From Nesterenkonia muleiensis (GTDB taxonomy: Bacteria; Actinomycetota; Actinomycetes; Actinomycetales; Micrococcaceae), in assembly GCF_003600155.1 (NCBI RefSeq), contig NZ_QWLD01000003.1, positions 1-64,000 of the forward strand: a DNA stretch of 64,000 nt. The letters run 5' to 3'. Both the position numbers and the translations under genes were made by a program. The notes below the pieces were generated by a model, which did not search any database, had not been told where the DNA came from, and saw only the letters and a list, made by a program, of their open reading frames with translations. Each line of letters begins with the position of its first letter. Position 1 is the stretch's first letter. Shown here piece after piece: positions 1-64,000 of the stretch.

Positions 1-9
1 TCAACAAAC

Positions 10-40
10 TTGGCACACTATTGAGTTCTCAAGCTACAAA
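10..40 (-). other. rRNA operon leader element (antitermination/processing)
   Basis: Read on the minus strand, this stretch holds TTGAGAACTCAATAGTGTGC. It is the element conserved in actinobacterial rrn leaders and spacers, tied to boxA-type antitermination and RNase III processing. It places a 16S rRNA gene, transcribed leftward, just outside the window. The rRNA itself is not visible. Confidence 0.75.
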
Positions 41-93
41 CACCCCAACACCACCAGAAAAAACCATCTGGATCGCTCCGGAGCAACTTCTCC

Positions 94-122
94 AAGTTAC
101 CGGTCTTGCTGGCGGCTGTCAA
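94..122 (-). promoter_or_regulatory. rRNA operon promoter, sigma70-type
   Basis: On the minus strand there is a perfect -35 TTGACA (117-122), a 17-nt spacer and a -10 TAACTT (94-99). It lies about 55 nt before the conserved rrn leader element. This is the best consensus promoter in the window and fits the strong promoter of an rrn operon downstream of tyrS. Confidence 0.7.
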
Positions 123-239
123 CTTGGCGTCTCCGCTGAGTTTTGAGCGCACCACTCTAGGACCGGGGCCTAAGAGGAGTAGTTTTCGGGGTGAATCACC
201 CCGGGTCGTGCTCTCGGTTTCCCGTGGGCACGAGTAGAT

Positions 240-269
240 ACTTTACACACACTTCCAACTATCTCGCAA
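240..269 (-). promoter_or_regulatory. Possible second rRNA promoter
   Basis: On the minus strand TTGCGA (264-269), an 18-nt spacer and TAAAGT (240-245) form a weaker promoter-like pair upstream of the first one. Tandem promoters are usual for actinobacterial rrn operons. Each hexamer matches consensus at four of six positions. A short inverted repeat, CGGGGTG/CACCCCG at 187-203, lies between the two promoters and has no T-run. Confidence 0.35.
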
Positions 270-343
270 ACTCGTTCGGCCGTGAGCCTTGCCACACCCG
301 AGAAGACCCATAAATCACGCTGATCTGGGGCGTTGCAGCGGAT

Positions 344-1660
344 TCAGGCTCGGGTGACCACCGCGAGATTCTTCTTGCCCCGGCGCACCAGGAGGTATCT
401 GCCGTAGAGCCAACTGGACTCGGGAACCGTGGTGTCAACGGCATCGACCTTGTTGTTGTTGACGTAGGCGCCACCATCCTGAACGGCCCGGCGGGCTTCT
501 GATTTGCTTGAGACGAGTCCCGTCTCGGTGAGCAGCGAAACGGCCGTTGCTTCCTCTGCTGAGAGCTGTACACCAGGAAGCTCAGCAGCAACTGCCTGGA
601 GGGTCTGTTCGTCGATCTCTGCGATCTCGCCCTTCCCGAAGAGCGCCTCGGAGGCGTCGATCACCTTCCTGGTGGCCTCCTCGCCATGTACCAGGACGGT
701 GACTTCCCAAGCCAGTCGCTTCTGCGCCTGGCGTTTGAAGGGCTCGGATTCAACAGCCTTCGCCAGCTCTTCAATCTCCGCCCGGGTCAGGAAGGTGAAC
801 ACCTTGAGCCGGGTGATGACATCGGCGTCAGTGCTGTTGAGCCAGAACTGGTAGAAGGTGTAGGGCGAACACAGCTCAGCGTCGAGCCAGATGGCATTGC
901 CCTCGGACTTGCCGAACTTGGTGCCGTCAGCGTTGGTGATCAGCGGTGTGGCCAAGGCATGGGCCGGCACCTCAGCGGCGCGGCGCACCAGCTCGGTACC
1001 GGCGGTGATATTCCCCCACTGATCGGAGCCGCCGGTCTGCATGAGGCACCCGTAGTCCTGATGCAGCCGAAGGAAGTCGTAGCCCTGGAGCAGCTGGTAG
1101 CTGAACTCGGTGTAGGAGATGCCCTCATCAGAGTTCAGCCGTTTGGCGACGATCTCCTTCTTGATCATGGTGCCCACACGGAAGTACTTTCCGATATCTC
1201 GCATCATCTCCAGTGCGCCGATGCCCTGCCACCAGTCCAGGTTGTTGACCATCTGGGCAGCGTTGTCTCCTTCGAAGGCGAGAAAGCGCTGTACCTGTGA
1301 CTGCAGCCGCTGCACCCATCCGGCTACGGTCTCTGGGGTGTTGAGCACTCGCTCACCAGCCTGCTTGGGGTCACCGATCAGCCCGGTGGCGCCCCCGACC
1401 AGCCCAAGGGGCCGGTGGCCGGCCAGCTGGATCCGCCGCACGGTCAGCAGCTGGACCAGGTTTCCGATATGCAGCGATGCCGCGGTGGGGTCGAACCCGC
1501 AGTAGTAGGTGATCGGCTCCCCGGCCAGGGTTTCTTCCAGTGCGGACTCATCTGTGGACACATGGATCAGGCCACGCCACTTCAACTCCTGGAAGACGTT
1601 CTCAAAGCTGGGGTCATTGCGCTGGGCTGCCAGCGCCGGATTCTTGCTGTTCTCGATCAC
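344..1660 (-). CDS. tyrS: Tyrosyl-tRNA synthetase
   Basis: Class I aminoacyl-tRNA synthetase that charges tRNA-Tyr in the cytoplasm. At 438 aa it has the normal bacterial length. Visible features are the HIGH-type signature in SLHIGN near residue 65, the KMSKS-type loop KFGKSEG near residue 250 and a C-terminal S4 RNA-binding domain. The start is a GTG with no clear Shine-Dalgarno site. A TAACGT hexamer ends 7 nt upstream (1668-1673), so it may be leaderless. It ends about 220 nt before the rrn promoter, a tyrS-rrn order known in other actinobacteria. Confidence 0.97.
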   Translation of the reverse strand: MIENSKNPALAAQRNDPSFENVFQELKWRGLIHVSTDESALEETLAGEPITYYCGFDPTAASLHIGNLVQLLTVRRIQLAGHRPLGLVGGATGLIGDPKQAGERVLNTPETVAGWVQRLQSQVQRFLAFEGDNAAQMVNNLDWWQGIGALEMMRDIGKYFRVGTMIKKEIVAKRLNSDEGISYTEFSYQLLQGYDFLRLHQDYGCLMQTGGSDQWGNITAGTELVRRAAEVPAHALATPLITNADGTKFGKSEGNAIWLDAELCSPYTFYQFWLNSTDADVITRLKVFTFLTRAEIEELAKAVESEPFKRQAQKRLAWEVTVLVHGEEATRKVIDASEALFGKGEIAEIDEQTLQAVAAELPGVQLSAEEATAVSLLTETGLVSSKSEARRAVQDGGAYVNNNKVDAVDTTVPESSWLYGRYLLVRRGKKNLAVVTRA

Positions 1661-1694
1661 GTCCAGTACGTTACCGCAGAAATGCGCCGAGCCC

Positions 1695-4013
1695 TCAGAA
1701 ACCGGTGGGGAGGGCTCGGGAGGCCAGCACTCGCAGAGACTGGGTGGAGCGAGTCAGGGCCACATAGAGACTGCCGACCTTTCCTGATGCCTCGTCCAGC
1801 AGTGCGGCCGGCTCGAGAAGTACGACGCCGTCGAACTCCAGTCCTTTGGCCTCATCAGCACTCAGAGCCACCACATCCTGGGCCATAGACCCAGCACCGG
1901 TTCCCACCCGCTGACCGTAGGCCCGCACCAGGGCGTCCCTGACTGCTGCGACCATCTGCTCAGGAGCGATCACGGCCACCAGCCCCTCCTCCAGACGCTC
2001 GTGCTCGGCGGCCACCGCGGTGACTGCCGCGGGGACCAGTGCGGCGGCGTCGTCGCATTTCTCGACCACAGGCGCATACTCGCCCTCACGCACGGTGCGC
2101 AGCGACGTGATGTCCAGACCATTGGCAGCGGCCACCTTTTCGGCCAGCTCCACAATGTTCTTCGGCGTGCGGTAGTTGACGGTGAGCTCTTCGATGCGCA
2201 GCCGGTCGTCGGTGAAGGGCCCGAGACCCTGTTCCCAACTGCGCGCAGAGGAGGGGGACGATCCCTGGGCGGTATCACCGACGGCGGTGAATGACTTCAA
2301 CGGGCATCGGCGCATCAGCACATGCCACTGCATCGGTGAGAGCTCCTGGGCCTCATCGACCACGATGTGCCCATAAGTCCAGGTGCGGTCGACCCCGGCG
2401 CGTTCAGAGGCGGTCATCCGTGGCCCGGTGTCTGCGTTGAGCTGGGCCACCGCCTCGGCGTCCAGGAAGCCTTCGATGCCCATCTCCTCCAGCTGCGGGG
2501 TAGCGTTCTCCACCGCCTTCTGGGCATTCTCCAGGTCTTTTTCCCGCTGGGCCCGCTGGCGGGCCTGATCACGTCCGGCGGATTCATCCAGCTCCCCGAG
2601 CAGCTCTGCGGCTTCATCCAGCAGCGGTACATCGGCGACGGTGAAAGCGCTGCCAGGTGAGCGCTGCAGCATGCCGCGCTCACCCTCGGTGAGCTGGGGG
2701 GCGACGTCGGCCAGGTAGCGCGGTTTCGAGAACAGGTCCTCCAGCAGCGCCTGCGGGGTCCGCGGCATCCAGCACAGGTTCAGCAGGATCCGCACATCAC
2801 GGGCACCTCTGACGTCCTCCACCACGTAGCTGCGATCGGCGTCGTTGCCCTCCGAGCGCTTCTCCAGGATCCGTTCGAGCTTGTCTGCGATCTCCCTGAC
2901 CATGACTTTGACAAAGGTCGAGCGCGCCTCGTTGTAGGGCTTGCCCGTCCCCCTGGCCCGTTCCAGCCCACGCTTGACCATCTTGGGCGTCACCGTGACT
3001 TTCACCCCTTCGACGCTGACCTCACGCGGTGCCGAAATGTTGCGGCGGCGGTGTTCGACTGCGCTGGCAATAATCTGCGCCCAGTCCAGGCGTCCCTTGA
3101 TCTCTTCGACCTCCGGAGTCGCTTCCTCCACTCCGCGGACTCCGGGGTAGAGATCGGCCAACGAGGACATGACCACTCCCGTCTCACCCAGGGAGGGCAG
3201 CACCCGTTCGATGTAGGACATGAAGGTGGCATTGGGTCCCACGATCAGCACACCGGCAGACTTCAGCCGGTCGCGGTGGGTGTAGAGCAGATAGGCAGCG
3301 CGGTGCAGGGCCACTGCGGTCTTCCCTGTGCCCGGGCCTCCCTGGACGACCAGCACCCCAGAACGATCGGCACGGATGATCCGGTCCTGTTCGGACTGGA
3401 TGGTCGCGACGATATCGCCCATCTGTCCGGTCCGCCGGGCGGTGACCGCAGCCAGCAGCGCGCCATCGCCGTGGTTCTCGGTCCCCTCCTCCAGCACTGT
3501 GGCATCGAGCAGTTCATCCTCCAGGCTCTGGACCGCCCGCCGCTTGAGCAGCAGATGACGACGGCGCCGCACACCGTGACGGTCGAAGGCGGTGGCTTGG
3601 TAGAAGACTCCGGCCTCAGGAGCCCGCCAGTCCAGCATCAGCCGCTGCCGAGCCTCAGAGGTCAGCCCAATGCGTCCGATGTAGCGGGCTTCCCCGTTGT
3701 CCAGATCCAGCCGGCCGAAGACCATACGGTCGTCGACGGCATTGAGCTGCGCCAGCCGGTCTTCGTACATGGTGGCGAAGGCATCCCGCTCAGAGATGTT
3801 CTGCATGGTGCCCACTGCGCCGGTGGAGCGAACTTTGGACAGCTGCTGCTGATTCTCTTGGCGCAGCTCATCCAGCCGGCGGTAGAGGGCGGCAACGTAC
3901 TCGCGCTCCTGGTCTATCCCCGCCTCGATCGGTGGCAGTGGGATCAGTCCGGCGTCGCCGTCATGTCCATTAAGATCAGCGGCCGTTGACGCTGTGGTGT
4001 CGGTGTCACTCAT
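1695..4013 (-). CDS. HelD/HelR-like ATPase (UvrD-family, RNA polymerase-associated)
   Basis: Superfamily 1 helicase-like protein of 772 aa. Walker A is GGPGTGKT near residue 225 and Walker B is VDEAQELSPMQW; the closing motif is VALTRSTQSLRV. The N-terminal antiparallel coiled-coil (EREYVAALYRRLDELRQE) and large insertions resemble HelD/HelR, which remove RNA polymerase from DNA and can protect it from rifampicin. The ATG at 4013 is chosen over an upstream TTG because GGGAGAG precedes it. No rifampicin-associated element was seen upstream. A general UvrD/PcrA-like helicase is the alternative. tyrS starts 34 nt downstream on the same strand. Confidence 0.8.
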   Translation of the reverse strand: MSDTDTTASTAADLNGHDGDAGLIPLPPIEAGIDQEREYVAALYRRLDELRQENQQQLSKVRSTGAVGTMQNISERDAFATMYEDRLAQLNAVDDRMVFGRLDLDNGEARYIGRIGLTSEARQRLMLDWRAPEAGVFYQATAFDRHGVRRRRHLLLKRRAVQSLEDELLDATVLEEGTENHGDGALLAAVTARRTGQMGDIVATIQSEQDRIIRADRSGVLVVQGGPGTGKTAVALHRAAYLLYTHRDRLKSAGVLIVGPNATFMSYIERVLPSLGETGVVMSSLADLYPGVRGVEEATPEVEEIKGRLDWAQIIASAVEHRRRNISAPREVSVEGVKVTVTPKMVKRGLERARGTGKPYNEARSTFVKVMVREIADKLERILEKRSEGNDADRSYVVEDVRGARDVRILLNLCWMPRTPQALLEDLFSKPRYLADVAPQLTEGERGMLQRSPGSAFTVADVPLLDEAAELLGELDESAGRDQARQRAQREKDLENAQKAVENATPQLEEMGIEGFLDAEAVAQLNADTGPRMTASERAGVDRTWTYGHIVVDEAQELSPMQWHVLMRRCPLKSFTAVGDTAQGSSPSSARSWEQGLGPFTDDRLRIEELTVNYRTPKNIVELAEKVAAANGLDITSLRTVREGEYAPVVEKCDDAAALVPAAVTAVAAEHERLEEGLVAVIAPEQMVAAVRDALVRAYGQRVGTGAGSMAQDVVALSADEAKGLEFDGVVLLEPAALLDEASGKVGSLYVALTRSTQSLRVLASRALPTGF

Positions 4014-4118
4014 GCGGTGGTGAGACTCTCCCGTTTTCGGCAAAACGATCAGTCAATCCTACCGCCTATCACGTAAACGGGAGGTGACGGCCTGATCACC
4101 GCTCGTGGCGAGCCCCGC

Positions 4119-4787
4119 TCAGCCCACACGGACCAGGGTGAAACCGTCCCAGCCCTTCATACCGACAGTCTGCAGCGCTGTGGCGGTGAGCCCGGGCTGC
4201 TCGGCGATCATGTCGATCAGCCGACGGGTGCCGATGATGTCCGGGTCCTCGGAGGTTTCGTCGATCACCTTGCCCCCGCGCACGGTGTTGTCGATGACGA
4301 TCACGGTTCCCGGTCTGCTCAGCTGCACCGCGGCGTCGAGGTAGGTGGGGTTGGACCTCTTGTCGGCGTCGATGAACACCAGGTCGAAGCGCTCTGCTCC
4401 CTGGTCGATCATGCTCTGCACCGAATCGGCGGCGGCGCCGAGCATGATCCGCACGCGATCGGCAACACCGGCGCGCTCGAAGTTTGCCCGGGCAACGGCG
4501 GCGTTGGTCTCCTCCAGCTCACAGGTCACCACATCTGCCTCGGCCCCGGCGGCCCGAGCCATCCAGATCGCGGAGTATCCGGCCAGGGTGCCGATCTCCA
4601 GTATCCTCCGGGCCCCGGTGATCTGGACCAGCAGACTCAGGAATGCGCCCATATTCGGGGCGACGTCGATGCCGGGAAAGAGCGTGTCCCCAGAGCTCTC
4701 CCTGGTGGCCTCCAAGACCTGGTCCTCCTGGACCAGCTTGTCGATGAAGTACCGGTCAACCTGTGCCCACTGCTCTGCTGTGCTCAT
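4119..4787 (-). CDS. O-methyltransferase, family 3 (caffeoyl-CoA/catechol type)
   Basis: SAM-dependent O-methyltransferase of 222 aa. The SAM loop is RRILEIGTLAGYSAIWMARA and the metal/substrate segment is FDLVFIDADKRSNPTYLD, both typical of the divalent-metal-dependent catechol/caffeoyl-CoA family. The substrate cannot be told from sequence. A TACGCT hexamer (4795-4800) ends 7 nt before the ATG and there is no Shine-Dalgarno site, which suggests a leaderless mRNA. It is a separate unit between mpg and helD-like. Confidence 0.88.
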   Translation of the reverse strand: MSTAEQWAQVDRYFIDKLVQEDQVLEATRESSGDTLFPGIDVAPNMGAFLSLLVQITGARRILEIGTLAGYSAIWMARAAGAEADVVTCELEETNAAVARANFERAGVADRVRIMLGAAADSVQSMIDQGAERFDLVFIDADKRSNPTYLDAAVQLSRPGTVIVIDNTVRGGKVIDETSEDPDIIGTRRLIDMIAEQPGLTATALQTVGMKGWDGFTLVRVG

Positions 4788-4792
4788 GGATC

Positions 4793-5554
4793 TCAGCGTA
4801 GCGCAGAGGGTTCGTCAGGCGGTCGCGGCCGGACTCCGCTCCGTTTCAGGCCTTGCCTGCCCGGACGGTACTGCGAGACCGTGGGGTGTCCCTCGATCCA
4901 GAACCGCCAAGGGAAGGCCTCGGTGCCGCCGGCGCCGGAGACGCCCACCCGCGGACCCGAGCCGACGGCGGGGATCGGCGCCTGTGCTGGTGTGAGTCGG
5001 AAGCTCACCTCCGTATTGGGTCCCGGTGGTGCGCCGGCGTCGTCATGCGGTTCTCTCTGCACTGTCTTTTCTTCCTGCGCAGTCTGTTCAATCAACGCAG
5101 TCTGCTCTACCTGCACTGCGCTGCCGTCCATCGGCAGGGTCACCCCCAGCCCCTGTCCCAGCCGGCCGGGCCCGGAGAGCAGCTTGGCGCCGGTATCCTT
5201 GCCGCCCCGGCGGTCGACAGCGAGATCACGGCCGGTGAGCACCTCAGCGGCGCGCAGCAGCACTCCGCCGGCGGCGGCGGTGTGGGCAGTGAGGTTCAGG
5301 CAGTAGTGGATCCCGTAGGACTGGTACACATAGGCATGCCGGGGTGGGCCGAACAGCGAGGCGTTGCGTGCGGTCCTACCCCTGTAGCTGTGCGCTCCAG
5401 GGTCCTCGCCCTGACCTCCATAGGCCTCCACCTCGGTCAGCCGCACGGTGACCGAGCCGCGGTCAGTGGTCACCGTCAGCTCACAGCCCAGCAGATGCGG
5501 GGCCAGTTCCACGGCGTGGGAGTCGAATAGCGCCCTGAGCTGTTGGGCATCCAC
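4793..5554 (-). CDS. mpg: DNA-3-methyladenine glycosylase (AAG/MPG family)
   Basis: Base-excision repair enzyme that removes alkylated purines. The signature LTEVEAYGGQGEDPGAHSYR includes the catalytic Glu (E41, matching human AAG E125). The pocket segment is HAYVYQSYGIHYCLN and the DNA-contacting end is DTGAKLLSGPGRLGQGLG. The GTG at 5554 is chosen for the GAGAGGAGG site just upstream; the frame stays open further but without family similarity. The protein is 253 aa. Residues about 145-182 are an unusual Glu/Gln/Thr-rich insert with repeated EQTA. It starts 15 nt after the transglycosylase stop, so the two are probably cotranscribed. Confidence 0.92.
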   Translation of the reverse strand: MDAQQLRALFDSHAVELAPHLLGCELTVTTDRGSVTVRLTEVEAYGGQGEDPGAHSYRGRTARNASLFGPPRHAYVYQSYGIHYCLNLTAHTAAAGGVLLRAAEVLTGRDLAVDRRGGKDTGAKLLSGPGRLGQGLGVTLPMDGSAVQVEQTALIEQTAQEEKTVQREPHDDAGAPPGPNTEVSFRLTPAQAPIPAVGSGPRVGVSGAGGTEAFPWRFWIEGHPTVSQYRPGRQGLKRSGVRPRPPDEPSALR

Positions 5555-5568
5555 AAGCGGCCCTCCTC

Positions 5569-9081
<3,513 letters not shown>

Positions 9082-9382
9082 TGCTGCTCCTCAAAAATGG
9101 GTTGGTGCATTTGGCTCACTGATAGTCTACATAATTATTCGAACCCATGCATACTTATCGTTATAGCCGGCGGATGAGGGGCGATATGGACCGAATCGCC
9201 CACTGAGGGGCCCGCAGCCAGGGGCACCGGTCTTCCTCAGTACGGCCAGCCACTCGGCCATGCCGCTAGTGGCCTTGAATCATGCCGTTGTTGGGATCTC
9301 ATGGACCTATAGGACCCTGATATCCAGCTGACCCCATGAAAACCGGATCCCACTGCCGCCATCAGCCCGTTAAGCTGATGGG
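9082..9382. promoter_or_regulatory. argG / ankyrin gene divergent region with candidate ARG box
   Basis: The AT-rich segment 9129-9164 holds TAATTATTCG and ATGCATACTTAT, which resemble the TGCATAA-type half-sites before argC. It is the likely ArgR operator for argGH, at moderate confidence. On the other side, TAAGCT (9371-9376) ends 6 nt before the ankyrin ATG. I see no gene or other structure in the remaining part, about 9170-9365. Confidence 0.45.
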
Positions 9383-9808
9383 ATGGCCGATGAGACCACA
9401 GCTGAGCCCACCGAGCTGACCGATGAGCAGCTGGAGTTCCTCAACTCGCTGTTCGATCGTGCCCGTAACGGTCAGACTGATGAGCTGCTGGGGCTGATCG
9501 ACCAAGGCATCCCGGTGAACCTCACCAACGCCCAGGGCGACACGCTGCTCATCCTGGCGGCCTATAACGACCACGCGGACCTGGCCCTCGGGCTGATTCA
9601 GCGTGAGGCTGACGTCGACCGTCTCAATGACCGTGGACAGGGTGCCCTGAGCTGTGCGGTCTTCCGGCAGAACCAGCAGATCACCAGCCTGCTGCTCGAG
9701 GCCGGCGCCGACCCTCATCTCGGTGAGCAGAGCGCCTATGCCGTCATCGACATCTTCGGCCTGGATTCCATGCGCTCCTTGATCGACCAGTACGTCCAGG
9801 AGATCTGA
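9383..9808 (+). CDS. Ankyrin repeat protein
   Basis: A 141-aa soluble protein made mostly of ankyrin repeats. Recognisable units include GLIDQGIPVNLTNAQGDTLL, ILAAYNDHADLALGLIQREA and LLLEAGADPHLGEQSAYAVI, with TLLILAA and GADPHL in the classical positions. Such proteins bind partner proteins, but no partner is evident here. There is no Shine-Dalgarno site, and a TAAGCT hexamer lies 6 nt before the ATG, suggesting leaderless expression. It diverges from argG. Confidence 0.85.
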   Translation: MADETTAEPTELTDEQLEFLNSLFDRARNGQTDELLGLIDQGIPVNLTNAQGDTLLILAAYNDHADLALGLIQREADVDRLNDRGQGALSCAVFRQNQQITSLLLEAGADPHLGEQSAYAVIDIFGLDSMRSLIDQYVQEI

Positions 9809-9849
9809 CCGTCGCTGAGCCACCGTGGACCGCCTGTTAGGGTGTGGAG

Positions 9850-9960
9850 TGACCGAGGGGTGTCCTGGCTGAAGGACTGAGATGCCGCTGGCTCACGCAA
9901 TGAGCAGCGCGGCAACCCTTTGAACCTGATCCGGGTCATGCCGGCGAAGGGACGGGGCTC
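9850..9960 (+). promoter_or_regulatory. TPP riboswitch (thi box)
   Basis: The conserved core is intact: GGGGTGTCC, then CTGAGATG, then ACCCTTTGAACCTGATCCGG, then GTCATGCCGGCGAAGGGA. This is the thiamine-pyrophosphate aptamer in the sense orientation for tenA, whose ATG is about 75 nt downstream. No terminator hairpin with a T-run follows. Regulation by hiding the GAGGAG ribosome site, as usual in actinobacteria, is the likely mechanism (inferred). Confidence 0.95.
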
Positions 9961-10031
9961 TTCGCGCATCCGCTAGAGATTCACCGCTCCCCGCCTGGCC
10001 CGAGCCGGACCATCAACCCTGAGGAGAGCAG

Positions 10032-10688
10032 ATGAGCGAGCGTTTCACCGACACCCTCCGCGCAGAGAGCCAACCGACCTGGAACGACGCCGTCGGGCAC
10101 CGTTTTGTCCGCGAGCTGCTGGCAGGTGAGATCAGCGACGACGTGATGGCCGCCTATCTGGTTCAGGACCACAGGTTTCTCGACTCATTCGTCACCCTGC
10201 TCGGGTCCGCGATCGCCAGTGCCGACACCTTTGAGGCGCGACTGCGCTTCGGCAGTTTCGCCGGGATGGTCTGCAGCGAGGAGAACACATACTTCCTGCG
10301 CGCCTTCGACGCCCTCGGCGTCACCGATGAGCAGCGCACCACAACGCCGGACACCGCGCCGACCGCAGGCTTCAAGGCCATCATGCGCGAGGCCGCAGAG
10401 ACCCGCGACTATACGGCGGCGCTGGCGGTGCTCAACGTGACCGAATGGCTTTACTACGAATGGGCACGCACCCTACAAGGCCCGCTGCCGGAGAACTTCG
10501 TGCACGCCGAGTGGATTACCTTGCATGACAACCCCGCCTTCACCGAGTTCGTGGAGTTCCTGCGCAGCGAGCTCGACCGGCTGGGGCCGGGGGCCGACGA
10601 TGTGGCGCGCGACTTCTTCCACCGTGCCGTCGGCCTGGAGCTGGACTTCTTCGACGCCGTCTACACCGCAGCAGAGAACCGGTCATGA
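10032..10688 (+). CDS. tenA: TenA family aminopyrimidine hydrolase / thiamin salvage protein
   Basis: Thiaminase-II/TenA family protein of 218 aa, all alpha-helical. Family segments include AYLVQDHRFLDSFV, FGSFAGMVCSEENTYFLRAF and FFHRAVGLELDFFDAVY. TenA_C enzymes carry a catalytic Cys in the central helix; here that helix reads VLNVTEWLYYEWA, with no Cys and an E-W pair. This points to the TenA_E branch, which salvages degraded thiamin. The TPP riboswitch upstream supports a thiamin role. GAGGAG lies just before the ATG. Confidence 0.9.
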   Translation: MSERFTDTLRAESQPTWNDAVGHRFVRELLAGEISDDVMAAYLVQDHRFLDSFVTLLGSAIASADTFEARLRFGSFAGMVCSEENTYFLRAFDALGVTDEQRTTTPDTAPTAGFKAIMREAAETRDYTAALAVLNVTEWLYYEWARTLQGPLPENFVHAEWITLHDNPAFTEFVEFLRSELDRLGPGADDVARDFFHRAVGLELDFFDAVYTAAENRS

Positions 10689-10744
10689 CGCTCTTCGCAC
10701 TGGAACCCTTCCGTCCGCTGCTGAATCTGCGTCCGGATGCCTGA
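10685..10744 (+). CDS. Possible 19-codon linker ORF between tenA and methyltransferase gene
   Basis: This tiny frame starts with an ATG overlapping the tenA stop (ATGA). It encodes MTLFALEPFRPLLNLRPDA and stops just inside the next gene, whose ATG (10737) overlaps it out of frame. It may be a translational-coupling bridge or simply chance. No similarity is recognised. Confidence 0.2.
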   Translation: MTLFALEPFRPLLNLRPDA

Positions 10745-11474
10745 GATTCTTGACGGGGAGTTCAGGGATCCGCGCCTCGCGGCGGTCTATGACGCGTTAG
10801 ACCCTGACCGCACAGACCTGCGGCAGTATCAGCAGATCCTGCTCGAGGAGTTCGGTGCCTCCACAGTGCTGGACATTGGCTGCGGGACTGGGGTCTTTGC
10901 GCTCCAGCTGGCCGCATGCGGAGTCACCGTCCACGGCGTCGACCCCGCCGAGGCCTCCCTCAAGGTCGCCCGGAGCAAACCCGGAGCCGACGCCGTGACG
11001 TGGCATGCCGGCACTGCCGATACGTTGCCCCCGCTGCAGGTGGACGCCATCACCATGACCGCGAACGTCGCACAGGTCTTCATCACCGATGAGGACTTCG
11101 ACCGCGTGCTCAGCGCCGGGTTCAGCCGGCTGCGCCCCGGCGGCGTGCTGGTCTTCGAGGCCCGGCGTGCGGAGGATCGCGGTTGGGAACGTTGGACACG
11201 CGAGCAGACCCGAAAAACCGTCCAGGCTCTTGATGTGGGGCGCGTCGATTCCTGGAATGAGCTGCGCGCAGTTGACGGCGAGCTCACCACTCACGCCGTC
11301 CCGGTGATCTTCCATCACGACGGCGCCCGCTACGACTCCGTCTCCACCCTTAGGTTCCGCTCCCGCGAGGCCATCGAGGCAGCGCTGGAACGCACAGGTT
11401 TCACGGTCCACGATGTCCGCGACACCGAGTACGCACCGGGCCGGGGCTGGATGTATATCGCCCTCGTGCCTTGA
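10737..11474 (+). CDS. Class I SAM-dependent methyltransferase
   Basis: Methyltransferase of 245 aa. Motif I is STVLDIGCGTGVFALQLAA, the acidic post-I residue lies in VTVHGVDPAEASL, and SRLRPGGVLVFEARR is the usual motif III strand. The substrate is unknown; it resembles small-molecule (UbiE/BioC-like) methyltransferases. It lies 48 nt after tenA on the same strand, so the TPP riboswitch may control it too. No good Shine-Dalgarno site precedes the ATG, so translation may depend on coupling. Confidence 0.85.
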   Translation: MPEILDGEFRDPRLAAVYDALDPDRTDLRQYQQILLEEFGASTVLDIGCGTGVFALQLAACGVTVHGVDPAEASLKVARSKPGADAVTWHAGTADTLPPLQVDAITMTANVAQVFITDEDFDRVLSAGFSRLRPGGVLVFEARRAEDRGWERWTREQTRKTVQALDVGRVDSWNELRAVDGELTTHAVPVIFHHDGARYDSVSTLRFRSREAIEAALERTGFTVHDVRDTEYAPGRGWMYIALVP

Positions 11475-11612
11475 TCAATGTCCGTGATCGAAGCGCACTC
11501 CGGTCGGACTGACGAACAGGCTCACCTCCCTGTGACGCAGAACGGCCTGCCGGAAATGTACCTGGTGAGAAAACGGCAGGCTCGCGTACAGTCGGGAGCA
11601 GGAGGCTGAAGA

Positions 11613-12386
11613 ATGTCTGTCCGGCGTAGACCGCACAAGCGGGTCACCGCCCACCTGCACCCGGGTGGCTATGCCGATGCCCACCAAAACATGCCGCTGA
11701 CTGACCGGGCCGAGCGGGAGCTTGCTGCGCTGCGGAATCAGACCAAAGAGCCGCCTTCGCTACCAGAGTCCAGCTCCGAGGAAGGCGCTGCTGATACGAC
11801 GGAGAAGGTAACCCCAGCGCGCCGGCGTCGGTGGATCCTGGCAGCCTGCGGTGCGGTGCTGGCGGGCATGATCGGTTACCAAATGTTGGGCGACGTCGGC
11901 CCCTTGCCTGTTGTGGAGCAACAGACACCGGAGCCCGAGGCGGACTACCCGGTCTACCACTCGCTGGAGGAGGCGCTGACGCAGTCCTCCTTGGTGGTGG
12001 TGGGCGTACCGCTGGATTGGGAGGCGCGGGAGGATGATGGGCTTCACTTCACTGTCGCCACCTTCGAGGTCAACCAGACCCTATACGGCCAGGACCAGGA
12101 AGGGGAGGTCATTGAAGTTCGCCAGTCAAGCTCGCCAGATGATCCCGGCTCCAGCATCTCGGAGTACTACGTACACCTGGACGATGTGGAGTCCGAGGAG
12201 ATCCTGCTGTTCCTCTCAGACTCCACCGCAGGTACGTACAACCCGATCAACCCGATGGACGGCATCCATGCTGTCGACCAAGGAGAGGTCTCTTCGATCC
12301 AATCCAACGTCATCGAGCTTCCGGCAACACTCAATGAGCTCCGGCAGCAGATCCAGCACTATGAGGACACTGAATCTCAGCATTGA
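11613..12386 (+). CDS. Hypothetical single-pass membrane protein
   Basis: Unrecognised 257-aa protein. An N-terminal cytoplasmic stretch (1-69) is followed by one transmembrane segment (RRRRWILAACGAVLAGMIGYQML, split here by position: basic 68-72, hydrophobic 73-92). The acidic extracytoplasmic domain has alternating strands (SSLVVVGVPLDWEAR, VATFEVNQTLYGQ, EILLFLSDSTAGTYNPI). That pattern resembles secreted beta-domains in Firmicutes and actinobacteria that bind or sense ligands, but no family is claimed. GGAGCAGGAGG precedes the ATG. Confidence 0.7.
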   Translation: MSVRRRPHKRVTAHLHPGGYADAHQNMPLTDRAERELAALRNQTKEPPSLPESSSEEGAADTTEKVTPARRRRWILAACGAVLAGMIGYQMLGDVGPLPVVEQQTPEPEADYPVYHSLEEALTQSSLVVVGVPLDWEAREDDGLHFTVATFEVNQTLYGQDQEGEVIEVRQSSSPDDPGSSISEYYVHLDDVESEEILLFLSDSTAGTYNPINPMDGIHAVDQGEVSSIQSNVIELPATLNELRQQIQHYEDTESQH

Positions 12387-12426
12387 GAGGGATGCTGCGC
12401 CGGCAGGTCAGCCGTATGGTGAAGAT

Positions 12427-12681
12427 ATGAGCACAGAAGAGAAGAGGAAGAAGGCTCCCGAGACAGCAGTCTGGTACTTCGTCGGCGCGACCTTCGCCTT
12501 CGCCCTGGGCCCGATGCTCTTCAGCGACGGTGGCCCTGACAGGTGGCAGACTGTCCTCTCCATGATTCTCGGAGCCGGACTGTTCATCAGCGGCTGCGTG
12601 GTCTTCGCCAAGGAGCGCAGACTGCGCAGGGAGGCCCAGAGCAAGCCGGTCGAAGACAGCGATGCCCCTTCAGGACCGTGA
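12427..12681 (+). CDS. Small membrane protein, two transmembrane helices
   Basis: An 84-aa protein beginning MSTEEKRKKAPETAVWYFVG. Two hydrophobic helices (about 16-33 and 43-60) are separated by SDGGPDRWQ, and the tail is basic then acidic. Function unknown. The frame is open further upstream but there it only shadows the preceding gene. TATGGT (12415-12420) ends 6 nt before the ATG, a leaderless-type promoter. Its 3' end overlaps the end of argR by 12 nt in convergent orientation. Confidence 0.65.
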   Translation: MSTEEKRKKAPETAVWYFVGATFAFALGPMLFSDGGPDRWQTVLSMILGAGLFISGCVVFAKERRLRREAQSKPVEDSDAPSGP

Positions 12682-13209
12682 TTCTGCCAGGCCGGTGAAG
12701 TAGTCGGCGATCTGCTGCCCACCGCTGGGGTCGCGGGCGATGACCATAATGGTGTCGTCCCCGGCGATGGTGCCCAGGATGTCTTTGGACGCGGAGTGGT
12801 CCACAGCGCTGGCCAGGAACTGCGCGGCTCCGGGCGGGGTGCGCAGCACCGCGAGATTCGCACTGGCCTCTGCCGAGACCAGTAAGTCGCGGCAGAGCGA
12901 GGCGAGCTTCGCGGTGGTCGTCTCCGCGATATCGGCCTGGAACTCCCGGTCGTGGCCCTCCGCCGGCACCGCATAGATCAGCCCGCCCTCCCCTGACCTG
13001 ACCCGGGCCGCACCGATCTCCACCAAGTCCCGGGACAGGGTCCCCTGGGTGACTATGACTCCCTCATCGGCCAGCTTCTGGGCCAGCTCGGCCTGGGATC
13101 GGACCGAGGACCGGGAGACCAGATCCCGGATCTTGGCGTGCCGGGCGGTCTTGGTGGACAGCGCACTCCCACCGGAAGATGCGGAACTTCCCGAGGCCTG
13201 CTGCGTCAT
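12670..13209 (-). CDS. argR: Arginine repressor ArgR
   Basis: Arginine-sensing repressor of 179 aa. The N-terminal winged helix (KIRDLVSRSSVRSQAELAQK, then VTQGTLSRDLVEIGAARVR) and the C-terminal arginine-binding/oligomer domain (TPPGAAQFLASAVDHSASKD, LGTIAGDDTIMVIARDP) are both complete. It is the last gene of argCJBDFR and its ATG overlaps the argF stop (ATGA). It probably controls this operon and argGH through the TGCATAA-type boxes. Confidence 0.96.
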   Translation of the reverse strand: MTQQASGSSASSGGSALSTKTARHAKIRDLVSRSSVRSQAELAQKLADEGVIVTQGTLSRDLVEIGAARVRSGEGGLIYAVPAEGHDREFQADIAETTTAKLASLCRDLLVSAEASANLAVLRTPPGAAQFLASAVDHSASKDILGTIAGDDTIMVIARDPSGGQQIADYFTGLAESRS

Positions 13210-14180
13210 CGCTGTTCTCCCTCCCGCACCAACTGCGCAGTGGTCTCATCAGCCAGCCCGGACTCCACCAGCAGCCAGGCCATCAGTGCCTTCTGGGCGT
13301 GCAGCCTGTTCTCTGCCTCGTCCCACACCACTGATTGCGGACCATCGAGCACCTCAGCGGTGATCTCTGCCCCCCGGTAAGCCGGCAGACAGTGCAGCAC
13401 GACGGCGTTCTCATCCGCTTGCGACAACGACCGCGCGTTGAGCTGATAATCGCCGAACAGTGTCATCCGTTGGGACTTCTGATCCTCCTGACCCATGGAG
13501 ATCCAGGTGTCGGTGGCGACCACATCGGCCCCACCCAGTGCGGTGTCCGGGTCAGTGGTGACGGTGACCTTTCCGCCGGTCACCGCGGCCCGGTCCTCTG
13601 CGGCCCGGATGATGCGCTCCTGGGGCAGGTGCCCCTGAGGCCCGGCCACGCGCACATCCATCCCCGCATTGGCTCCGGCCAGGAGATAGGAGTTGGCCAT
13701 GTTGTTCGCCGCATCGCCCAGGTAGGCCAGCTTCAGTCCGCTGAGCCTGCCCTTATGCTCACGGACGGTCAGCAGGTCTGCCAGCAGCTGGCAGGGGTGG
13801 TAGTCGTCAGTCAGGGCGTTGATCACCGGTACCTGTGAGTGCTCTGCCATCTCCTCCAGCCCGGACTGGGCGTAGGTGCGCCAGATGATCAGGCTGACCA
13901 CCCGCTCCAGCACCCCGGCGGTGTCAGCGATGGACTCCTTGTGTCCCAGCTGCGAATCCCCGGGATTGATCACTTCCGGATGCCCGCCGAGTGCGGCGAT
14001 GCCAGCGGAGAAGGAGAACCGGGTGCGGGTGGACGTCTTGTCGAAGATCACCGCGGCGGTCTGCGGCCCGGCGAGAGCTTTGACCGCATAGGGCCGCTGC
14101 TTCATCCAGGCGGCCAGGTTCAGCACCCGGTCCAGCTCCTCAGGACCGAGATCCAGATCGGTCAGGAAATGTCTGGTCAT
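13206..14180 (-). CDS. argF: Ornithine carbamoyltransferase
   Basis: Makes citrulline from ornithine and carbamoyl phosphate. The carbamoyl-phosphate loop STRTRFSFSAG and the ornithine site HCLPAYRG are intact. The ATG at 14180 gives 324 aa, the normal length, and overlaps the argD stop (ATGA). The longer open frame upstream runs through argD and is shadow sequence. Confidence 0.97.
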   Translation of the reverse strand: MTRHFLTDLDLGPEELDRVLNLAAWMKQRPYAVKALAGPQTAAVIFDKTSTRTRFSFSAGIAALGGHPEVINPGDSQLGHKESIADTAGVLERVVSLIIWRTYAQSGLEEMAEHSQVPVINALTDDYHPCQLLADLLTVREHKGRLSGLKLAYLGDAANNMANSYLLAGANAGMDVRVAGPQGHLPQERIIRAAEDRAAVTGGKVTVTTDPDTALGGADVVATDTWISMGQEDQKSQRMTLFGDYQLNARSLSQADENAVVLHCLPAYRGAEITAEVLDGPQSVVWDEAENRLHAQKALMAWLLVESGLADETTAQLVREGEQR

Positions 14181-15463
14181 CGATCGCATCCTCCATCGGT
14201 GGTGAGACTCTGACAGGCGGCGGTGAGGCGCTCGGCGGCCTGGTCCGCCTCCTCGGTGGTGAGGTTCAGCGGCGGTGCCAGACGAAGGGTGGAGTCTCCG
14301 GTGGCGTTGATGATCAGCCCGTGCTGCTGCCGGGCGAGGCTCACCAAGTCCTTGGCCGGGCTCTCGGTGCCGGGAACGGGCGTGAGGTCTACTCCGATGT
14401 GCAGCCCGAACTGCCGCACCTGGGCCACCTGCGGGATGGCACGCAGCCTCCGGGCAAGGTGTGCCCCCACCGTCTTGACATGCTCCAGAAGACCCCCGGT
14501 CTCGATGACATGCAGGGTGGCCAGAGCCGCCGCAGTGGCCGGTGGATTGCCGCCGAAGGTGGTGCCGTGCTGGCCCGCCCCCATCAGCGTGCTGGCCCGC
14601 GCGCCGAAAGAGACCAGAGCCCCGATCGGGAACCCGGACCCCAGTCCCTTGGCCAGAGTCATCAGATCCGGAACGATGTGGCCTGCTACGGCGTGGTGCC
14701 GGAACCACTCTCCTGTGCGTCCGATGCCTGTCTGCACCTCATCACACACCAGCAATGCGTCGCAGCTGCGGGTGAGCTCGCGGGCACGGAGCAGGTATGC
14801 GTCGTCGAGCGGCAGCACTCCGGCCTCGCCCTGGATGGGCTCGAGGAAGACTCCGGCGACGTCGTCGTTCTCGAATGCGGACTCTAGGGCAGTGAGGTCG
14901 TTGAAGGGCAGGAACTCCACCCCACTGATCAGTTCACCGAAAGGTTCCCGGTAGGCCGGTTTATGGGTCAGTGACAGCGCCCCGGAGGTGCGCCCGTGGA
15001 AGCTGCCCTCCAGGGCGAGGATGCGCGGTTTGGCGGTGTTCTTCCGGTGGCGGAGCACTGCCTTCAGCGCAGCCTCATTGGCCTCGGACCCGGAGTTGGC
15101 GAAGAACACGCTGGACCCTGCCGGCGCTTCGGCCAGGGCAAGCAGCTTCTCGGCCAGGGCAATCTGGGTCGGAGAGGTGAAGAGGTTGGAGATGTGCCCC
15201 AGGGTGGCCTGTTGGGAGCTGATGACCGAGGTGATCAGCGGGTGGGCGTGGCCCAGGGCGTTGACAGCGATTCCGCCGAGCAGATCGAGGTACTCGGTGC
15301 CCTCAGCGTCCCAGACCCGTGCCCCGGAGCCGCGCACCAGCACCGCCTGGGGTGTGCCGAAGACCCCGGTGAGGGACTGCTGATAGCGGTCCATGAGCTC
15401 GGCGCTCTGACCTGAGTGCAGAGCGGAGGAGGTCAGTGCCGCGCCGTCGTTGGTGTTCATCAT
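14177..15463 (-). CDS. argD: Acetylornithine aminotransferase
   Basis: PLP-dependent class III aminotransferase of 428 aa. It converts N-acetylglutamate semialdehyde to N-acetylornithine. The PLP region is [19 protein letters not shown], and the Schiff-base Lys lies in [39 protein letters not shown] is also typical. The start overlaps the argB stop by ATGA. Confidence 0.96.
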
Positions 15464-16398
15464 GACTCCTGATCGGGGACGACTTGGGTGCCCACGCCTG
15501 CGGAGGTCACGATCTCCAGCAGCATCGAATGCGGTTGCCGGCCATCGACGATATGTGCGCGTGGGACTCCGGAGTCGACCGCAGCCAGGGCGGCGGTCAT
15601 CTTCGGGATCATGCCTGACTCCAGGCTCGGCAGCATCGCGCGCAGATCCGAGGCTGAGAGCGAGGAGATCAGCGAGGATCTGTCCGGCCAGTCGGCGTAC
15701 AGTCCTTCGACGTCGGTGAGAATCACCAGTTTGGCCGCGCCCAGTGCTGAGGCGACAGCGGAGGCGGCGAGGTCGGCGTTGATGTTCAGCACCTCACCGG
15801 TGGGCCTGCCCGCGGCGTCGAACTCCGGGGCGATGGTCGAGATCACCGGAATCCGGCCGGCCGCCACCAGGTCATTGACGGCCTCCGGGTTGACGCCGGA
15901 GACCTCTCCGACCAGCCCCAGGTCCACCTCTTCGCCATCAATCTCAACGGTTTTGCGCACTGCTCGCAGCAGGGCAGCGTCTTCCCCGGAGAGTCCTACC
16001 GCATAGGGCCCGTGCGAGTTGATCAGGCCGATCAGTTCCCTGCCCACCTGACCGGTGAGCACCATGCGCACCGCTTCAAGGGTTTCGGGTGTGGTGACTC
16101 GCATTCCGGCGCGGAACTCGGATTCGATGCCCAGGCGTTCCAACATGTGGTTGATCTGCGGTCCGCCGCCATGGACCACCACGGGGTTGACCCCTACGTG
16201 GCGCAGGAAGACCACATCCTCGGCAAAGGCGCGGCGCAGCCCGTCATTGACCATGGCATTGCCGCCGTATTTGATGACGATGGTCTGGCCGGTGAACCGC
16301 TTGATCCAGGGCAGCGCCTCGATGAGGACCGCGGCTTTGTCCCCTGCTGTGGCCAGCGTGGAGGTATCCCGTGGGGTCAGGCTGGAAATCTCGTTCAT
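15460..16398 (-). CDS. argB: Acetylglutamate kinase
   Basis: Phosphorylates N-acetylglutamate. The amino-acid kinase core shows [10 protein letters not shown] near the N-terminus, the substrate segment [20 protein letters not shown], and [12 protein letters not shown]. The ATG at 16398 is preferred over a GTG eight codons upstream because AGGAAG precedes it, giving 312 aa. The extended N-terminal helix fits arginine-inhibited hexameric kinases, though feedback control cannot be proven from sequence. Confidence 0.95.
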
Positions 16399-16440
16399 CT
16401 GGTGCTTCCTGTCGGTGCTCACGGATCGCTGTGCAGGCGT

Positions 16441-17625
16441 TCAGCTGGAGTATGCGCTGTTCTCGTGGACGTAGTCGTGGGTGAGGTCATTGGTCAGGAT
16501 GGTCGCCTCAGCATCGCCGGTCTTGAGGTCGATGATGACCTCCACCTTCCGCCCGGTCAGATCCACAAGAGACCGGTCTTCGCCGATCCCGCCGCCGCGG
16601 CAGATCCAGATACCGTTGACCGCCACATCGATGGTGGCCGGGTCGAAGTCGACCTCGGTGGTGCCCACTGCGGCGAGGATGCGCCCCCAGTTGGGGTCCT
16701 GCCCGAAGATCGCGGTCTTGAAGAGGTTGGACCGGGCGACGGCGCGGCCGGCAGTCTCTGCCTGCTCCTCGGTGGCGGCGTTGAGGGTGCGGATGGCGAT
16801 CTCGTGGTGAGCACCCTCGGCGTCGGCGATCAGCTGGGCCGCCAGCGAGGCACAGACCTCATTGAGCGCTGCCTGAAACTCTGCCAGGTCCACCCCGGCG
16901 GGATCAGCTGCCTCGTTCGCGCCGGAGGCCATGACGATCACGGTGTCATTGGTGGACATGCAGCCGTCGGAGTCAGCCCGGTTGAAGCTGATCCGCACCG
17001 CTTCCCGCAGCGCGGCGTCGAGGTCCTGCTGGGAGATGACGGCATCGGTGGTGATCACCGAGAGCATCGTGGCCATTCCAGGGGCCAGCATGCCCGCACC
17101 CTTGGCCATGCCTCCGATGCTGAACCCCGCACCCGTGCCGGTCTCGGTTTTGATCACCGTGTCGGTGGTCAGGATGGCCTCGGCTGCCCCGGTGGCGGCC
17201 GCGGCGTCGTCATCGAGACGTGCCGCGGCGGCGTCGACCCCGGTGAGCAGCCTCGGCATGTCCAGCCGCTCTCCGATCAGCCCAGTCGAACACACCAGCA
17301 CGTCGGTGGCCGAGACCCCGTGCCCGGCGGCGGTGAGCGCCTCAGCGACTCGTTCTGCGGTGGCGTGGGTGTCCTGGAAGCCCTCGGGCCCGGTGCAGGC
17401 GTTGGCGCCACCGGAATTGAGGATGACCGCATCGGCGCGGCCGTCGCCCATCACCTGCTGGGACCACAGCACGGGGGCCGCGGCCACCCGGTTGGTGGTG
17501 AACACGGCGGCGGCGTGCTTGTCCGGCCCGGTGTTGACCACCAGGGCCACATCGTTCTTCTCGGCGGACTTCAGCCCAGCGCGCACACCCGCGGCCAGAA
17601 ATCCCACGGGGAAGGTCACGCTCAT
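16441..17625 (-). CDS. argJ: Glutamate N-acetyltransferase / N-acetylornithine acetyltransferase
   Basis: Recycles the acetyl group between acetylornithine and glutamate. It is a self-cleaving N-terminal nucleophile enzyme of 394 aa. The cleavage site is A185-T186 in [37 protein letters not shown] and [17 protein letters not shown] are typical. The start overlaps the argC stop (ATGA). The open frame upstream of it belongs to argC. Confidence 0.96.
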
Positions 17626-18653
17626 GGTGCTGCTCCGATCAGGTTCAGGCCGGTGGTCTCCGGCAGGCCGAGGGCCAGGTTCATCGATTGGACGGCGCCG
17701 CCGGCGGTTCCCTTGGTGAGGTTGTCTGAGGCGGAGACCACGATCACCCGGCCGGCGTGGGAGTCCACCACCAGCTGAAGAGTCACGTGGTTGGTGCCCA
17801 GCACCTGTTTGGTGGCCGGCCATCGGCCCTCCGGCAGCAGGTGCACGAACGGCTCAGCACTGTACTGGGCGGCATAGGCTTCGCGCAGCTGGCCCTCGGT
17901 CGTCCCTGCCGCGATCCGTGCGGTGGAGGTGGCCAGGATGCCGCGGGACATCGGCGCCAGGGTGGGGGTGAACGAGATCTGCACCGGCTGACCGGCCACC
18001 TGGCTGAGCCCCTGCTCGATCTCCGGGGTGTGCCTGTGCGAGCCGCCGACTCCGTAGGGGCTCATACCCCCCATGACTTCGCTGCCCAGCAGATGGGCTT
18101 TCAGCGACTTGCCAGCGCCTGAGGTGCCGGTGGCGGCCACCACGACGACGTCGGCCGGCTCCACCAGCCCACCGGCGAAGGCCGGTGCCAGTCCCAGCAG
18201 GATGGTGGTGGGGTAACAGCCTGGCACCGCGATCCGCTGAGAGCCGGCGAGCTTCTCCCGCTGGCCGGGCAGCTCCGGCAGTCCGTAGGGCCACGTTCCC
18301 TGATGCTCGGAGTGGTAGAAGGTCTTCCAATCGGCGGCGGATTCGAGCCGATGGTCGGCCGCGGCGTCGATCACCAGCGTCTGCTCCCCCAGCTGGGCGG
18401 CGATCTCCCCGGAGGCCCCGTGCGGCAGCGCCAGGAACACCACGTCGTGCCCGGCGAGATTCTCCGCGGTGGTCTCTACCAGTTCGCGCTCGGCCAATGA
18501 GTGCAGGTGCGGCTGCAGCCCACCCAGTCGCTGTCCGGCACTGGAGTGGGCGGTGACCGCACCGATCTCGACCTCGGGGTGGTTGGCCAGGAGGCGCAGC
18601 ACCTCTCCCCCGGCATATCCGGAGGCGCCTGAGACTGCGGCTGTGAAAGTCAT
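17622..18653 (-). CDS. argC: N-acetyl-gamma-glutamyl-phosphate reductase
   Basis: NADPH-dependent reductase, third step of arginine synthesis, 343 aa. The Rossmann loop [15 protein letters not shown] is at the N-terminus and the catalytic Cys is C146 in [17 protein letters not shown]. It is the first gene of argCJBDFR. A promoter (TTGATA, 18-nt spacer, TAGAGT) overlapped by candidate ARG boxes lies about 65-110 nt upstream. Confidence 0.97.
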
Positions 18654-18715
18654 CCTTCGCTCACTTCGCGGCTCGTACGTGGTCCGAACCGGGTCTCCGG
18701 CTCGCTGTCACCGCA

Positions 18716-18764
18716 ACTCTACGTGATTTTATGCAGAGGTATCAATATTTATGCATATGTTCCC
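18716..18764 (-). promoter_or_regulatory. argC promoter with overlapping ArgR boxes
   Basis: On the minus strand TTGATA (18740-18745) and TAGAGT (18716-18721) are 18 nt apart. Two ArgR-like half-sites, TATGCATAAATAT and TCTGCATAAAATC, cover the -35 and spacer (18728-18757). This AT-rich patch stands out in a GC-rich genome and fits arginine repression. The assignment rests on motif resemblance and position. Confidence 0.65.
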
Positions 18765-18843
18765 GGCATTCGACGTGCGCCCCTCCTCCGGTAACCTGGC
18801 TGATGTCAGTGCGCAGACTCAACCAGAGGGGATATCGCCAAGG

Positions 18844-19848
18844 ATGAGCGAACCGACCATGTTCGAAGAGGATTTTCCCGACACCGCGGTGGTCACCCGC
18901 GCCCGTGAGGCCGGTGGGCCCGAGGTGTTCGAAACTCTTGAGGTCCCAGCACCAACCCCGGGCCGGGGGCAGCTGTTGGTGAAGACCGCAGCCGCTGGGG
19001 TCAACTTCATTGAGACCTACCAGCGTTCTGGTGTGTACCCGGTGGAGTACCCATTCGTTCCGGGCAGTGAGGGCGCAGGTGAGATCATCGCCGTGGGCGA
19101 GGGCGTTGAGAGCTTCAGCACGGGCCAGCGTGTGGCCAGCACAGAGGCGATCGGGACCTACTCCACGCATTTTGTGGTCGATGCCGCCAAGGCGGTCGCC
19201 GTACCGGATGGCGTCTCGGACGAACAGGCCGCAGCCCTGCCGCTGCAGGGGGTCACTGCGCACTACCTGATCAACTCCACTTACCGGGTCTCCCCCGGCG
19301 AAACAGTGCTGACCCACGCCGGTGCCGGCGGAGTCGGCCAGATCCTGACCCAGCTGCTGAAAGCACGCGGCGCGCGGGTGATTACGACGACGTCCACCCC
19401 GGAGAAGGCTGAAGTCGCCGAAGCGGCCGGGGCCGACTATGTGCTGGGCTACGAGGGCTTCGCCGAGAAGGTTCGCCAGATCACCAACGATGAAGGCGTC
19501 TCGGTGGTCTACGACGGCGTGGGGAAGGATACGTTCACCGGCTCGCTGGACTCTCTGGCGGTCCGCGGGACCATGGTGCTCTTCGGTGGCGCCTCAGGGC
19601 AGGTGCCGCCCTACGACCTGCAGGACCTGAATAAGCGCGGCGGCCTCTACATCACCCGCCCGGCGGTGCATTGGTATCTGCGCAACGCTGAGGAGCGCAC
19701 CTGGCGTTTCACCGAGCTGTTCGCCGCCCTGACCTCGGGGGACCTGAAGCTCAACATCGGCGGCAGCTACCCGCTGGCTGAGGCCGGCCGTGCCCATCAG
19801 GACCTCGAAGGCCGCAAGACCACAGGGAAGCTCCTGCTGAAGCCTTAG
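18844..19848 (+). CDS. Quinone oxidoreductase (NADPH, zinc-free MDR family)
   Basis: Medium-chain dehydrogenase/reductase of 334 aa, resembling NADPH:quinone reductase (Qor). GVNFIETYQRSGVYPVEYPF and the nucleotide loop THAGAGGVGQILTQLLKARG are typical. No structural-zinc Cys cluster is present. The ATG at 18844 is chosen because the GAGGGG site lies 12 nt upstream and family similarity begins about there; the frame is open 31 codons more. It diverges from argC and is unlikely to be linked to arginine. Confidence 0.88.
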   Translation: MSEPTMFEEDFPDTAVVTRAREAGGPEVFETLEVPAPTPGRGQLLVKTAAAGVNFIETYQRSGVYPVEYPFVPGSEGAGEIIAVGEGVESFSTGQRVASTEAIGTYSTHFVVDAAKAVAVPDGVSDEQAAALPLQGVTAHYLINSTYRVSPGETVLTHAGAGGVGQILTQLLKARGARVITTTSTPEKAEVAEAAGADYVLGYEGFAEKVRQITNDEGVSVVYDGVGKDTFTGSLDSLAVRGTMVLFGGASGQVPPYDLQDLNKRGGLYITRPAVHWYLRNAEERTWRFTELFAALTSGDLKLNIGGSYPLAEAGRAHQDLEGRKTTGKLLLKP

Positions 19849-19872
19849 GTCAAGGAGCCGTGCGGGCCGGTG

Positions 19873-22422
19873 CTATCTTTGCACAGCACTGTGCCGCTCG
19901 GCGGCCAGGGCGACTGCGGCAGTCCGGGCCTCGGAGGCCTCCTCCGCGGTCAGCGTCCGGTCCGCCGCCCGGAAGAGCAGCGCGAAGGCCAGGGACTTCT
20001 TCCCCTCACCGATGCCCTGGCCGGAATAGACGTCGAACAGCTCGATGCTCTCCAGCAGCTCGCCGGCACCCTCCGTCAGTGCCGTCCGCAGATCCCCTGC
20101 GGTCACTGCCTCGTCGACGATCAGCGCCACATCCTGTGTGGTGGGCGGGTAGGTGGAGATGGGTTCGGCGGTCACCTGGTCCGGGGCGGCCTCCAGCAGC
20201 GCGGTGAGATTCAGCTCCATCACCGAGGTGCGCGGCGGAAGGTCGTGATCTTCAACCACCTTCGGGTGCAGCTGACCTGCGTAGCCGACCAGTTGGCCGT
20301 TGATCAGCAGTTGGGCCGTGCGGCCCGGGTGAAACGCCTGGTGAGAGCCTTGAGCCACTGTCAGCTCCACGTTCAGCAGTTCGGCCACGCTCCGGGCCGC
20401 TTCTACGGCGTCGGCCCAGTCCCGCCCCCGGCCCTCAGCGCCCAGCTGGGGGGCAGCCTCTGAGCCGGCCAGCGCCACGGCAACATGCAGCGGCTGCTCC
20501 GGAATCCCAGCCTCCAGCCCATCGATCACCGCATCACCCGGGTATGCGCCGAGTCCCGGGATCTCCGCTGACCCCTGTTGAGTGCCGGGGAGGAACACTG
20601 CACCTGTCTCGAACAGCGCCAGGTCTTTGAACCCACGGGAGACGTTGCGCCGCACCGCATCCAGCAGACCGGGCAGCAGGGTGGTCCGCAGCGTCGGGTA
20701 TTGCGCTGCGATTGGGTTGGCCAGCCTCACCAGCGGCAGCGGGGTCGACGCCTCCGCACGGCCGAACAGCTCATTGGCCTCCACCGAGTAGAACGGGTAG
20801 TTCAGCACCTCGGTGAACCCGGCACCGGCAAGCCCGGAAGACACCGTACGACGACGCCGCTGCTCCGCCGTCAGCCCGCGCCCGGCAGGTGCCACTGGCA
20901 GCCTGGAGGGAATCTGGTCATAGCCGACCAACCGGGCGATCTCCTCCACCAGGGCCTCCGGGATAGTGATGTCCGGCCGCCAGCTGGGCGGGGTGACCAG
21001 CAGGGCTCCGTCCTGCTCGCGGACCTCGGACCCGATGTCGGTCAGCGTCTGGGTGATCTGCTGCAGACCGTAGGGCACCCCGGTGATCCGCTCAGGCAGG
21101 CTGGGGTCCATGGCGATGGGCTCTGGCAGCACCGGTTCGCCGACGTGGGTGGACTCACCGGTGTCGGTGCCACCGGCCAGCTGGACTAGAAGGTCCACCG
21201 CACGCTGGGCGGCCACCGCCTGCAATTGGGTGTCGACTCCGCGCTCGAAGCGCTTAGAGGCCTCCGAGGGAAGCTTGTGCCGGCGTTTGGAACGCGCAAC
21301 GGTGATCGGATCGAAATGGGCGGCCTCGATGACGATGGTGGAGGTGGATTCTGAGACTTCGGTGCTGGCTCCGCCCATCACGCCGGCGATGCCGACGGGA
21401 CCGGACTCATCGGTGATCAGCAGGTCCTCGGGATGAAGCTCACGCTCCTTGCCGTCAAGAGTGGTCAGCTTCTCGCCGTCACCGTTCTCTGATGTCACAG
21501 CGCGGCGAACCCGGATAGGCCCGGTGAGCTTGTCAGCGTCGTAGAAGTGCAGCGGCTGTCCCAGTTCCCACATCACATAATTGGAGATGTCCACTGCCAG
21601 GCTGATCGGCCGCATTCCTGCCAGCCGCAGCCTGGCGGCCATCCATGGCGGGGTCGGTGCAGTGGCATCGATCCCGGTGACGGTGCGGGCGACGAAACTG
21701 TCACAGCCGGGTGTACCGTAGATGGGGGCGTCGTCGTCGAGCTCCACCGGGTATCCGGATGTCGTCCGCTCAGGGAGCTGCACCAGCGAGACCGGATCGG
21801 TGAACTCGGTGCCGGTGGCGTGCGAATACTCCCGTGCCACACCGCGGATGGAGAAGGCATAGCCGCGGTCCGGTGTGACGTTGATCTCTGCCGCGGTGTC
21901 GTAGAGGCCCAGCAGTTCCATGGCATCTGTGCCCGGCTCCGGATCCAGGCCGAGCGTCCCGAGCACCAGAATGCCGGTATGATCCTCGCCGATGCCGAGC
22001 TCCTTGACCGAGGCGATCATCCCGGCCGAAAGGTGGCCGTATGTCTTGCGGGCAGAGATGCGGAAGTCTCCGGGCAGCACGGCACCGGGCAGGGTGACCA
22101 CCACCTTGTCGCCGACCTCGAAGTTATGCGCACCGCAGACCACGCCCTGTACACCTGTGGGGTCGATGCCCTCTCCGGTCAGGGTCTGGGTCTGGCCTTC
22201 GGGCACCACGCGGACCTGGCACCAGTTGATGGTCTTGCCGTTGGACTGGGACTCCGGGACTTTCTCCAGCACCTGGCCGACCACGATCGGGCCGGACAGC
22301 TCTGTGGCGTGGACGTCCTCCTCTTCCAGCCCGACTGTGACCAGCTCGGCCATCAGCTCATCAGCTGTGCCGGTGGCGGGAAACTCGGTGTACTCCCGGA
22401 TCCATGACAATGGGATACGCAT
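19873..22422 (-). CDS. pheT: Phenylalanyl-tRNA synthetase beta chain
   Basis: Large subunit of the alpha2-beta2 enzyme that charges tRNA-Phe, 849 aa. It starts with MRIPLSWIREYTEFP, followed by the EMAP-like tRNA-binding domain (WCQVRVVPEGQ, GVVCGAHNFEVGDKVVV). B3/B4 editing, B5 and the C-terminal anticodon-binding domain (STYPPTTQDVALIVDEAVT) are recognisable. A GGAGG site sits in the end of pheS and the ATG follows 3 nt after its stop, so the two are tightly coupled. Confidence 0.97.
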   Translation of the reverse strand: MRIPLSWIREYTEFPATGTADELMAELVTVGLEEEDVHATELSGPIVVGQVLEKVPESQSNGKTINWCQVRVVPEGQTQTLTGEGIDPTGVQGVVCGAHNFEVGDKVVVTLPGAVLPGDFRISARKTYGHLSAGMIASVKELGIGEDHTGILVLGTLGLDPEPGTDAMELLGLYDTAAEINVTPDRGYAFSIRGVAREYSHATGTEFTDPVSLVQLPERTTSGYPVELDDDAPIYGTPGCDSFVARTVTGIDATAPTPPWMAARLRLAGMRPISLAVDISNYVMWELGQPLHFYDADKLTGPIRVRRAVTSENGDGEKLTTLDGKERELHPEDLLITDESGPVGIAGVMGGASTEVSESTSTIVIEAAHFDPITVARSKRRHKLPSEASKRFERGVDTQLQAVAAQRAVDLLVQLAGGTDTGESTHVGEPVLPEPIAMDPSLPERITGVPYGLQQITQTLTDIGSEVREQDGALLVTPPSWRPDITIPEALVEEIARLVGYDQIPSRLPVAPAGRGLTAEQRRRRTVSSGLAGAGFTEVLNYPFYSVEANELFGRAEASTPLPLVRLANPIAAQYPTLRTTLLPGLLDAVRRNVSRGFKDLALFETGAVFLPGTQQGSAEIPGLGAYPGDAVIDGLEAGIPEQPLHVAVALAGSEAAPQLGAEGRGRDWADAVEAARSVAELLNVELTVAQGSHQAFHPGRTAQLLINGQLVGYAGQLHPKVVEDHDLPPRTSVMELNLTALLEAAPDQVTAEPISTYPPTTQDVALIVDEAVTAGDLRTALTEGAGELLESIELFDVYSGQGIGEGKKSLAFALLFRAADRTLTAEEASEARTAAVALAAERHSAVQR

Positions 22423-22425
22423 GCC

Positions 22426-23481
22426 TCAGACCTCCTGTCCGAATCGCTGGCTGAAGCGGATATCGCCTTCGATCATGTCGCGCATATCGGGGACCCCATT
22501 GCGGAACATCAAGGTGCGCTCCACGCCCATGCCGAAGGCGAACCCGGTGTACTCGGGATCCTTGATCCCGGCGGCGGCGAGCACATTGGGGTGAACCATG
22601 CCGCAGCCTCCCCATTCGACCCACTGCGGACCGCCCTTGGCCTGCGGGTGCCAGACGTCCATCTCGGCACTGGGCTCGGTGAAGGGGAAGTAGCTGGGGC
22701 GCAGCCGGATGGCCACCTCGGGACCGAACATCGCCCGGGCGAAGTGCTCCAGGGTGCCCTTGAGGTCAGCCATGGTCAGCCCCTTGTCCACCGCCAGGCC
22801 CTCGAACTGGTGGAAGACCGGGGTGTGAGTGGCGTCCAGCTCGTCGGTGCGGAAGGTCTTGCCGGGGCAGAGCACATAGACCGGCAGCTGGCGGGTCAGC
22901 AGCGAGCGGACCTGCACCGGGGAGGTCTGGGTGCGCAGCACCAGATGGGAGTCCCGCGGTTCCACATAGAAGGTGTCCTGCATCTCACGTGCGGGGTGGT
23001 CGGGGTCGAAGTTCAGCGCATCGAAGTTGAACCACTCGGATTCCAGCTCGGGGCCTTCGGCGATCTCCCAGCCCATGGCGGTGAAGACATCGGCGACCCG
23101 CTCCTGGAGCACATTGAGCGGATGCCGGGCCCCCACAGAACGACGCCGCGGCGCCGCGGTGACGTCCACCGCCTCCTCCACCAGGACGCGGGCGGCATGT
23201 TCGGCCTCCAGCACCTCGGCACGGGCGGCCAGCGCCTTCTGGATCCGGCCCCGGGCAGTGCCCAGCAGTTTGCCGGCCTCCTTCTTCTGCCCCTTGTCCA
23301 GGTCTTTGATCTGGCGGTTGGCCAGCACCACCGGCGCCTTGTCCCCGGTGTGGGAGAGCCGGGCCGCTTTGAGCTGCTCAAGGTCAGCTGCGGAGTCGAA
23401 CGCGGCAAGAGCCTCGGCGACGCACTGCCCGATGGCAGCCTCGTCGAGAGGATGAGGTGCGGTTGCGTGCTGGTCGGACAT
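22426..23481 (-). CDS. pheS: Phenylalanyl-tRNA synthetase alpha chain
   Basis: Catalytic class II subunit of 351 aa. An N-terminal coiled coil is followed by the class II motifs: HPLNVLQERVADVFTAMGWE, FDALNFDPDHPAREMQDTFY (motif 2 region) and GMGVERTLMFRNGVPDMRDM (motif 3). The start MSDQHATAPHPLDE at 23481 is chosen on family length; the frame is open upstream in non-homologous sequence. A small hairpin (GGGCC-GAAAA-GGCCC, 23528-23542) lies in its leader. No T-box was seen. Confidence 0.96.
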   Translation of the reverse strand: MSDQHATAPHPLDEAAIGQCVAEALAAFDSAADLEQLKAARLSHTGDKAPVVLANRQIKDLDKGQKKEAGKLLGTARGRIQKALAARAEVLEAEHAARVLVEEAVDVTAAPRRRSVGARHPLNVLQERVADVFTAMGWEIAEGPELESEWFNFDALNFDPDHPAREMQDTFYVEPRDSHLVLRTQTSPVQVRSLLTRQLPVYVLCPGKTFRTDELDATHTPVFHQFEGLAVDKGLTMADLKGTLEHFARAMFGPEVAIRLRPSYFPFTEPSAEMDVWHPQAKGGPQWVEWGGCGMVHPNVLAAAGIKDPEYTGFAFGMGVERTLMFRNGVPDMRDMIEGDIRFSQRFGQEV

Positions 23482-23655
23482 GCTGCTCCATGCTCTGAAA
23501 CGGACGGTGTGCTGAATCGATAACTGTGGGCCGAAAAGGCCCTGCGACAGTTTATGCCGATAAAGTCCGCGATGCAGACTCGATGACGCAGTGATCAAGC
23601 TCACGGTGATACGTTGCTGGCAGTCCCCCTCGACACAGCACCAGGAGGCCCTCAC

Positions 23656-25035
23656 ATGTCATCTGAAGAACTCACGTCCGTTCTCCCCGAGGGACGCGTA
23701 GTGACCGATCCGGCCACTATGGACGGCTACCGCTGGGACCGGGCCAATGACCCCGAGGCCGGCACGCCGCTTGCGGTGGTCCGTGCCGAGTCCACCGAGG
23801 ACGTGCAGGCCACAGTGCGCTTCGCCGCCGAGCGCGGGATCCCGGTGGTGCCTCGTGGAGCAGGCTCAGGGCTCTCCGGGGGGTCCACTGCGGTGGCCGG
23901 CGGCATCGTGCTGTCCATGGAACGGATGCGCCAGATCCAGGTCGATCCGCTGACCCGTACCGCGGTGGTCCAGCCTGGAGCGTTCAACGCCGAGGTCAAA
24001 GCAGCGGCCGGTGAGCACGGATTGTGGTACCCGCCTGATCCGTCGTCGTTCGAGATCTGCTCGATCGGGGGCAATATCGCCACCAATGCCGGCGGGCTGT
24101 GCTGTGTGAAGTACGGAGTGACCACCGACTACGTATTGGGGCTGGAGGTGGTGCTGGCCGATGGGCGTGCGGTGCGGCTGGGGGGTCCTCGGCTGAAGGA
24201 CGTGGCGGGCCTGGACCTGACGAAACTCTTCATCGGCTCCGAGGGGACCCTGGGTGTGGTCACCGAGATCACCCTCCGGCTCATCCCGACTCAGCGTCCG
24301 CCGACCACCCTGGTGGCCACCTTCAAGACCCTGGATGACTCCACCAAGGCGGTCCTGGCCATCTCTTCCTCCATGCGGCCCTCCATGCTGGAGTTCATGG
24401 ACAATCCGACCATCAACGCGGTGGAGGACGCCACCAAGATGGGACTGGACCGGGACGCGGCGGCAATGCTGGTCATCCAGTCTGATGAGCCCGCGGAGTT
24501 CGCCACCAAGGAGATCGAGCTGATCGAAGGACTCTGCTACCAGCACAACGCCGAGGAGGTCTTCTACACCGCCGACCCCGATGAGGGTAAGGCCTTCGTG
24601 GTGGCCCGCCGCATGGCCATCCCCGCAGTGGAGCAGAAGGGCTCGCTGCTGCTGGAGGACGTCGGCGTCCCGCTGCCCCGGCTCGGCGACCTGGTGCGCG
24701 GCATCGAGGCGATCTCCCAGAACCGAGATATCGTCATCGCTCTGATCGCCCATGCCGGCGACGGCAACACCCACCCGCTGCTGGTCTTCGACCCCTCTGA
24801 CGAGGACCAGAAGCAGCGCGCCCACACCGCCTACGGTGAGGTGATGGACCTGGCCATCGAGCTCGGCGGAACCATCACCGGCGAGCACGGCGTCGGACGT
24901 CTGAAACGACCCTGGTTGGCCGACTACATCGGCGAAGACGCCCTGGACCTCAACCACCGGATCAAGAGGGCCCTGGACCCTGGGAATATCCTCAACCCTG
25001 GTGCTGTACTGGATCCGGTAGCCCTGCAAACCTGA
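23656..25035 (+). CDS. FAD-binding oxidase, GlcD/D-lactate dehydrogenase type
   Basis: FAD-linked 2-hydroxyacid dehydrogenase of 459 aa (glycolate oxidase GlcD / D-lactate dehydrogenase family). The PP-loop VVPRGAGSGLSGGSTAVAGG and ICSIGGNIATNAGGLCCVKY bind FAD. The C-terminal half has IALIAHAGDGNTHPLLVFDP and GTITGEHGVGRLKRPWL, with the metal/substrate His and Glu. GGAGG lies 8 nt before the ATG. As the first gene of a run with etfBA, a cytochrome b and a lactate permease, its substrate is probably D-lactate or another 2-hydroxyacid and its acceptor ETF (inferred). Confidence 0.92.
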   Translation: MSSEELTSVLPEGRVVTDPATMDGYRWDRANDPEAGTPLAVVRAESTEDVQATVRFAAERGIPVVPRGAGSGLSGGSTAVAGGIVLSMERMRQIQVDPLTRTAVVQPGAFNAEVKAAAGEHGLWYPPDPSSFEICSIGGNIATNAGGLCCVKYGVTTDYVLGLEVVLADGRAVRLGGPRLKDVAGLDLTKLFIGSEGTLGVVTEITLRLIPTQRPPTTLVATFKTLDDSTKAVLAISSSMRPSMLEFMDNPTINAVEDATKMGLDRDAAAMLVIQSDEPAEFATKEIELIEGLCYQHNAEEVFYTADPDEGKAFVVARRMAIPAVEQKGSLLLEDVGVPLPRLGDLVRGIEAISQNRDIVIALIAHAGDGNTHPLLVFDPSDEDQKQRAHTAYGEVMDLAIELGGTITGEHGVGRLKRPWLADYIGEDALDLNHRIKRALDPGNILNPGAVLDPVALQT

Positions 25036-25047
25036 AGCGAGAGAGCT

Positions 25048-25476
25048 ATGTCTGACTACACCACCATCCCCGCCATCACCTACACCAAGGCTGCCGAGGC
25101 AGTCAGACTGACCATCGAGATCGGCGCTGACCGCGGGCTGGCCCTCTGCGCCGCAGTGGTGGACCCCGCGCTGGGCTTGGTGGCCTACGGCCGCGCTGAC
25201 GGGCTGACCCCGCACAGCGTGGAGACCTCCCGGCGCAAGGCCAACACGGCAGCTTCGACCCGCAAGCCCTCCGCCTCGGTCCCCGCCGAGCTGGCCGATG
25301 CGATGGAGAACGGCACCGGCGGACTGCTGACCCGCATCCCCGGCGGAGTCCCGCTAGTATTCGGTGGTGTGCTGGTCGGCGGACTGGGCGTGGCTGGCGG
25401 TCCGCCGGTCAAAGATGCCGAGGTCGCCGCTGCCGTACTCGATGCCCTGGGTGCAGATCCGATCGGAGATGTGTGA
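25048..25476 (+). CDS. GlcG/HbpS family protein
   Basis: A 142-aa protein of the HbpS/GlcG (DUF336) family: AEAVRLTIEIGADRGLALCA, VVDPALGLVAYGRADG, GGVPLVFGGVLVGGLGVAGG. Members bind haem or flank glycolate/propanediol genes, but their biochemical role is poorly defined. It starts 12 nt after the FAD oxidase and its stop overlaps the etfB ATG (TGATG). It probably works with the oxidase. No signal peptide is seen, so it is likely cytoplasmic. Confidence 0.85.
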   Translation: MSDYTTIPAITYTKAAEAVRLTIEIGADRGLALCAAVVDPALGLVAYGRADGLTPHSVETSRRKANTAASTRKPSASVPAELADAMENGTGGLLTRIPGGVPLVFGGVLVGGLGVAGGPPVKDAEVAAAVLDALGADPIGDV

Positions 25477-26249
25477 TGAAGATTGTGGTGTTGGTCAAGG
25501 AGGTTCCTGATTCGTATGGGGAGCGGAAGCTTAACCTGACCACTGGCCTGGCTGAGCGTGAGGCCAGTGAGAAGGTGCTGGATGAGATTACCGGCCGGGC
25601 GGTGGAGGTTGCTGTGTCGTATGCCGAATCTGCCCAGGAGGCGGAGGTGGCCCTGCTTGCGGTGGGTCCGGCCTCTGCTGAGGCGACGTTGCGTAAGACC
25701 CTGGCGATGGGTGGTGACTCGGCTCATCATGTGGTGGATGAGGGTCTGGCTGGTGCTGATCTGACCCTGACTGCTGAGGTGATCGCGGCGGCTCTGGAGC
25801 GTATCGGGTTTGATCTGGTGATCGCTGGAGATGTCTCTTCTGACGGCACCGGCGGGCTGATTCCCACCATGGTGGCCCAGCGGCTGGGAACCGCTCATGC
25901 CACCAGCTTGGATGCTGTGGAGATCACCGACTCGGCAGTCGCAGGGGAACGTGCGGCCTACGGGGGTACGGTGAGGGTTCAGGCGCCATTGCCTGCAGTG
26001 GTCTCGGTCACCGAACGGCTGCCCGACCCTCGGTTTCCGGGGTTCAAGGGCATCATGTCGGCGAAGAAGAAGCCATTGGAGACCTACACCCTGGCAGACC
26101 TGGGAGTCGAGGCTGAAGCTGATGTGCCGCGCTCGATCATGCTCTCCGTCTCTGAGACCCCTGCCCGGATGTCCGGGGAGAAGATCACTGATGACGGCGA
26201 TGCCGGCACCAGATTGGCCGAGTACCTGATCCAGAGGAGGCTGGTGTGA
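25476..26249 (+). CDS. etfB: Electron transfer flavoprotein beta subunit
   Basis: AMP/FAD-associated subunit of ETF, 257 aa. It starts MKIVVLVKEVPDSYGERKLN. LVIAGDVSSDGTGGLIPTMV and RFPGFKGIMSAKKKPLETYT match canonical actinobacterial ETF rather than bifurcating types. The ATG overlaps the preceding stop; a GTG one codon upstream is possible. The first 600 nt use more T-ending codons than the neighbours. ETF here probably takes electrons from the GlcD-type oxidase; a general acyl-CoA dehydrogenase role cannot be excluded. Confidence 0.95.
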   Translation: MKIVVLVKEVPDSYGERKLNLTTGLAEREASEKVLDEITGRAVEVAVSYAESAQEAEVALLAVGPASAEATLRKTLAMGGDSAHHVVDEGLAGADLTLTAEVIAAALERIGFDLVIAGDVSSDGTGGLIPTMVAQRLGTAHATSLDAVEITDSAVAGERAAYGGTVRVQAPLPAVVSVTERLPDPRFPGFKGIMSAKKKPLETYTLADLGVEAEADVPRSIMLSVSETPARMSGEKITDDGDAGTRLAEYLIQRRLV

Positions 26250-27274
26250 CCATGGTTGAGCAGAACACCCCTGAACGAAACACCTCTGAACCGAACATTC
26301 TGGTTTTCCTGCCTGTGCTGCCCTCCGGTGAGCTTCTCGGCTCTGCTGCTGAGCTGCTGGGGGCGGCATCTGCATTGGGCACACCGGTCGGCGTGATCCT
26401 CGCGCCTGCGGGGAAGGGCCACGCCGCTGCCGAGGCTGCTGGGCAATGCGGTGCTGCGCGGGTCTTCACCGCCGAGCACAAGGTGACGGGCTCATTGTTG
26501 ACTACCCCCTACCTTGAGGTGGTGGCCGCTGCCTGGGAGGCGACCGGCCCTGAGGCGGTGCTGGTGCCCAACGATGTTGACGGGCGCGATATCGCCGCCC
26601 TGCTGTCGGTGCGGACCGGGTCGGCGATTGCCTCTGACGTAGTCGGGGTGCACCGGGATGAAGAGGGCGTGGTGGCTCACCACTCGGTCTACGGGTCCGG
26701 ATACACCACCGAATCCGCTCCTACTCATGGCACGTTGATCATCACCCTGCGCGAAGGGGCTGTCGATGACCGGGCACCGGCGGCTGAGCCAGTTGTCGAA
26801 ACCCTGGAGCTCAATGGTGCAGGGCTGGATGAGCCGCCGGGGACAGCGGCTTCGATCACCGAGTTCACCGAATCAGTGGAGGCCTCCACCCGCCCGGATC
26901 TGCGCGGAGCCAAAACCGTGGTCTCCGGGGGCCGGGGCCTGGGGTCCAAGGAGGGCTTCGAACTGGCAGGGCAGCTGGCTGATGAGCTCGGTGCTGGCCT
27001 GGGAGCCTCACGTGCGGCGGTGGATGCCGGTTATGCCGCCCACTCCCTGCAGGTGGGCCAGACCGGGGTGACAGTGACCCCGGACCTCTACATCGCCTTG
27101 GGAATCTCAGGAGCGGTCCAGCACCAAGCCGGGATGCAGACCGCTAAGACGATTGTGGCGGTCAATAAGGACCCCGAAGCGCCCATCTTCGACATCGCTG
27201 ATTTCGGCATTGTCGGTGATGCCTTCGAGGTGGTGCCCCAGCTGATCGAGACTCTCAGGGCCAAGGGTCAGTGA
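26246..27274 (+). CDS. etfA: Electron transfer flavoprotein alpha subunit
   Basis: FAD-binding ETF subunit of 342 aa. The C-terminal FAD domain shows AKTVVSGGRGLGSKEGFELA, then YAAHSLQVGQTGVTVTPDLY and ALGISGAVQHQAGMQTAKTI. There is no extra ferredoxin domain, unlike the bifurcating lactate dehydrogenase complex of acetogens. The GTG start overlaps the etfB stop and the gene's own stop overlaps the cytochrome b start (GTGA). This indicates a strictly coupled operon. Confidence 0.95.
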   Translation: MTMVEQNTPERNTSEPNILVFLPVLPSGELLGSAAELLGAASALGTPVGVILAPAGKGHAAAEAAGQCGAARVFTAEHKVTGSLLTTPYLEVVAAAWEATGPEAVLVPNDVDGRDIAALLSVRTGSAIASDVVGVHRDEEGVVAHHSVYGSGYTTESAPTHGTLIITLREGAVDDRAPAAEPVVETLELNGAGLDEPPGTAASITEFTESVEASTRPDLRGAKTVVSGGRGLGSKEGFELAGQLADELGAGLGASRAAVDAGYAAHSLQVGQTGVTVTPDLYIALGISGAVQHQAGMQTAKTIVAVNKDPEAPIFDIADFGIVGDAFEVVPQLIETLRAKGQ

Positions 27275-28860
27275 CAACGGATCCTGGGCACCGGCGCCGC
27301 GGGCTTCCTCGCACCGAGGAAGAGGCCACAGCGCAGCCAGCCGCGCCGGAACCCACACCAGCACCAGAGCCCACGGCCTCTGGCCCCACACCGCATCGCA
27401 GGCGAGGCCTGCCGAGAACTGAGGCCGAAGCCCAGGCCCGTGCCGCGGAACCCCCTCCAGCAGCCCCCGCCCCCGCTGTCAACGAGTCACCTGCTGCCCC
27501 GGACACATCGGCACCTGCCGAGCAGGAGGTGGCCGCTGCCGAAGCTTCGCACCCCGCCGCTACTGTGGGGCTTCCTCCGCATAAGCCCGGCAGACGCCGT
27601 GGTCTGCCACGCACTGAGGCCGAGGCGCGAGCCCGCAAAGCTGCAGCGGGCAAGCCTGCCGCTGCGCCCACATCGGCACCGGAGGCCAAGCCCGGGCTGA
27701 AACCGGGCCGCCGCACCGGGCTGAGCAGCACCCCTGCCCCGGCATCGGCCACAAAGTCTCCACCGGCAGGGCGCCGTACCGGCCTCGGCGGCACACCCGC
27801 ACCCCAGCCCGCTCCCGCCCCACCTGAGCAGCCCAAACAGTCCAACACTGAGGAACCCGTCCCTGAGAAGCTCGCCTCCGGCACCCCGGCGCCTGCTGAG
27901 ACCAAGCAGGGTGCCGGCAGCAGCGTCACCCCTGCTGCGGAACCCACACGCGAACCGGTCAGGGCCTTTGCCGGACGCACCCCCACACAGTGGGCCGTAC
28001 TGGCCGCAGCGGCAGTGGGCGTCGTCGTAGTGCTGGCTGCGGTGCTGGTGCTGGGCTCCAGATGGCTCTTAGGCACCCAGGCCGGCACCAGCTTCCTGGC
28101 CGACTACCCCGGTCAGTACGCCCAGCCCGGTGCCCCCAGCGGCTATCCGTGGTGGTTGAACTGGGCTCATTTCTTCAACATGTTCCTGATGGTGCTGGTC
28201 ATCAAAACCGGCATCCAGATCCGCGGTGAGACCCGGCCAGCAGCCTACTGGACCCCCAGGTGGAACCCGAAGCGCAAGATCAGCCTCACCATCTGGACCC
28301 ACCAGGTGCTGGATCTGCTGTGGGTGCTCAACGGCATCATCTTCGTGGTGCTACTCATTGCCACCGGGTACTGGCGACGGGTGGTGCCCACCAGCTGGGA
28401 CGTCTTCCCCAACGCGATCTCAGCCGGACTGCAGTACGCCTCCCTGGACTGGCCGACCACCGGGGACTGGGCCCACTACAACAGCCTCCAGGAGCTGGCC
28501 TACTTCACCACCATCTTCATCGCCGCCCCCCTGGCCATCGCCACAGGAATCAGAATGTCTGGACTCTGGCCTGCGAACAATCACACATTGAACAAGGCGT
28601 TTCCTCTCGAGCTAGCCCGGGCGGTGCATTTCCCGGTGATGATCTATTTCGTGGTTTTCATCGCCGTACATGTGATCCTGGTCTTCGCTACCGGGGCTCT
28701 GCGCAACCTCAATCAGATCTACACCGGCCAAGATGTCACCAACTGGACCGGGTTCTGGCTCTTCACCCTCTCCCTGGCCGTCATCATCGCCGCGGTCTTC
28801 GCCACCCGCGCGGTCATCATCGCCCCCATCGCCGCCCTCTTCGGGAAAGTGGGGCGATAG
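27271..28860 (+). CDS. Membrane cytochrome b-type protein with repetitive Pro/Ala-rich N-terminal tail
   Basis: A 529-aa protein in two parts. Residues 1-235 are a Pro/Ala-rich tail with five basic repeats at R8, R43, R108 (RRRGLPRTE followed by an acidic Ala-rich stretch), R147 and R168 (GRRTGL). The tail is followed by a transmembrane helix (241-262) and a cytochrome b561/b6-like domain with several more helices. Membrane-placed His residues suitable as haem ligands are H300, H344, H453 and H467. Fifth in the operon after etfBA, it could pass electrons from ETF to the quinone pool in place of ETF:quinone oxidoreductase (inferred). The GTG start overlaps the etfA stop. Confidence 0.85.
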   Translation: MTTDPGHRRRGLPRTEEEATAQPAAPEPTPAPEPTASGPTPHRRRGLPRTEAEAQARAAEPPPAAPAPAVNESPAAPDTSAPAEQEVAAAEASHPAATVGLPPHKPGRRRGLPRTEAEARARKAAAGKPAAAPTSAPEAKPGLKPGRRTGLSSTPAPASATKSPPAGRRTGLGGTPAPQPAPAPPEQPKQSNTEEPVPEKLASGTPAPAETKQGAGSSVTPAAEPTREPVRAFAGRTPTQWAVLAAAAVGVVVVLAAVLVLGSRWLLGTQAGTSFLADYPGQYAQPGAPSGYPWWLNWAHFFNMFLMVLVIKTGIQIRGETRPAAYWTPRWNPKRKISLTIWTHQVLDLLWVLNGIIFVVLLIATGYWRRVVPTSWDVFPNAISAGLQYASLDWPTTGDWAHYNSLQELAYFTTIFIAAPLAIATGIRMSGLWPANNHTLNKAFPLELARAVHFPVMIYFVVFIAVHVILVFATGALRNLNQIYTGQDVTNWTGFWLFTLSLAVIIAAVFATRAVIIAPIAALFGKVGR

Positions 28861-28887
28861 CCACTGCGCCGGTAGGAGTGATCGCGT

Positions 28888-28904
28888 AGTCCGTATCCCG
28901 GACT
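28888..28904. promoter_or_regulatory. 17-bp inverted repeat before lactate permease
   Basis: AGTCCG-TATCC-CGGACT is a perfect inverted repeat in the gap between the cytochrome b gene and the permease. A second hairpin, CACACTG-CTTT-CAGTGTG (28933-28950), follows. The first is operator-like; the second could be an RNA hairpin. No T-run follows either. Confidence 0.35.
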
Positions 28905-29012
28905 GTCCCTATCCGGTGAAAGTGCTGTATGTCACACTGCTTTCAGTGTGCCGGAGTCACGACCCTGTCCCGACTCAATGATGAGTTCGCACCGCGAAAG
29001 GACGTTATCAGC

Positions 29013-30818
29013 GTGGATAACCTAGCAGTCCTCAGTCTTCTAGCCATAGCCCCCATTCTTGTGGCCGGCATCCTGTTGGCCGGATTCCGATGGCCTGCCA
29101 AGTACGCCATGCCGATCAGCTATCTCACCGCCCTGGGGATCGCCTGGACCGCGTGGGAGATGCACCCCACCGCTCTGGCGGCCGCTTCCCTGGAAGGGCT
29201 GATCGTCGCCGGAACCCTGCTCTACATCGTCTTCGGCGCCCTGCTCCTGCTCTCCACCGTCACTGTCTCCGGTGCCATGGAGCGCATCAAAGCCGGCTTC
29301 AACCACATCTCCCCCGACCGGCGCATCCAGGCGATCATCATCGGCTGGCTCTTCGGCAGCTTCATCGAAGGTGCCTCGGGATTCGGCACACCTGCCGCGG
29401 TGGTCGCCCCGCTGATGCTGGCCATGGGCTTCCCGGCGGTTGCTGCTGTGGTGGCGGGCCTGATCATCCAGTCCACACCCGTGAGCTTCGGCGCGGTCGG
29501 CACGCCCATCATTGTCGGGGTAGGCAACGGCCTGGGCGAAACCTCACCCGGGGTCCCAGAACGCCTCGGCGAACTGGGCATGAGCTATTCGGAGTATGTA
29601 GCCCATATCGGATTCCAAACCGCAGCCATTCACATGGCGGTCGGCATTCTCATCCCGCTGATCCTGGCCTGCATGCTCACTGGGTTCTTCGGGGAGAAGC
29701 GCAACTTCGCCCTGGGCCTGAAGGTCTGGCCCTTCGCCGTCTACGCCTCTCTGGCCATGACGATCCCTTCGGTGACCGTGGCCTATCTGATCGGCCCGGA
29801 GTTTCCTTCGCTGATCGGCGGTCTGGTGGGCCTGACGCTGGTGATGTTCACCTCGTCCAAGGGGTTCCTCATGCCGAAGGAGACCTTCGACTTCGGACCC
29901 CGTGCCGCCTGGGAGGAGCGCTGGATGGGCCGGATCGCTCCCGGAACCTCCCAGGAGCCCTCGGCGCCGATGAAGATGACGCTGGTACAGGCATGGTCTC
30001 CGTACCTGATCCTGGCTGCCCTGCTGGTGCTGACCCGCATCATCGATCCGCTGACCGAGTTCCTCACCACCTCAGGACTCACCCGGATCACGGTCGCCGA
30101 TATCCTCGGCGTGGAGGGCATCACCACTGACGTAGACCTTTTCTACTCGCCTGGCTTCATCCTGATCTTCGTCTCGGTGATCGCTTACCTGATCTACCGG
30201 ATGAATGGCAAGCAGATCGCCCAGACGTGGGCAGTGGCCGGCAAGCAGATCCTCGGCACAGCGGTGGCGCTGCTGTTTGCGGTACCCATGGTGCGCGTAC
30301 TGATCCAGTCCGGCGCCAACGAATCCGGTCTGGACTCCATGCCGGTGGTGCTGGCCCAGGGCGTGGCGAGCGTCGCCGGAGACACCTGGCCGTTCTTCGC
30401 TCCGTTCATCGGTGCCCTGGGAGCGTTCATAGCAGGTTCCAATACCGTGTCCAACCTCACTTTCGCCCAGTTCCAGTGGTCGGCCGCCAATCAGATCGGG
30501 GTCTCCCAGGAGACAGTGGTCGCGGGTCAGGCCGCAGGAGGAGCCGGCGGCAACACGATCGCGATCCACAACATTGTCGCCGCATCAGCCACTGTCGGCC
30601 TGCTGAACCGCGAAGGCGATATCATCCGCAAGACCGTGTGGGTTGCCCTTTACTACTGCATCGCCGCTGGAACCATCACCTTCCTGGCTATCAACGGCTT
30701 CGGCGTGAACGTCGGTACCGGTGCACTGATCGCGCTGATCGCAGGCCTGTTCGGCATCGGCTACTGGGCGGTCAGGCGCGGTGATTCCAAGGCGGTGCAG
30801 TTACCCCAGCAGAACTGA
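29013..30818 (+). CDS. lctP: L-lactate permease family transporter
   Basis: Membrane transporter of 601 aa with about 13-14 hydrophobic segments, of the LctP/LldP family (lactate, also glycolate, with protons). Family segments are [58 protein letters not shown] and [20 protein letters not shown]. The GTG at 29013 is chosen because AAAGGA precedes it and the first helix begins there; an upstream ATG would add an unlike 28-residue Cys-containing stretch. Its position after the oxidase/ETF/cytochrome b genes gives the module its probable substrate. Confidence 0.95.
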
Positions 30819-30846
30819 GAGCGGTGTCGGCACCCACCCCTTGCAT

Positions 30847-30862
30847 TCGAAACTGTGTTCGA
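30847..30862. promoter_or_regulatory. SOS (LexA) box before umuDC
   Basis: TCGAA-ACTGTG-TTCGA is a near-consensus gram-positive/actinobacterial SOS box (CGAAC-N4-GTTCG type). It sits 14 nt before the umuD ATG and just upstream of a -10-like GATACT (30865-30870), so LexA would block this promoter. Confidence 0.85.
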
Positions 30863-30876
30863 CTGATACTGGTGGG

Positions 30877-31308
30877 ATGAGAGTTTCAGAGTTCGTTCCC
30901 GTAGCAGCTCCGGCAGCTGCCCATGAGATTCCCGTGATGCCCACTGCCCTGGCCGCCGGGTTCCCCTCGCCAGCCCTGGACTTCGTGCACGAGAGCATCA
31001 ATCTCCAGGAGCATCTGGTCCACGACCCTCCCGCCACCTTCATCGCCCGGGTCAGCGGGGACTCGATGGTCGGTGCCGGGATCAGCGACGGTGACCACCT
31101 CCTGATCCGGAAGGGAACCCAACCACGGGACGGCGACGTCGTCGTCGCGGTTCTTGACGGACAGTTCACTGTCAAACGGCTGCGGCTCACCGGTGCCGGG
31201 GTGCGGCTGCAGGCGGCGAACCCGCAGTACCCGGATATCCAGGTCCCGGAGCTTTCTGAGCTGGTGGTCTGGGGCGTGGCCTATATGTGTCTGCACAGTC
31301 TGCGATGA
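30877..31308 (+). CDS. umuD: UmuD-like S24 peptidase (error-prone polymerase V accessory)
   Basis: LexA/UmuD family protein of 143 aa lacking a DNA-binding domain. The self-cleavage pair is A27-G28 in ALAAGFPSPALDF. The catalytic dyad is S63 (RVSGDSMVGAGISDGD) and K100 (DGQFTVKRL). After RecA-stimulated cleavage it should activate the UmuC polymerase. The ATG at 30877 lies 6 nt after GATACT with no Shine-Dalgarno site, so it is probably leaderless. Its stop overlaps the umuC start (ATGA). Confidence 0.92.
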   Translation: MRVSEFVPVAAPAAAHEIPVMPTALAAGFPSPALDFVHESINLQEHLVHDPPATFIARVSGDSMVGAGISDGDHLLIRKGTQPRDGDVVVAVLDGQFTVKRLRLTGAGVRLQAANPQYPDIQVPELSELVVWGVAYMCLHSLR

Positions 31309-32585
31309 CTGAGAAGCTGGTCGCGCTGATTGACGTCAACAGCTTCTACGCCAGCTGTGAACGCGCCTTCGACCCCGCGCTGGCTGCCCGACCGGTGGTG
31401 GTGCTGTCCAATAACGACGGCTGTGCAGTGGCCATGAGCCCGGAGGCCAAGGATCTCGGCGTGAGCGTCGGCATGCCCTGGTTCAAGCTTGCTCCGACAG
31501 CAACGCAGCGGGGGATCATCGCCCGGTCCAGCAACTACGAGCTCTACGGGGACATGAGCCACCGGTTTCTGCAAGTCATCGGAGAGCATTCGCCCCAGGT
31601 GGAGAAGTACAGCATCGACGAGGCCTTCGCCGCCTTCGACGGTCCCCCGTCAGCGGCTGAGCCGTGGTCCCGGAAGCTCCGGCAAGAGATCACAGATCGG
31701 CTTGACCTGCCGGTGGGCATCGGCGTGGGGCCGACCAAGACCCTGGCCAAGCTGGCGAATCTCGCGGCCAAGAAGGTGGATGGAATGCATGGCGTCTGCG
31801 TCTGGGATGCCCTGCCGGAGGACTACCGCGAACAGGTGCTGTCGCGGCTTCCGGTGCAGCAGATCTGGGGTGTGGGACCACGCACTGCCAAGAAGCTGGC
31901 GGCCATGGGCGTAGAGACGGCCAGCCAGCTGCGTGCGGCTGATCCGCTGATGGTCCGCAAGCGTCTGGGCGTTCCGGTGATGCGTAGTCTGCTGGAGCTG
32001 CGCGGACAGCCCTGTGTGGAGCTCACCGATGCCCGGGACTTCCTTGACTCCTTGGTCTTCAGCCGCTCCTTCTCCTCACCGGTGACCACCGCCGAGACCA
32101 TGGAACAGGTGCTGGTCAGCTATGCCCAACGCGCCTGCACCCGGCTCAATACCCGCCAGTCAGAGGCAAAGACTCTGACCGCCTGGGCGATGACCTCCTG
32201 GCACAGCAATAACAGCGTGTTCGAGTCCCCCTCGGCCACCCTCTCCCTGCCGGCACCGACTAACGATCCGGTCATTCTCTCGCGTGCCGCCAAGTCGCTG
32301 CTGCCGAAGATCAAGGAGGGGACCCGCTACACCAAGGCCGGGATCACTCTGACCGACCTCTCCCCTGCCGGCTCACAGCCCACCCTGGATGTGCTGGTCG
32401 ATCCGCAGCAGGAGAGCGGCCTCGGGCCTCTGCTGCAGAGAGTGCGGGAGAAAGCCGGCACGGATTCCATCGGCCTGGGCCTCGGCGGGCTCAGGATTCC
32501 GGCGGAGTGGGAGATGCGCCGGGAGATGATGAGCCCGCGTTATACCACCCGCTGGGAGGAGATGCTCATCGTCCACGCAACGTAG
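31305..32585 (+). CDS. umuC: Y-family DNA polymerase, UmuC type
   Basis: Translesion DNA polymerase subunit of 426 aa. The catalytic strand LVALIDVNSFYASCERAFDP, the second acidic motif in KYSIDEAFAAFDG, the helix-hairpin-helix IWGVGPRTAKKLAAMGVETA and a C-terminal UmuC-specific region are present. It is translationally coupled to umuD behind an SOS box, so it should be damage-induced and mutagenic. Confidence 0.95.
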   Translation: MTEKLVALIDVNSFYASCERAFDPALAARPVVVLSNNDGCAVAMSPEAKDLGVSVGMPWFKLAPTATQRGIIARSSNYELYGDMSHRFLQVIGEHSPQVEKYSIDEAFAAFDGPPSAAEPWSRKLRQEITDRLDLPVGIGVGPTKTLAKLANLAAKKVDGMHGVCVWDALPEDYREQVLSRLPVQQIWGVGPRTAKKLAAMGVETASQLRAADPLMVRKRLGVPVMRSLLELRGQPCVELTDARDFLDSLVFSRSFSSPVTTAETMEQVLVSYAQRACTRLNTRQSEAKTLTAWAMTSWHSNNSVFESPSATLSLPAPTNDPVILSRAAKSLLPKIKEGTRYTKAGITLTDLSPAGSQPTLDVLVDPQQESGLGPLLQRVREKAGTDSIGLGLGGLRIPAEWEMRREMMSPRYTTRWEEMLIVHAT

Positions 32586-32600
32586 CCCTCTCGCGCACGG

Positions 32601-32613
32601 CGTACGTTGTACG
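32601..32613. promoter_or_regulatory. Palindrome over the uvrA2 promoter
   Basis: CGTAC-GTT-GTACG is a perfect inverted repeat overlapping the -10-like TACGAT (32610-32615), which ends 6 nt before the ATG of the next gene. Its position is that of a repressor operator (TetR or MarR size). No regulator gene lies beside it. Confidence 0.4.
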
Positions 32614-32621
32614 ATATTGGG

Positions 32622-35051
32622 ATGAATATGAGCCGCACGACTTTCGACAGCCCTGCCCTCGACTCCCCCGCCACCACCGCGCATGAGTTCATCGCCGTCC
32701 GCGGTGCCGCGGAGAACAACCTCCGCGGCGTCGACGTCGACATCCCCAAGCGCAGACTGACCGTCTTCACCGGGGTCTCGGGGTCCGGGAAGTCCTCGCT
32801 GGTCTTCGGTACCGTCGCAGCCGAGTCCCGGCGGCTGATCAATGAGACCTATGATGCGTTCATCCAGGGCTTCATGCCCGCCATGGCCCGCCCCGAGGTG
32901 GAGGTGCTGACCGGACTGACCGCGGCCATCATCATCGACCAGGAGCGGATGACCCCGAATCCGCGCTCCACAGTCGGCACCGTGACCGATGTCAATGCGA
33001 TGCTGCGTATCCTCTTCAGTCGGTTCGCCCAGCCGCAGATCGGCTCCCCGCAGGCCTACTCCTTCAACGTCGCCTCAGCCTCCGGCTCCGGGACGCTCAC
33101 CAAGGCCGATGGGACCCAGGAGTCCGCGGGCTTCAGCGTCACCGGCGGCATGTGCCTGCGCTGCGAGGGACGCGGTCAGATCAACGACATCGACCTGTCA
33201 CAGCTGGTGGACGAGTCCAAGTCGCTGAACGAAGGGGCGATCACCGTTCCCGGCTACAAGGTGGGCGGCTGGTCGGTGCGGTTCTACAGCGAGTCCGGGT
33301 TCTTCGATCCGGAGAAGCCGGTGAAGGACTACACCGAGCAGGAGCGGCAGAATCTCTTCCACCGGGAGCCTGGCAAGGTCAAGATCAGCGGGGTCAATAT
33401 GACCTTTCAGGGCCTGGTCCCCTCGGTCAAGAAGTCCTTCCTCTCCAAGGATCGCGATGCGATGCAGCCCCATATCCGCAGCTTTGTGGACCGCGCGGTC
33501 ACCTTCACCGACTGTCCGGACTGCGACGGAACCCGGCTCTCCCAGTTGACGCTCTCATCCACCATCGCCGGGAAGAACATCGCTGAGCTGTGCGCCATGC
33601 AGATCAGCGACCTGGTGGAGTGGATCCAGGACCTCGATACCGCCGTCGAAGGCCTGGCCAACGCGGAACCGCTGCTGGAGACGGTCCTGGAGACCCTGCG
33701 GAACTTCGTGAACATCGGGCTGGGCTATCTGTCCCTGGAGCGCTCCTCGGGCACCCTCTCCGGCGGCGAGGCTCAACGGGTGAAGATGATCCGGCATCTG
33801 GGTTCCTCGCTGACCGATGTCACCTATGTCTTCGACGAGCCGACCATCGGGCTGCACCCCCACGATGTGGCGCGGATGAACGAGCTACTGCTGAAGCTGC
33901 GGGACAAGGGCAACACCGTCCTGGTGGTGGAGCACAACCCCGAAGTGATGGCCGTGGCCGACCACATCATCGATATGGGCCCAGCCGCCGGAAGCCACGG
34001 CGGTGAGGTGGTCTACACCGGCGACTTCGCCGGGCTGCGCGCCTCGGCCACCCGCACCGGAGAGCACCTGGAGTCCCAGCAGCCGCTGAAGCAGGACCCG
34101 CGTATACCCACCGGAACCATCGAGATCCGCGGTGCCACCACCCACAACCTGCAGGACATAGACGTGGATGTGCCCACCGGAGTCCTAGTCGCGGTCACCG
34201 GTGTAGCCGGTTCGGGCAAGAGCTCGCTGATCCACGGCTCAGTGGCCGGACGAGAAGACGTAGTCGCGGTGGACCAAGCCGCCATCCGCGGGTCCCGCCG
34301 CTCCAATCCCGCCACCTACACCGGACTGCTGGAGCCCATCCGCAAGGCTTTCGCCAAGGCCAATGGCGTCAAGCCCGCCCTGTTCAGCGCCAACTCCGAG
34401 GGTGCCTGCCCCAACTGCGGCGGCGCCGGAGTCATCTACCAGGACTTGGGGATCGTTTCGGGCATCTCCACTGTCTGCGAAGAGTGCGGTGGCAAGCGGT
34501 TCCAAGCCTCCGTGCTGGAGTACCGGCTCGGCGGGCTGAACATCGCAGAGGTGCTGGCACTGCCGGTGGAGGAGGCCCTGGAATTCTTCAGCGGCAAGGG
34601 TGCCGGCAGCAAAGAGACCGCACTCGCCGCCGCCCAAAAGATCCTGACCCGACTCTCCGACGTCGGACTTGGATATCTGACCCTGGGGCAGCCGCTGAGC
34701 ACGCTCTCCGGCGGTGAGCGCCAACGCATCAAGCTTGCCATTGAGATCGGCTCCGATGCCGAGGTGATGGTGCTCGACGAGCCCAGCGCCGGGCTGCATA
34801 TGGCCGATACCGACCGGCTGATCAGGATGCTGGAGAAGATCGTGGACTCCGGACGCACCGTGATCGTCATCGAGCACAATCTTGATGTGATCTCCCGAGC
34901 AGACTGGGTCATCGACGTCGGTCCCGGCGCTGGGCACGACGGCGGGCAGGTCGTCTTCTCCGGCCCGCCCGCCGATCTCGCCACCGCGGGCAGCTCACTG
35001 ACCGGCCAGCACCTCAGCCGACGGCATGGAGCAGGTCAGCTGTCCAGCTAA
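32622..35051 (+). CDS. UvrA2-type excinuclease ATPase (ABC, class II UvrA)
   Basis: UvrA-like tandem ABC ATPase of 809 aa, shorter than UvrA (about 950). The two Walker A loops are GVSGSGKSSLVFGTVAAE and GVAGSGKSSLIHGSV; signatures are SGTLSGGEAQRVKMIRHLG and LSTLSGGERQRIKLAIEIG. Zinc modules CLRCEGRGQ and CPNCGGAGVIYQDLG are kept. The segment after LRILFSRF goes almost directly to the zinc module, so the UvrB-binding domain seems missing, as in UvrA2 proteins linked to drug or damage tolerance. The ATG at 32622 follows TACGAT by 6 nt (leaderless type). It may join the SOS response with umuDC, but it has its own promoter. Confidence 0.9.
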   Translation: MNMSRTTFDSPALDSPATTAHEFIAVRGAAENNLRGVDVDIPKRRLTVFTGVSGSGKSSLVFGTVAAESRRLINETYDAFIQGFMPAMARPEVEVLTGLTAAIIIDQERMTPNPRSTVGTVTDVNAMLRILFSRFAQPQIGSPQAYSFNVASASGSGTLTKADGTQESAGFSVTGGMCLRCEGRGQINDIDLSQLVDESKSLNEGAITVPGYKVGGWSVRFYSESGFFDPEKPVKDYTEQERQNLFHREPGKVKISGVNMTFQGLVPSVKKSFLSKDRDAMQPHIRSFVDRAVTFTDCPDCDGTRLSQLTLSSTIAGKNIAELCAMQISDLVEWIQDLDTAVEGLANAEPLLETVLETLRNFVNIGLGYLSLERSSGTLSGGEAQRVKMIRHLGSSLTDVTYVFDEPTIGLHPHDVARMNELLLKLRDKGNTVLVVEHNPEVMAVADHIIDMGPAAGSHGGEVVYTGDFAGLRASATRTGEHLESQQPLKQDPRIPTGTIEIRGATTHNLQDIDVDVPTGVLVAVTGVAGSGKSSLIHGSVAGREDVVAVDQAAIRGSRRSNPATYTGLLEPIRKAFAKANGVKPALFSANSEGACPNCGGAGVIYQDLGIVSGISTVCEECGGKRFQASVLEYRLGGLNIAEVLALPVEEALEFFSGKGAGSKETALAAAQKILTRLSDVGLGYLTLGQPLSTLSGGERQRIKLAIEIGSDAEVMVLDEPSAGLHMADTDRLIRMLEKIVDSGRTVIVIEHNLDVISRADWVIDVGPGAGHDGGQVVFSGPPADLATAGSSLTGQHLSRRHGAGQLSS

Positions 35052-35062
35052 CCTCACGGAGC

Positions 35063-35698
35063 TCACCATTCTGCAGTGCGGTCGATGCCGAGGGTGGCGA
35101 CCAGGTCTTCGTGGAGTTCGAACCACACACGGTGGCAGGAGTCGATATGGGTGCGATCAACCCATTCGCGCTCGCCCGCCTGAGCTCGCCTCAGCGCCTC
35201 GGAGAAGCGGGTGTGGTAGCCGCAAAACCTGGTGAGGGCGGTGGCGAGCGCCCCAGCCAACGGTGCCAGATGCTGAGCAAGGCGCTCCAACTCGTCAAGG
35301 ACGCCGAGGTCCCAGCTGGTGTCGGTGTGGTCATTGGCGGCGAAGCCGTCGCTGCCCGTGGGCTTGAGCTGCCAGTCAGTACAGGCTTTGAGCAGACGCA
35401 CGTTCAGCGGCAGAAAATCACCGTAGATGGCCCGGATCTCACCTTCGGCCCTCGCAACGGCGAGTTCTTCCTGAAGCTGGCGCTGGTTCTCATTCCGGCC
35501 AGTTTCGGTCAGGGACCACCCAGAGAGGCCGGCGAAGGCGGTGTGCACAGCCCAGCCCCTTCTTTGGGCGTCCTGCAGAACAGTGGCCGTCTCCGTCACA
35601 CCGAGCCCGAATCGCCGTGCGATGCCCTCGGTATCGGCGAACCCGCGCAGACGTACTCCGTGCAGCGCCAACAGCTCAGGAGTGGACGAGTGGCTCAT
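35063..35698 (-). CDS. Putative winged-helix regulator (hypothetical)
   Basis: A 211-aa cytoplasmic protein with no family recognised for certain. The N-terminal part (VRLRGFADTEGIARRFGLG, then VTETATVLQDAQRRGWAVHT) looks like a winged helix-turn-helix, and GWSLTETGRNENQRQLQEEL resembles the MarR-like wing and helix. The rest is helical, with conserved-looking Trp and His. GGGAGAAG precedes the ATG at 35698, which overlaps the stop of the upstream gene. It probably forms a two-gene operon with it, divergent from the phosphotransferase. Confidence 0.65.
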   Translation of the reverse strand: MSHSSTPELLALHGVRLRGFADTEGIARRFGLGVTETATVLQDAQRRGWAVHTAFAGLSGWSLTETGRNENQRQLQEELAVARAEGEIRAIYGDFLPLNVRLLKACTDWQLKPTGSDGFAANDHTDTSWDLGVLDELERLAQHLAPLAGALATALTRFCGYHTRFSEALRRAQAGEREWVDRTHIDSCHRVWFELHEDLVATLGIDRTAEW

Positions 35699-36093
35699 GT
35701 GCTCTTCTCCCGGCGCGTTGCGAGACGGGTGAAGTGCTGCTGGCACGCCTGCGGAGATTTGAACCCCATCGCTTCAGCGATCTCCGCCCAGGTCAGGCCC
35801 TCGCTACGCGCGGCGAAGATCAGTCCTGCCTCGAGGCCGTCAACCTCTGACCGGGCCGCCGGCAGCAAGGTCAGTGCCTGTGCGATGTCCTCGGGGCCCA
35901 GCTCAGCTAAGCGCCACAGAGCGAAGTGGGTGAGCTCCACAGCTGAGGGCGGCAGGGGGTCCGGGCGCCATGGCACAGCCGGAAGGTCCTGCGCGCCCAA
36001 GCTCATGAGGTGCTGCTGAGCATGGTGCTGTTTTTCTGCGGCAGCGTAGTCGGCAGAGGCGGCATCGTCAGATTTGCGTTCCACACGGCCCAT
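35695..36093 (-). CDS. Small DNA-binding-like protein (helix-turn-helix)
   Basis: A 132-aa protein ending with a clear helix-turn-helix: AARSEGLTWAEIAEAMGFKS, then PQACQQHFTRLATRREK. The middle (PPSAVELTHFALWRLAELGP) is helical. It likely regulates its own locus: its ATG lies 10 nt from a 27-bp palindrome in the divergent promoter region. It is coupled to the next gene by ATGA. Confidence 0.65.
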   Translation of the reverse strand: MGRVERKSDDAASADYAAAEKQHHAQQHLMSLGAQDLPAVPWRPDPLPPSAVELTHFALWRLAELGPEDIAQALTLLPAARSEVDGLEAGLIFAARSEGLTWAEIAEAMGFKSPQACQQHFTRLATRREKST

Positions 36094-36103
36094 ACTTCAC
36101 AAT

Positions 36104-36130
36104 CAACATATTATTGTCAATAATTTGTTG
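36104..36130. promoter_or_regulatory. 27-bp near-perfect palindrome in divergent promoter region
   Basis: The arms CAACATATTATTG (36104-36116) and CAATAATTTGTTG (36118-36130) are reverse complements except for one position, around a central T. The site is very AT-rich in a GC-rich genome. It lies between the helix-turn-helix gene (minus) and the phosphotransferase gene (plus), 10-15 nt from each start codon. A dimeric repressor here could shut both directions. Confidence 0.75.
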
Positions 36131-36145
36131 AAAGATGGGTGAGGG

Positions 36146-37399
36146 GTGCTGATACCGCTTCGCGAGGCCACGTCGTCTGACTGCGGCGGCAAAGCGTCCG
36201 CCTTGGGCGAGCTGCTACGCGCTGGACTGCCGGTGCCAGAGGGTTTCGTGGTGCCCTTCTCCGTCTTCGACTCAGCAACCCGAGAGTTCGGGCTCACGTC
36301 GTTGAAGCCCGCCACTGCACGGGGGACGCTTGCTGACCTCTGCCTGCCGGATGCTCTGTGCCAGCAGATGGAGATTCGGCTCAGCGATCTCGGCGGTGGT
36401 CCGGTGGCGGTGCGGTCCTCCGCGGCAGGTGAGGACACTGCGGAAGCCTCAGCTGCCGGCCAGCACGAGAGCTTCCTGGCGGTCCACGGACTCCAAAACG
36501 TCCTGGAGGCGTTACGGTCCTGCTGGGCTTCGGCCTTCTCAGACCGAGCAGTGGCCTACCGGCAACACCGCCCCGTGACGCACGGGTCGGCCGCGGCGCC
36601 GCAGATGGCGGTGCTCATCCAGCGCCATCTCGACGCCGAGGTCTCCGGCGTCATGTTCACCCCCCTCTGCTCTGGGGAGGCAACTCTGCTCGAAGCCTCC
36701 TGGGGACTGGGGGCAAGCGTCGTCGAAGGCGCTGTCACCCCCGACGCCTTCCGCATCGACGACGCCGGTGAAGTCACCCCAACCATCGGAGAGAAGCGGT
36801 ACCGGCTTGACCGCTCCGGCACTCGGCTGAAGACCAGCGAGGTCGCGGAGAGCAAGAGGTCGCTGCTCTGCCTCAGCGGTGGCTCAGCCAGACGGCTGGC
36901 CGAGCTCGGCAAGCAGGCAAGTCAGCTCCTCGGAAGCCCGCAGGACATCGAATGGGTCATCGACCGGCACCAGGCATGGCTGGTGCAGTCCCGCCCGATC
37001 ACCGCAGCACCGCACCCCTCGATCCGAGCGTCAGCGGCCGGAGACACCGCTCCCCAGGACTCGGCCTCTCTTACCGGCACTCCGGCAAGCCCTGGAAGGG
37101 CCTCCGGTCCTGTTCGAGTGGTCAACGGCCCCGGGGACTTCGCCCGAGTCCAGCCCGGCGATGTGCTCGTCTGTCCGTTCACCGATCCAGCCTGGACCCC
37201 TCTGCTGGCAGGCGCCGCAGCGGTGGTGACCGAGGTCGGCGGACGCCTTTCCCATGCAGCCATCGTCGCCCGCGAGCACCGCATTCCCGCGGTTCTCGGG
37301 GTCCCCGGTGCCAGAAGGAAGCTCATTGACGGCCGAACCGTCACTGTAGATGGCACCACCGGCAGCATCACTACTACTGCTCAGGAGGCCCGCAGATGA
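36146..37399 (+). CDS. Compact PEP-synthase-like phosphotransferase (PEP/pyruvate-binding and phosphohistidine domains)
   Basis: A 417-aa protein joining an ATP-grasp domain to a swivelling phosphohistidine domain. The ATP-grasp part shows GPVAVRSSAAGEDTAEAS, SGVMFTPLCSGEATLLEASW and DIEWVIDRHQAWLVQSRPIT. The phosphohistidine part shows EVGGRLSHAAIVAREHRIP with the active H370. PEP synthase and rifampin phosphotransferase have the same pair but also a substrate barrel or rifampin-binding domain, which is absent here. It should form a phosphohistidine from ATP; the acceptor is unknown and may be another protein. The start is GTG. It is coupled to the histidine phosphatase by ATGA. Confidence 0.85.
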   Translation: MLIPLREATSSDCGGKASALGELLRAGLPVPEGFVVPFSVFDSATREFGLTSLKPATARGTLADLCLPDALCQQMEIRLSDLGGGPVAVRSSAAGEDTAEASAAGQHESFLAVHGLQNVLEALRSCWASAFSDRAVAYRQHRPVTHGSAAAPQMAVLIQRHLDAEVSGVMFTPLCSGEATLLEASWGLGASVVEGAVTPDAFRIDDAGEVTPTIGEKRYRLDRSGTRLKTSEVAESKRSLLCLSGGSARRLAELGKQASQLLGSPQDIEWVIDRHQAWLVQSRPITAAPHPSIRASAAGDTAPQDSASLTGTPASPGRASGPVRVVNGPGDFARVQPGDVLVCPFTDPAWTPLLAGAAAVVTEVGGRLSHAAIVAREHRIPAVLGVPGARRKLIDGRTVTVDGTTGSITTTAQEARR

Positions 37400-38010
37400 C
37401 CGTCCGGCATCTCTACCTCGCACGCCATGGCGACGCCGATGCCTTCGGCGAGCTCACCGGCACCGGGCGCGAGCAGTCCCGGCTGCTGGGCGAGCGCCTG
37501 TCCGCAGCGCCCATTGACGTCATCTGGCACTCCCCGCTGCCCCGCGCCGAGGCCAGCGCCGGCCGGATCGCACAACAACTGGGCAGCGCCCCCCTCATCG
37601 AGGCCCCTGAGCTGATCGACCACGTCCCCTACGTCCCCGCTTCGTCTGAGACTCCACAGTCCTGGACCGGGTTCTTCGACGGCTATGACCGGGCGGATGC
37701 TGAGCAGGGCCAAAGGATCGCTGAGAGCCTGACCCGGCGGTTCGGTGGAATACCTCCCAGCCCCGGCCGGAACGCCCGCCGGACGACTCACGAAGTCCTG
37801 GTCACCCACTCCTACCCAATCGCCTGGCTCCTCCGCCACGCACTGGACTCACCTCCGGGGCGCTGGCTAGGACTCAACAGCGCCAATGCAGCGCTGACCC
37901 TCATCGAGCACCGCAGCCACACACCGGCCACCATTGTCATGTTCAACGACATGAGCCACCTACCGCCCGAACTGCGATGGACCGGATTCCCCGAGGCAAT
38001 CAGGCCCTGA
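37396..38010 (+). CDS. Histidine phosphatase family protein
   Basis: Phosphoglycerate mutase-like phosphatase of 204 aa. The catalytic RHG motif is in LYLARHGDADAFGELTGTG, with WHSPLPRAEASAGRIAQQ and the second His in VLVTHSYPIAWLLRHALD. Its start overlaps the stop of the phosphotransferase gene, so the two are probably made in a fixed ratio and may act on the same phosphorylated product (inferred). The substrate is unknown. Confidence 0.88.
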   Translation: MTVRHLYLARHGDADAFGELTGTGREQSRLLGERLSAAPIDVIWHSPLPRAEASAGRIAQQLGSAPLIEAPELIDHVPYVPASSETPQSWTGFFDGYDRADAEQGQRIAESLTRRFGGIPPSPGRNARRTTHEVLVTHSYPIAWLLRHALDSPPGRWLGLNSANAALTLIEHRSHTPATIVMFNDMSHLPPELRWTGFPEAIRP

Positions 38011-38084
38011 GCAGACTGCTGTGCGGTCTGTCAGCCAGTGATCGAAGCTTCATTCTGACAGAATCCTCACAGCAACCTGGAATC

Positions 38085-38140
38085 GAACACGTTTTCTATA
38101 TCAGCATGTTAGCCCTTGCGGCACGGTAGAAGACGTGTTC
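38085..38140 (+). repeat. Long-range inverted repeat (13-nt arms)
   Basis: GAACACGTTTTCT (38085-38097) pairs with AGAAGACGTGTTC (38128-38140) at 12 of 13 positions, with a 30-nt loop. It lies downstream of the histidine phosphatase and directly before a -10-like TAATAT (38141-38146). It could be a terminator-like stem or an operator pair; no T-run follows. Confidence 0.5.
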
Positions 38141-38212
38141 TAATATGAATTGCGCGATGGGAAGCGCGACGCGTGCAGAAGCCCTCCTCACTGCTTCTGC
38201 ACGCGTCTTCCA
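38116..38212 (+). ncRNA. Candidate small RNA ending in a strong hairpin
   Basis: A promoter-like pair (TTGCGG 38116-38121, TAATAT 38141-38146; 19-nt spacer) is followed by a small stem (GCGC-GATGGGAA-GCGC) and then a perfect 15-bp stem. The arms are GACGCGTGCAGAAGC (38168-38182) and GCTTCTGCACGCGTC (38193-38207), with the loop CCTCCTCACT. No protein frame fits the segment. It may be a short RNA of about 55-65 nt, or simply the terminator of the upstream operon. The tail has only two T residues. Confidence 0.4.
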
Positions 38213-38308
38213 TGTTTGAAGCCGCAGTTCGCCGTGATTCGCCGACCTCGACTCAACTCGTGACTTTCGGCACCTATGCTCTGCCGCAGCGGCTTCTACG
38301 CTGGAAAA

Positions 38309-38884
38309 ATGAACGAAACTGCCCTCCAAGCCACTCCTTCAGACTCTAGAGTCATCTCAGGCCATGACTCTTCCCAGTCCGCCCGCTCAGATCTCTCCGC
38401 ACTGTCTCTGCGTCCGCCGGCACACCGTGTGGAGCGCCGAGCCGTCGGGTGGTGGATGTTGCAGTCGGTGGTGCTGTCGGTACCGATTCTGGCCGCTGCC
38501 ATCGTGGCCTATGTGCTGTGGGAGGCTGCCCGTCCCTGGCTGGTCCTGGCGATCGTCGCCGCATCTCTCCTGCTCATCGTGGGAGTCGCCGTCGAACCGC
38601 TCATGCGTTACCGGGTCCACCGTTGGGAGACCACACCGGAGGCGGTCTATGCCCGAAGCGGCTGGCTGGTGCGCGAATGGCGAGCCGCTCCCCTGTCACG
38701 AGTCCAGACCGTCGATGCCCTGCGCGGACCGTTGGAGCAGCTGCTGGGGCTCTCGACCCTGCGTGTCACCACCGCCTCGTCCTATGGGGCCATCGACATC
38801 GGCGGACTGGACCAGAAGACGGCTGCCCGCTTAGCCGAAGACCTCACTGAAATCACCCAGCAAACCCCAGGAGACGCCACATGA
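38309..38884 (+). CDS. PH domain-containing membrane protein (YdbS-like)
   Basis: A 191-aa protein. Two transmembrane helices (about residues 52-75 and 80-98) are followed by a bacterial PH domain (DUF304), with RYRVHRWETTPEAVYARSGW and APLSRVQTVDALRGPLEQLL. In Bacillus YdbS/YdbT this pair confers resistance to some bacteriocins, but the mechanism is not settled. TACGCT (38297-38302) ends 6 nt before the ATG and no Shine-Dalgarno site is visible, so it is probably leaderless. The stop overlaps the next start (ATGA). Confidence 0.85.
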   Translation: MNETALQATPSDSRVISGHDSSQSARSDLSALSLRPPAHRVERRAVGWWMLQSVVLSVPILAAAIVAYVLWEAARPWLVLAIVAASLLLIVGVAVEPLMRYRVHRWETTPEAVYARSGWLVREWRAAPLSRVQTVDALRGPLEQLLGLSTLRVTTASSYGAIDIGGLDQKTAARLAEDLTEITQQTPGDAT

Positions 38885-40521
38885 GCACGGTGTCTCCTGA
38901 AACGGCGGATCAGCACCTTTCCGCTGACACCCCGACGACCACATGGCAGCGGCTCAGCGCCCGCATCATCTGGGTCGATCTGGCGATCAGTGTGCTGTCA
39001 GTCCTGCCGGCAGCGGTCGCGATCTGGGTGTTCGACATCGACGCTACCGGCGGTCAGATCTGGCCGCTGATAGGCCTGGCAGTCCTCGGCGTCCTGGGCG
39101 CAGTCTTCGACATGGTGCGCTGGACCTTCACTCGCTTCCGGATCTCACCCGGCTATGTGGAGCTGAAAACCGGAGTCTTGCTGCGACAGCATCGCTCCAT
39201 TCAACGCGACCGGGTCCGCAGCGTGGACGTGGAGGCCAAGCTACGCCACCGCATGGCGAAAATGCGGGTAGTCAACATCGGCGCCGGGCAGCAGAGCGCA
39301 GCCGGGGAGTCCGCACTGTCCTTGGACGCCCTGAGCGCCGACGACGCGTTGTCGTTGCAGGACGATCTCCTCAACGGTGCAGCAGCGCCTGCCGAAGATC
39401 CGCGCCTCGCTCCGGATCCCGATCAGGACGGACTGCCGTCACCGCAAAGACCGGACGCCGATACTGATGCACAGAACGATGATGACCAGACGGCCGTGGC
39501 TCCGCCACGTGAACCGATCAGGGTCTTCGCCCGGTTCGAACCCCGCTGGTTCATCTACAACATGTTCAACATCTGGGCCTACGTCCTCGCTCTCGGACTG
39601 CTCTGGGGCGGCCTCTGGCTGCTGAACACCGTCGGCATCGACCTCTACGGCTTCGTGGTCGGCCTGCTGGACTGGGAGTCGATCGGCTGGGTCGGCACCG
39701 TGCTCATTGCCCTGGTTGCCGTCGGCGCGCTGGGAGCAGTCGGCCTGGGCATTTACTATTTCACCGAGAACTGGAATTTCGAACTGGCCCGCGTGCCCAG
39801 TGGCAAGGGCACCATGCTGCGCACACGAAAGGGCCTGCTCACCACCCGGGAGATCAACCGTGATGAGAACCGGATCCGCGGGGCACAGATCTCCGAACCG
39901 GTGCTGTGGCGATGGATGGGCGCCAGCGACACCAGCGTGATCACCACCGGCCTGGACGAGTGGTCCATGTCCGAACCGGCCGCAATCCTGCCCCGCGGTC
40001 CGGTGCACCGCGCCAAAGAAGTCGCCGGCCAGGTGCTGGGTGCCCCCGAGAACCCTTTTCATGCTCACCTGAACCCACATCCTCGCCGAGCACTGCGACG
40101 CCGGCTGTGGTGGGCAACTGCTCTGGCCCTCGGCATCGGGGGTGTGCTGACCTGGCTCGCCCTCATCGATGTGGTCCCCTATACGACGATCTGGGCGGCA
40201 GCCGCGTTCTGGCCGATGAGCCTGCTGGCAGCGGTCATCGCATACCGGGCACTGGGGCACACCCTCACAGACCGATATGTCATCACCCGCTCCGGGCTGT
40301 TGAACCGAGCCACCACAGTCCTGCAGCGCTCCGCTGTGAGCACCATAGTGATCAGTGAGTCTCTGCTCCAGCGGCGGCTTAACCTGCGCACAGTCTCCAC
40401 GATGACCGCAGCAGGAGGCGGCGGCTACGACACCCCAGACATTGACAGGCAGCAGAGCGTGGAATTCGCAGTGCAGGCCGCTCCGGGACTCCTGGACCCC
40501 TTCCTTGTCCCCGACAAGTAG
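38881..40521 (+). CDS. Multi-PH-domain membrane protein (YdbT-like)
   Basis: A 546-aa membrane protein with three PH (DUF304) units separated by paired transmembrane helices. Unit starts are visible as FRISPGYVELKTGVLLRQHR, LARVPSGKGTMLRTRKGLL and LTDRYVITRSGLLNRATTVL. An acidic linker rich in Asp and Gln lies at about 165-205. It is translationally coupled to the YdbS-like gene and the two probably form one membrane complex. Confidence 0.85.
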   Translation: MSTVSPETADQHLSADTPTTTWQRLSARIIWVDLAISVLSVLPAAVAIWVFDIDATGGQIWPLIGLAVLGVLGAVFDMVRWTFTRFRISPGYVELKTGVLLRQHRSIQRDRVRSVDVEAKLRHRMAKMRVVNIGAGQQSAAGESALSLDALSADDALSLQDDLLNGAAAPAEDPRLAPDPDQDGLPSPQRPDADTDAQNDDDQTAVAPPREPIRVFARFEPRWFIYNMFNIWAYVLALGLLWGGLWLLNTVGIDLYGFVVGLLDWESIGWVGTVLIALVAVGALGAVGLGIYYFTENWNFELARVPSGKGTMLRTRKGLLTTREINRDENRIRGAQISEPVLWRWMGASDTSVITTGLDEWSMSEPAAILPRGPVHRAKEVAGQVLGAPENPFHAHLNPHPRRALRRRLWWATALALGIGGVLTWLALIDVVPYTTIWAAAAFWPMSLLAAVIAYRALGHTLTDRYVITRSGLLNRATTVLQRSAVSTIVISESLLQRRLNLRTVSTMTAAGGGGYDTPDIDRQQSVEFAVQAAPGLLDPFLVPDK

Positions 40522-40686
40522 GTCTCTCAGCCGGTCTCGTGAGCAAGGTGCCGCTGCGGCAGAGACATGGTCAATGACCTTCGACAGTGAGCTGGACGCC
40601 GCTAGACCAGCGGCAGGAGCAGGAATGGTCACCGGGCGGACCGGTAGACAACGCTGATGAAACATTGCACCAGTACGCTGTTGCGC

Positions 40687-41379
40687 ATGCCCACATCAGA
40701 CTCCGAGCACGGTGCCGCAGCGCCGAATGGCCACGGCTCCGACAAGCAGAGTGAGAGCACCGAAAATGTCCAGCCCCTGGCTGGAGAGGTCATCCCACAC
40801 TCCGCTGCCGAGGACGTGCTGGGGGTGTTCATCGGCACGTTCATGGCCGCACTGGGCCTCTACCTGTTGGAGCAGGCGGGAGCGGTCAGTGGAGGAACCG
40901 CTGGGGTGGCGCTGCTGCTCAGCTTCGGCACCCCACTGAACCTTGCCTCGCTGTTCCTGCTGGTCAACATCCCGTTCTTCGCCCTGGCCATTTGGCGCAA
41001 GGGCTGGAGGTTCACCCTGCGGACCGCAGTGTCGGTGGGCATCGTCTCCGCTCTGATCGCCGTCTGCGAACGCTACTTCCCGGTCCCCGAGATGCACCCG
41101 GTCTTCGGGGTGGTCGCCGGCAATGTGCTGCTCGGGATGGCCCTGCTCGCCGTCTTCCGGCACGGCAGCTCACTGGGCGGGTTCAACATTCTGGCCATCA
41201 TTGCTCAGGAGCAGTTCAACCTGCGCGCCGGCTACGTGCAGATGGCCCTGGATGTCTCGGTGATTCTGCTGGCCTTCACCGTCATCGCACCGCAGAACGT
41301 GCTGCTCTCCGCTGCCGGGGCAGTGATCATGAACATCATCCTGGCTTTCAACCACCGCCCTGGTCGTTACAGAGCCTGA
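40687..41379 (+). CDS. YitT family membrane protein
   Basis: Integral membrane protein of 230 aa with about five helices: VLGVFIGTFMAALGLYLLEQ, GVALLLSFGTPLNLASLFLL, FGVVAGNVLLGMALLAVF and others, with the family hallmarks GAVSGGTAGVALLL and GSSLGGFNILAIIAQE. The function of the family is unsettled. The ATG at 40687 is chosen because TACGCT (40674-40679) ends 7 nt before it; an ATG ten codons upstream is possible. A hydrophilic N-terminal tail of about 35 residues precedes the first helix. Confidence 0.82.
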   Translation: MPTSDSEHGAAAPNGHGSDKQSESTENVQPLAGEVIPHSAAEDVLGVFIGTFMAALGLYLLEQAGAVSGGTAGVALLLSFGTPLNLASLFLLVNIPFFALAIWRKGWRFTLRTAVSVGIVSALIAVCERYFPVPEMHPVFGVVAGNVLLGMALLAVFRHGSSLGGFNILAIIAQEQFNLRAGYVQMALDVSVILLAFTVIAPQNVLLSAAGAVIMNIILAFNHRPGRYRA

Positions 41380-41386
41380 GGGCAGC

Positions 41387-42547
41387 TCAGCTAAATCGCT
41401 GAGGGTTGAAGAGGTCGATGGGATGGTCTGTCTGCCCGTGCTGGACCAGGTCGGCGAGGATATCTCCCACCACCGGGACGAATTTAAAGCCGTGGCCGGA
41501 GAATCCGCAGGCGATGGAGACCTGCGGATGCTCCGGGTGCAGGCCGATGACAAAGTGCTCATCCGGAGTCACCGAATACAGGCAGGTCTTGGCCGCGACC
41601 ACAGGTCGGCCCAGATGAGGGAAAAGCTCGCGCGCCCGCTCCAGCATCCGCTGATTCTCCGCATCGGTGACCACCCGGTCCACCGTATTGGCCGTGGTCG
41701 GGGTGCCCTGCCGGAAGAACCCGAGCTTGAACCCGCCGTCGGGCCCGTCCGTCAGGGGAAAGCCGTAGATCTGGTGATTGTCATAGGTCTGCTCCACATA
41801 GACCGGATGCTCGCCCTCATCCCACTGCGCAGAGGGCACCGCGTTGTAGTCCGGAGTGAACCAGTGGAAGATCATCCGTTCGATGCTCAGCGGCAGGCTC
41901 AGCTCCGGCAGCAGCTGCGGGGCCCAAGCCCCGGGCGAGATGACCAACTTCTCAGCGCCATAGTGTCCAGCCGGGGTGCGGACCTCCACCCCGCCGTCAG
42001 GTGTAGTGCCCCACCAGATGGCAGGTTCGCCGAACCGCAGCGTGGCCCCTTTCTTCGCGGCGACCTCGGTGTTGGCGATCACCGTCTCCTCCGGGCGCAC
42101 ATAGCCGGCATTGTCCTCGTAGAGACCCAGGGCGTCGTCGTGCGGGTCGAAGGTGGGGAAGCGGGAGCGGATCTGGGCGGCGGTGAGCACCTCATGGTCC
42201 AGGTTCCAGTGCTCTGCGGCTGCCTTGGACCCGGCAAAGGTCTTCGACTCCGGGTGACCGATGTAGATTCCGCCGCAGAGGGTCATCAGCTGCCGGCCCG
42301 ACTCCTCCTCAAGCCTGCGGAACCCGCTGTAGGCGGAGAACAGCAGCGGCACATAGGCAGGGTCCTCAAAATAGGACTGCCGGATGATGCGAGTCCCGCC
42401 GTGGGCTGCTCCCTGGTCGTGCCCGGGCTGGTAGGTCTCCAGCCCCAGCACGCTGAACCCACGGCCGGCCAGTGAGTTCGCCGCCGCGGCTCCCATGGAC
42501 CCCAGGCCGATGACGACGGCGTCGTAGCGCTGGCTTGCTTCCCGCAC
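41387..42547 (-). CDS. Monomeric sarcosine oxidase-like flavoprotein
   Basis: FAD-dependent amine oxidase of 386 aa, converting sarcosine to glycine and formaldehyde. The dinucleotide loop VVIGLGSMGAAAANSLAGRG is at the N-terminus. C322 in AAKTCLYSVTPDEHFVIGLH matches the Cys that binds FAD covalently in monomeric sarcosine oxidase, and IACGFSGHGFKFVPVVGD is typical. N-methyltryptophan oxidase is a relative. The GTG at 42547 follows GGAGG closely. It begins 44 nt after the dimethylglycine enzyme stop, which supports the betaine pathway role. Confidence 0.9.
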   Translation of the reverse strand: MREASQRYDAVVIGLGSMGAAAANSLAGRGFSVLGLETYQPGHDQGAAHGGTRIIRQSYFEDPAYVPLLFSAYSGFRRLEEESGRQLMTLCGGIYIGHPESKTFAGSKAAAEHWNLDHEVLTAAQIRSRFPTFDPHDDALGLYEDNAGYVRPEETVIANTEVAAKKGATLRFGEPAIWWGTTPDGGVEVRTPAGHYGAEKLVISPGAWAPQLLPELSLPLSIERMIFHWFTPDYNAVPSAQWDEGEHPVYVEQTYDNHQIYGFPLTDGPDGGFKLGFFRQGTPTTANTVDRVVTDAENQRMLERARELFPHLGRPVVAAKTCLYSVTPDEHFVIGLHPEHPQVSIACGFSGHGFKFVPVVGDILADLVQHGQTDHPIDLFNPQRFS

Positions 42548-42591
42548 CAACCTCCGTCTGGCACCGGTCCCCTTCTCGCTCTCTGCCGCGG

Positions 42592-45099
42592 TCAACTGCG
42601 CATCCTCTCTCCGCTGGAATCGAAGAGGGGATCCTGCGCGACGGACCCGCCGCACCTCTGACCGAAATAGGCTACCTCTACCCGGGTGCCGGACGATGCC
42701 AGCTCCACCGGCAACCAGGCGTAGGCGATGGAGGCGCCGATGCTGTAGCCCTGGTCGGCACTGGTGACATAGCCGACTGCCTCCAGTTCCTCTGCCGGGT
42801 CAACCGGCTCCGGATAGACCGGTTCGCCTCCCAGCAGGACCCGGGTGGGGTCATCGAGCACCACGCAGCAGAGCTTCTGGGCAGGCTGTTCAGCCCCGGG
42901 GCGTGCCAACTGATCTGCAGCCTCGCCGCGAACGGCGAACTCCAGGCCGGCCTCTGCGGGGGTGTGCTCCCGGGTGATGTCCTGCCCGTAGAGCCGGAAA
43001 CCCTTCTCCAGACGCATCGACTCGAAGGCTCGGCGACCTACCGGCAGAATTCCGTGCTCCGCCCCCGCCTCGAAGAGCGCGTCCCAGAGGAAGCGTCCGA
43101 ACTCAGCCGGGGCGTAGAGCTCCCAGCCGAGCTCGCCGACGTAGCTCAGCCGCAGTGCCAGCACCGGAACCCCGGCCACCGAGATCTGCTTGGCCCGGTA
43201 GAACCTGAAGGACTCATTGCTGAGCTCTGCCTCGGTCAGCTGCGACAGCACCGACCGGGCCAGCGGCCCCCAGAGGCCCAGGCCGCAGGATCCTGAGGCG
43301 GCATCCTCGACCCGCACCTGTAGCCCGAGCTCTGCAGCGCGGCGACGCAGCCACGCAGTGTCCTGGTTCCCGTTGATGCCCAGGTGATAGCCCTCAACGA
43401 GTGTGGCCACAGTGATGTCGGAGAGGATCCCGCCGTCCTCGTCGAGCAGCAGTCCGTAGACCACCGTGCCGGGCTTCGTGCCGACCGGACGGGAGAGCAG
43501 CGTGTTCAGCAGCTCTCCTGCGTCGGGGCCGCACACGGTGGCCCTGGGCAGCGATGACATATCGACGACGCCGACCCCGGCTCTGAGCGCCCGGGCCTCC
43601 ACCGCGACCGTGGGACTCCAGTGCCGCGCCGCCCAGGCATCGCGCGCCGGAAGCGGATCATCGCCGAGCATCGGGGCCGCTCGGTCGGTGTTGGACTCGA
43701 ACCAGAGTGGACGCTCCCAACCGTTGGCCGCGCCGAAGACGGCGCCGAGCTGCTCCTGGCGCTCATAGAACGGCGAGGTCCGCAGTCCGCGCAGCCGCAG
43801 CGTGGAGGCCTTCGGGTGGATAATGTCGTAGACCTCGTCGTAGGACTCTTCGCCCTGCTCGCGGGCCCAGCGAGCGGAGACCACCGCCGGGTCGAAGCGA
43901 GCCAGGTCCAGTCCTGAGGTGTCGATGCCCGGGTCACCGGTGGTGATCCAGTCAGCCATGACGTCTCCGACCCCGGCGGACTGGGTCACCCAGACAGCCT
44001 GGGCCATCCAGAGGCCGTGAACCTCCGGCACCGGGCCCAGCAGGGGGCCGCCGTCGGGGGTGAAGGAGAAGATGCCGTTGAAGGACAGGCTGCGCTCCAG
44101 CTCGGCCCCGCGCAGCCAGGGCACCAGCCGCTGAGCCTCTTCCCAGCTGGGCAGGTAGTCCTGCTCGGTGAAGGGGTGCACCGCTGGCTCCACCCCGGTG
44201 GCGGCGAACTCCTCGGCGGAGGCGATCTGATGATCGGCCACGGGTATGGGACGGTGCTCGTAGGCGCCTAGGGCGATCCGGTGTCCCCATTCGCGGAAGT
44301 ACATGGCGTGGTCCTGGTGCCGGATCATCGGACGGAGGACCTCTTGAGCATCGTCGATGTGCTCCAGCTGGGGCAGCCGGGTGCTGAATCCAAACCCGTG
44401 CTCCACAGCCAGCTGTGGGATCTCAAAGCCCAGCAGCTCACGGCTCAGACCTGGCCCCCAGAGCCCTGCGGCACTGACGACCACCTCGGCGTCCACGTCC
44501 TGGGGTTCTGCCCCGGCGGGAGCTCCCACAGGCAGGGTTCGTACGCCGGTGACCGTCGAGTCCTCGATGCGCAGGCTGACCACTTTGGTGTTCGGCAGCA
44601 GGGTCGCACCTCCGGCCTGCGCTCTGCGAGCCTGGAACTCGACGGCGCGCACGCCTTTGACCACCGCGTCTGTCGGAGTGTGGAAGCCGCCGAGTAGGTG
44701 CTGGGCGTCCAACCCCGGCCAGAGTCCGGCCACCTCCTCGGGGCCGATCAGCCGGGAGGGGATGCCCCAGGATTCGGCGAAGCCGTGGCGGCGTGTCAGA
44801 TCATGCAGCCGTTCCTCAGTGGTGGCGATCTCCACCCCGCCGACACGCTTGGACACCCACTGGCCGTTGACCGTGTGCCCGTCGAGCTTGTCCACGGTGC
44901 GCTTGGCCAGCTGGGACATGGCTCTGCTGGGACCGGTCTGGAAGACGAAGCCCGGCGCATGTGAGCTGGACCCGCCGGTGGCGTAGAGCGGCCCCTGGTC
45001 GATGACGGTGACGTTGTTCCAGCCGCGCAGCACCAGTTCGTCGGCCAGCGCGGCGCCGACCACACCGAGTCCGATGATCACTGTGCGAGGTCCTGACAT
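42592..45099 (-). CDS. Dimethylglycine dehydrogenase/oxidase (FAD plus GcvT-like folate domain)
   Basis: An 835-aa two-domain enzyme like Arthrobacter dimethylglycine oxidase. The N-terminal FAD domain has VIIGLGVVGAALADELVLRG and SSSHAPGFVFQTGPSRAMSQ, whose His (H47) fits the covalent FAD site of the family. The C-terminal half is GcvT-like and binds tetrahydrofolate, capturing the formaldehyde (LSYVGELGWELYAPAEFGRF, GRRAFESMRLEKGFRLYGQD). Product: sarcosine. The ATG at 45099 is preferred to a GTG six codons upstream. Candidate regulator sites lie 20-60 nt upstream. Confidence 0.92.
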   Translation of the reverse strand: MSGPRTVIIGLGVVGAALADELVLRGWNNVTVIDQGPLYATGGSSSHAPGFVFQTGPSRAMSQLAKRTVDKLDGHTVNGQWVSKRVGGVEIATTEERLHDLTRRHGFAESWGIPSRLIGPEEVAGLWPGLDAQHLLGGFHTPTDAVVKGVRAVEFQARRAQAGGATLLPNTKVVSLRIEDSTVTGVRTLPVGAPAGAEPQDVDAEVVVSAAGLWGPGLSRELLGFEIPQLAVEHGFGFSTRLPQLEHIDDAQEVLRPMIRHQDHAMYFREWGHRIALGAYEHRPIPVADHQIASAEEFAATGVEPAVHPFTEQDYLPSWEEAQRLVPWLRGAELERSLSFNGIFSFTPDGGPLLGPVPEVHGLWMAQAVWVTQSAGVGDVMADWITTGDPGIDTSGLDLARFDPAVVSARWAREQGEESYDEVYDIIHPKASTLRLRGLRTSPFYERQEQLGAVFGAANGWERPLWFESNTDRAAPMLGDDPLPARDAWAARHWSPTVAVEARALRAGVGVVDMSSLPRATVCGPDAGELLNTLLSRPVGTKPGTVVYGLLLDEDGGILSDITVATLVEGYHLGINGNQDTAWLRRRAAELGLQVRVEDAASGSCGLGLWGPLARSVLSQLTEAELSNESFRFYRAKQISVAGVPVLALRLSYVGELGWELYAPAEFGRFLWDALFEAGAEHGILPVGRRAFESMRLEKGFRLYGQDITREHTPAEAGLEFAVRGEAADQLARPGAEQPAQKLCCVVLDDPTRVLLGGEPVYPEPVDPAEELEAVGYVTSADQGYSIGASIAYAWLPVELASSGTRVEVAYFGQRCGGSVAQDPLFDSSGERMRS

Positions 45100-45120
45100 G
45101 TGACCCACCCCTCCCACGAC

Positions 45121-45156
45121 GTTGCACTTAGCGCAACATCATCTTTATTACGCAAC
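45121..45156. promoter_or_regulatory. Candidate operators before dimethylglycine enzyme gene
   Basis: GTTGC-ACTTAGC-GCAAC (45121-45137) is an inverted repeat. On the minus strand GTTGCGTAATAAAG (45143-45156) matches a motif before the Rieske ferredoxin gene (46194-46206). The patch is AT-rich and lies just upstream of the gene, in the 179-bp gap after iclR. The neighbouring IclR protein is the likely binder (inferred). Confidence 0.5.
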
Positions 45157-45278
45157 TACGGTACTCATCCACCCCTGTGCCGGACAACTCCCACCACCTG
45201 CCCGAGGGGAAATTAACCTTCCTGCAACACCCCAAGCCCCACACCCCGGCCGCAAGTGCCCCGTCTGTGCCTTGAGGC

Positions 45279-46067
45279 TCAGGCCGTGGCACCTGTGGTG
45301 ACCACACCCAGCTTGGCCTCGAGCCGGTCAGCGGCCTCACGCAGGACCGCCACATGATCCACGAAGGAGGACTCCGGGAGCCGGAAGGCCGGCGCGGTGG
45401 TGGACAGGGTGGCTACGATCTCTCCCCCCGGGCCGCGCACAGGCACAGCCAGCGCATTGATGCCCTCCTCCCACTCAGCCACGGCTGAGGCCCAACCGCG
45501 CTGCAGCACGGCTTCGAGCTCATCCGCCAGAGTCTTGGCGTCGGTGATCGTTGACCCGGTGAAGGCTTCCAACGCCCCGGTGAGGATGCGCCTCTGCTCA
45601 GCGGGGGACGCGTAGGCCAGCAGCACCTTCCCGGTGGAGGTGGCATGCAACGGTCCCCGCTGGCCCACATACTGCCGAGCCACTCCGATCATCCGCTCGC
45701 CCACCGTCTGAGTGATGGTCACCGCTGCCGACTGGTCGAGAATAGCGACATTGACCGTCTCTTTCAGCTGGGCCGCGGCGTCATCACAGCTGGATTGGGC
45801 GTCACGGGTCAGATCGATGCGCCCGGTCACGGCATTGGCCATGCGCAGCAGCCCGAAACCCAACCGGTAGGCGCCCCTGGCAGTCTCCTGCTCCACCAGA
45901 TCGTGGGACTCCAAAGTGGCCAGGAGCCTGAAGGCTGTGGACCGGTGAACACCGAGCCGCCTGGCGATCTCGCTGATGGTCAGTGACGGCTGTTCGCGCA
46001 GCATGCCCAGAATCTGCGCGGCGCGGTCCACCGACTGCACTGGCTTCGCTTCGACTGCGGTGTCCAT
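45279..46067 (-). CDS. IclR family transcriptional regulator
   Basis: A 262-aa regulator. The N-terminal winged helix shows VDRAAQILGMLREQPSLTIS, EIARRLGVHRSTAFRLLATL and ESHDLVEQETARGAYRLGFG. The C-terminal GAF-like effector domain shows RGPLHATSTGKVLLAYASPA and GINALAVPVRGPGGEIVATL. It lies between the dimethylglycine enzyme gene and the divergent Rieske genes, so it very probably controls betaine breakdown. GGAGGAAG precedes the ATG at 46067; a GTG one codon upstream is possible. Confidence 0.93.
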   Translation of the reverse strand: MDTAVEAKPVQSVDRAAQILGMLREQPSLTISEIARRLGVHRSTAFRLLATLESHDLVEQETARGAYRLGFGLLRMANAVTGRIDLTRDAQSSCDDAAAQLKETVNVAILDQSAAVTITQTVGERMIGVARQYVGQRGPLHATSTGKVLLAYASPAEQRRILTGALEAFTGSTITDAKTLADELEAVLQRGWASAVAEWEEGINALAVPVRGPGGEIVATLSTTAPAFRLPESSFVDHVAVLREAADRLEAKLGVVTTGATA

Positions 46068-46175
46068 CACCGTAACTTCCTCCTAGATGTTTCCTTCTGA
46101 TGAATTGTTCTTCACATCAGCCATGGGGGCTTGACGCACCCCGGGGAGTGGCGTCATCCTATGTGCATCACACTG

Positions 46176-46206
46176 TTGTGTATCACGAGCAGTGTTGCAT
46201 AATAAG
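46176..46206 (+). promoter_or_regulatory. Promoter and regulator motif before Rieske genes
   Basis: TTGTGT (46176-46181), a 16-nt spacer and CATAAT (46198-46203) form a good promoter. The motif GTTGCATAATAAG (46194-46206) overlaps the -10 and repeats the one upstream of the dimethylglycine gene. A second -10-like TACGTT (46232-46237) lies 5 nt before the first GTG. Confidence 0.5.
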
Positions 46207-46242
46207 AAACATTACCACATGGTGATGCTAGTACGTTGGGCG

Positions 46243-46605
46243 GTGACCAGCACAGATATGTCCCTCAAAGTCTGCTCCATCGATGACCTGAGGCCTGGGG
46301 AGGGCCTGCGGATCGATTCCATCAACCCGCCGATCGCGGTATTCCTCACTGAGGACGGCGAGGTCTACGCCATTGATGACACCTGCACCCACCAGGATGC
46401 CTCGTTGTCCGCCGGCTGGGTGGAAGACTGCCGGGTGGAGTGCCCACTGCATGAGAGCACCTTCTCCCTGGTCACCGGTCAGGTCGACCAACCCCCGGCG
46501 AAGAAGGGCGTGCGCACCCACCAAGTCCACGTATCCGGCGGCGCAGTCTATGTGGAACTTTCCACCGCCGCACCGAATCTGCCTCCTGGAGTGATCGTCG
46601 CATGA
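46243..46605 (+). CDS. Rieske [2Fe-2S] ferredoxin
   Basis: Soluble Rieske protein of 120 aa that carries electrons to an oxygenase. The cluster ligands are C48, H50, C67 and H70 in DTCTHQDASLSAGWVEDC followed by RVECPLHEST (CxH-16-CxxH). The start may be the GTG at 46243 or the ATG at 46258. TACGTT ends 5 nt before the GTG, favouring it and leaderless translation. Its stop overlaps the reductase start (ATGA). Confidence 0.92.
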   Translation: MTSTDMSLKVCSIDDLRPGEGLRIDSINPPIAVFLTEDGEVYAIDDTCTHQDASLSAGWVEDCRVECPLHESTFSLVTGQVDQPPAKKGVRTHQVHVSGGAVYVELSTAAPNLPPGVIVA

Positions 46606-47804
46606 AGGTCCTTGCCCGTGAAGGGCACCTGCTGATCGTCGGAGCCGGCCTAGCCGGCTATCACACCGCTCGTGGCGCCCGTCTCAACGGCCACACCGGA
46701 CCGATCACCATTCTGGGTGCGGAGAACCGCCCGGCCTACGACCGGCCCGCACTGAGCAAGGCGTATCTGACCGGGGCCGTGTCCGAGTCAGATCTGGCTC
46801 TGGACGATCCCGACCAGCCCTTGGACGTCCGGTGGGTGGCGGGGCTTCATGTCGCAGGTCTCTCCGAGCACCCGCTGGGAGTGCTCACCTCAGACGGTGA
46901 GTTCTGGGCCGCCGATGCCGTGGTGATCGCCACCGGCGCGGCAGCCCGCACCCTCCCGGAGACCAATCCCGGCGACGCCGCCGGACGGCCCTATGTGCTC
47001 CGCACCATGGACGACGCGCTGGCCCTGCGGGACATCTGCTTGGAAGGTCTCGAGGTCGCAGTTCTCGGCGGGGGATTCCTGGCGCTGGAGGCGGCCGCGA
47101 CCTGCACCCAGCGCGGGGCCAGCTCAGTCATCGTCGCTGCCGGAGAGGAATTCCCCGGGGCCCGCAGACTCAGCCTCCCAGTCGGCCAGGCACTGCGCGC
47201 CGCCCACGAGGCCCATGGGGTCGGCTTCGCCTCCTCAGCCCGCGCAGTGTCGGTGACCAGCACTGCCGCCGGCCACACAGTCCACCTCGGCGATGGCAGC
47301 GCAGTTGCCGCCGATATTGTCATCTGCGCCTGCGGGGCCGCGCCGGCCACCAGCTGGCTAGCCGGATCAGCGCTGAGACTCTCGCCCACCGGGGCCGTGC
47401 TCTGCGACGATTTCGGCGCCACCAGCATCCCCGGGGTGTGGGCTGCCGGCGACTGCAGCGAGTGGCAGTCCCAGTCCAAAGGTCTGCGCCCGGTTGGTCA
47501 CTGGCAGGAAGCGGTCGAGCAGGCCGCGGTGGTGGCCGCGGGGATCACCGGCGCCGAGCCCCAGCCGATGCAGGAGCCGTACTTCTGGTCCGATCAGTAC
47601 GACCTGATGCTGCAGGGGGCAGGCGCCATCGCCTCGGCAGATGAAGTGCGGATCATCAGCGGCTCGGTGACCACCGGAGACCTGCTGGTCAGCTACCTGC
47701 GCGAAGGAACCGAGATCGGCATCCTCGGATTCAACCGTCTGCGCGAAGTCAAGCGCTGGCGCAAGCAGCACCAGAGGAAGAAGGCCGCCGTGCTGGCCGC
47801 CTGA
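46602..47804 (+). CDS. Ferredoxin reductase (FAD/NAD, BphA4-like)
   Basis: NAD(P)H:ferredoxin reductase of 400 aa. The FAD loop LLIVGAGLAGYHTARGARLN, the NAD loop VAVLGGGFLALEAAATCTQR and the second FAD motif SIPGVWAAGDCSEWQSQ are in order, with the family segment RPAYDRPALSKAYLTGA. With the Rieske ferredoxin before it and the oxygenase after it, this makes a complete three-component oxygenase. Confidence 0.93.
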   Translation: MKVLAREGHLLIVGAGLAGYHTARGARLNGHTGPITILGAENRPAYDRPALSKAYLTGAVSESDLALDDPDQPLDVRWVAGLHVAGLSEHPLGVLTSDGEFWAADAVVIATGAAARTLPETNPGDAAGRPYVLRTMDDALALRDICLEGLEVAVLGGGFLALEAAATCTQRGASSVIVAAGEEFPGARRLSLPVGQALRAAHEAHGVGFASSARAVSVTSTAAGHTVHLGDGSAVAADIVICACGAAPATSWLAGSALRLSPTGAVLCDDFGATSIPGVWAAGDCSEWQSQSKGLRPVGHWQEAVEQAAVVAAGITGAEPQPMQEPYFWSDQYDLMLQGAGAIASADEVRIISGSVTTGDLLVSYLREGTEIGILGFNRLREVKRWRKQHQRKKAAVLAA

Positions 47805-47874
47805 GGGCACCACCGCATACCGCGCCGTCGTACCCACGTCTTCTGGGCCTGAAAGAGGAGGTTAGTCGCCACCT

Positions 47875-49032
47875 ATGATCATCGACCATCTGGAGGAGCC
47901 GCTCCCCGGCTCCAGCCTGCGCCCGACCCCTGCCGGCTCCGCCTACACCGATCCGGCCATCTTCGCCGCCGAACAGGCCGATATCTTCGAGCAGCTCTGG
48001 AACTGCGTGCTGCGAGCCGATTCAATCAGTACCGCAGGCGACTGGAAGAAGGTCACCGTTGGCCGCGAGGAGCTGATCATCGTCCGCACCCGCAGGGCCG
48101 GGATCCGCGCCTTCTACAACGTCTGCCAGCACCGCGGGATGCGAGTCTGCACCGGCGACGAGGGCCGGGCCAGGAAGCTGCAGTGCGGGTACCACGCCTG
48201 GACCTATGCCCTGGAGGGTGAGCTGGTGGCCGCCCCGAACCTCACAGCGATGCCGGATGTGGACCGCCGCGAATACGGGTTGAAACCGGTGCATCTCCGT
48301 GAATGGCTGGGCTACGTCTGGGTCTGCCTGGCAGCGCAGCCACCGGACTTCGACACGGAGGTCCTCGGCGAGGTCCGCACACGGTTCGGCGAGGTCGAGT
48401 CCATCGACAACTACGGAATCGAGCACCTGTTGCTGGGCGAGACCAAGACCTATGACGTGGCGGCCAACTGGAAACTGATCATCGAGAACTTCATGGAGTG
48501 CTACCACTGCGCGACCATCCACCCGGAGCTGACCGAGGTGATCCCTGAGTTCGCCGACGGGCTTGCCAGCCAGCGGAAGAACGGCGAGGTCCACGGGTCC
48601 AGCTTCGGCGAGGACATCCAGGGGTTCACCGTGGACGGCTCGGCCGGGGTGGCCGCTCTGCCGGCCATCGCCCCGGATCAGGACCGCAAGTACTACGCGA
48701 TCACCGTCAAGCCGCAGGTGTTCATCAACACCGTGCCTGACCATGTGATCGTTCACCGCATGTTCCCAGTCTCGCAGTCGCGCACCATCGTGGTCTGCGA
48801 CTGGCTCTTCCTGCCGGAGGTTATCCACCAGAGCCTTCCTATCGAGAAGTCAGTGGAGCTGTTCCACCGGGTGAATCAGCAGGATTTCGAGGCCTGTGAG
48901 CTGACCCAACCGTCGATGTCCTCGGCAGCCTATGCCGGCGGCGGCGCTTTGGTGCCCAGCGAGCATCATATTGAGGAGTTTCACACCTGGTGGCGGGAAC
49001 GGCTGAGGGGAGAGTCCAGAGTCGCCGCGTAG
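47875..49032 (+). CDS. Rieske non-haem iron oxygenase, probably glycine betaine monooxygenase
   Basis: Oxygenase alpha subunit of 385 aa. The Rieske ligands are C84, H86, C104 and H107 (NVCQHRGMRVCTGDEG, KLQCGYHAWTYALEGE). The mononuclear iron site is NFMECYHCATIHPELTE (H211, H216). The family includes GbcA-type betaine monooxygenases and stachydrine demethylases. With dimethylglycine and sarcosine enzymes on the same locus, betaine to dimethylglycine is the most likely reaction; a related N-methyl amine is the alternative. GAGGAGG lies upstream. Confidence 0.88.
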   Translation: MIIDHLEEPLPGSSLRPTPAGSAYTDPAIFAAEQADIFEQLWNCVLRADSISTAGDWKKVTVGREELIIVRTRRAGIRAFYNVCQHRGMRVCTGDEGRARKLQCGYHAWTYALEGELVAAPNLTAMPDVDRREYGLKPVHLREWLGYVWVCLAAQPPDFDTEVLGEVRTRFGEVESIDNYGIEHLLLGETKTYDVAANWKLIIENFMECYHCATIHPELTEVIPEFADGLASQRKNGEVHGSSFGEDIQGFTVDGSAGVAALPAIAPDQDRKYYAITVKPQVFINTVPDHVIVHRMFPVSQSRTIVVCDWLFLPEVIHQSLPIEKSVELFHRVNQQDFEACELTQPSMSSAAYAGGGALVPSEHHIEEFHTWWRERLRGESRVAA

Positions 49033-49041
49033 GCTGGGCTC

Positions 49042-50559
49042 ATGATCAGTGTGTTTGACCTTTTCAGTGTGGGGGTGGGGCCTTCGTCCTCGCATACGGT
49101 GGGGCCGATGCGGGCTGCCCGCCGGTTTGTGGCCGAGCAGTTGGTCGGCACAGCGCAGCTGGTCGGTACGGACCACTCGGCAGGCGCAGGGCAGTTGATC
49201 AGTACAGACAACGACGACGTCGCGGCTGCGCCCACTGACGCCACAGCTGCTGAGGTTGTCCGCCCGTCCCGGATAGGCCGGGTCGCTGGCATCCAGGTGG
49301 AGCTCTTCGGTTCGCTTTCGGCCACTGGTGCCGGGCATGGGACTTTTGATGCGATCCTGCTGGGCCTGGAGGGGTGGGCTGCTGAGGAGATATTGCCTGA
49401 GCAGGTCGATGAGCGTAAAGCAGTCATCGAGGCCACCGGGACTGTGCAGGTCGCCGCCCAGTTAGGTCAGCGGAGAGATGTGACTCTGCGGGTGGAGGAC
49501 TTCATCCAGCGTCCGCTGACGCATCTGGAGCGGCACTCCAACGCGATGATTCTGCGGGCGGTGGATGCCGACGATGAGCTGCTGGCTGAGGAGACCTACT
49601 ACTCGGTCGGCGGTGGGTTCGTGGTCGCTGACTCTGATGACCCGGAGGCTGGGCTGGAGCAGTCCCAGCAGGAGGCGCCTTATCCCTTCCGCACCTCGGC
49701 GGAGCTGATGGACCATTGCCGCCAGTCCGGGCTGCCGGTCTCTGAGGTGATGCTGGCCAATGAGTGCCTCCACCGCAGCCGGGATCAGGTGCTGGATGGG
49801 ATCTGGCATCTGTGGGAGGTGATGGAGGCTTCGAAGAACTCTGCGCTGAAGCGTGAGGGGCCGCTGCCCGGCGGGTTGAAGGTGCGTCGTCGTGCTCCTG
49901 ACTGGCATGCCAAGATGTGGGCTCAGGACCCGGAGCGGTCTCATGCCTTCTGGCAGGAGTGGGTGAATCTGGTCGCGCTGGCAGTCAATGAGGAGAATGC
50001 CTCCGGGGGCCGGGTGGTCACCGCCCCCACCAACGGGGCTGCCGGGATCATTCCGGCCGTGGGGTTCTACGCCACACACTACGGGCCTGGGGCCAGCTTT
50101 GCGGAGAAGACCCAGCTGCGCCGGATTGTGACCACCTATATGCTCACCGCCGCCGCAGTGGGGGTGCTGTACAAGGAGCAGGCCTCGATCTCCGGGGCTG
50201 AGGTCGGCTGTCAGGGTGAGGTCGGCTCGGCCTCTTCGATGGCGGCTGCGGGGCTCTGTGAGGTTCTCGGCGGGAGTCCGGCTCAGGTGGAGAACGCCGC
50301 GGAGATCGCCATGGAGCACAACCTGGGGCTGACCTGTGACCCGATCTCCGGGCTAGTCCAGGTGCCCTGCATTGAGCGCAACGCGATCGCGGCGACCAAG
50401 GCGGTCAACGCTGCCCGTATGGCGCTGATGGGTGACGGAGAGCACCGGGTCAGCCTGGACGAGGTGATCACCACGATGCGCGAGACCGGCAAGGACATGT
50501 CGCATAAGTACAAAGAGACCGCCCTGGGCGGACTCGCCGTCAACGTGGTGGAGTGCTGA
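49042..50559 (+). CDS. sdaA: L-serine dehydratase, single-chain iron-sulfur type
   Basis: L-serine ammonia-lyase of 505 aa, making pyruvate and ammonia. The beta domain opens [20 protein letters not shown]. The catalytic domain has [20 protein letters not shown] and [20 protein letters not shown], with the Cys residues for the 4Fe-4S cluster. Residues about 32-75 are an unusual insert with repeated QLVGT/QLIST. TAGGCT (49030-49035) ends 6 nt before the ATG, a leaderless-type promoter. After the betaine genes it would complete glycine, serine, pyruvate once serine is made by a hydroxymethyltransferase not in the window. Confidence 0.94.
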
Positions 50560-50662
50560 GCTCGAAGAACGGAATCTGCACACTCTACTTTGCACAGAAC
50601 CGGGATTTTCCGCCTGTCATGCAAATCTGACTGTGCATTTCTGACCGGGAGTGGTTCCGATC

Positions 50663-50682
50663 TTCGCATCTGACGCTGCGAA
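50663..50682. terminator. Possible hairpin between convergent genes
   Basis: TTCGCA (50663-50668) and TGCGAA (50677-50682) form a 6-bp stem with an 8-nt loop, between sdaA and the convergent oxidoreductase gene. There is no clear T-run, so its role as a two-way terminator is uncertain. Confidence 0.25.
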
Positions 50683-51603
50683 TCATCGGGTCAGGTCAAT
50701 CAGGATCTTGCCGCGGGCCCCGCGCTGGTTGTGCTCCAGCGCATGGGCTGCCTGCTCCAGCGGGTAGGCGGTGTCGATGTCCACTGTCAGCCGGCCTTGG
50801 GCGCTCTTCTCCAGCAGGGTCCTCAGACGCGGACCGTCCGGCCGGACCCACACCCAGTGGCCGCCACGCTCCACAGCGGTCGGGTCGGCGATAGAGGCAA
50901 AGCGTCCGGACTCAGTCAGGACAGCCTCAGACTCCTCGGCCACTCCCCCAACGAGGTCCGCCACCGCGGTCACCCCCTCAGGCGCGATCAGCCGGACCCG
51001 CTCCGGCAGGCCATCCCCATAGGTCACAGGCTCCACACCGAGCTCCCGCAGCCGCTGGTGATTAGCCTCGGATGCTGTGCCGATCACCCTGGCGCCGACC
51101 TCCACGGCCAGCTGGCTGGCCAAATGCCCCACTCCGCCTGAGGCGGCGTGGATGAGCAGGGTGTCCTCTGCGGTGATGCCCAGCGTCTCCAGGGTGCGCA
51201 GCGCGGTGAGTCCGGCCAGCGGGAGTGCAGCGGCGGTGTCGAAGGTGACTCCCTCGGGAATGGCGGCCACATCGGCAGCACGGACCGAGACGCACTCGGC
51301 ATAGGTTCCGCCCTGCACATAGTCCTTGCGGGCATAGCTGGCCACGCGGTCACCTGGGGTGAGCTCAGGCACATCGGGGCCCACGGCTTCCACCACTCCG
51401 GCCACATCCCAGCCGGGAATCACCGGGAAGAAGGTGTCCATCATCGGGTCGAGTGCACCGGACATCAGCTTCCAGTCCACCGGGTTGACCGAGGCTCGCT
51501 CAGCCCGGATCAGCACCTCTCCGGGCCCTAGCTTCGGGGTCGGCAGGTCCTTCAGCTGGAGGGACTGCGGTTCGCCATACTCTGTATACGCCATAGCTCG
51601 CAT
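50683..51603 (-). CDS. NADP-dependent oxidoreductase, MDR family
   Basis: Zinc-free medium-chain reductase of 306 aa. The N-terminal GroES-like part has RAERASVNPVDWKLMSGAL, and the cofactor loop is LLIHAASGGVGHLASQLAVE. It resembles quinone or enone reductases; the substrate is unknown. It begins MRAMAYTEYGEPQ at 51603; the ATG three codons in (51594) is an equally possible start. Confidence 0.88.
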   Translation of the reverse strand: MRAMAYTEYGEPQSLQLKDLPTPKLGPGEVLIRAERASVNPVDWKLMSGALDPMMDTFFPVIPGWDVAGVVEAVGPDVPELTPGDRVASYARKDYVQGGTYAECVSVRAADVAAIPEGVTFDTAAALPLAGLTALRTLETLGITAEDTLLIHAASGGVGHLASQLAVEVGARVIGTASEANHQRLRELGVEPVTYGDGLPERVRLIAPEGVTAVADLVGGVAEESEAVLTESGRFASIADPTAVERGGHWVWVRPDGPRLRTLLEKSAQGRLTVDIDTAYPLEQAAHALEHNQRGARGKILIDLTR

Positions 51604-51702
51604 GTCCGAGGGAACAGGGCAGCACCGCTGAGCATTCCCGGCGACATGCGTGGCAGCCTCGCCGCACCATGCTCCCTCGCCTGGCTCTGCCGCGACTGTT
51701 GG

Positions 51703-51739
51703 ATTCTCTCCGCCTCCATCACGGACAGGAGGAGAGAAT
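51703..51739. repeat. Inverted repeat in divergent intergenic region
   Basis: ATTCTCTCC (51703-51711) and GGAGAGAAT (51731-51739) form a perfect 9-bp pair with a 19-nt loop, in the gap between the oxidoreductase and the GNAT gene. Its purpose is unknown. It ends 41 nt before the GNAT -10-like TAGGCT. Confidence 0.35.
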
Positions 51740-51792
51740 TCAACACTCGGCAGCTGAAACCGCCCAGACCTTCAATTGGATAGGCTCACAGA

Positions 51793-52338
51793 GTGACTTC
51801 TCCTGCCCTTCGCCGCCTCGCACTCGACGACGCCGAGGATGTACTCGCCGGGTTCACCGCCGATCCTGAGATGGAGCGGCAGGGCGAGGTGAAGGATCTG
51901 GAATCAGCGCAGACCTACATCCGGTTCCTGACCAACGCCGAGGAAGGCAACCACGGCTTTGCGGTGGATGTCAGCGACCGCTGCGCCGGCGTGGTCGGGA
52001 TCAACGGAGCCACCCGGCACAAGCTGGGCTGGTTCTTCTACTGGATGCACCCGGACTTCCGCGGCCAGGGACTGACGGCATCAGCAGCGGCGGCGGTGGC
52101 GAACTGGGCGCTGAGCAGCCGTGATTCCGGTGGCGGCGGTTTCGAGCGCCTGGAGCTCGGCCACCGGGTCAACAACCCGACCTCGGGCGCAGTGGCGCAG
52201 GCTGCCGGATTCATCCACGAGGGCACAGAGCGCAAGAAGTTCCTGGTCAATGGCGAACGCATCGACGTCTTCACCTACGGCCGTCTGGCCACCGATCCAG
52301 TGCCAGAGACTTCGCCATTGGGGCTCAAGGCCCCATGA
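51793..52338 (+). CDS. GNAT family N-acetyltransferase (RimJ/RimL-like)
   Basis: Acetyltransferase of 181 aa. The acetyl-CoA region is YWMHPDFRGQGLTASAAAAV, and LELGHRVNNPTSGAVAQAAG with FIHEGTERKKFLVNGERIDV matches ribosomal-protein/small-molecule acetyltransferases. The start is GTG; TAGGCT (51781-51786) ends 6 nt before it, a leaderless pattern. The next gene overlaps by ATGA. Confidence 0.88.
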   Translation: MTSPALRRLALDDAEDVLAGFTADPEMERQGEVKDLESAQTYIRFLTNAEEGNHGFAVDVSDRCAGVVGINGATRHKLGWFFYWMHPDFRGQGLTASAAAAVANWALSSRDSGGGGFERLELGHRVNNPTSGAVAQAAGFIHEGTERKKFLVNGERIDVFTYGRLATDPVPETSPLGLKAP

Positions 52339-52721
52339 ACGCACTCTATATCCGCTGGCAGGCGGCCCAGCCCAACCGTCACGGTCACAAGCCGGGTGTC
52401 TTCGCCCTGGTCAATGGACTGGCCAAGAGCGGGAGACTCAGTGATCAGGACTGGGCCTGGTGGCGAGCTTCGAACGACTGGTATAACGGCGCCTACACCA
52501 ATCCGGCTGATGTGGACCCTGATGTCTTCAACTCAACAGTGCATCCCGGTGCCGCCGCCTACTTCAAGCTCAGCGCCGCGCATCTTCTGGAGCGGGTCCC
52601 CGGGTACCTGAACCTGCTGGACAAACATGGCGTGGCCCACGAGTGTCTGCGCACATCTGCTCCCGGGCGCATCGTCTACGAGGATCAGGTACAGATCGTC
52701 GCGGTGAGGGAGAAGCCGTGA
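52335..52721 (+). CDS. Hypothetical protein with C-terminal HGV...EDxxQIV motif
   Basis: Unrecognised 128-aa soluble protein, rich in Trp in the middle (DQDWAWWRASNDWYNGAY). Its end, LDKHGVAHECLRTSAPGRI followed by VYEDQVQIVAV, closely resembles the end of the interrupted gene at 60510-60968. Both may share one uncharacterised family. It is coupled to the GNAT gene before it (ATGA) and to the HAD gene after it (GTGA). Confidence 0.6.
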   Translation: MNALYIRWQAAQPNRHGHKPGVFALVNGLAKSGRLSDQDWAWWRASNDWYNGAYTNPADVDPDVFNSTVHPGAAAYFKLSAAHLLERVPGYLNLLDKHGVAHECLRTSAPGRIVYEDQVQIVAVREKP

Positions 52722-53413
52722 TCATCACACCAGGAACCCGAGCGGTGCTGTTCGACTTAGACGGCACACTGATGGACCATGAAGGCGCCCGTGACGCCGC
52801 TCTGTTGTCCATGGTTTGCCGTGACCACGAGCCCACCGCTGACCAGTAGCACCGTTACCTCCAGTCCTGGAGAGATAACTCGGAGCTCCTCTACGAGAGC
52901 CACCTGGCCGGTGAACTCACCTTTGAGCAGCAGCGCCTCCAGCGTATCCTCCGTTTCTCCGAGGTCGCCGGGATCAGTGTGGAGAACGACGACGAGGCCT
53001 GGGCGCTGTTCCACGGCTACCAGCGGGAGTATCAGCGCTATTGGAGGGCCTTCGACGACGTCGCTGCGATCATTGCTCGCCTGGAGGAGGCCGGGCTGAG
53101 CATCGCCGTTGTCACCAACGGTCCTGAACAACAGCAGAAAGCCAAAGTCGCCCATCTCGGCTTGGGCCGCCTACCAGTGATCGCCTCCGGAGCCTTGGGA
53201 TTCAGCAAACCTGACCCACGTATTTTCAAAACCGCCTGTCAGGCTGTCGACCAGCCGGCAAAGAACTGCCTCATGGTCGGCGACAACCCTACAGCCGATG
53301 TGGTCGGCGCACAGGAGGCCGGACTCGGCGCGGTCCTGCTGGACCGACACGGGAACACCGGCAAAGCGCATGCCCGCCTCCCGGTGATCACCACCCTGGC
53401 CCATCTACGTTGA
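52718..53413 (+). pseudogene. HAD-family hydrolase interrupted by in-frame TAG
   Basis: The reading frame is a HAD phosphatase: AVLFDLDGTLMDHEGARDAA at the start, LSIAVVTNGPEQQQKAKVAH (motif II), ALGFSKPDPRIFKTACQAV (motif III Lys) and NCLMVGDNPTADVVGAQEAG (motif IV). An amber codon at 52847-52849 splits it after 43 codons. Both sides stay in the same frame and read as one protein of about 230 residues. CAG (Gln) or TGG (Trp) would restore it with one base. The downstream part lacks the nucleophile Asp, so it is probably inactive unless read through. Confidence 0.8.
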
Positions 53414-53464
53414 CTCTGCAAGACATGAGCGGTCCCCGTCCAGACATGATCAACGAGGACACTC

Positions 53465-54394
53465 TCAACGGTCGTCGTAGTCCCCAGGGTCGGCTACGAG
53501 CTCCACCTTAAAGCGCTCGGCGTTCTCCGCGAATGCCGCATAATAGTCGGGCCCTCCCGCGAATGGGTGCCGGTCCTCATAGAGCCGGTTCCAACCATGC
53601 CGTGAAAGTTCGTTCCACAGCGCGTCGACATCCTCACGAGTGCCGGCGTGGAAGGCCAGGTGGTTCAAGCCCGCGCCACGCCGATCATGGGCCGGCGAAT
53701 TCAACGTCTGCTCCAGAACTACATAGGTGTCACCGAGGATCCAGCTGATCCCTTCTGGCCATCGCTGATACTCCGTATAGCCCAACCGGTCCAGCAACCA
53801 CTCCCAGCTTGCTGTGGAACCTTCCACATCCAGCACTCGCAGCTCAATGTGATGCACGGTGCCAGAGACAATGCGCCGCGGCAGGTTCTCCAGTAGTTCT
53901 GACACAACGTCATCGACCGCACCGAATGCCGTGTCGATCACCATGTGCGGGTCAGTCCACGGCGCATAGTCGTGTTGACGTTGAACGACAGCCTCCCAAC
54001 TGGGTTCACCGACCTGCTCAAACCCACGGTTCCGGCCAACCAGCCGGCTCTGATGTGCGGTGTTGTCTGAGCAGATCAATACGACGAAGTGCAGCTCAGC
54101 GTCTGCGCCACGGGCAGCACGTCGCCAAGTCTCACGGGCCGGTTCGCTGTCGTTGACCGCGTCCACCACGACGTCGGTTCCCGCCCTGAGACTCGTCTCG
54201 GCAACGGCCCTTGCCGCCTCGTACGCCGCAACTCCGGCGGTCCAGCCGCGTTGAACACCGGAAGCCAATAGCGCCTCTTCCACCGCGTCGATCGACACAT
54301 GGACCGCCGACAGCGCAGCGGCCGCGCGTTCTGCCACAGCGCTCTTGCCGGTTCCCGGCAGTCCTGAGATCACGATCAACCGCGGGCACCTCAT
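53465..54394 (-). CDS. Fusion of a P-loop kinase domain and a VOC (glyoxalase-like) domain
   Basis: A 309-aa protein with two domains. Residues 1-180 are an AAA_33/zeta-like small-molecule kinase: LIVISGLPGTGKSAVAERAA (Walker A), AGTDVVVDAVNDSEPARETW and a lid-like RNRGFEQVGEPSWEAVVQRQ. Residues 190-305 are a VOC fold: HHIELRVLDVEGSTASWEWL, AGLNHLAFHAGTREDVDALW and FAENAERFKVELVADPGDY. The pairing suggests a kinase with a ligand-binding module, perhaps resistance-related, but the substrate is unknown. Its ATG overlaps the HIT gene stop. Confidence 0.82.
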   Translation of the reverse strand: MRCPRLIVISGLPGTGKSAVAERAAAALSAVHVSIDAVEEALLASGVQRGWTAGVAAYEAARAVAETSLRAGTDVVVDAVNDSEPARETWRRAARGADAELHFVVLICSDNTAHQSRLVGRNRGFEQVGEPSWEAVVQRQHDYAPWTDPHMVIDTAFGAVDDVVSELLENLPRRIVSGTVHHIELRVLDVEGSTASWEWLLDRLGYTEYQRWPEGISWILGDTYVVLEQTLNSPAHDRRGAGLNHLAFHAGTREDVDALWNELSRHGWNRLYEDRHPFAGGPDYYAAFAENAERFKVELVADPGDYDDR

Positions 54395-54813
54395 ACAAGC
54401 TCCCTGCGTATGGCCTCAGCTGAGGCCCGCAACGATTCTCTCGAGCGGCCCTCCCACAAAGCTTCCACAACGAACCCGTCCCCTTCATAGCGAGGAAAGA
54501 TGTGGAGATGCGAGTGGAAGATCTCCTGAAAGGCAGCCTCTCCATCGGCGAAGAACAGGTTGATTCCCTCACATCGCAGCTGGGAAGCTCTCAAGGCTCG
54601 AGCGATGCTCTGGGCAACACGCATCATGTGAGCGGCCGTCGCCTCAGGCAGATCAATCAGTCCGACGTGGTGGCGACGCGGAATGACAAGAACATGGCCA
54701 TCCGTCACGGGATTGATGTCCATGAACGCGATAACACCGTCGTCCTTCCACACAACATCAGACTCCGAGGGATCCTCAACAATCCCGCAGAATACGCAGT
54801 CCTGATTCTCCAT
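54391..54813 (-). CDS. HIT family hydrolase/transferase
   Basis: Histidine-triad protein of 140 aa. The motif FHSHLHIFPR holds H100, H102 and H104, and CVFCGIVEDPSESDVVWKDD is the usual N-terminus, with GHVLVIPRRHH. HIT proteins cleave nucleoside phosphoramidates or dinucleotides. TAGGCT (minus strand, 54821-54826) ends 7 nt before the ATG, so it is probably leaderless. It is first in a two-gene operon with the kinase-VOC fusion. Confidence 0.9.
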   Translation of the reverse strand: MENQDCVFCGIVEDPSESDVVWKDDGVIAFMDINPVTDGHVLVIPRRHHVGLIDLPEATAAHMMRVAQSIARALRASQLRCEGINLFFADGEAAFQEIFHSHLHIFPRYEGDGFVVEALWEGRSRESLRASAEAIRRELV

Positions 54814-54872
54814 GACGTCAAGCCTACGTCGGCATATTCCGCGATCCAGGCATCCTGCGTAGGATCGGGGCT

Positions 54873-55697
54873 ATGACAACGACGATTCAGCTCAACTCTG
54901 GTGCCCATATCCCGCAGATCGGGTTCGGGACCTCGCAGCTGGCAAAGCCTGCTGAATCTGTGGCTGAGGCGCTCAGGGCCGGTTATCGGCATATCGACAC
55001 TGCGCAGATGTATAAGAATGAGGCCGAAATCGGGCAGGGTCTTCGTGCTTCTGGGGTGTCCCGTGAGGAGGTCTTCGTCACCACTAAGCTCAACAATCCC
55101 CATCACGATCCCGCTGATGCGCACCGCACTTTCGCTGAGTCGTTGGAGCGGCTCGGCCTCGACTATGTGGACCTGTTCCTCATCCATTGGCCGATGCCGT
55201 TTCTGGAGATCGACTACGTGGACACCTGGAAGGCGGTGATCGAGCTGCTAGAGTCTGGCCGGACCAAGTCCATCGGTGTGTCGAACTTTCAGCCCGATCA
55301 TCTGGAGCGGATCATCGAGGCCACCGGGGTGGTCCCGGCAGTGAACCAGATCGAGGTCCACCCCTATTTCGCCAACAACGAGCTGCGCGAGTTTGCCAAG
55401 GCTCAGGGCATCGTCATCGAGTCCTGGAGCCCGCTGGGCAAGGGCGATGAATTCGGCGATCCGATCATCACAGAGCTTGCTGGGAAGCACGGCAAGACCC
55501 CAGCACAGGTGATTCTGGCCTGGCATCTCCAGCGCGGCGACGTCGTCATCCCCAAATCTGATACCCCGCACCGGATCAGTGAGAACCTGGAGACGCTGGG
55601 CTTCGACCTGCCGGAGCAGGACGTGGCCGCCATCGACTCCTTGGACAAAGGCGAGGAGGGCCGCCGCAGCCCGCACCCCAACGAAGTCGGCAAGTAG
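54873..55697 (+). CDS. Aldo/keto reductase
   Basis: NADPH-dependent reductase of 274 aa (AKR5/2,5-diketogluconate reductase-like). The catalytic tetrad is D42, Y47, K72 and H105 (GYRHIDTAQMYKNEAEIG, VTTKLNN, LFLIHWPMP). VIPKSDTPHRISENLE is the NADPH-binding end. TAGGAT (54860-54865) ends 7 nt before the ATG, a leaderless pattern. It diverges from the HIT gene with overlapping promoter space. Confidence 0.94.
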   Translation: MTTTIQLNSGAHIPQIGFGTSQLAKPAESVAEALRAGYRHIDTAQMYKNEAEIGQGLRASGVSREEVFVTTKLNNPHHDPADAHRTFAESLERLGLDYVDLFLIHWPMPFLEIDYVDTWKAVIELLESGRTKSIGVSNFQPDHLERIIEATGVVPAVNQIEVHPYFANNELREFAKAQGIVIESWSPLGKGDEFGDPIITELAGKHGKTPAQVILAWHLQRGDVVIPKSDTPHRISENLETLGFDLPEQDVAAIDSLDKGEEGRRSPHPNEVGK

Positions 55698-55703
55698 TCG
55701 CTG

Positions 55704-56345
55704 ATGAGCAGAGCGCAGGTTCCGCAGAGCGCGATTGACGCCAGCCTGTGGGTCATTCTGGGCCACAGCCTAGCCGATAAGACTCCCCCGTCTGCCGGTT
55801 CACAACCAGTGCCCGCGGAGGCCTCCGAAGCCGTGGGCCGGATGCTGGCCGAACAAGGCTCCGCTGAGCTGGAGTCCGCAGTGCTCGAAACCATCCGGGC
55901 CGGCCTGCATGCACTGGGGCGGGACCCGTCCCTGACGCTTTCTGCTTCTCGCTACGACGCACTGCGCGGGGAGTTCATGGACTCCCACCGCATTCATGCC
56001 GGCAAAGGCAGAACCTTGTGGCCAGTGGGCAGCACCACCATCCTCAAGCGCGCCTCAGGATCGTGGTCGCAGGCCCTGGCCCACGCCGGCCTGGCCGTCT
56101 CAGCGGAGACCCGGCCGGCCGGCTTCGGCCGAGCGCGGTTCACCTCCGAGCAGTTCAGCGCCGCGATCTTCGACTTCACCTCCCAGGCGCTGCGTGAAGG
56201 CTCCTCCACCAGTTACCAGAATTATGTGGCCTGGCGGAAGCGTCAGCAGCAAGCTGGCCGTACTGATCTACCCTCGGGACCGGCTATTCGCAACAGCTTT
56301 GGCAGCTGGAGTGCCGCACTGGATCAGGAGGGCACCTCGGCGTAG
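55704..56345 (+). CDS. Protein with homing-endonuclease-associated (HNH_repeat) motifs
   Basis: A 213-aa protein of unknown function. Two copies of the short motif seen next to homing nucleases and DNA-binding proteins are visible: LKRASGSWSQALAHAGLAV and IRNSFGSWSAALDQEG. Each follows a helix that resembles a DNA-binding helix (YDALRGEFMDSHRIHAGKG, YQNYVAWRKRQQQAGRTDLP). No nuclease motif was found. It starts 6 nt after the aldo/keto reductase. Confidence 0.6.
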   Translation: MSRAQVPQSAIDASLWVILGHSLADKTPPSAGSQPVPAEASEAVGRMLAEQGSAELESAVLETIRAGLHALGRDPSLTLSASRYDALRGEFMDSHRIHAGKGRTLWPVGSTTILKRASGSWSQALAHAGLAVSAETRPAGFGRARFTSEQFSAAIFDFTSQALREGSSTSYQNYVAWRKRQQQAGRTDLPSGPAIRNSFGSWSAALDQEGTSA

Positions 56346-56348
56346 CGG

Positions 56349-56924
56349 TCAGCGCAGCGGCACAAAACTGTAGGGACCGTGCCGGGTGATCACGACGCCG
56401 TCGGAGGTTCTCTCTACCCGCAGCATCTCTGCTCCGACGGGGATGACCATCAACCCGCCCTCGGCCAGCTGGTCTATCAGCTCCTCGGGCAGCTGCTCGG
56501 CGGCCGCGGAGACCAGGATCCGGTCGAAAGGTGCTTCCTTCGGAGCTCCAAGCACGCCGGGCTGCGCCTGACGCACCTGGGCCCATGGCATGCCATAGGC
56601 AGCCACAGCCGTTGAGGCCCGCTGAGCGAGTTCGGGAACCAGCTCGACGCCGCGCACCCGCCCGGTCTCCCCCACCAGATGGCCCAGCAGCGCGGTGGTC
56701 CAGCCCGATCCTGCGCCGAGATCAAGCACGCTGTGACCAGCCTGCACCTGCAGCAGCCGCAGCATATTCGCCACCGTCCGCGGCTGGGAATTGGTCTGGC
56801 CATAGCCGATGGACAGTGCCTGATCCACTCCGGCCAGCGCGCGCAGCTCCCCTGGCAGGAAATCGGCGCGATCCACTGTGCCCATGGTCTGGGCCACTGC
56901 ATCAGGACCGGACCTGCGTCTCAT
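56349..56924 (-). CDS. pcm: Protein-L-isoaspartate O-methyltransferase
   Basis: Repairs isoaspartyl residues using SAM; 191 aa. SIGYGQTNSQPRTVANMLRL is the family's substrate segment, and SVLDLGAGSGWTTALLGHLV binds SAM; FDRILVSAAAEQLPEELIDQ is also typical. The ATG at 56924 is chosen because upstream sequence overlaps the toxin gene. The more usual GQTISQP is GQTNSQP here. It is convergent with the previous gene by 3 nt. Confidence 0.88.
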   Translation of the reverse strand: MRRRSGPDAVAQTMGTVDRADFLPGELRALAGVDQALSIGYGQTNSQPRTVANMLRLLQVQAGHSVLDLGAGSGWTTALLGHLVGETGRVRGVELVPELAQRASTAVAAYGMPWAQVRQAQPGVLGAPKEAPFDRILVSAAAEQLPEELIDQLAEGGLMVIPVGAEMLRVERTSDGVVITRHGPYSFVPLR

Positions 56925-56956
56925 GCCTTCATACTGGTCGCCGCCGCACCCCAAGG

Positions 56957-57388
56957 TCAATGTCTAGGCTCACCGATGATCTCCACAGTGGCGCCGAGAG
57001 CCTCGTAGGTGGACCGTGCCCGAGCGTCTCTGGTGGCTAAAACCGCATCATGCTCGCAGGCTGCCAGCGCCACGAGACCGTCATAGGTGGCGCCCCCAGC
57101 AACGCCGTGGTGAGCTAGCACCTGGTGCACGCTCTGCGCGCTCTCCGATGAGAGGACCAGCGGCTGTGCGAAGTTGCCCTCAATCAGCTCCACAGCATCC
57201 CCCGGGGCCAGCCGGGCGCTGCCCGGCAGACGCGTCAGGACCGAGTAGGTCTCAGCCAGAGCGTGTCCGCTCACACGCAGCTCGCGACCTGCCGCCCAGG
57301 CGTTGACCACACTGTGTGCTGTGTGAGATTTGGCAAGCAGGGGGATGGCAACACTGGTATCCACAACCCGTGCCGGCTTGCCCGTCAA
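56957..57388 (-). CDS. PIN-domain toxin, VapC-like
   Basis: A 143-aa PIN ribonuclease. The acidic active-site positions are D10 ([12 protein letters not shown]), E46 ([15 protein letters not shown]), D103 ([20 protein letters not shown]) and D120 ([14 protein letters not shown]). Together with the AbrB-type antitoxin gene, which it overlaps by ATGA, it forms a VapBC-like toxin-antitoxin pair. Confidence 0.9.
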
Positions 57389-57624
57389 CGCCGGCCCGAG
57401 TCGATCAGGGCGTACATGACATCGTCGGTCACCTCAGTCTCCCCGTGAGAGACGAGACGGCTGTCTTCGGTGCGCTCAAGACGCGCCGTTCGACCCCCAG
57501 GAGTGATCTGTAGGCCAGAACCGTAGAAGGAGATATCCACTGTGGAACCAGCTGCCAGCCCCAAGGCGTTCCGGAGATCTTTGGGCAGGAGCAGCCGCCC
57601 ACCCGAATCAATCTTTGCTTCCAT
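57385..57624 (-). CDS. AbrB/MazE-type antitoxin, VapB-like
   Basis: A 79-aa antitoxin. The swapped-hairpin DNA-binding domain reads [20 protein letters not shown] followed by [19 protein letters not shown], and the C-terminal tail should bind the toxin. It is the first gene of the pair. A -10-like TATGAT lies 17 nt before the ATG on the minus strand. Autoregulation is expected from the family. Confidence 0.88.
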
Positions 57625-57757
57625 GGGACTACTTTACCATCATAATCCCATTCTCCGATCTGTGGACGCTGAAGATCAGCAGATGCCGATAGACTGACAC
57701 GCCGTCCCAACCCACTCCGTTGACCACCGCTGCCCACCACTGAGGAGTCTCCTGCTG

Positions 57758-58225
57758 ATGAGCCCGCATCTGCTGTTCCGAACTATGGCGATCGCCGAAG
57801 CCGTGTCTTGGACACTGCTGATCGGCGGCATGGTTCTGCGCGCCAGAGCCGAGTTGGACATCGCCGTGACCATCGGCGGCGGAATCCACGGTTTCGTCTT
57901 CCTGGCCTATGCGGTGACAGCGGTGCTTGTGTCGAAGAATCAACGGCTCGGACCTTGGCCCACATCCGTGGCCGTAATCAGCGCGGTCATCCCCTACGCC
58001 ACCATTCCGGCAGACCAGTGGCTGACCCGCACCGGACGTCTTACCGGCCCGTGGCGGCGCCACCGCACCGATGATCCGAAGGATGCGCACTGGCACGACA
58101 GGCTTTTCCGGACGGTGATCAGGAACCCTGTGGCCAGTTGCTTGATTCTGCTGCTGGGCGTCGTCGTGGCCTATCTGGTTCTGCTGTCTCTGGGCTCACC
58201 GCTGGACAGACTTCCCAACCGATAG
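57758..58225 (+). CDS. DUF3817-like integral membrane protein
   Basis: A 155-aa membrane protein with four hydrophobic segments (about 8-27, 38-58, 64-85 and 125-146). FRTMAIAEAVSWTLLIGG and GGGIHGFVFLAYAVTAVLV resemble DUF3817, a family of unknown function common in actinobacteria. A charged stretch (RRHRTDDPKDAHWHDR) separates the last two helices. GGAG lies 10 nt before the ATG. Confidence 0.78.
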   Translation: MSPHLLFRTMAIAEAVSWTLLIGGMVLRARAELDIAVTIGGGIHGFVFLAYAVTAVLVSKNQRLGPWPTSVAVISAVIPYATIPADQWLTRTGRLTGPWRRHRTDDPKDAHWHDRLFRTVIRNPVASCLILLLGVVVAYLVLLSLGSPLDRLPNR

Positions 58226-58282
58226 GTCATATCTATGGGCCCGCGAACCACATGGCGAACCGGCGGCCCCAGGCTCCGCGAG

Positions 58283-58321
58283 GAGGGCGGCAGAACCTGA
58301 ACTGGCCCCGTGGCCGCCCTC
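58283..58321. terminator. Hairpin between convergent genes
   Basis: GAGGGCGGC (58283-58291) and GCCGCCCTC (58313-58321) form a perfect 9-bp GC-rich stem with a 21-nt loop, between the DUF3817-like gene and the sigma-factor gene. It is placed to stop both, although no T-run follows. Confidence 0.4.
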
Positions 58322-58341
58322 TGCGGCTGTCTGACGCGATG

Positions 58342-59604
58342 TCAGTGGTTGGTCAGGCCCGCCGCTTTCTTGCTCAGGTGTTCCAGCTCCGCCCGGTTGC
58401 GGCACAGCCCGATCGCCTCCGCGTAGGCCGCCCGCGCCTCGGTGATCCGACCGGCCCGGATCAGCAGTTCGGCCCGCACGGCAGCAGGGCGGTGGCTTCC
58501 CGGGAGACTCAGTCCCTTCAAGGCAGTGAGGCCGGCCTCGGGGCCGCTTGCTTCGGACACTGCGACGGCACGTGCCAACCTCGCCGCCGGAGACGGCAGG
58601 ATCTGCAACAGCAGGTCATAGTGCCCGACGACGCGACCCCACTGGATATCGTCCATCGTTTCCGCCGTGGCATATTCCGCAGCGATCCGCGCCTGCATCA
58701 CATACGCCGCTGCCGTGACGGAAAGGCCTACCGAGCTGTTCACCTCACTCAGCAGTGCAAGTGCCTCGTCAATCTCTTCATCGTGCCATTGAGAACGATC
58801 CTGGTCAGCGAGCAGAACGAGCTCACCATCTGCGCCGACACGGGCCTCCCGGCGGGAGTGTTGCAGCAGCATCAGCGCGAGCAGCGCCTTGAGCACAGGC
58901 TCCTCCGGGCACTGCTCCAGGACGACCCGGACCAGCCGGACCGCCTCGGCTGCCAGGTCGGCGCGGAGCAGGTCGGTTCCGCTGCCGGGGGTATAACCTG
59001 CGGAGAAGGCCAGATAAGCAGTCTGGGCGACGCTGTCGAGCCGCGCCGGCAGCACATCCGCGCCAGGGACCTCGAATGCGATTCCGGCGGAGACGATCTT
59101 CTTCTTGGCTCGGGTGATCCGGGCCGCCATCGTCGCTTCGGGCACCAGGAACAGTCGGGCGACGTCGTAGGTGCTGATCCCCAGAACCAGACGGAGAGCA
59201 AGAGCGCTGGCCGCCTGGGCCGGCAACACCGGGTGGGTGCACATCAGCACCAGGCGCAGGACATCGTCTTCGACCAGATCCCCGGGGTCAGCCATCATCC
59301 CTGCCCACGCTGCCCTGCGTTCGGTCTCGGTCCCCAGCAGCTGCTCCCGGCGCCGGCGCATGGTCTCAGACCGCAGCCAGTCCAGTACGCGGCGGCTGGC
59401 GACGGTATTGAGCCAGGCCGCCGGACTATCCGGCACCCCCTCTGTGGGCCACAGCCGGGCAGCGGCTTCGATGGCATCACCGAGTGCGTCCTCGGCCAAG
59501 TCCAGCCGGCGGTATCTCGCCACGAGCAGGGCGATCAAGCGTCCCCACTCCTGGCGCACCACGCGCTCAAGCGCCGAGTCAGTCACCGGATGATGGCCAA
59601 GCAC
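58342..59604 (-). CDS. ECF sigma factor, ECF42/DUF6596 type
   Basis: RNA polymerase sigma factor of about 420 aa. Sigma region 2 is LDLAEDALGDAIEAAARLW and DSPAAWLNTVASRRVLDWLR; region 4 is TYDVARLFLVPEATMAARIT. A long C-terminal TPR-like extension (DUF6596) follows: TAYLAFSAGYTPGSGTDLLR through LARAVAVSEASGPEAGLTAL. ECF42 factors have no anti-sigma factor and sit next to DGPF genes, as here. The start is uncertain (GTG at 59619, 59604 or 59586); none has an ideal ribosome site. Confidence 0.88.
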   Translation of the reverse strand: MLGHHPVTDSALERVVRQEWGRLIALLVARYRRLDLAEDALGDAIEAAARLWPTEGVPDSPAAWLNTVASRRVLDWLRSETMRRRREQLLGTETERRAAWAGMMADPGDLVEDDVLRLVLMCTHPVLPAQAASALALRLVLGISTYDVARLFLVPEATMAARITRAKKKIVSAGIAFEVPGADVLPARLDSVAQTAYLAFSAGYTPGSGTDLLRADLAAEAVRLVRVVLEQCPEEPVLKALLALMLLQHSRREARVGADGELVLLADQDRSQWHDEEIDEALALLSEVNSSVGLSVTAAAYVMQARIAAEYATAETMDDIQWGRVVGHYDLLLQILPSPAARLARAVAVSEASGPEAGLTALKGLSLPGSHRPAAVRAELLIRAGRITEARAAYAEAIGLCRNRAELEHLSKKAAGLTNH

Positions 59605-59605
59605 C

Positions 59606-59989
59606 TCATGAAGGCACACCCTCCGGGCCTGCGGTGCGCTCTTCGGATGAGACGGTGCGGCGGATCTCAACCGCATCACCGACCGCTGCGATGATCTTGC
59701 AGCATTCGACCAGATCGTCCAGATCCTCGGTCTCCACCACGTAGAAGCCGCCCAGGTGTTCAGCGGTTTCCGCGAATGGGCCATCTGTGAGGTGCTCTCC
59801 ACCAGGCATCACCGTCTTGGCCTGTGCTGAGGCATGCAGTTCAGCCCCACCGGTGATGCGATGGTGACGCTTGGTGAGCTCCTCCTCAAAACGGGTGTAC
59901 TCCGAGTAGCCTGCTTCTCGCTCCTGCCGGCTCATCGTGGTCCACCACCTGTCGGTATCGCCGACGATCCCCACCATGTATTCCGTCAT
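59606..59989 (-). CDS. DGPF domain (YCII-related) protein
   Basis: A 127-aa partner of ECF42-type sigma factors. The signature LTDGPFAETAEHLGGFYVVE contains the DGPF motif. The start MTEYMVGIVGDTDRWWTT at 59989 is chosen on family length; the open frame upstream has no similarity. Its stop lies within or next to the start of the sigma gene. It is presumed to sense a signal for, or be a target of, the sigma factor; the biochemical role is not established. Confidence 0.88.
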   Translation of the reverse strand: MTEYMVGIVGDTDRWWTTMSRQEREAGYSEYTRFEEELTKRHHRITGGAELHASAQAKTVMPGGEHLTDGPFAETAEHLGGFYVVETEDLDDLVECCKIIAAVGDAVEIRRTVSSEERTAGPEGVPS

Positions 59990-60359
59990 ATGTCCGGTCC
60001 TCTCTGCTCTGGGACGTTTCTGTTCAACACCCCGGGCCGCGGTCACGACCTCACCATCATGACGGATGAGCACCCGGGGAATCGACAACCACCGCCGCAT
60101 GATTGAGGAAACTATCTCCGGACCATGTTGCTCTGGGGTGCAATTCTGCCGACGGGTTCATGTGACAGCGGATCGCTGCCCAAAGGCCGGACCTGGTCAG
60201 GTCGCTGATACTGGCATCCACCGCCCAGTGGATGGATGCCACGGCAACGCGCATCGTCGAGGCTCAGGGATACCTGCACGGCGCAAACCTGGAAAGCCCA
60301 CTCAACAAAAAAGCGTCGCGCAGTTCCTCCGAGACGTCCAGTAGAGAGCCCAGAAGCCT
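59990..60359. other. Gap with no supported gene
   Basis: Short frames on both strands carry no recognisable family, ribosome site or coding pattern. The stretch lies upstream of the DGPF gene and should hold its promoter, but I could not pick one out. Together with the remnants to the right it looks like decayed sequence. Confidence 0.5.
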
Positions 60360-60431
60360 CTACTGTACGACGACGTTGTCGGTGACATAACCGTCTAACG
60401 AGAGGGTAGCGGTGTAACTCAGGATACCCAT
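60360..60431 (-). pseudogene. N-terminal remnant of a dihydrofolate reductase-like (RibD C-terminal domain) gene
   Basis: The frame reads MGILSYTATLSLDGYVTDN and then stops at a TAG after 23 codons. The SLDGYVTD segment after a beta strand is the characteristic start of RibD/DHFR-like reductases of about 190 residues. Nothing of the remaining domain is seen downstream, so only the first strand survives. Confidence 0.5.
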
Positions 60432-60509
60432 GCGGCCTCACCCTCTCAGCTATGACTGACTATGCCTGGAGCACGGTGCTGCTGACCCTGAACTCGACCA
60501 CGTCGTAGA

Positions 60510-60968
60510 TCACAAGCGCCGGCTGCGTGAGAACTGCCTCTTCGACCCGGCGCTTGTCGGTCCGAGGACGAGACCGTCGGACATGGGCGTTGGGGCCTGA
60601 CGGCTCCTTGGCACGACCCCGATTTGAAAGTCGTCGTCGTAGACGACATCGCCGGGATCATCGGACAGCACGCTGTCGTGCTCGACGCCGTGTGCTCACA
60701 GGATGCGTCTGAGCGCTTCGATCCGCTCAGCCATCGATTCCGGAATCGGGGTCTTGAACCAAGTGATCGCCCCGATCGTATTGCCGTCTTCATAGAACGG
60801 CGGGTTCGGCAGATGCTCCTGGAACCAGTCATCGATGTCAAAGAACCGGCCCTCCTGCTCTGAATTGAGCACTCCGGCGCGGCGGAGATGATCCACTGCG
60901 CCGAATACCCCGACCTCTACGCCGAGACGCCCTCGATAGCGCACCTGAATCCGCACGAATCTCTCCAT
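60510..60968 (-). pseudogene. Hypothetical gene interrupted by in-frame TGA
   Basis: The first part encodes 90 aa (MERFVRIQVRYRGRLGVEVG, then LPNPPFYEDGNTIGAITWFK) and ends at a TGA (60696-60698). The same frame then continues for 61 sense codons, reading AHGVEHDSVLSDDPGDVVYD and DDFQIGVVPRS, and stops at 60510. This resembles the end of the intact gene at 52335-52721 (KHGVAHECLRTSAPGRI, VYEDQVQIVAV). The gene therefore looks broken by one stop; TGC or TGG would restore it. Function unknown. Confidence 0.6.
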
Positions 60969-61045
60969 AGATACGTCAGCCCCTTCTTACCCCCAGATGC
61001 TAATCCGCGCCTGAAATCGAAGATTTCACCGTCGCACCGCAGTTT

Positions 61046-61456
61046 TCAGTGAACGAAGATGCAGAACAGGTGACCGGCCGGATCGGCGTAAACCCTCAGT
61101 GGTTCCTCCGAGTGCTCGGTGCGGTCAAGCATCAGTTTCGCCCCGAGGGCGAGGGCACGCTCATGCTGGGTGTTGAGTGCGGCGACGTCGTCGACCGTCA
61201 TGTCAAGGTGCATCTGCTGCGGCACCCCTGGTTCAGGCCAGGTGGTGGCAGGCAATTCATCGACCCGCTGAAAAGCCAGACCGCGCTCTCCCGATGGCTT
61301 CAGCAGAACCAGCCAGTCAGACTCCTCAAACCCTTCATCTCCCGGCCGGTAGCGGTATCCGAGCAGCTCACGGTAGAAGTCGGCCAGCTGCCGCGGGCTG
61401 ACGCAGTCGAGAACTGGCTGCAGAAGCTGAGGATACTCGACATCGATCGTGGTCAC
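61046..61456 (-). CDS. VOC family protein (glyoxalase-like)
   Basis: A 136-aa protein with paired beta-alpha-beta modules: VLDCVSPRQLADFYRELLGY at the start, HLDMTVDDVAALNTQHERAL in the middle and LRVYADPAGHLFCIFVH at the end. The His and Glu metal-site positions are only partly evident. It resembles actinobacterial glyoxalase-like proteins of unknown substrate. The start is GTG. Confidence 0.85.
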   Translation of the reverse strand: MTTIDVEYPQLLQPVLDCVSPRQLADFYRELLGYRYRPGDEGFEESDWLVLLKPSGERGLAFQRVDELPATTWPEPGVPQQMHLDMTVDDVAALNTQHERALALGAKLMLDRTEHSEEPLRVYADPAGHLFCIFVH

Positions 61457-61586
61457 GGCTGCCTCTTACCTCACGAGGGTGATTCTTTGCAGAACCCCAC
61501 CACACTAGCCTTCGCAGTGATGACTTTCAGGGATCATCTGCAATCCTGCCTGAAGCACGGTGCTGGCGCAATGGTTTACTTGCAGG

Positions 61587-61784
61587 ATGAAGGAAATGGT
61601 CGTGGTCACCCACGGCGGGACAGCAAGCATCGTGATCGCCTACTGGATCGGCATGCCTCTGAATTCACTCAGTGTCGCCAGCTTCCGCCTGAGCCCGGGA
61701 AGCATCACGCATCTCAGAGAAGACGACTACTTCCACAACCGTGCTGTTGATTCTCTCAGCGACACCACTCATCTCACGAGTTGA
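61587..61784 (+). pseudogene. C-terminal fragment of a histidine phosphatase gene
   Basis: The 65-aa frame reads MKEMVVVTHGGTASIVIAYW followed by IGMPLNSLSVASFRLSPG and an ordinary C-terminus. THGGTASIV is the second catalytic His region of phosphoglycerate mutase-like proteins. The N-terminal half with the RHG motif is absent upstream. It is probably a truncated remnant. Confidence 0.6.
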
Positions 61785-61824
61785 ACATCAAACCGGACAC
61801 CGACGTGGCTCCAGGGCTGAGCCG

Positions 61825-62301
61825 CTACTGGTGCCCACTTTGATCGCCCAGCACGACATCGCGTGTGATCTCGGCATGGCCGAGGTGCTGGCTAATTTCC
61901 TCGAGCACATGCGCGAGCACGCCTTCACAGGAACCGGTCCAGAACTCCTCACGCCCGGCTGGGACAGCGACGGGAGCAGCGGCGAGATTCGTCTGCCCCA
62001 CATCAGCCAGGAACGCCGCTCGCGACGACGCGGTGAGCTTCAGCACCTCTGCCACAGGCATGGTGGCCGTAAATTCGGCGTCGCGGTCTCGAGGCACCTC
62101 AATACCGAGGTTCACAGTCGACGACCAGCGCCGCATCGCCCCGCAGCAGTGGACCACCAGCTGCACACCGGAGTTGCTGCCCTTCACCGGCAGCACGGCG
62201 TTGGCGGCGTCGTCGTCCATTCTCGACACCAACTCCACCAGCTGGTCGAACTTGTGCAGAATCAGCCTCACCAGAGGGCTCTCAGCAGCTGTTCCAGTCA
62301 T
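61825..62301 (-). CDS. DinB-like / mycothiol-dependent isomerase N-terminal domain protein
   Basis: A 158-aa four-helix-bundle protein. The metal-binding His residues fit LVVHCCGAMRRWSSTVNLGI and the C-terminal HVLEEISQHLGHAEITRDVV. This pattern belongs to the DinB/maleylpyruvate-isomerase superfamily, many members of which use mycothiol in actinobacteria. The substrate is unknown. Confidence 0.82.
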   Translation of the reverse strand: MTGTAAESPLVRLILHKFDQLVELVSRMDDDAANAVLPVKGSNSGVQLVVHCCGAMRRWSSTVNLGIEVPRDRDAEFTATMPVAEVLKLTASSRAAFLADVGQTNLAAAPVAVPAGREEFWTGSCEGVLAHVLEEISQHLGHAEITRDVVLGDQSGHQ

Positions 62302-62334
62302 CTTCTGCTCCTGCCGTTCTCGCTGCGGGTCATG

Positions 62335-62685
62335 TCAGGCCTTCTTCACCACGGAGGACTTCAGCTGCATGGGGCCGGAGCCATCGACCTTGCAGTCGAT
62401 GTCATGGTCACCCACGCCGTCGACCAAGCGGATATTTCGCACCTTGGTGCCCACCTTGATCGGGCCTGAACCGCCTTTGACCTTGAGGTCCTTGATCACG
62501 GTGACCGTGTCGCCGTCGGCGAGCACGTTGCCCACCGCGTCCTTGATGACCCGCACCTGGGGTTCCTCCTCGGAGTCAGCCTCTGCGAACCATTCATGGG
62601 CGCACATGGGGCAGACCAGCAGCGCGCCGTTCTCATAGGTGTCTTCGCTGCTGCATTCTGGGCAGTCGGGCAGCTGATCAGACAT
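62335..62685 (-). CDS. YjdM/PhnA family zinc-ribbon protein
   Basis: A 116-aa protein formerly called PhnA. The N-terminal zinc ribbon has [20 protein letters not shown] with a further Cys (CAHEW), and the C-terminal small barrel is [20 protein letters not shown]. It is not phosphonoacetate hydrolase; the role is unknown. GAGGAG lies 5 nt before the ATG at 62685. Confidence 0.92.
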
Positions 62686-62820
62686 CGGTCTCCTCAGCAA
62701 GAGTCAGAAGAGTGGATTCCTGATCAAGAGTACCCTTATGCCCATGTACACCCAGCTCGTAGGCGCTGTGCTCAGCAGGCTCGGTGCCACTTCCACGCAT
62801 CGCGATGCCGACCAGCGGCT

Positions 62821-63429
62821 TCACGAGGCCGGCTGGCCGTCGGTGGCCACGGAGTCACTGGCTAAAGCTGTCATGAAGCGGTTGATCTCCTTGCGGCTTC
62901 GTAGACGGTAGAAGGTCAGCCGCTCGTTCTGCGGGTCAGCCATCGCCTCTTCGTACCGCTTTTGGACCCGCGGGTACGAGGACCACGCCCACCGCAGAAT
63001 CGACTCGTCACCGCGCCAGAACATGAGGCCACGCCAGTTCTCGCGATTGCCGTTCCACAGTTCCTGACCGGTCATCGCACGATGAACCGTACGACTGAAC
63101 GACTGCCACATCACCCGCCCGCGGGACGGGTTGACCCAGACCACCGTATCCGCTTGCTGCCAGACGAGAGTGCCGAGCTTGCCCTGGTAATTTCCATCAA
63201 CCACCCACGCCTCATCATCCTGCGTGGCCTGCTGGACCTTCTCGCGCAGCTCCTCGGAAGTGGCCTCCGACCAGTTCGGCCCCCAGAACAGCGCATCGAG
63301 TTCAATATGCGGCACCCCGAGGATCTCGGAGAGTCGTTGTGCCACCGCCGACTTGCCCGAGCCGGAGCTCCCCACCACCGAGATGCGGCTCATCCCCGGC
63401 AGATCTTGGAACTGGGCAGAACTCTTCAT
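62821..63429 (-). CDS. P-loop kinase-like protein (FlaR/topology-modulation type)
   Basis: A 202-aa adenylate-kinase-like protein. Walker A is SRISVVGSSGSGKSAVAQRL, and VPHIELDALFWGPNWSEATS and AWVVDGNYQGKLGTLVWQQA match proteins annotated as DNA topology modulation FlaR. The RTVHRAMTGQELWNGNRENW stretch fits the lid. The actual substrate is not known. GGAAGG lies just before the ATG at 63429. Confidence 0.85.
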   Translation of the reverse strand: MKSSAQFQDLPGMSRISVVGSSGSGKSAVAQRLSEILGVPHIELDALFWGPNWSEATSEELREKVQQATQDDEAWVVDGNYQGKLGTLVWQQADTVVWVNPSRGRVMWQSFSRTVHRAMTGQELWNGNRENWRGLMFWRGDESILRWAWSSYPRVQKRYEEAMADPQNERLTFYRLRSRKEINRFMTALASDSVATDGQPAS

Positions 63430-63492
63430 GCGCCTTCCTTTCACTCATTCATCTAAGAGCCGCTACACCACGTTGACCCCATCGAGCATATT

Positions 63493-64000
63493 TCACACGG
63501 TGCGGTTCTTCAGCCACAAACGGTAGTTGCGCAATGCGCGACGTTGCAACAGAGTCTCCTTGAGCAGGGCGATCTTGGGATTGATTCCTGGGCGGGTGCG
63601 CCGACCGGCCCCCACACGTCGGAGCTGCTGCCGCACGCGGGCCATGCCTGCAGCGGAGGCAATAGCTTTATCTTTGATCCGCACCGGCTTGAGCTTAACC
63701 TTCTCCTCGGCATCCTGACGCCATGCGTTCGGCAGATCCGGGTTGGCGGCCAAAGCGCTGCCCATGCCGACAAGCGCGACGCCGCTCGCTAAGACCTCCT
63801 CAGCCACCGGCCGCCGGGCAATCCCTCCGGTCAGCATCAGCGGCAGCGGGCTTGTCTTCGCCAACTCTTCGGCCAGCGCCAGGAAGTAGGCTTCACGGGA
63901 TCGGGTGCGCTGGTCACCGTCCTGCCCGGTCATGGCAGGGGCCTCATAGCTTCCCCCGGAGAGCTCGACGAGGTCGACTCCCCAGGGAGCGAGCATCTCG
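63493..64000 (-). CDS. NADH:flavin oxidoreductase (Old Yellow Enzyme family), C-terminal part
   Basis: The gene runs out of the window, so only about 169 C-terminal residues are seen. LPLMLTGGIARRPVAEEVLA and VALVGMGSALAANPDLPNAW form the FMN-phosphate end of an OYE-type barrel, preceded by GVDLVELSGGSYEAPAM. Such enzymes reduce activated alkenes or nitro groups. The basic C-terminal tail (RRALRNYRLWLKNRTV) is longer than in most relatives. Confidence 0.85.
   Translation of the reverse strand, partial: EMLAPWGVDLVELSGGSYEAPAMTGQDGDQRTRSREAYFLALAEELAKTSPLPLMLTGGIARRPVAEEVLASGVALVGMGSALAANPDLPNAWRQDAEEKVKLKPVRIKDKAIASAAGMARVRQQLRRVGAGRRTRPGINPKIALLKETLLQRRALRNYRLWLKNRTV

Follow-up and report, generated by a model that had tools for sequence, protein, structure and literature searches.

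How the electrons of a small hydroxy acid reach the respiratory chain, and which acid supplies them, are the questions raised by a six-gene run in Nesterenkonia muleiensis. The run lies in a 64-kb stretch of DNA (here called the window), and an earlier reading made from the sequence alone had described it as a lactate module built around an electron-transfer flavoprotein (ETF). On balance, we consider it fairly likely that the run is instead a glycolate oxidation operon, in which electrons would pass from a GlcD-type flavoenzyme to EtfBA, from there to a membrane cytochrome b (CytB) and finally to menaquinone.

Organization of the gene run

The six genes, encoding the GlcD-type oxidase, an HbpS/GlcG protein, EtfB, EtfA, CytB and an LctP-family permease, do run in the same direction on the + strand from 23656 to 30818 (Table 1), and the stop/start overlaps described earlier are present in the DNA as three 4-base GTGA overlaps (HbpS/etfB, etfB/etfA and etfA/cytB). 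GlcD and HbpS are separated by 12 bases, and the permease is preceded by a gap of 68 or 152 bases, depending on the start chosen (28929 or 29013). A GTGA-N6-TCAC palindrome, which we take to resemble CRP/GlxR-type sites, lies upstream of GlcD; it occurs about once per 24 kb across the fetched loci, and an exact copy is found upstream of GlcD in three of seven other loci (L012, L013, L014), with none in L015-L018.

Table 1. Features of the gene run, with positions in the 64-kb window.
Feature	Position	Strand	Basis or remark
GTGA-N6-TCAC palindrome, upstream of GlcD	23591..23604	.	Sole exact match within the 64-kb window
GlcD-type FAD dehydrogenase, most likely glycolate dehydrogenase	23656..25035	+	FAD_binding_4 (PF01565) + FAD-oxidase_C (PF02913); Pfam search with a longer frame, start 23614
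HbpS/GlcG-like small protein	25048..25476	+	PF03928, E 1.3e-23
EtfB	25473..26249	+	PF01012; SSDGTGG variant of nucleotide segment
EtfA, 342 aa, without ferredoxin domain	26246..27274	+	PF01012 + PF00766 only
CytB, b561-family membrane cytochrome b; proposed ETF:menaquinone oxidoreductase	27271..28860	+	PF01292 (Ni_hydr_CYTB)
CytB N-terminal tail, Ala/Pro-rich low-complexity, residues 1-237	27271..27981	+	Low to middling pLDDT
Tail repeat 1, RRRGLPR, residues 8-14	27292..27312	+	
Tail repeat 2, RRRGLPR, residues 43-49	27397..27417	+	
Tail repeat 3, RRRGLPR, residues 108-114	27592..27612	+	
Degenerate tail repeat 4, RRTGLSS, residues 147-153	27709..27729	+	
Degenerate tail repeat 5, RRTGLGG, residues 168-174	27772..27792	+	
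Span with four invariant His codons, H300, H344, H453, H467	28168..28671	+	Alignments, helix positions
LctP/GlcA-family permease, start 28929 or possibly 29013	28929..30818	+	Lactate_perm PF02652, E 1.1e-106

The ETF and its membrane partner

The sequence-only reading held that EtfA lacks a ferredoxin domain and that the ETF does not bifurcate, and the Pfam search of EtfA agrees. Its description of the etfB motifs as canonical holds only in part, since the nucleotide segment reads SSDGTGGLIP and differs from those of both 1efp (AIDNDMNATGQ) and CarD (AIDGDTAQVG). The CarD-type segment GDTAQVG marks bifurcating ETFs. Bifurcation was ruled out on the missing ferredoxin domain of EtfA and the missing CarD-type segment of EtfB, and a non-bifurcating architecture is supported by these sequence features. 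A second ETF, for other clients, is encoded in the same genome.

CytB matches PF01292 (b561; E 8e-9, 35.9 bits, cut-off 30.1) and no other Pfam family, including Fer4_ETF_QO and FeS/CCG or Mo-type domains; the same family is matched at E 0.01 or better by 29 of 29 CytB cores. In the AF2 model the core starts at residue 241 and forms six helices, with 10-residue block means of 74-95. Four histidines are invariant in all 29 cores, as they are in all 42 of the longer rows in a set that overlaps this one, and in the model they sit at helix ends and form two pairs. H300, H344, H453 and H467 thus fit the role of ligands of two proposed hemes, which the model would place near opposite membrane faces. 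No match for CytB or its tail was found in the PDB by sequence, and Foldseek returned no significant solved neighbor (best E 1.5, in a search possibly impaired by the long tail).

The ETF-QO domain (Fer4_ETF_QO, PF05187) was found neither in this genome (98% complete) nor in any of 148 sampled genomes of the class, and the separate ETF:quinone oxidoreductase that the sequence-only reading had named as one possible refutation is not found here. A PF02754 profile search of the same genome found no EtfD-like or GlcF-type protein; the only CCG match is a fusion (FAD-oxidase_C + Fer4 + CCG) and is neither of these, and Pfam finds no GlcE subunit in the six-gene run. Among ten genomes of the order, six carry CytB but lack a strong CCG protein and four show the reverse (Fisher p 0.005, from only four families); the EtfD-like proteins L103, L106 and L119 carry Fer4 and two CCG stretches. 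Because EtfA lacks a ferredoxin domain, the etfBA-cytB linkage is conserved and no ETF-QO domain is found, the earlier suggestion that a heme-b protein may stand in for ETF:quinone oxidoreductase is a good reading.

Conservation and spread

Conservation of the gene order, a point on which the sequence-only reading had staked its module, is borne out. The full six-gene order recurs in six of the eight fetched Nesterenkonia/Garicola loci (L012-L017), which is more than chance; L010, a contig of 3.5 kb, stops before the order could show, and in L011 (N. sedimenti) etfBA-cytB is present but GlcD, HbpS and the permease are missing. Of 80 fetched loci, 72 are decidable, and 62 of these have EtfA immediately before CytB; the other ten lack ETF beside CytB, and eight loci are too short to decide. 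Requiring 3.5 kb upstream gives 58 of 68. Oxidase and ETF occur together in seven loci of Nesterenkonia, Garicola and Cryobacterium. Outside Nesterenkonia/Garicola, acyl-CoA or valine genes are nearby in 39 of 54 ETF-linked loci. Named Microbacterium, Arthrobacter and Nesterenkonia genomes carry etfBA-cytB. This is a widespread module, often adjoining acyl-CoA genes, and the set is less special than had been claimed; CytB appears to partner ETF in general. Three genomes of the same order (G094, G117 and G138) have a tailless CytB and yielded no ETF alpha, so that the CytB family also has another job.

The repeats of the CytB tail

The sequence-only reading was silent on the tail repeats of CytB. 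In the AF2 model, residues 1-230 have pLDDT block means of 41-72 and mostly no secondary structure; the tail is probably disordered, and the loop charges would place it in the cytoplasm. RRGLPR-type motifs occur in 54 of 64 ETF-linked CytBs, one to four in each and mostly three, giving 145 copies of which 128 are exact, the first near residue 8. In this count, as in the tree, L035 is scored as motif-less owing to a late start, and has three motifs in another count. RRGLPR occurs in none of the 1,059 further ORFs of these loci, the CytBs of the three ETF-less genomes carry no such repeats, and five ETF-linked CytBs (L008, L048, L056, L062 and L089) have short tails without repeats. In the genome itself, a codon pattern restricted to CGN/CTN gave 12 matches, two of them in cytB (it misses one further cytB copy with AGG codons) and ten in reading frames of 25-184 aa, judged by eye to be non-coding. 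The association between motif and ETF linkage is confounded by kinship, with only two well-supported independent pairs in a tree-based contrast.

The modeling of an Etf-cytochrome b complex, proposed earlier, was carried out with an EtfA that reads through into CytB (L025), without EtfB. Two motif blocks came out at very low confidence (mean pLDDT 31 and 34), in a model that is weak in that EtfB is absent and EtfA is present in only 9 of 26 rows. As the motif-region block means of the window CytB, modeled with its tail and without ETF, are about 41-69, the ETF sequence gave no gain in confidence. The Arg-rich repeats probably capture ETF, which is the weakest step of the scheme. The peptide RRGLPRVPGGEPWPPA, or the whole tail, is a candidate ligand of EtfBA.

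The substrate of GlcD

The best solved match of GlcD is PDB 9qgz, named 'Glycolate oxidase' (E 1.4e-119), and GlcD is 63-72% identical to GlcDs that adjoin glyoxylate genes. For the three nearest plasmid GlcDs, the neighboring genes encode either malate synthase G or a gcl/tsr/isomerase/glycerate kinase set, and no ETF adjoins them. In Cryobacterium (L018), a GlcD-HbpS-EtfB-EtfA-CytB run is followed downstream, on the opposite strand, by an LctP-family permease, glycerate kinase, glyoxylate carboligase (1084 bits, cut-off 711), tartronate semialdehyde reductase (351 bits, cut-off 341) and a hydroxypyruvate-isomerase homologue that scores under its own cut-off (218 bits against 353). Neither the window nor L010-L017 gave a match to a glyoxylate-using enzyme. 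GlcD itself scores under the TIGR00387 glycolate-oxidase GlcD cut-off (428.5 vs 567.9 bits), and the permease passes the general LctP family model TIGR00795 (346.1 bits, cut-off 341.15) and falls far under both the lactate-specific and the glycolate-specific family models. Because the nearest GlcD homologues adjoin glyoxylate enzymes and the Cryobacterium locus holds a glyoxylate-to-glycerate pathway, glycolate appears the likelier substrate; lactate was demoted on this gene context, and the label of lactate module was not sustained.

Proposed mechanism and alternatives

In the scheme that we favor, the permease would import glycolate, GlcD would oxidize it to glyoxylate and hand the electrons to a dedicated, non-bifurcating EtfBA. 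The tail repeats of CytB would capture the reduced ETF, which CytB would re-oxidize at the cytoplasmic face, passing the electrons through its two hemes to menaquinone. The etfBA-cytB cassette would thus replace GlcE/GlcF, and CytB would replace both ETF-QO and EtfD. Of this scheme, the gene order and its conservation, the domain content, the failure to find the known alternatives in the searched genome, the invariant histidines and the repeats are direct observations; the substrate, from the gene context of relatives, the electron path, heme binding, the quinone acceptor and the function of the tail are inferred. A lactate module would leave the rest of this chain unchanged, with GlcD as a D- or L-lactate dehydrogenase and the permease bringing lactate. 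The LctP-family permease fits this, as do the homology of GlcD to LctD of the Acetobacterium Ldh-Etf (7qh2; E 5.4e-70) and a described FAD enzyme 33.7% identical to LctD (7QH2) that strongly prefers D-lactate (PMC12724367). Nevertheless, the nearest solved relative is named a glycolate oxidase, the Cryobacterium locus and all three plasmid contexts examined hold glyoxylate-consuming enzymes, and the permease family takes in glycolate too (GlcA model), which makes lactate unlikely. GlcD could also reduce oxygen or quinone directly, as a related FAD D-lactate dehydrogenase is described to do in vitro (PMC12724367), with the co-transcribed ETF-CytB serving acyl-CoA or dimethylglycine dehydrogenases. 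The plasmid GlcDs without adjacent ETF and the many acyl-CoA or valine neighborhoods speak for this, whereas the seven loci that keep oxidase and ETF together, the second ETF available for other clients and the failure to find a CCG protein of the GlcF type that could complete a GlcDEF complex make it quite improbable.

Another enzyme might also be the partner of CytB, the ETF being oxidized by something that was not recognized. Distant relatives are fused to molybdopterin oxidoreductase domains (by annotation, 14 of the 20 plasmid matches listed), seven genomes of the class give weaker CytB matches, whose frames measure about 600-680 residues and extend at the C-terminus into a putative molybdopterin domain, and three genomes have CytB without ETF alpha. 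Set against the etfA-cytB overlap and linkage, the lack of any Mo-type domain in the window CytB and the failure to find an ETF-QO domain or EtfD-like protein in the same genome, we regard this as rather unlikely. A different doubt concerns the tail only, and is compatible with any of these alternatives: the repeats may localize or oligomerize CytB, or reflect low-complexity drift, rather than bind ETF. The negative AlphaFold docking test, the ETF-linked CytBs without tails and the confounding by kinship bring this close to an even chance; the exactness of the repeats and the position of the first, their restriction to CytB within the loci, their absence from the CytBs of ETF-less genomes and the parallel with the EtfD tail argue for ETF capture.

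Significance and comparison with known systems

Only recently was the route from ETF to menaquinone established in mycobacteria, where it involves EtfD, and in the sampled relatives, which lack an ETF-QO domain and in some cases an EtfD-like protein, ETF had no recognized oxidase. CytB, carried next to ETF, is a candidate for this missing enzyme, and its route appears to be a previously undescribed means of feeding ETF electrons into respiration; among the papers listed in searches of the open-licence literature, none showed a cytochrome-b ETF oxidase or RRGLPR repeats in CytB. We propose CytB as a new class of ETF:menaquinone oxidoreductase with a tail that captures ETF. A repeated motif in otherwise variable tails, together with the EtfD parallel, bears on how ETF docks at a membrane oxidase, and reading glycolate for lactate corrects a likely misreading of a C2-acid pathway.

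ETF-QO, a flavin and 4Fe-4S protein, catalyzes the reaction proposed here for CytB. The E. coli glc operon encodes GlcDEF with GlcG and GlcA; it shares with our run the GlcD-type flavoenzyme, the HbpS/GlcG protein and a permease of the same family, and differs in that GlcE and GlcF appear to be replaced here by EtfBA and CytB. The glycerate pathway is described as following GlcDEF (PMC11166783). In Acetobacterium LctBCD (Ldh-EtfAB, PDB 7qh2), a GlcD-family dehydrogenase likewise adjoins EtfB and EtfA, but it is a bifurcating complex whose EtfA has a [4Fe-4S] motif (PMC6085437), whereas the EtfA described here lacks a ferredoxin domain and is accompanied by a membrane cytochrome.

Mycobacterial EtfD (Rv0338c / MSMEG_0690) contains a b heme (PMC8593149, PMC13083937), and the latter paper describes a disordered tail with conserved interspersed repeats that AlphaFold3 models as contacting ETF. 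The two proteins are unrelated: EtfD has two [4Fe-4S], two CCG domains and one heme seen, and CytB no FeS domains and four conserved His; both tails carry repeats, C-terminal in EtfD and N-terminal in CytB, with SLFD or DPWD in EtfD-like proteins and RRGLPR in CytB. It is tempting, if still speculative, to place CytB in an additional class of ETF:menaquinone oxidoreductase that has no homology to the known ones and no iron-sulfur clusters and that replaces EtfD in part of the order, with unrelated ETF oxidases having independently gained disordered tails whose lineage-specific repeats fish multivalently for soluble ETF. EMO of Syntrophus, an ETF:methylmenaquinone oxidoreductase, is a di-heme b membrane protein that stands between ETF and methylmenaquinone (PMC8805022), much as is proposed here for CytB with menaquinone; it also has FeS clusters, and CytB shows no FeS domain. 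Using or building the proton-motive force has been proposed for EMO, and because its two proposed hemes lie near opposite membrane faces, CytB could do the same.

Results

Organization and conservation of the six-gene run

The six same-strand genes with stop/start overlaps described by the sequence-only reading are all in place, and GTGA overlaps are present in the DNA at the HbpS/etfB, etfB/etfA and etfA/cytB junctions. A GTGA-N6-TCAC palindrome, which ends 52 bases upstream of the GlcD start and recurs exactly in three of seven related loci, hints from sequence at CRP-family control. The ABC_tran protein downstream is UvrA-like in appearance.

Features of the window
Feature	Position	Strand	Basis or remark
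TPP riboswitch	9846-9969	+	67 bits
GlcD-type FAD oxidase	23656-25035	+	domain search
HbpS/GlcG protein	25048-25476	+	domain search
EtfB	25473-26249	+	domain search
EtfA	26246-27274	+	domain search
CytB, b561-family cytochrome	27271-28860	+	domain search
LctP-family permease	28929 or 29013 to 30818	+	domain search
Peptidase_S24 (UmuD type), UmuC-type polymerase with DUF4113, ABC_tran protein	30781-35051	+	directly 3' of permease
DAO/FAO_M/GCV_T protein (dimethylglycine/sarcosine dehydrogenase type), Rieske ring-hydroxylating oxygenase, pyridine-nucleotide reductase, serine dehydratase	42592-50559		

A domain search found no ferredoxin domain in EtfA, as that reading had held; its description of the etfB motifs as canonical is only partly borne out: the nucleotide segment SSDGTGGLIP departs from the 1efp form and is also unlike the CarD form. 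The genome encodes a single CytB and one additional ETF alpha, on contig C13.

A profile search for CytB returned at least 552 confirmed relatives, the best 80 of which were used for locus analysis; among those fetched, the closest relatives with names belong to Nesterenkonia and Garicola. In 62 of these 80 loci the gene immediately upstream of CytB, in the same orientation, is EtfA; the upstream stretch is too short to decide in eight, and ten have no EtfA next to CytB despite at least 3.5 kb of upstream sequence (L020, L043, L049, L071, L075, L077, L079, L082, L085, L088). Restricted to loci with 3.5 kb upstream, the linkage is 58/68. The full six-gene order holds in six of the best 80 loci (L012-L017), all Nesterenkonia or Garicola. 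Cryobacterium L018 (GlcD-HbpS-EtfB-EtfA-CytB) is the sole fetched locus outside the two genera with an oxidase-ETF-CytB run; N. sedimenti L011 has etfBA-cytB and lacks the oxidase. Among the 54 ETF-linked loci outside Nesterenkonia/Garicola, 39 have acyl-CoA or valine-degradation genes nearby in the fetched stretch (acyl-CoA dehydrogenase in 31), and 15 match none of the probe families used. Because such genes lie in the neighbourhood of most ETF-linked loci elsewhere, etfBA-cytB looks, from gene neighbourhoods, like a general electron-transfer cassette of which the oxidase is one client. The dehydrogenase encoded within 42592-50559, a gene set that we take to resemble glycine-betaine catabolism, could be a further one.

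Candidate ETF oxidases across the class

No separate ETF:quinone oxidoreductase was found, in line with the proposal that a haem-b protein takes its place: no ETF-QO domain is present in this genome or in any of the 148 sampled across the class (control set positive in 3/14). CCG-domain matches served as a stand-in for EtfD-like or GlcF-type proteins, and the only one in this genome is an FAD-oxidase/Fer4/CCG fusion. Close CytBs (E < 1e-100, a threshold of our choice) occur in 6/148 genomes, every one from this order, and a strong CCG protein (best E < 1e-10) is missing from each of them, four having no match and two a weak one. In the order's other four genomes the reverse holds, with strong CCG present and CytB absent. 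Outside the order (n=138), 130 genomes have a strong CCG protein and eight are without; seven show weaker matches to the CytB core (E 1e-94 to 1e-37, frames of ~600-680 residues), all with strong CCG. CytB and strong CCG show a Fisher p of 0.005 within the order, where the sample covers four families only, and of 2e-7 over the class. The strong CCG matches of L103, L106 and L119 are EtfD-like, with Fer4 and two CCG stretches and no membrane part named by Pfam; the L111 protein has two CCG stretches only.

CytB core and tail

In the AlphaFold2 model of CytB, a six-helix core is predicted with confidence from residue 241 on (block means 74-95), behind ~230 low-confidence residues (block means 41-72). 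H300, H344, H453 and H467 are invariant in 29/29 cores and in 42/42 longer rows of an overlapping set. Judged by helix position and loop charge, H300 and H467 would lie close to the outer face of the membrane, and H344 and H453 close to the inner one, an arrangement that would suit two stacked haems, with the tail probably cytoplasmic. A Foldseek search gave no significant neighbour, and sequence searches of the PDB gave no match.

Of 64 ETF-linked CytBs (the window's and 63 fetched), 54 carry a tail repeat, R-x-G-L-P-[RQSA], in 145 copies altogether (128 exactly RRGLPR), with RRGLPRVPGGEPWPPA as a frequent longer form. Motif-bearing proteins have three copies in 35 cases, two in 15, four in two and one in two, the first at a median of residue 8; shuffled tails predict ~0.002 per tail. 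RRGLPR occurs 129 times in 84 CytB ORFs, and 1,059 other, mechanically chosen ORFs from these loci, 353,976 residues in all, contain it 0 times. In the window's tail, three copies are full (RRRGLPRTExEA) and two are degenerate. Five ETF-linked CytBs have no repeats (L008, L048, L056, L062, L089), and two Arthrobacter and two Citricoccus loci have RQRMGG/RRMGSAPA repeats instead. Where upstream sequence suffices, the motif is found in 1/12 loci without ETF beside CytB (L020), an association with ETF linkage that is confounded with kinship. Corynebacterium CytBs (L043, L044, L049, L037) have PAPGGAVP-type tandem repeats, and L043 and L049 have no ETF next to CytB in the upstream sequence present. 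In one record, L005 (NZ_CP090424.1), labelled a Stenotrophomonas maltophilia plasmid, the CytB clusters with those of Corynebacterium, and its PAPG-type tail is divided between two frames; the record looks like contamination or poor assembly.

In G094, G117 and G138, half of the six genomes with a close CytB, ETF alpha has no match and the CytBs are missing the repeats; the family therefore serves at least one further function. The G002 CytB also has none, with ETF ~7 kb distant, and 14 of 20 plasmid relatives among the matches listed are annotated molybdopterin-dependent oxidoreductases. The loci L151, L152 and L153 carry such repeat-free orthologues, in genomes without an ETF alpha match, and a SAM-methyltransferase-like ORF lies near CytB in L151 and L152.

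Substrate of the oxidase

Glycolate is a more probable substrate than lactate, the one first assigned. The top solved relative of GlcD is 'Glycolate oxidase' 9qgz (E 1.4e-119), with LctD far behind (E 5.4e-70), and relatives' loci carry glyoxylate enzymes. The three best plasmid homologues are 72, 64 and 63% identical: those of Mycolicibacterium arabiense and Arthrobacter dokdonellae have malate synthase G next to them, together with a protein annotated as heme-binding (the Arthrobacter one shares 58% identity with the window's HbpS, and blastp gave no match for the Mycolicibacterium one), and that of Rhodococcus pseudokoreensis adjoins glyoxylate carboligase, 2-hydroxy-3-oxopropionate reductase, a TIM-barrel protein and glycerate kinase. 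Downstream in L018, on the opposite strand past one unassigned ORF, come genes for an LctP-family permease and glycerate kinase, for glyoxylate carboligase and tartronate semialdehyde reductase, both of which score above their curated equivalog cut-offs, and for a homologue of hydroxypyruvate isomerase that falls short of its own. The IclR regulator of L017 is 51% identical to that of the Mycolicibacterium plasmid locus. None of these glyoxylate enzymes was matched in the window or L010-L017, and the window's glycolate assignment therefore rests on homology.

Discussion

Based on these data, we propose that the permease would import glycolate and that GlcD-FAD would oxidize it to glyoxylate, passing electrons to EtfBA. 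The CytB tail may keep ETF close to the membrane while electrons would move from inner to outer haem and on to menaquinone, an acceptor that we assume from actinobacterial physiology. In the open-licence literature we found EtfD, the ETF:methylmenaquinone oxidoreductase (EMO) of Syntrophus and bifurcating Ldh-Etf, and no cytochrome-b-only ETF oxidase; an earlier subscription report is possible. The RRGLPR string appears there in a single paper, on ERK2 docking.

The sole direct test of docking, an AlphaFold prediction for an EtfA-CytB read-through, gave the tail repeats a pLDDT of only 31-34. Among 30 fetched CCG proteins, six have five to eight [GS]SLFD repeats each (L103, L105, L112, L115, L119, L125), L111 has five DPWD repeats, L109 a single SLFD, and most of the others short tails. 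The SLFD/DPWD repeats of these EtfD-like proteins, which come from other genomes of the class, sit in long C-terminal tails. In the available text of PMC13083937, mycobacterial EtfD has FeS clusters, one haem and a disordered C-terminal region with conserved interspersed repeats, through which ETF contacts it in an AlphaFold3 model; EtfB was co-recovered on EtfD immunoprecipitation, according to the available text of PMC8593149. EtfD is unlike CytB in being a different protein, in its FeS clusters and in bearing its repeats in a C-terminal tail, and the two kinds of tail possibly represent convergence on a multivalent ETF tether.
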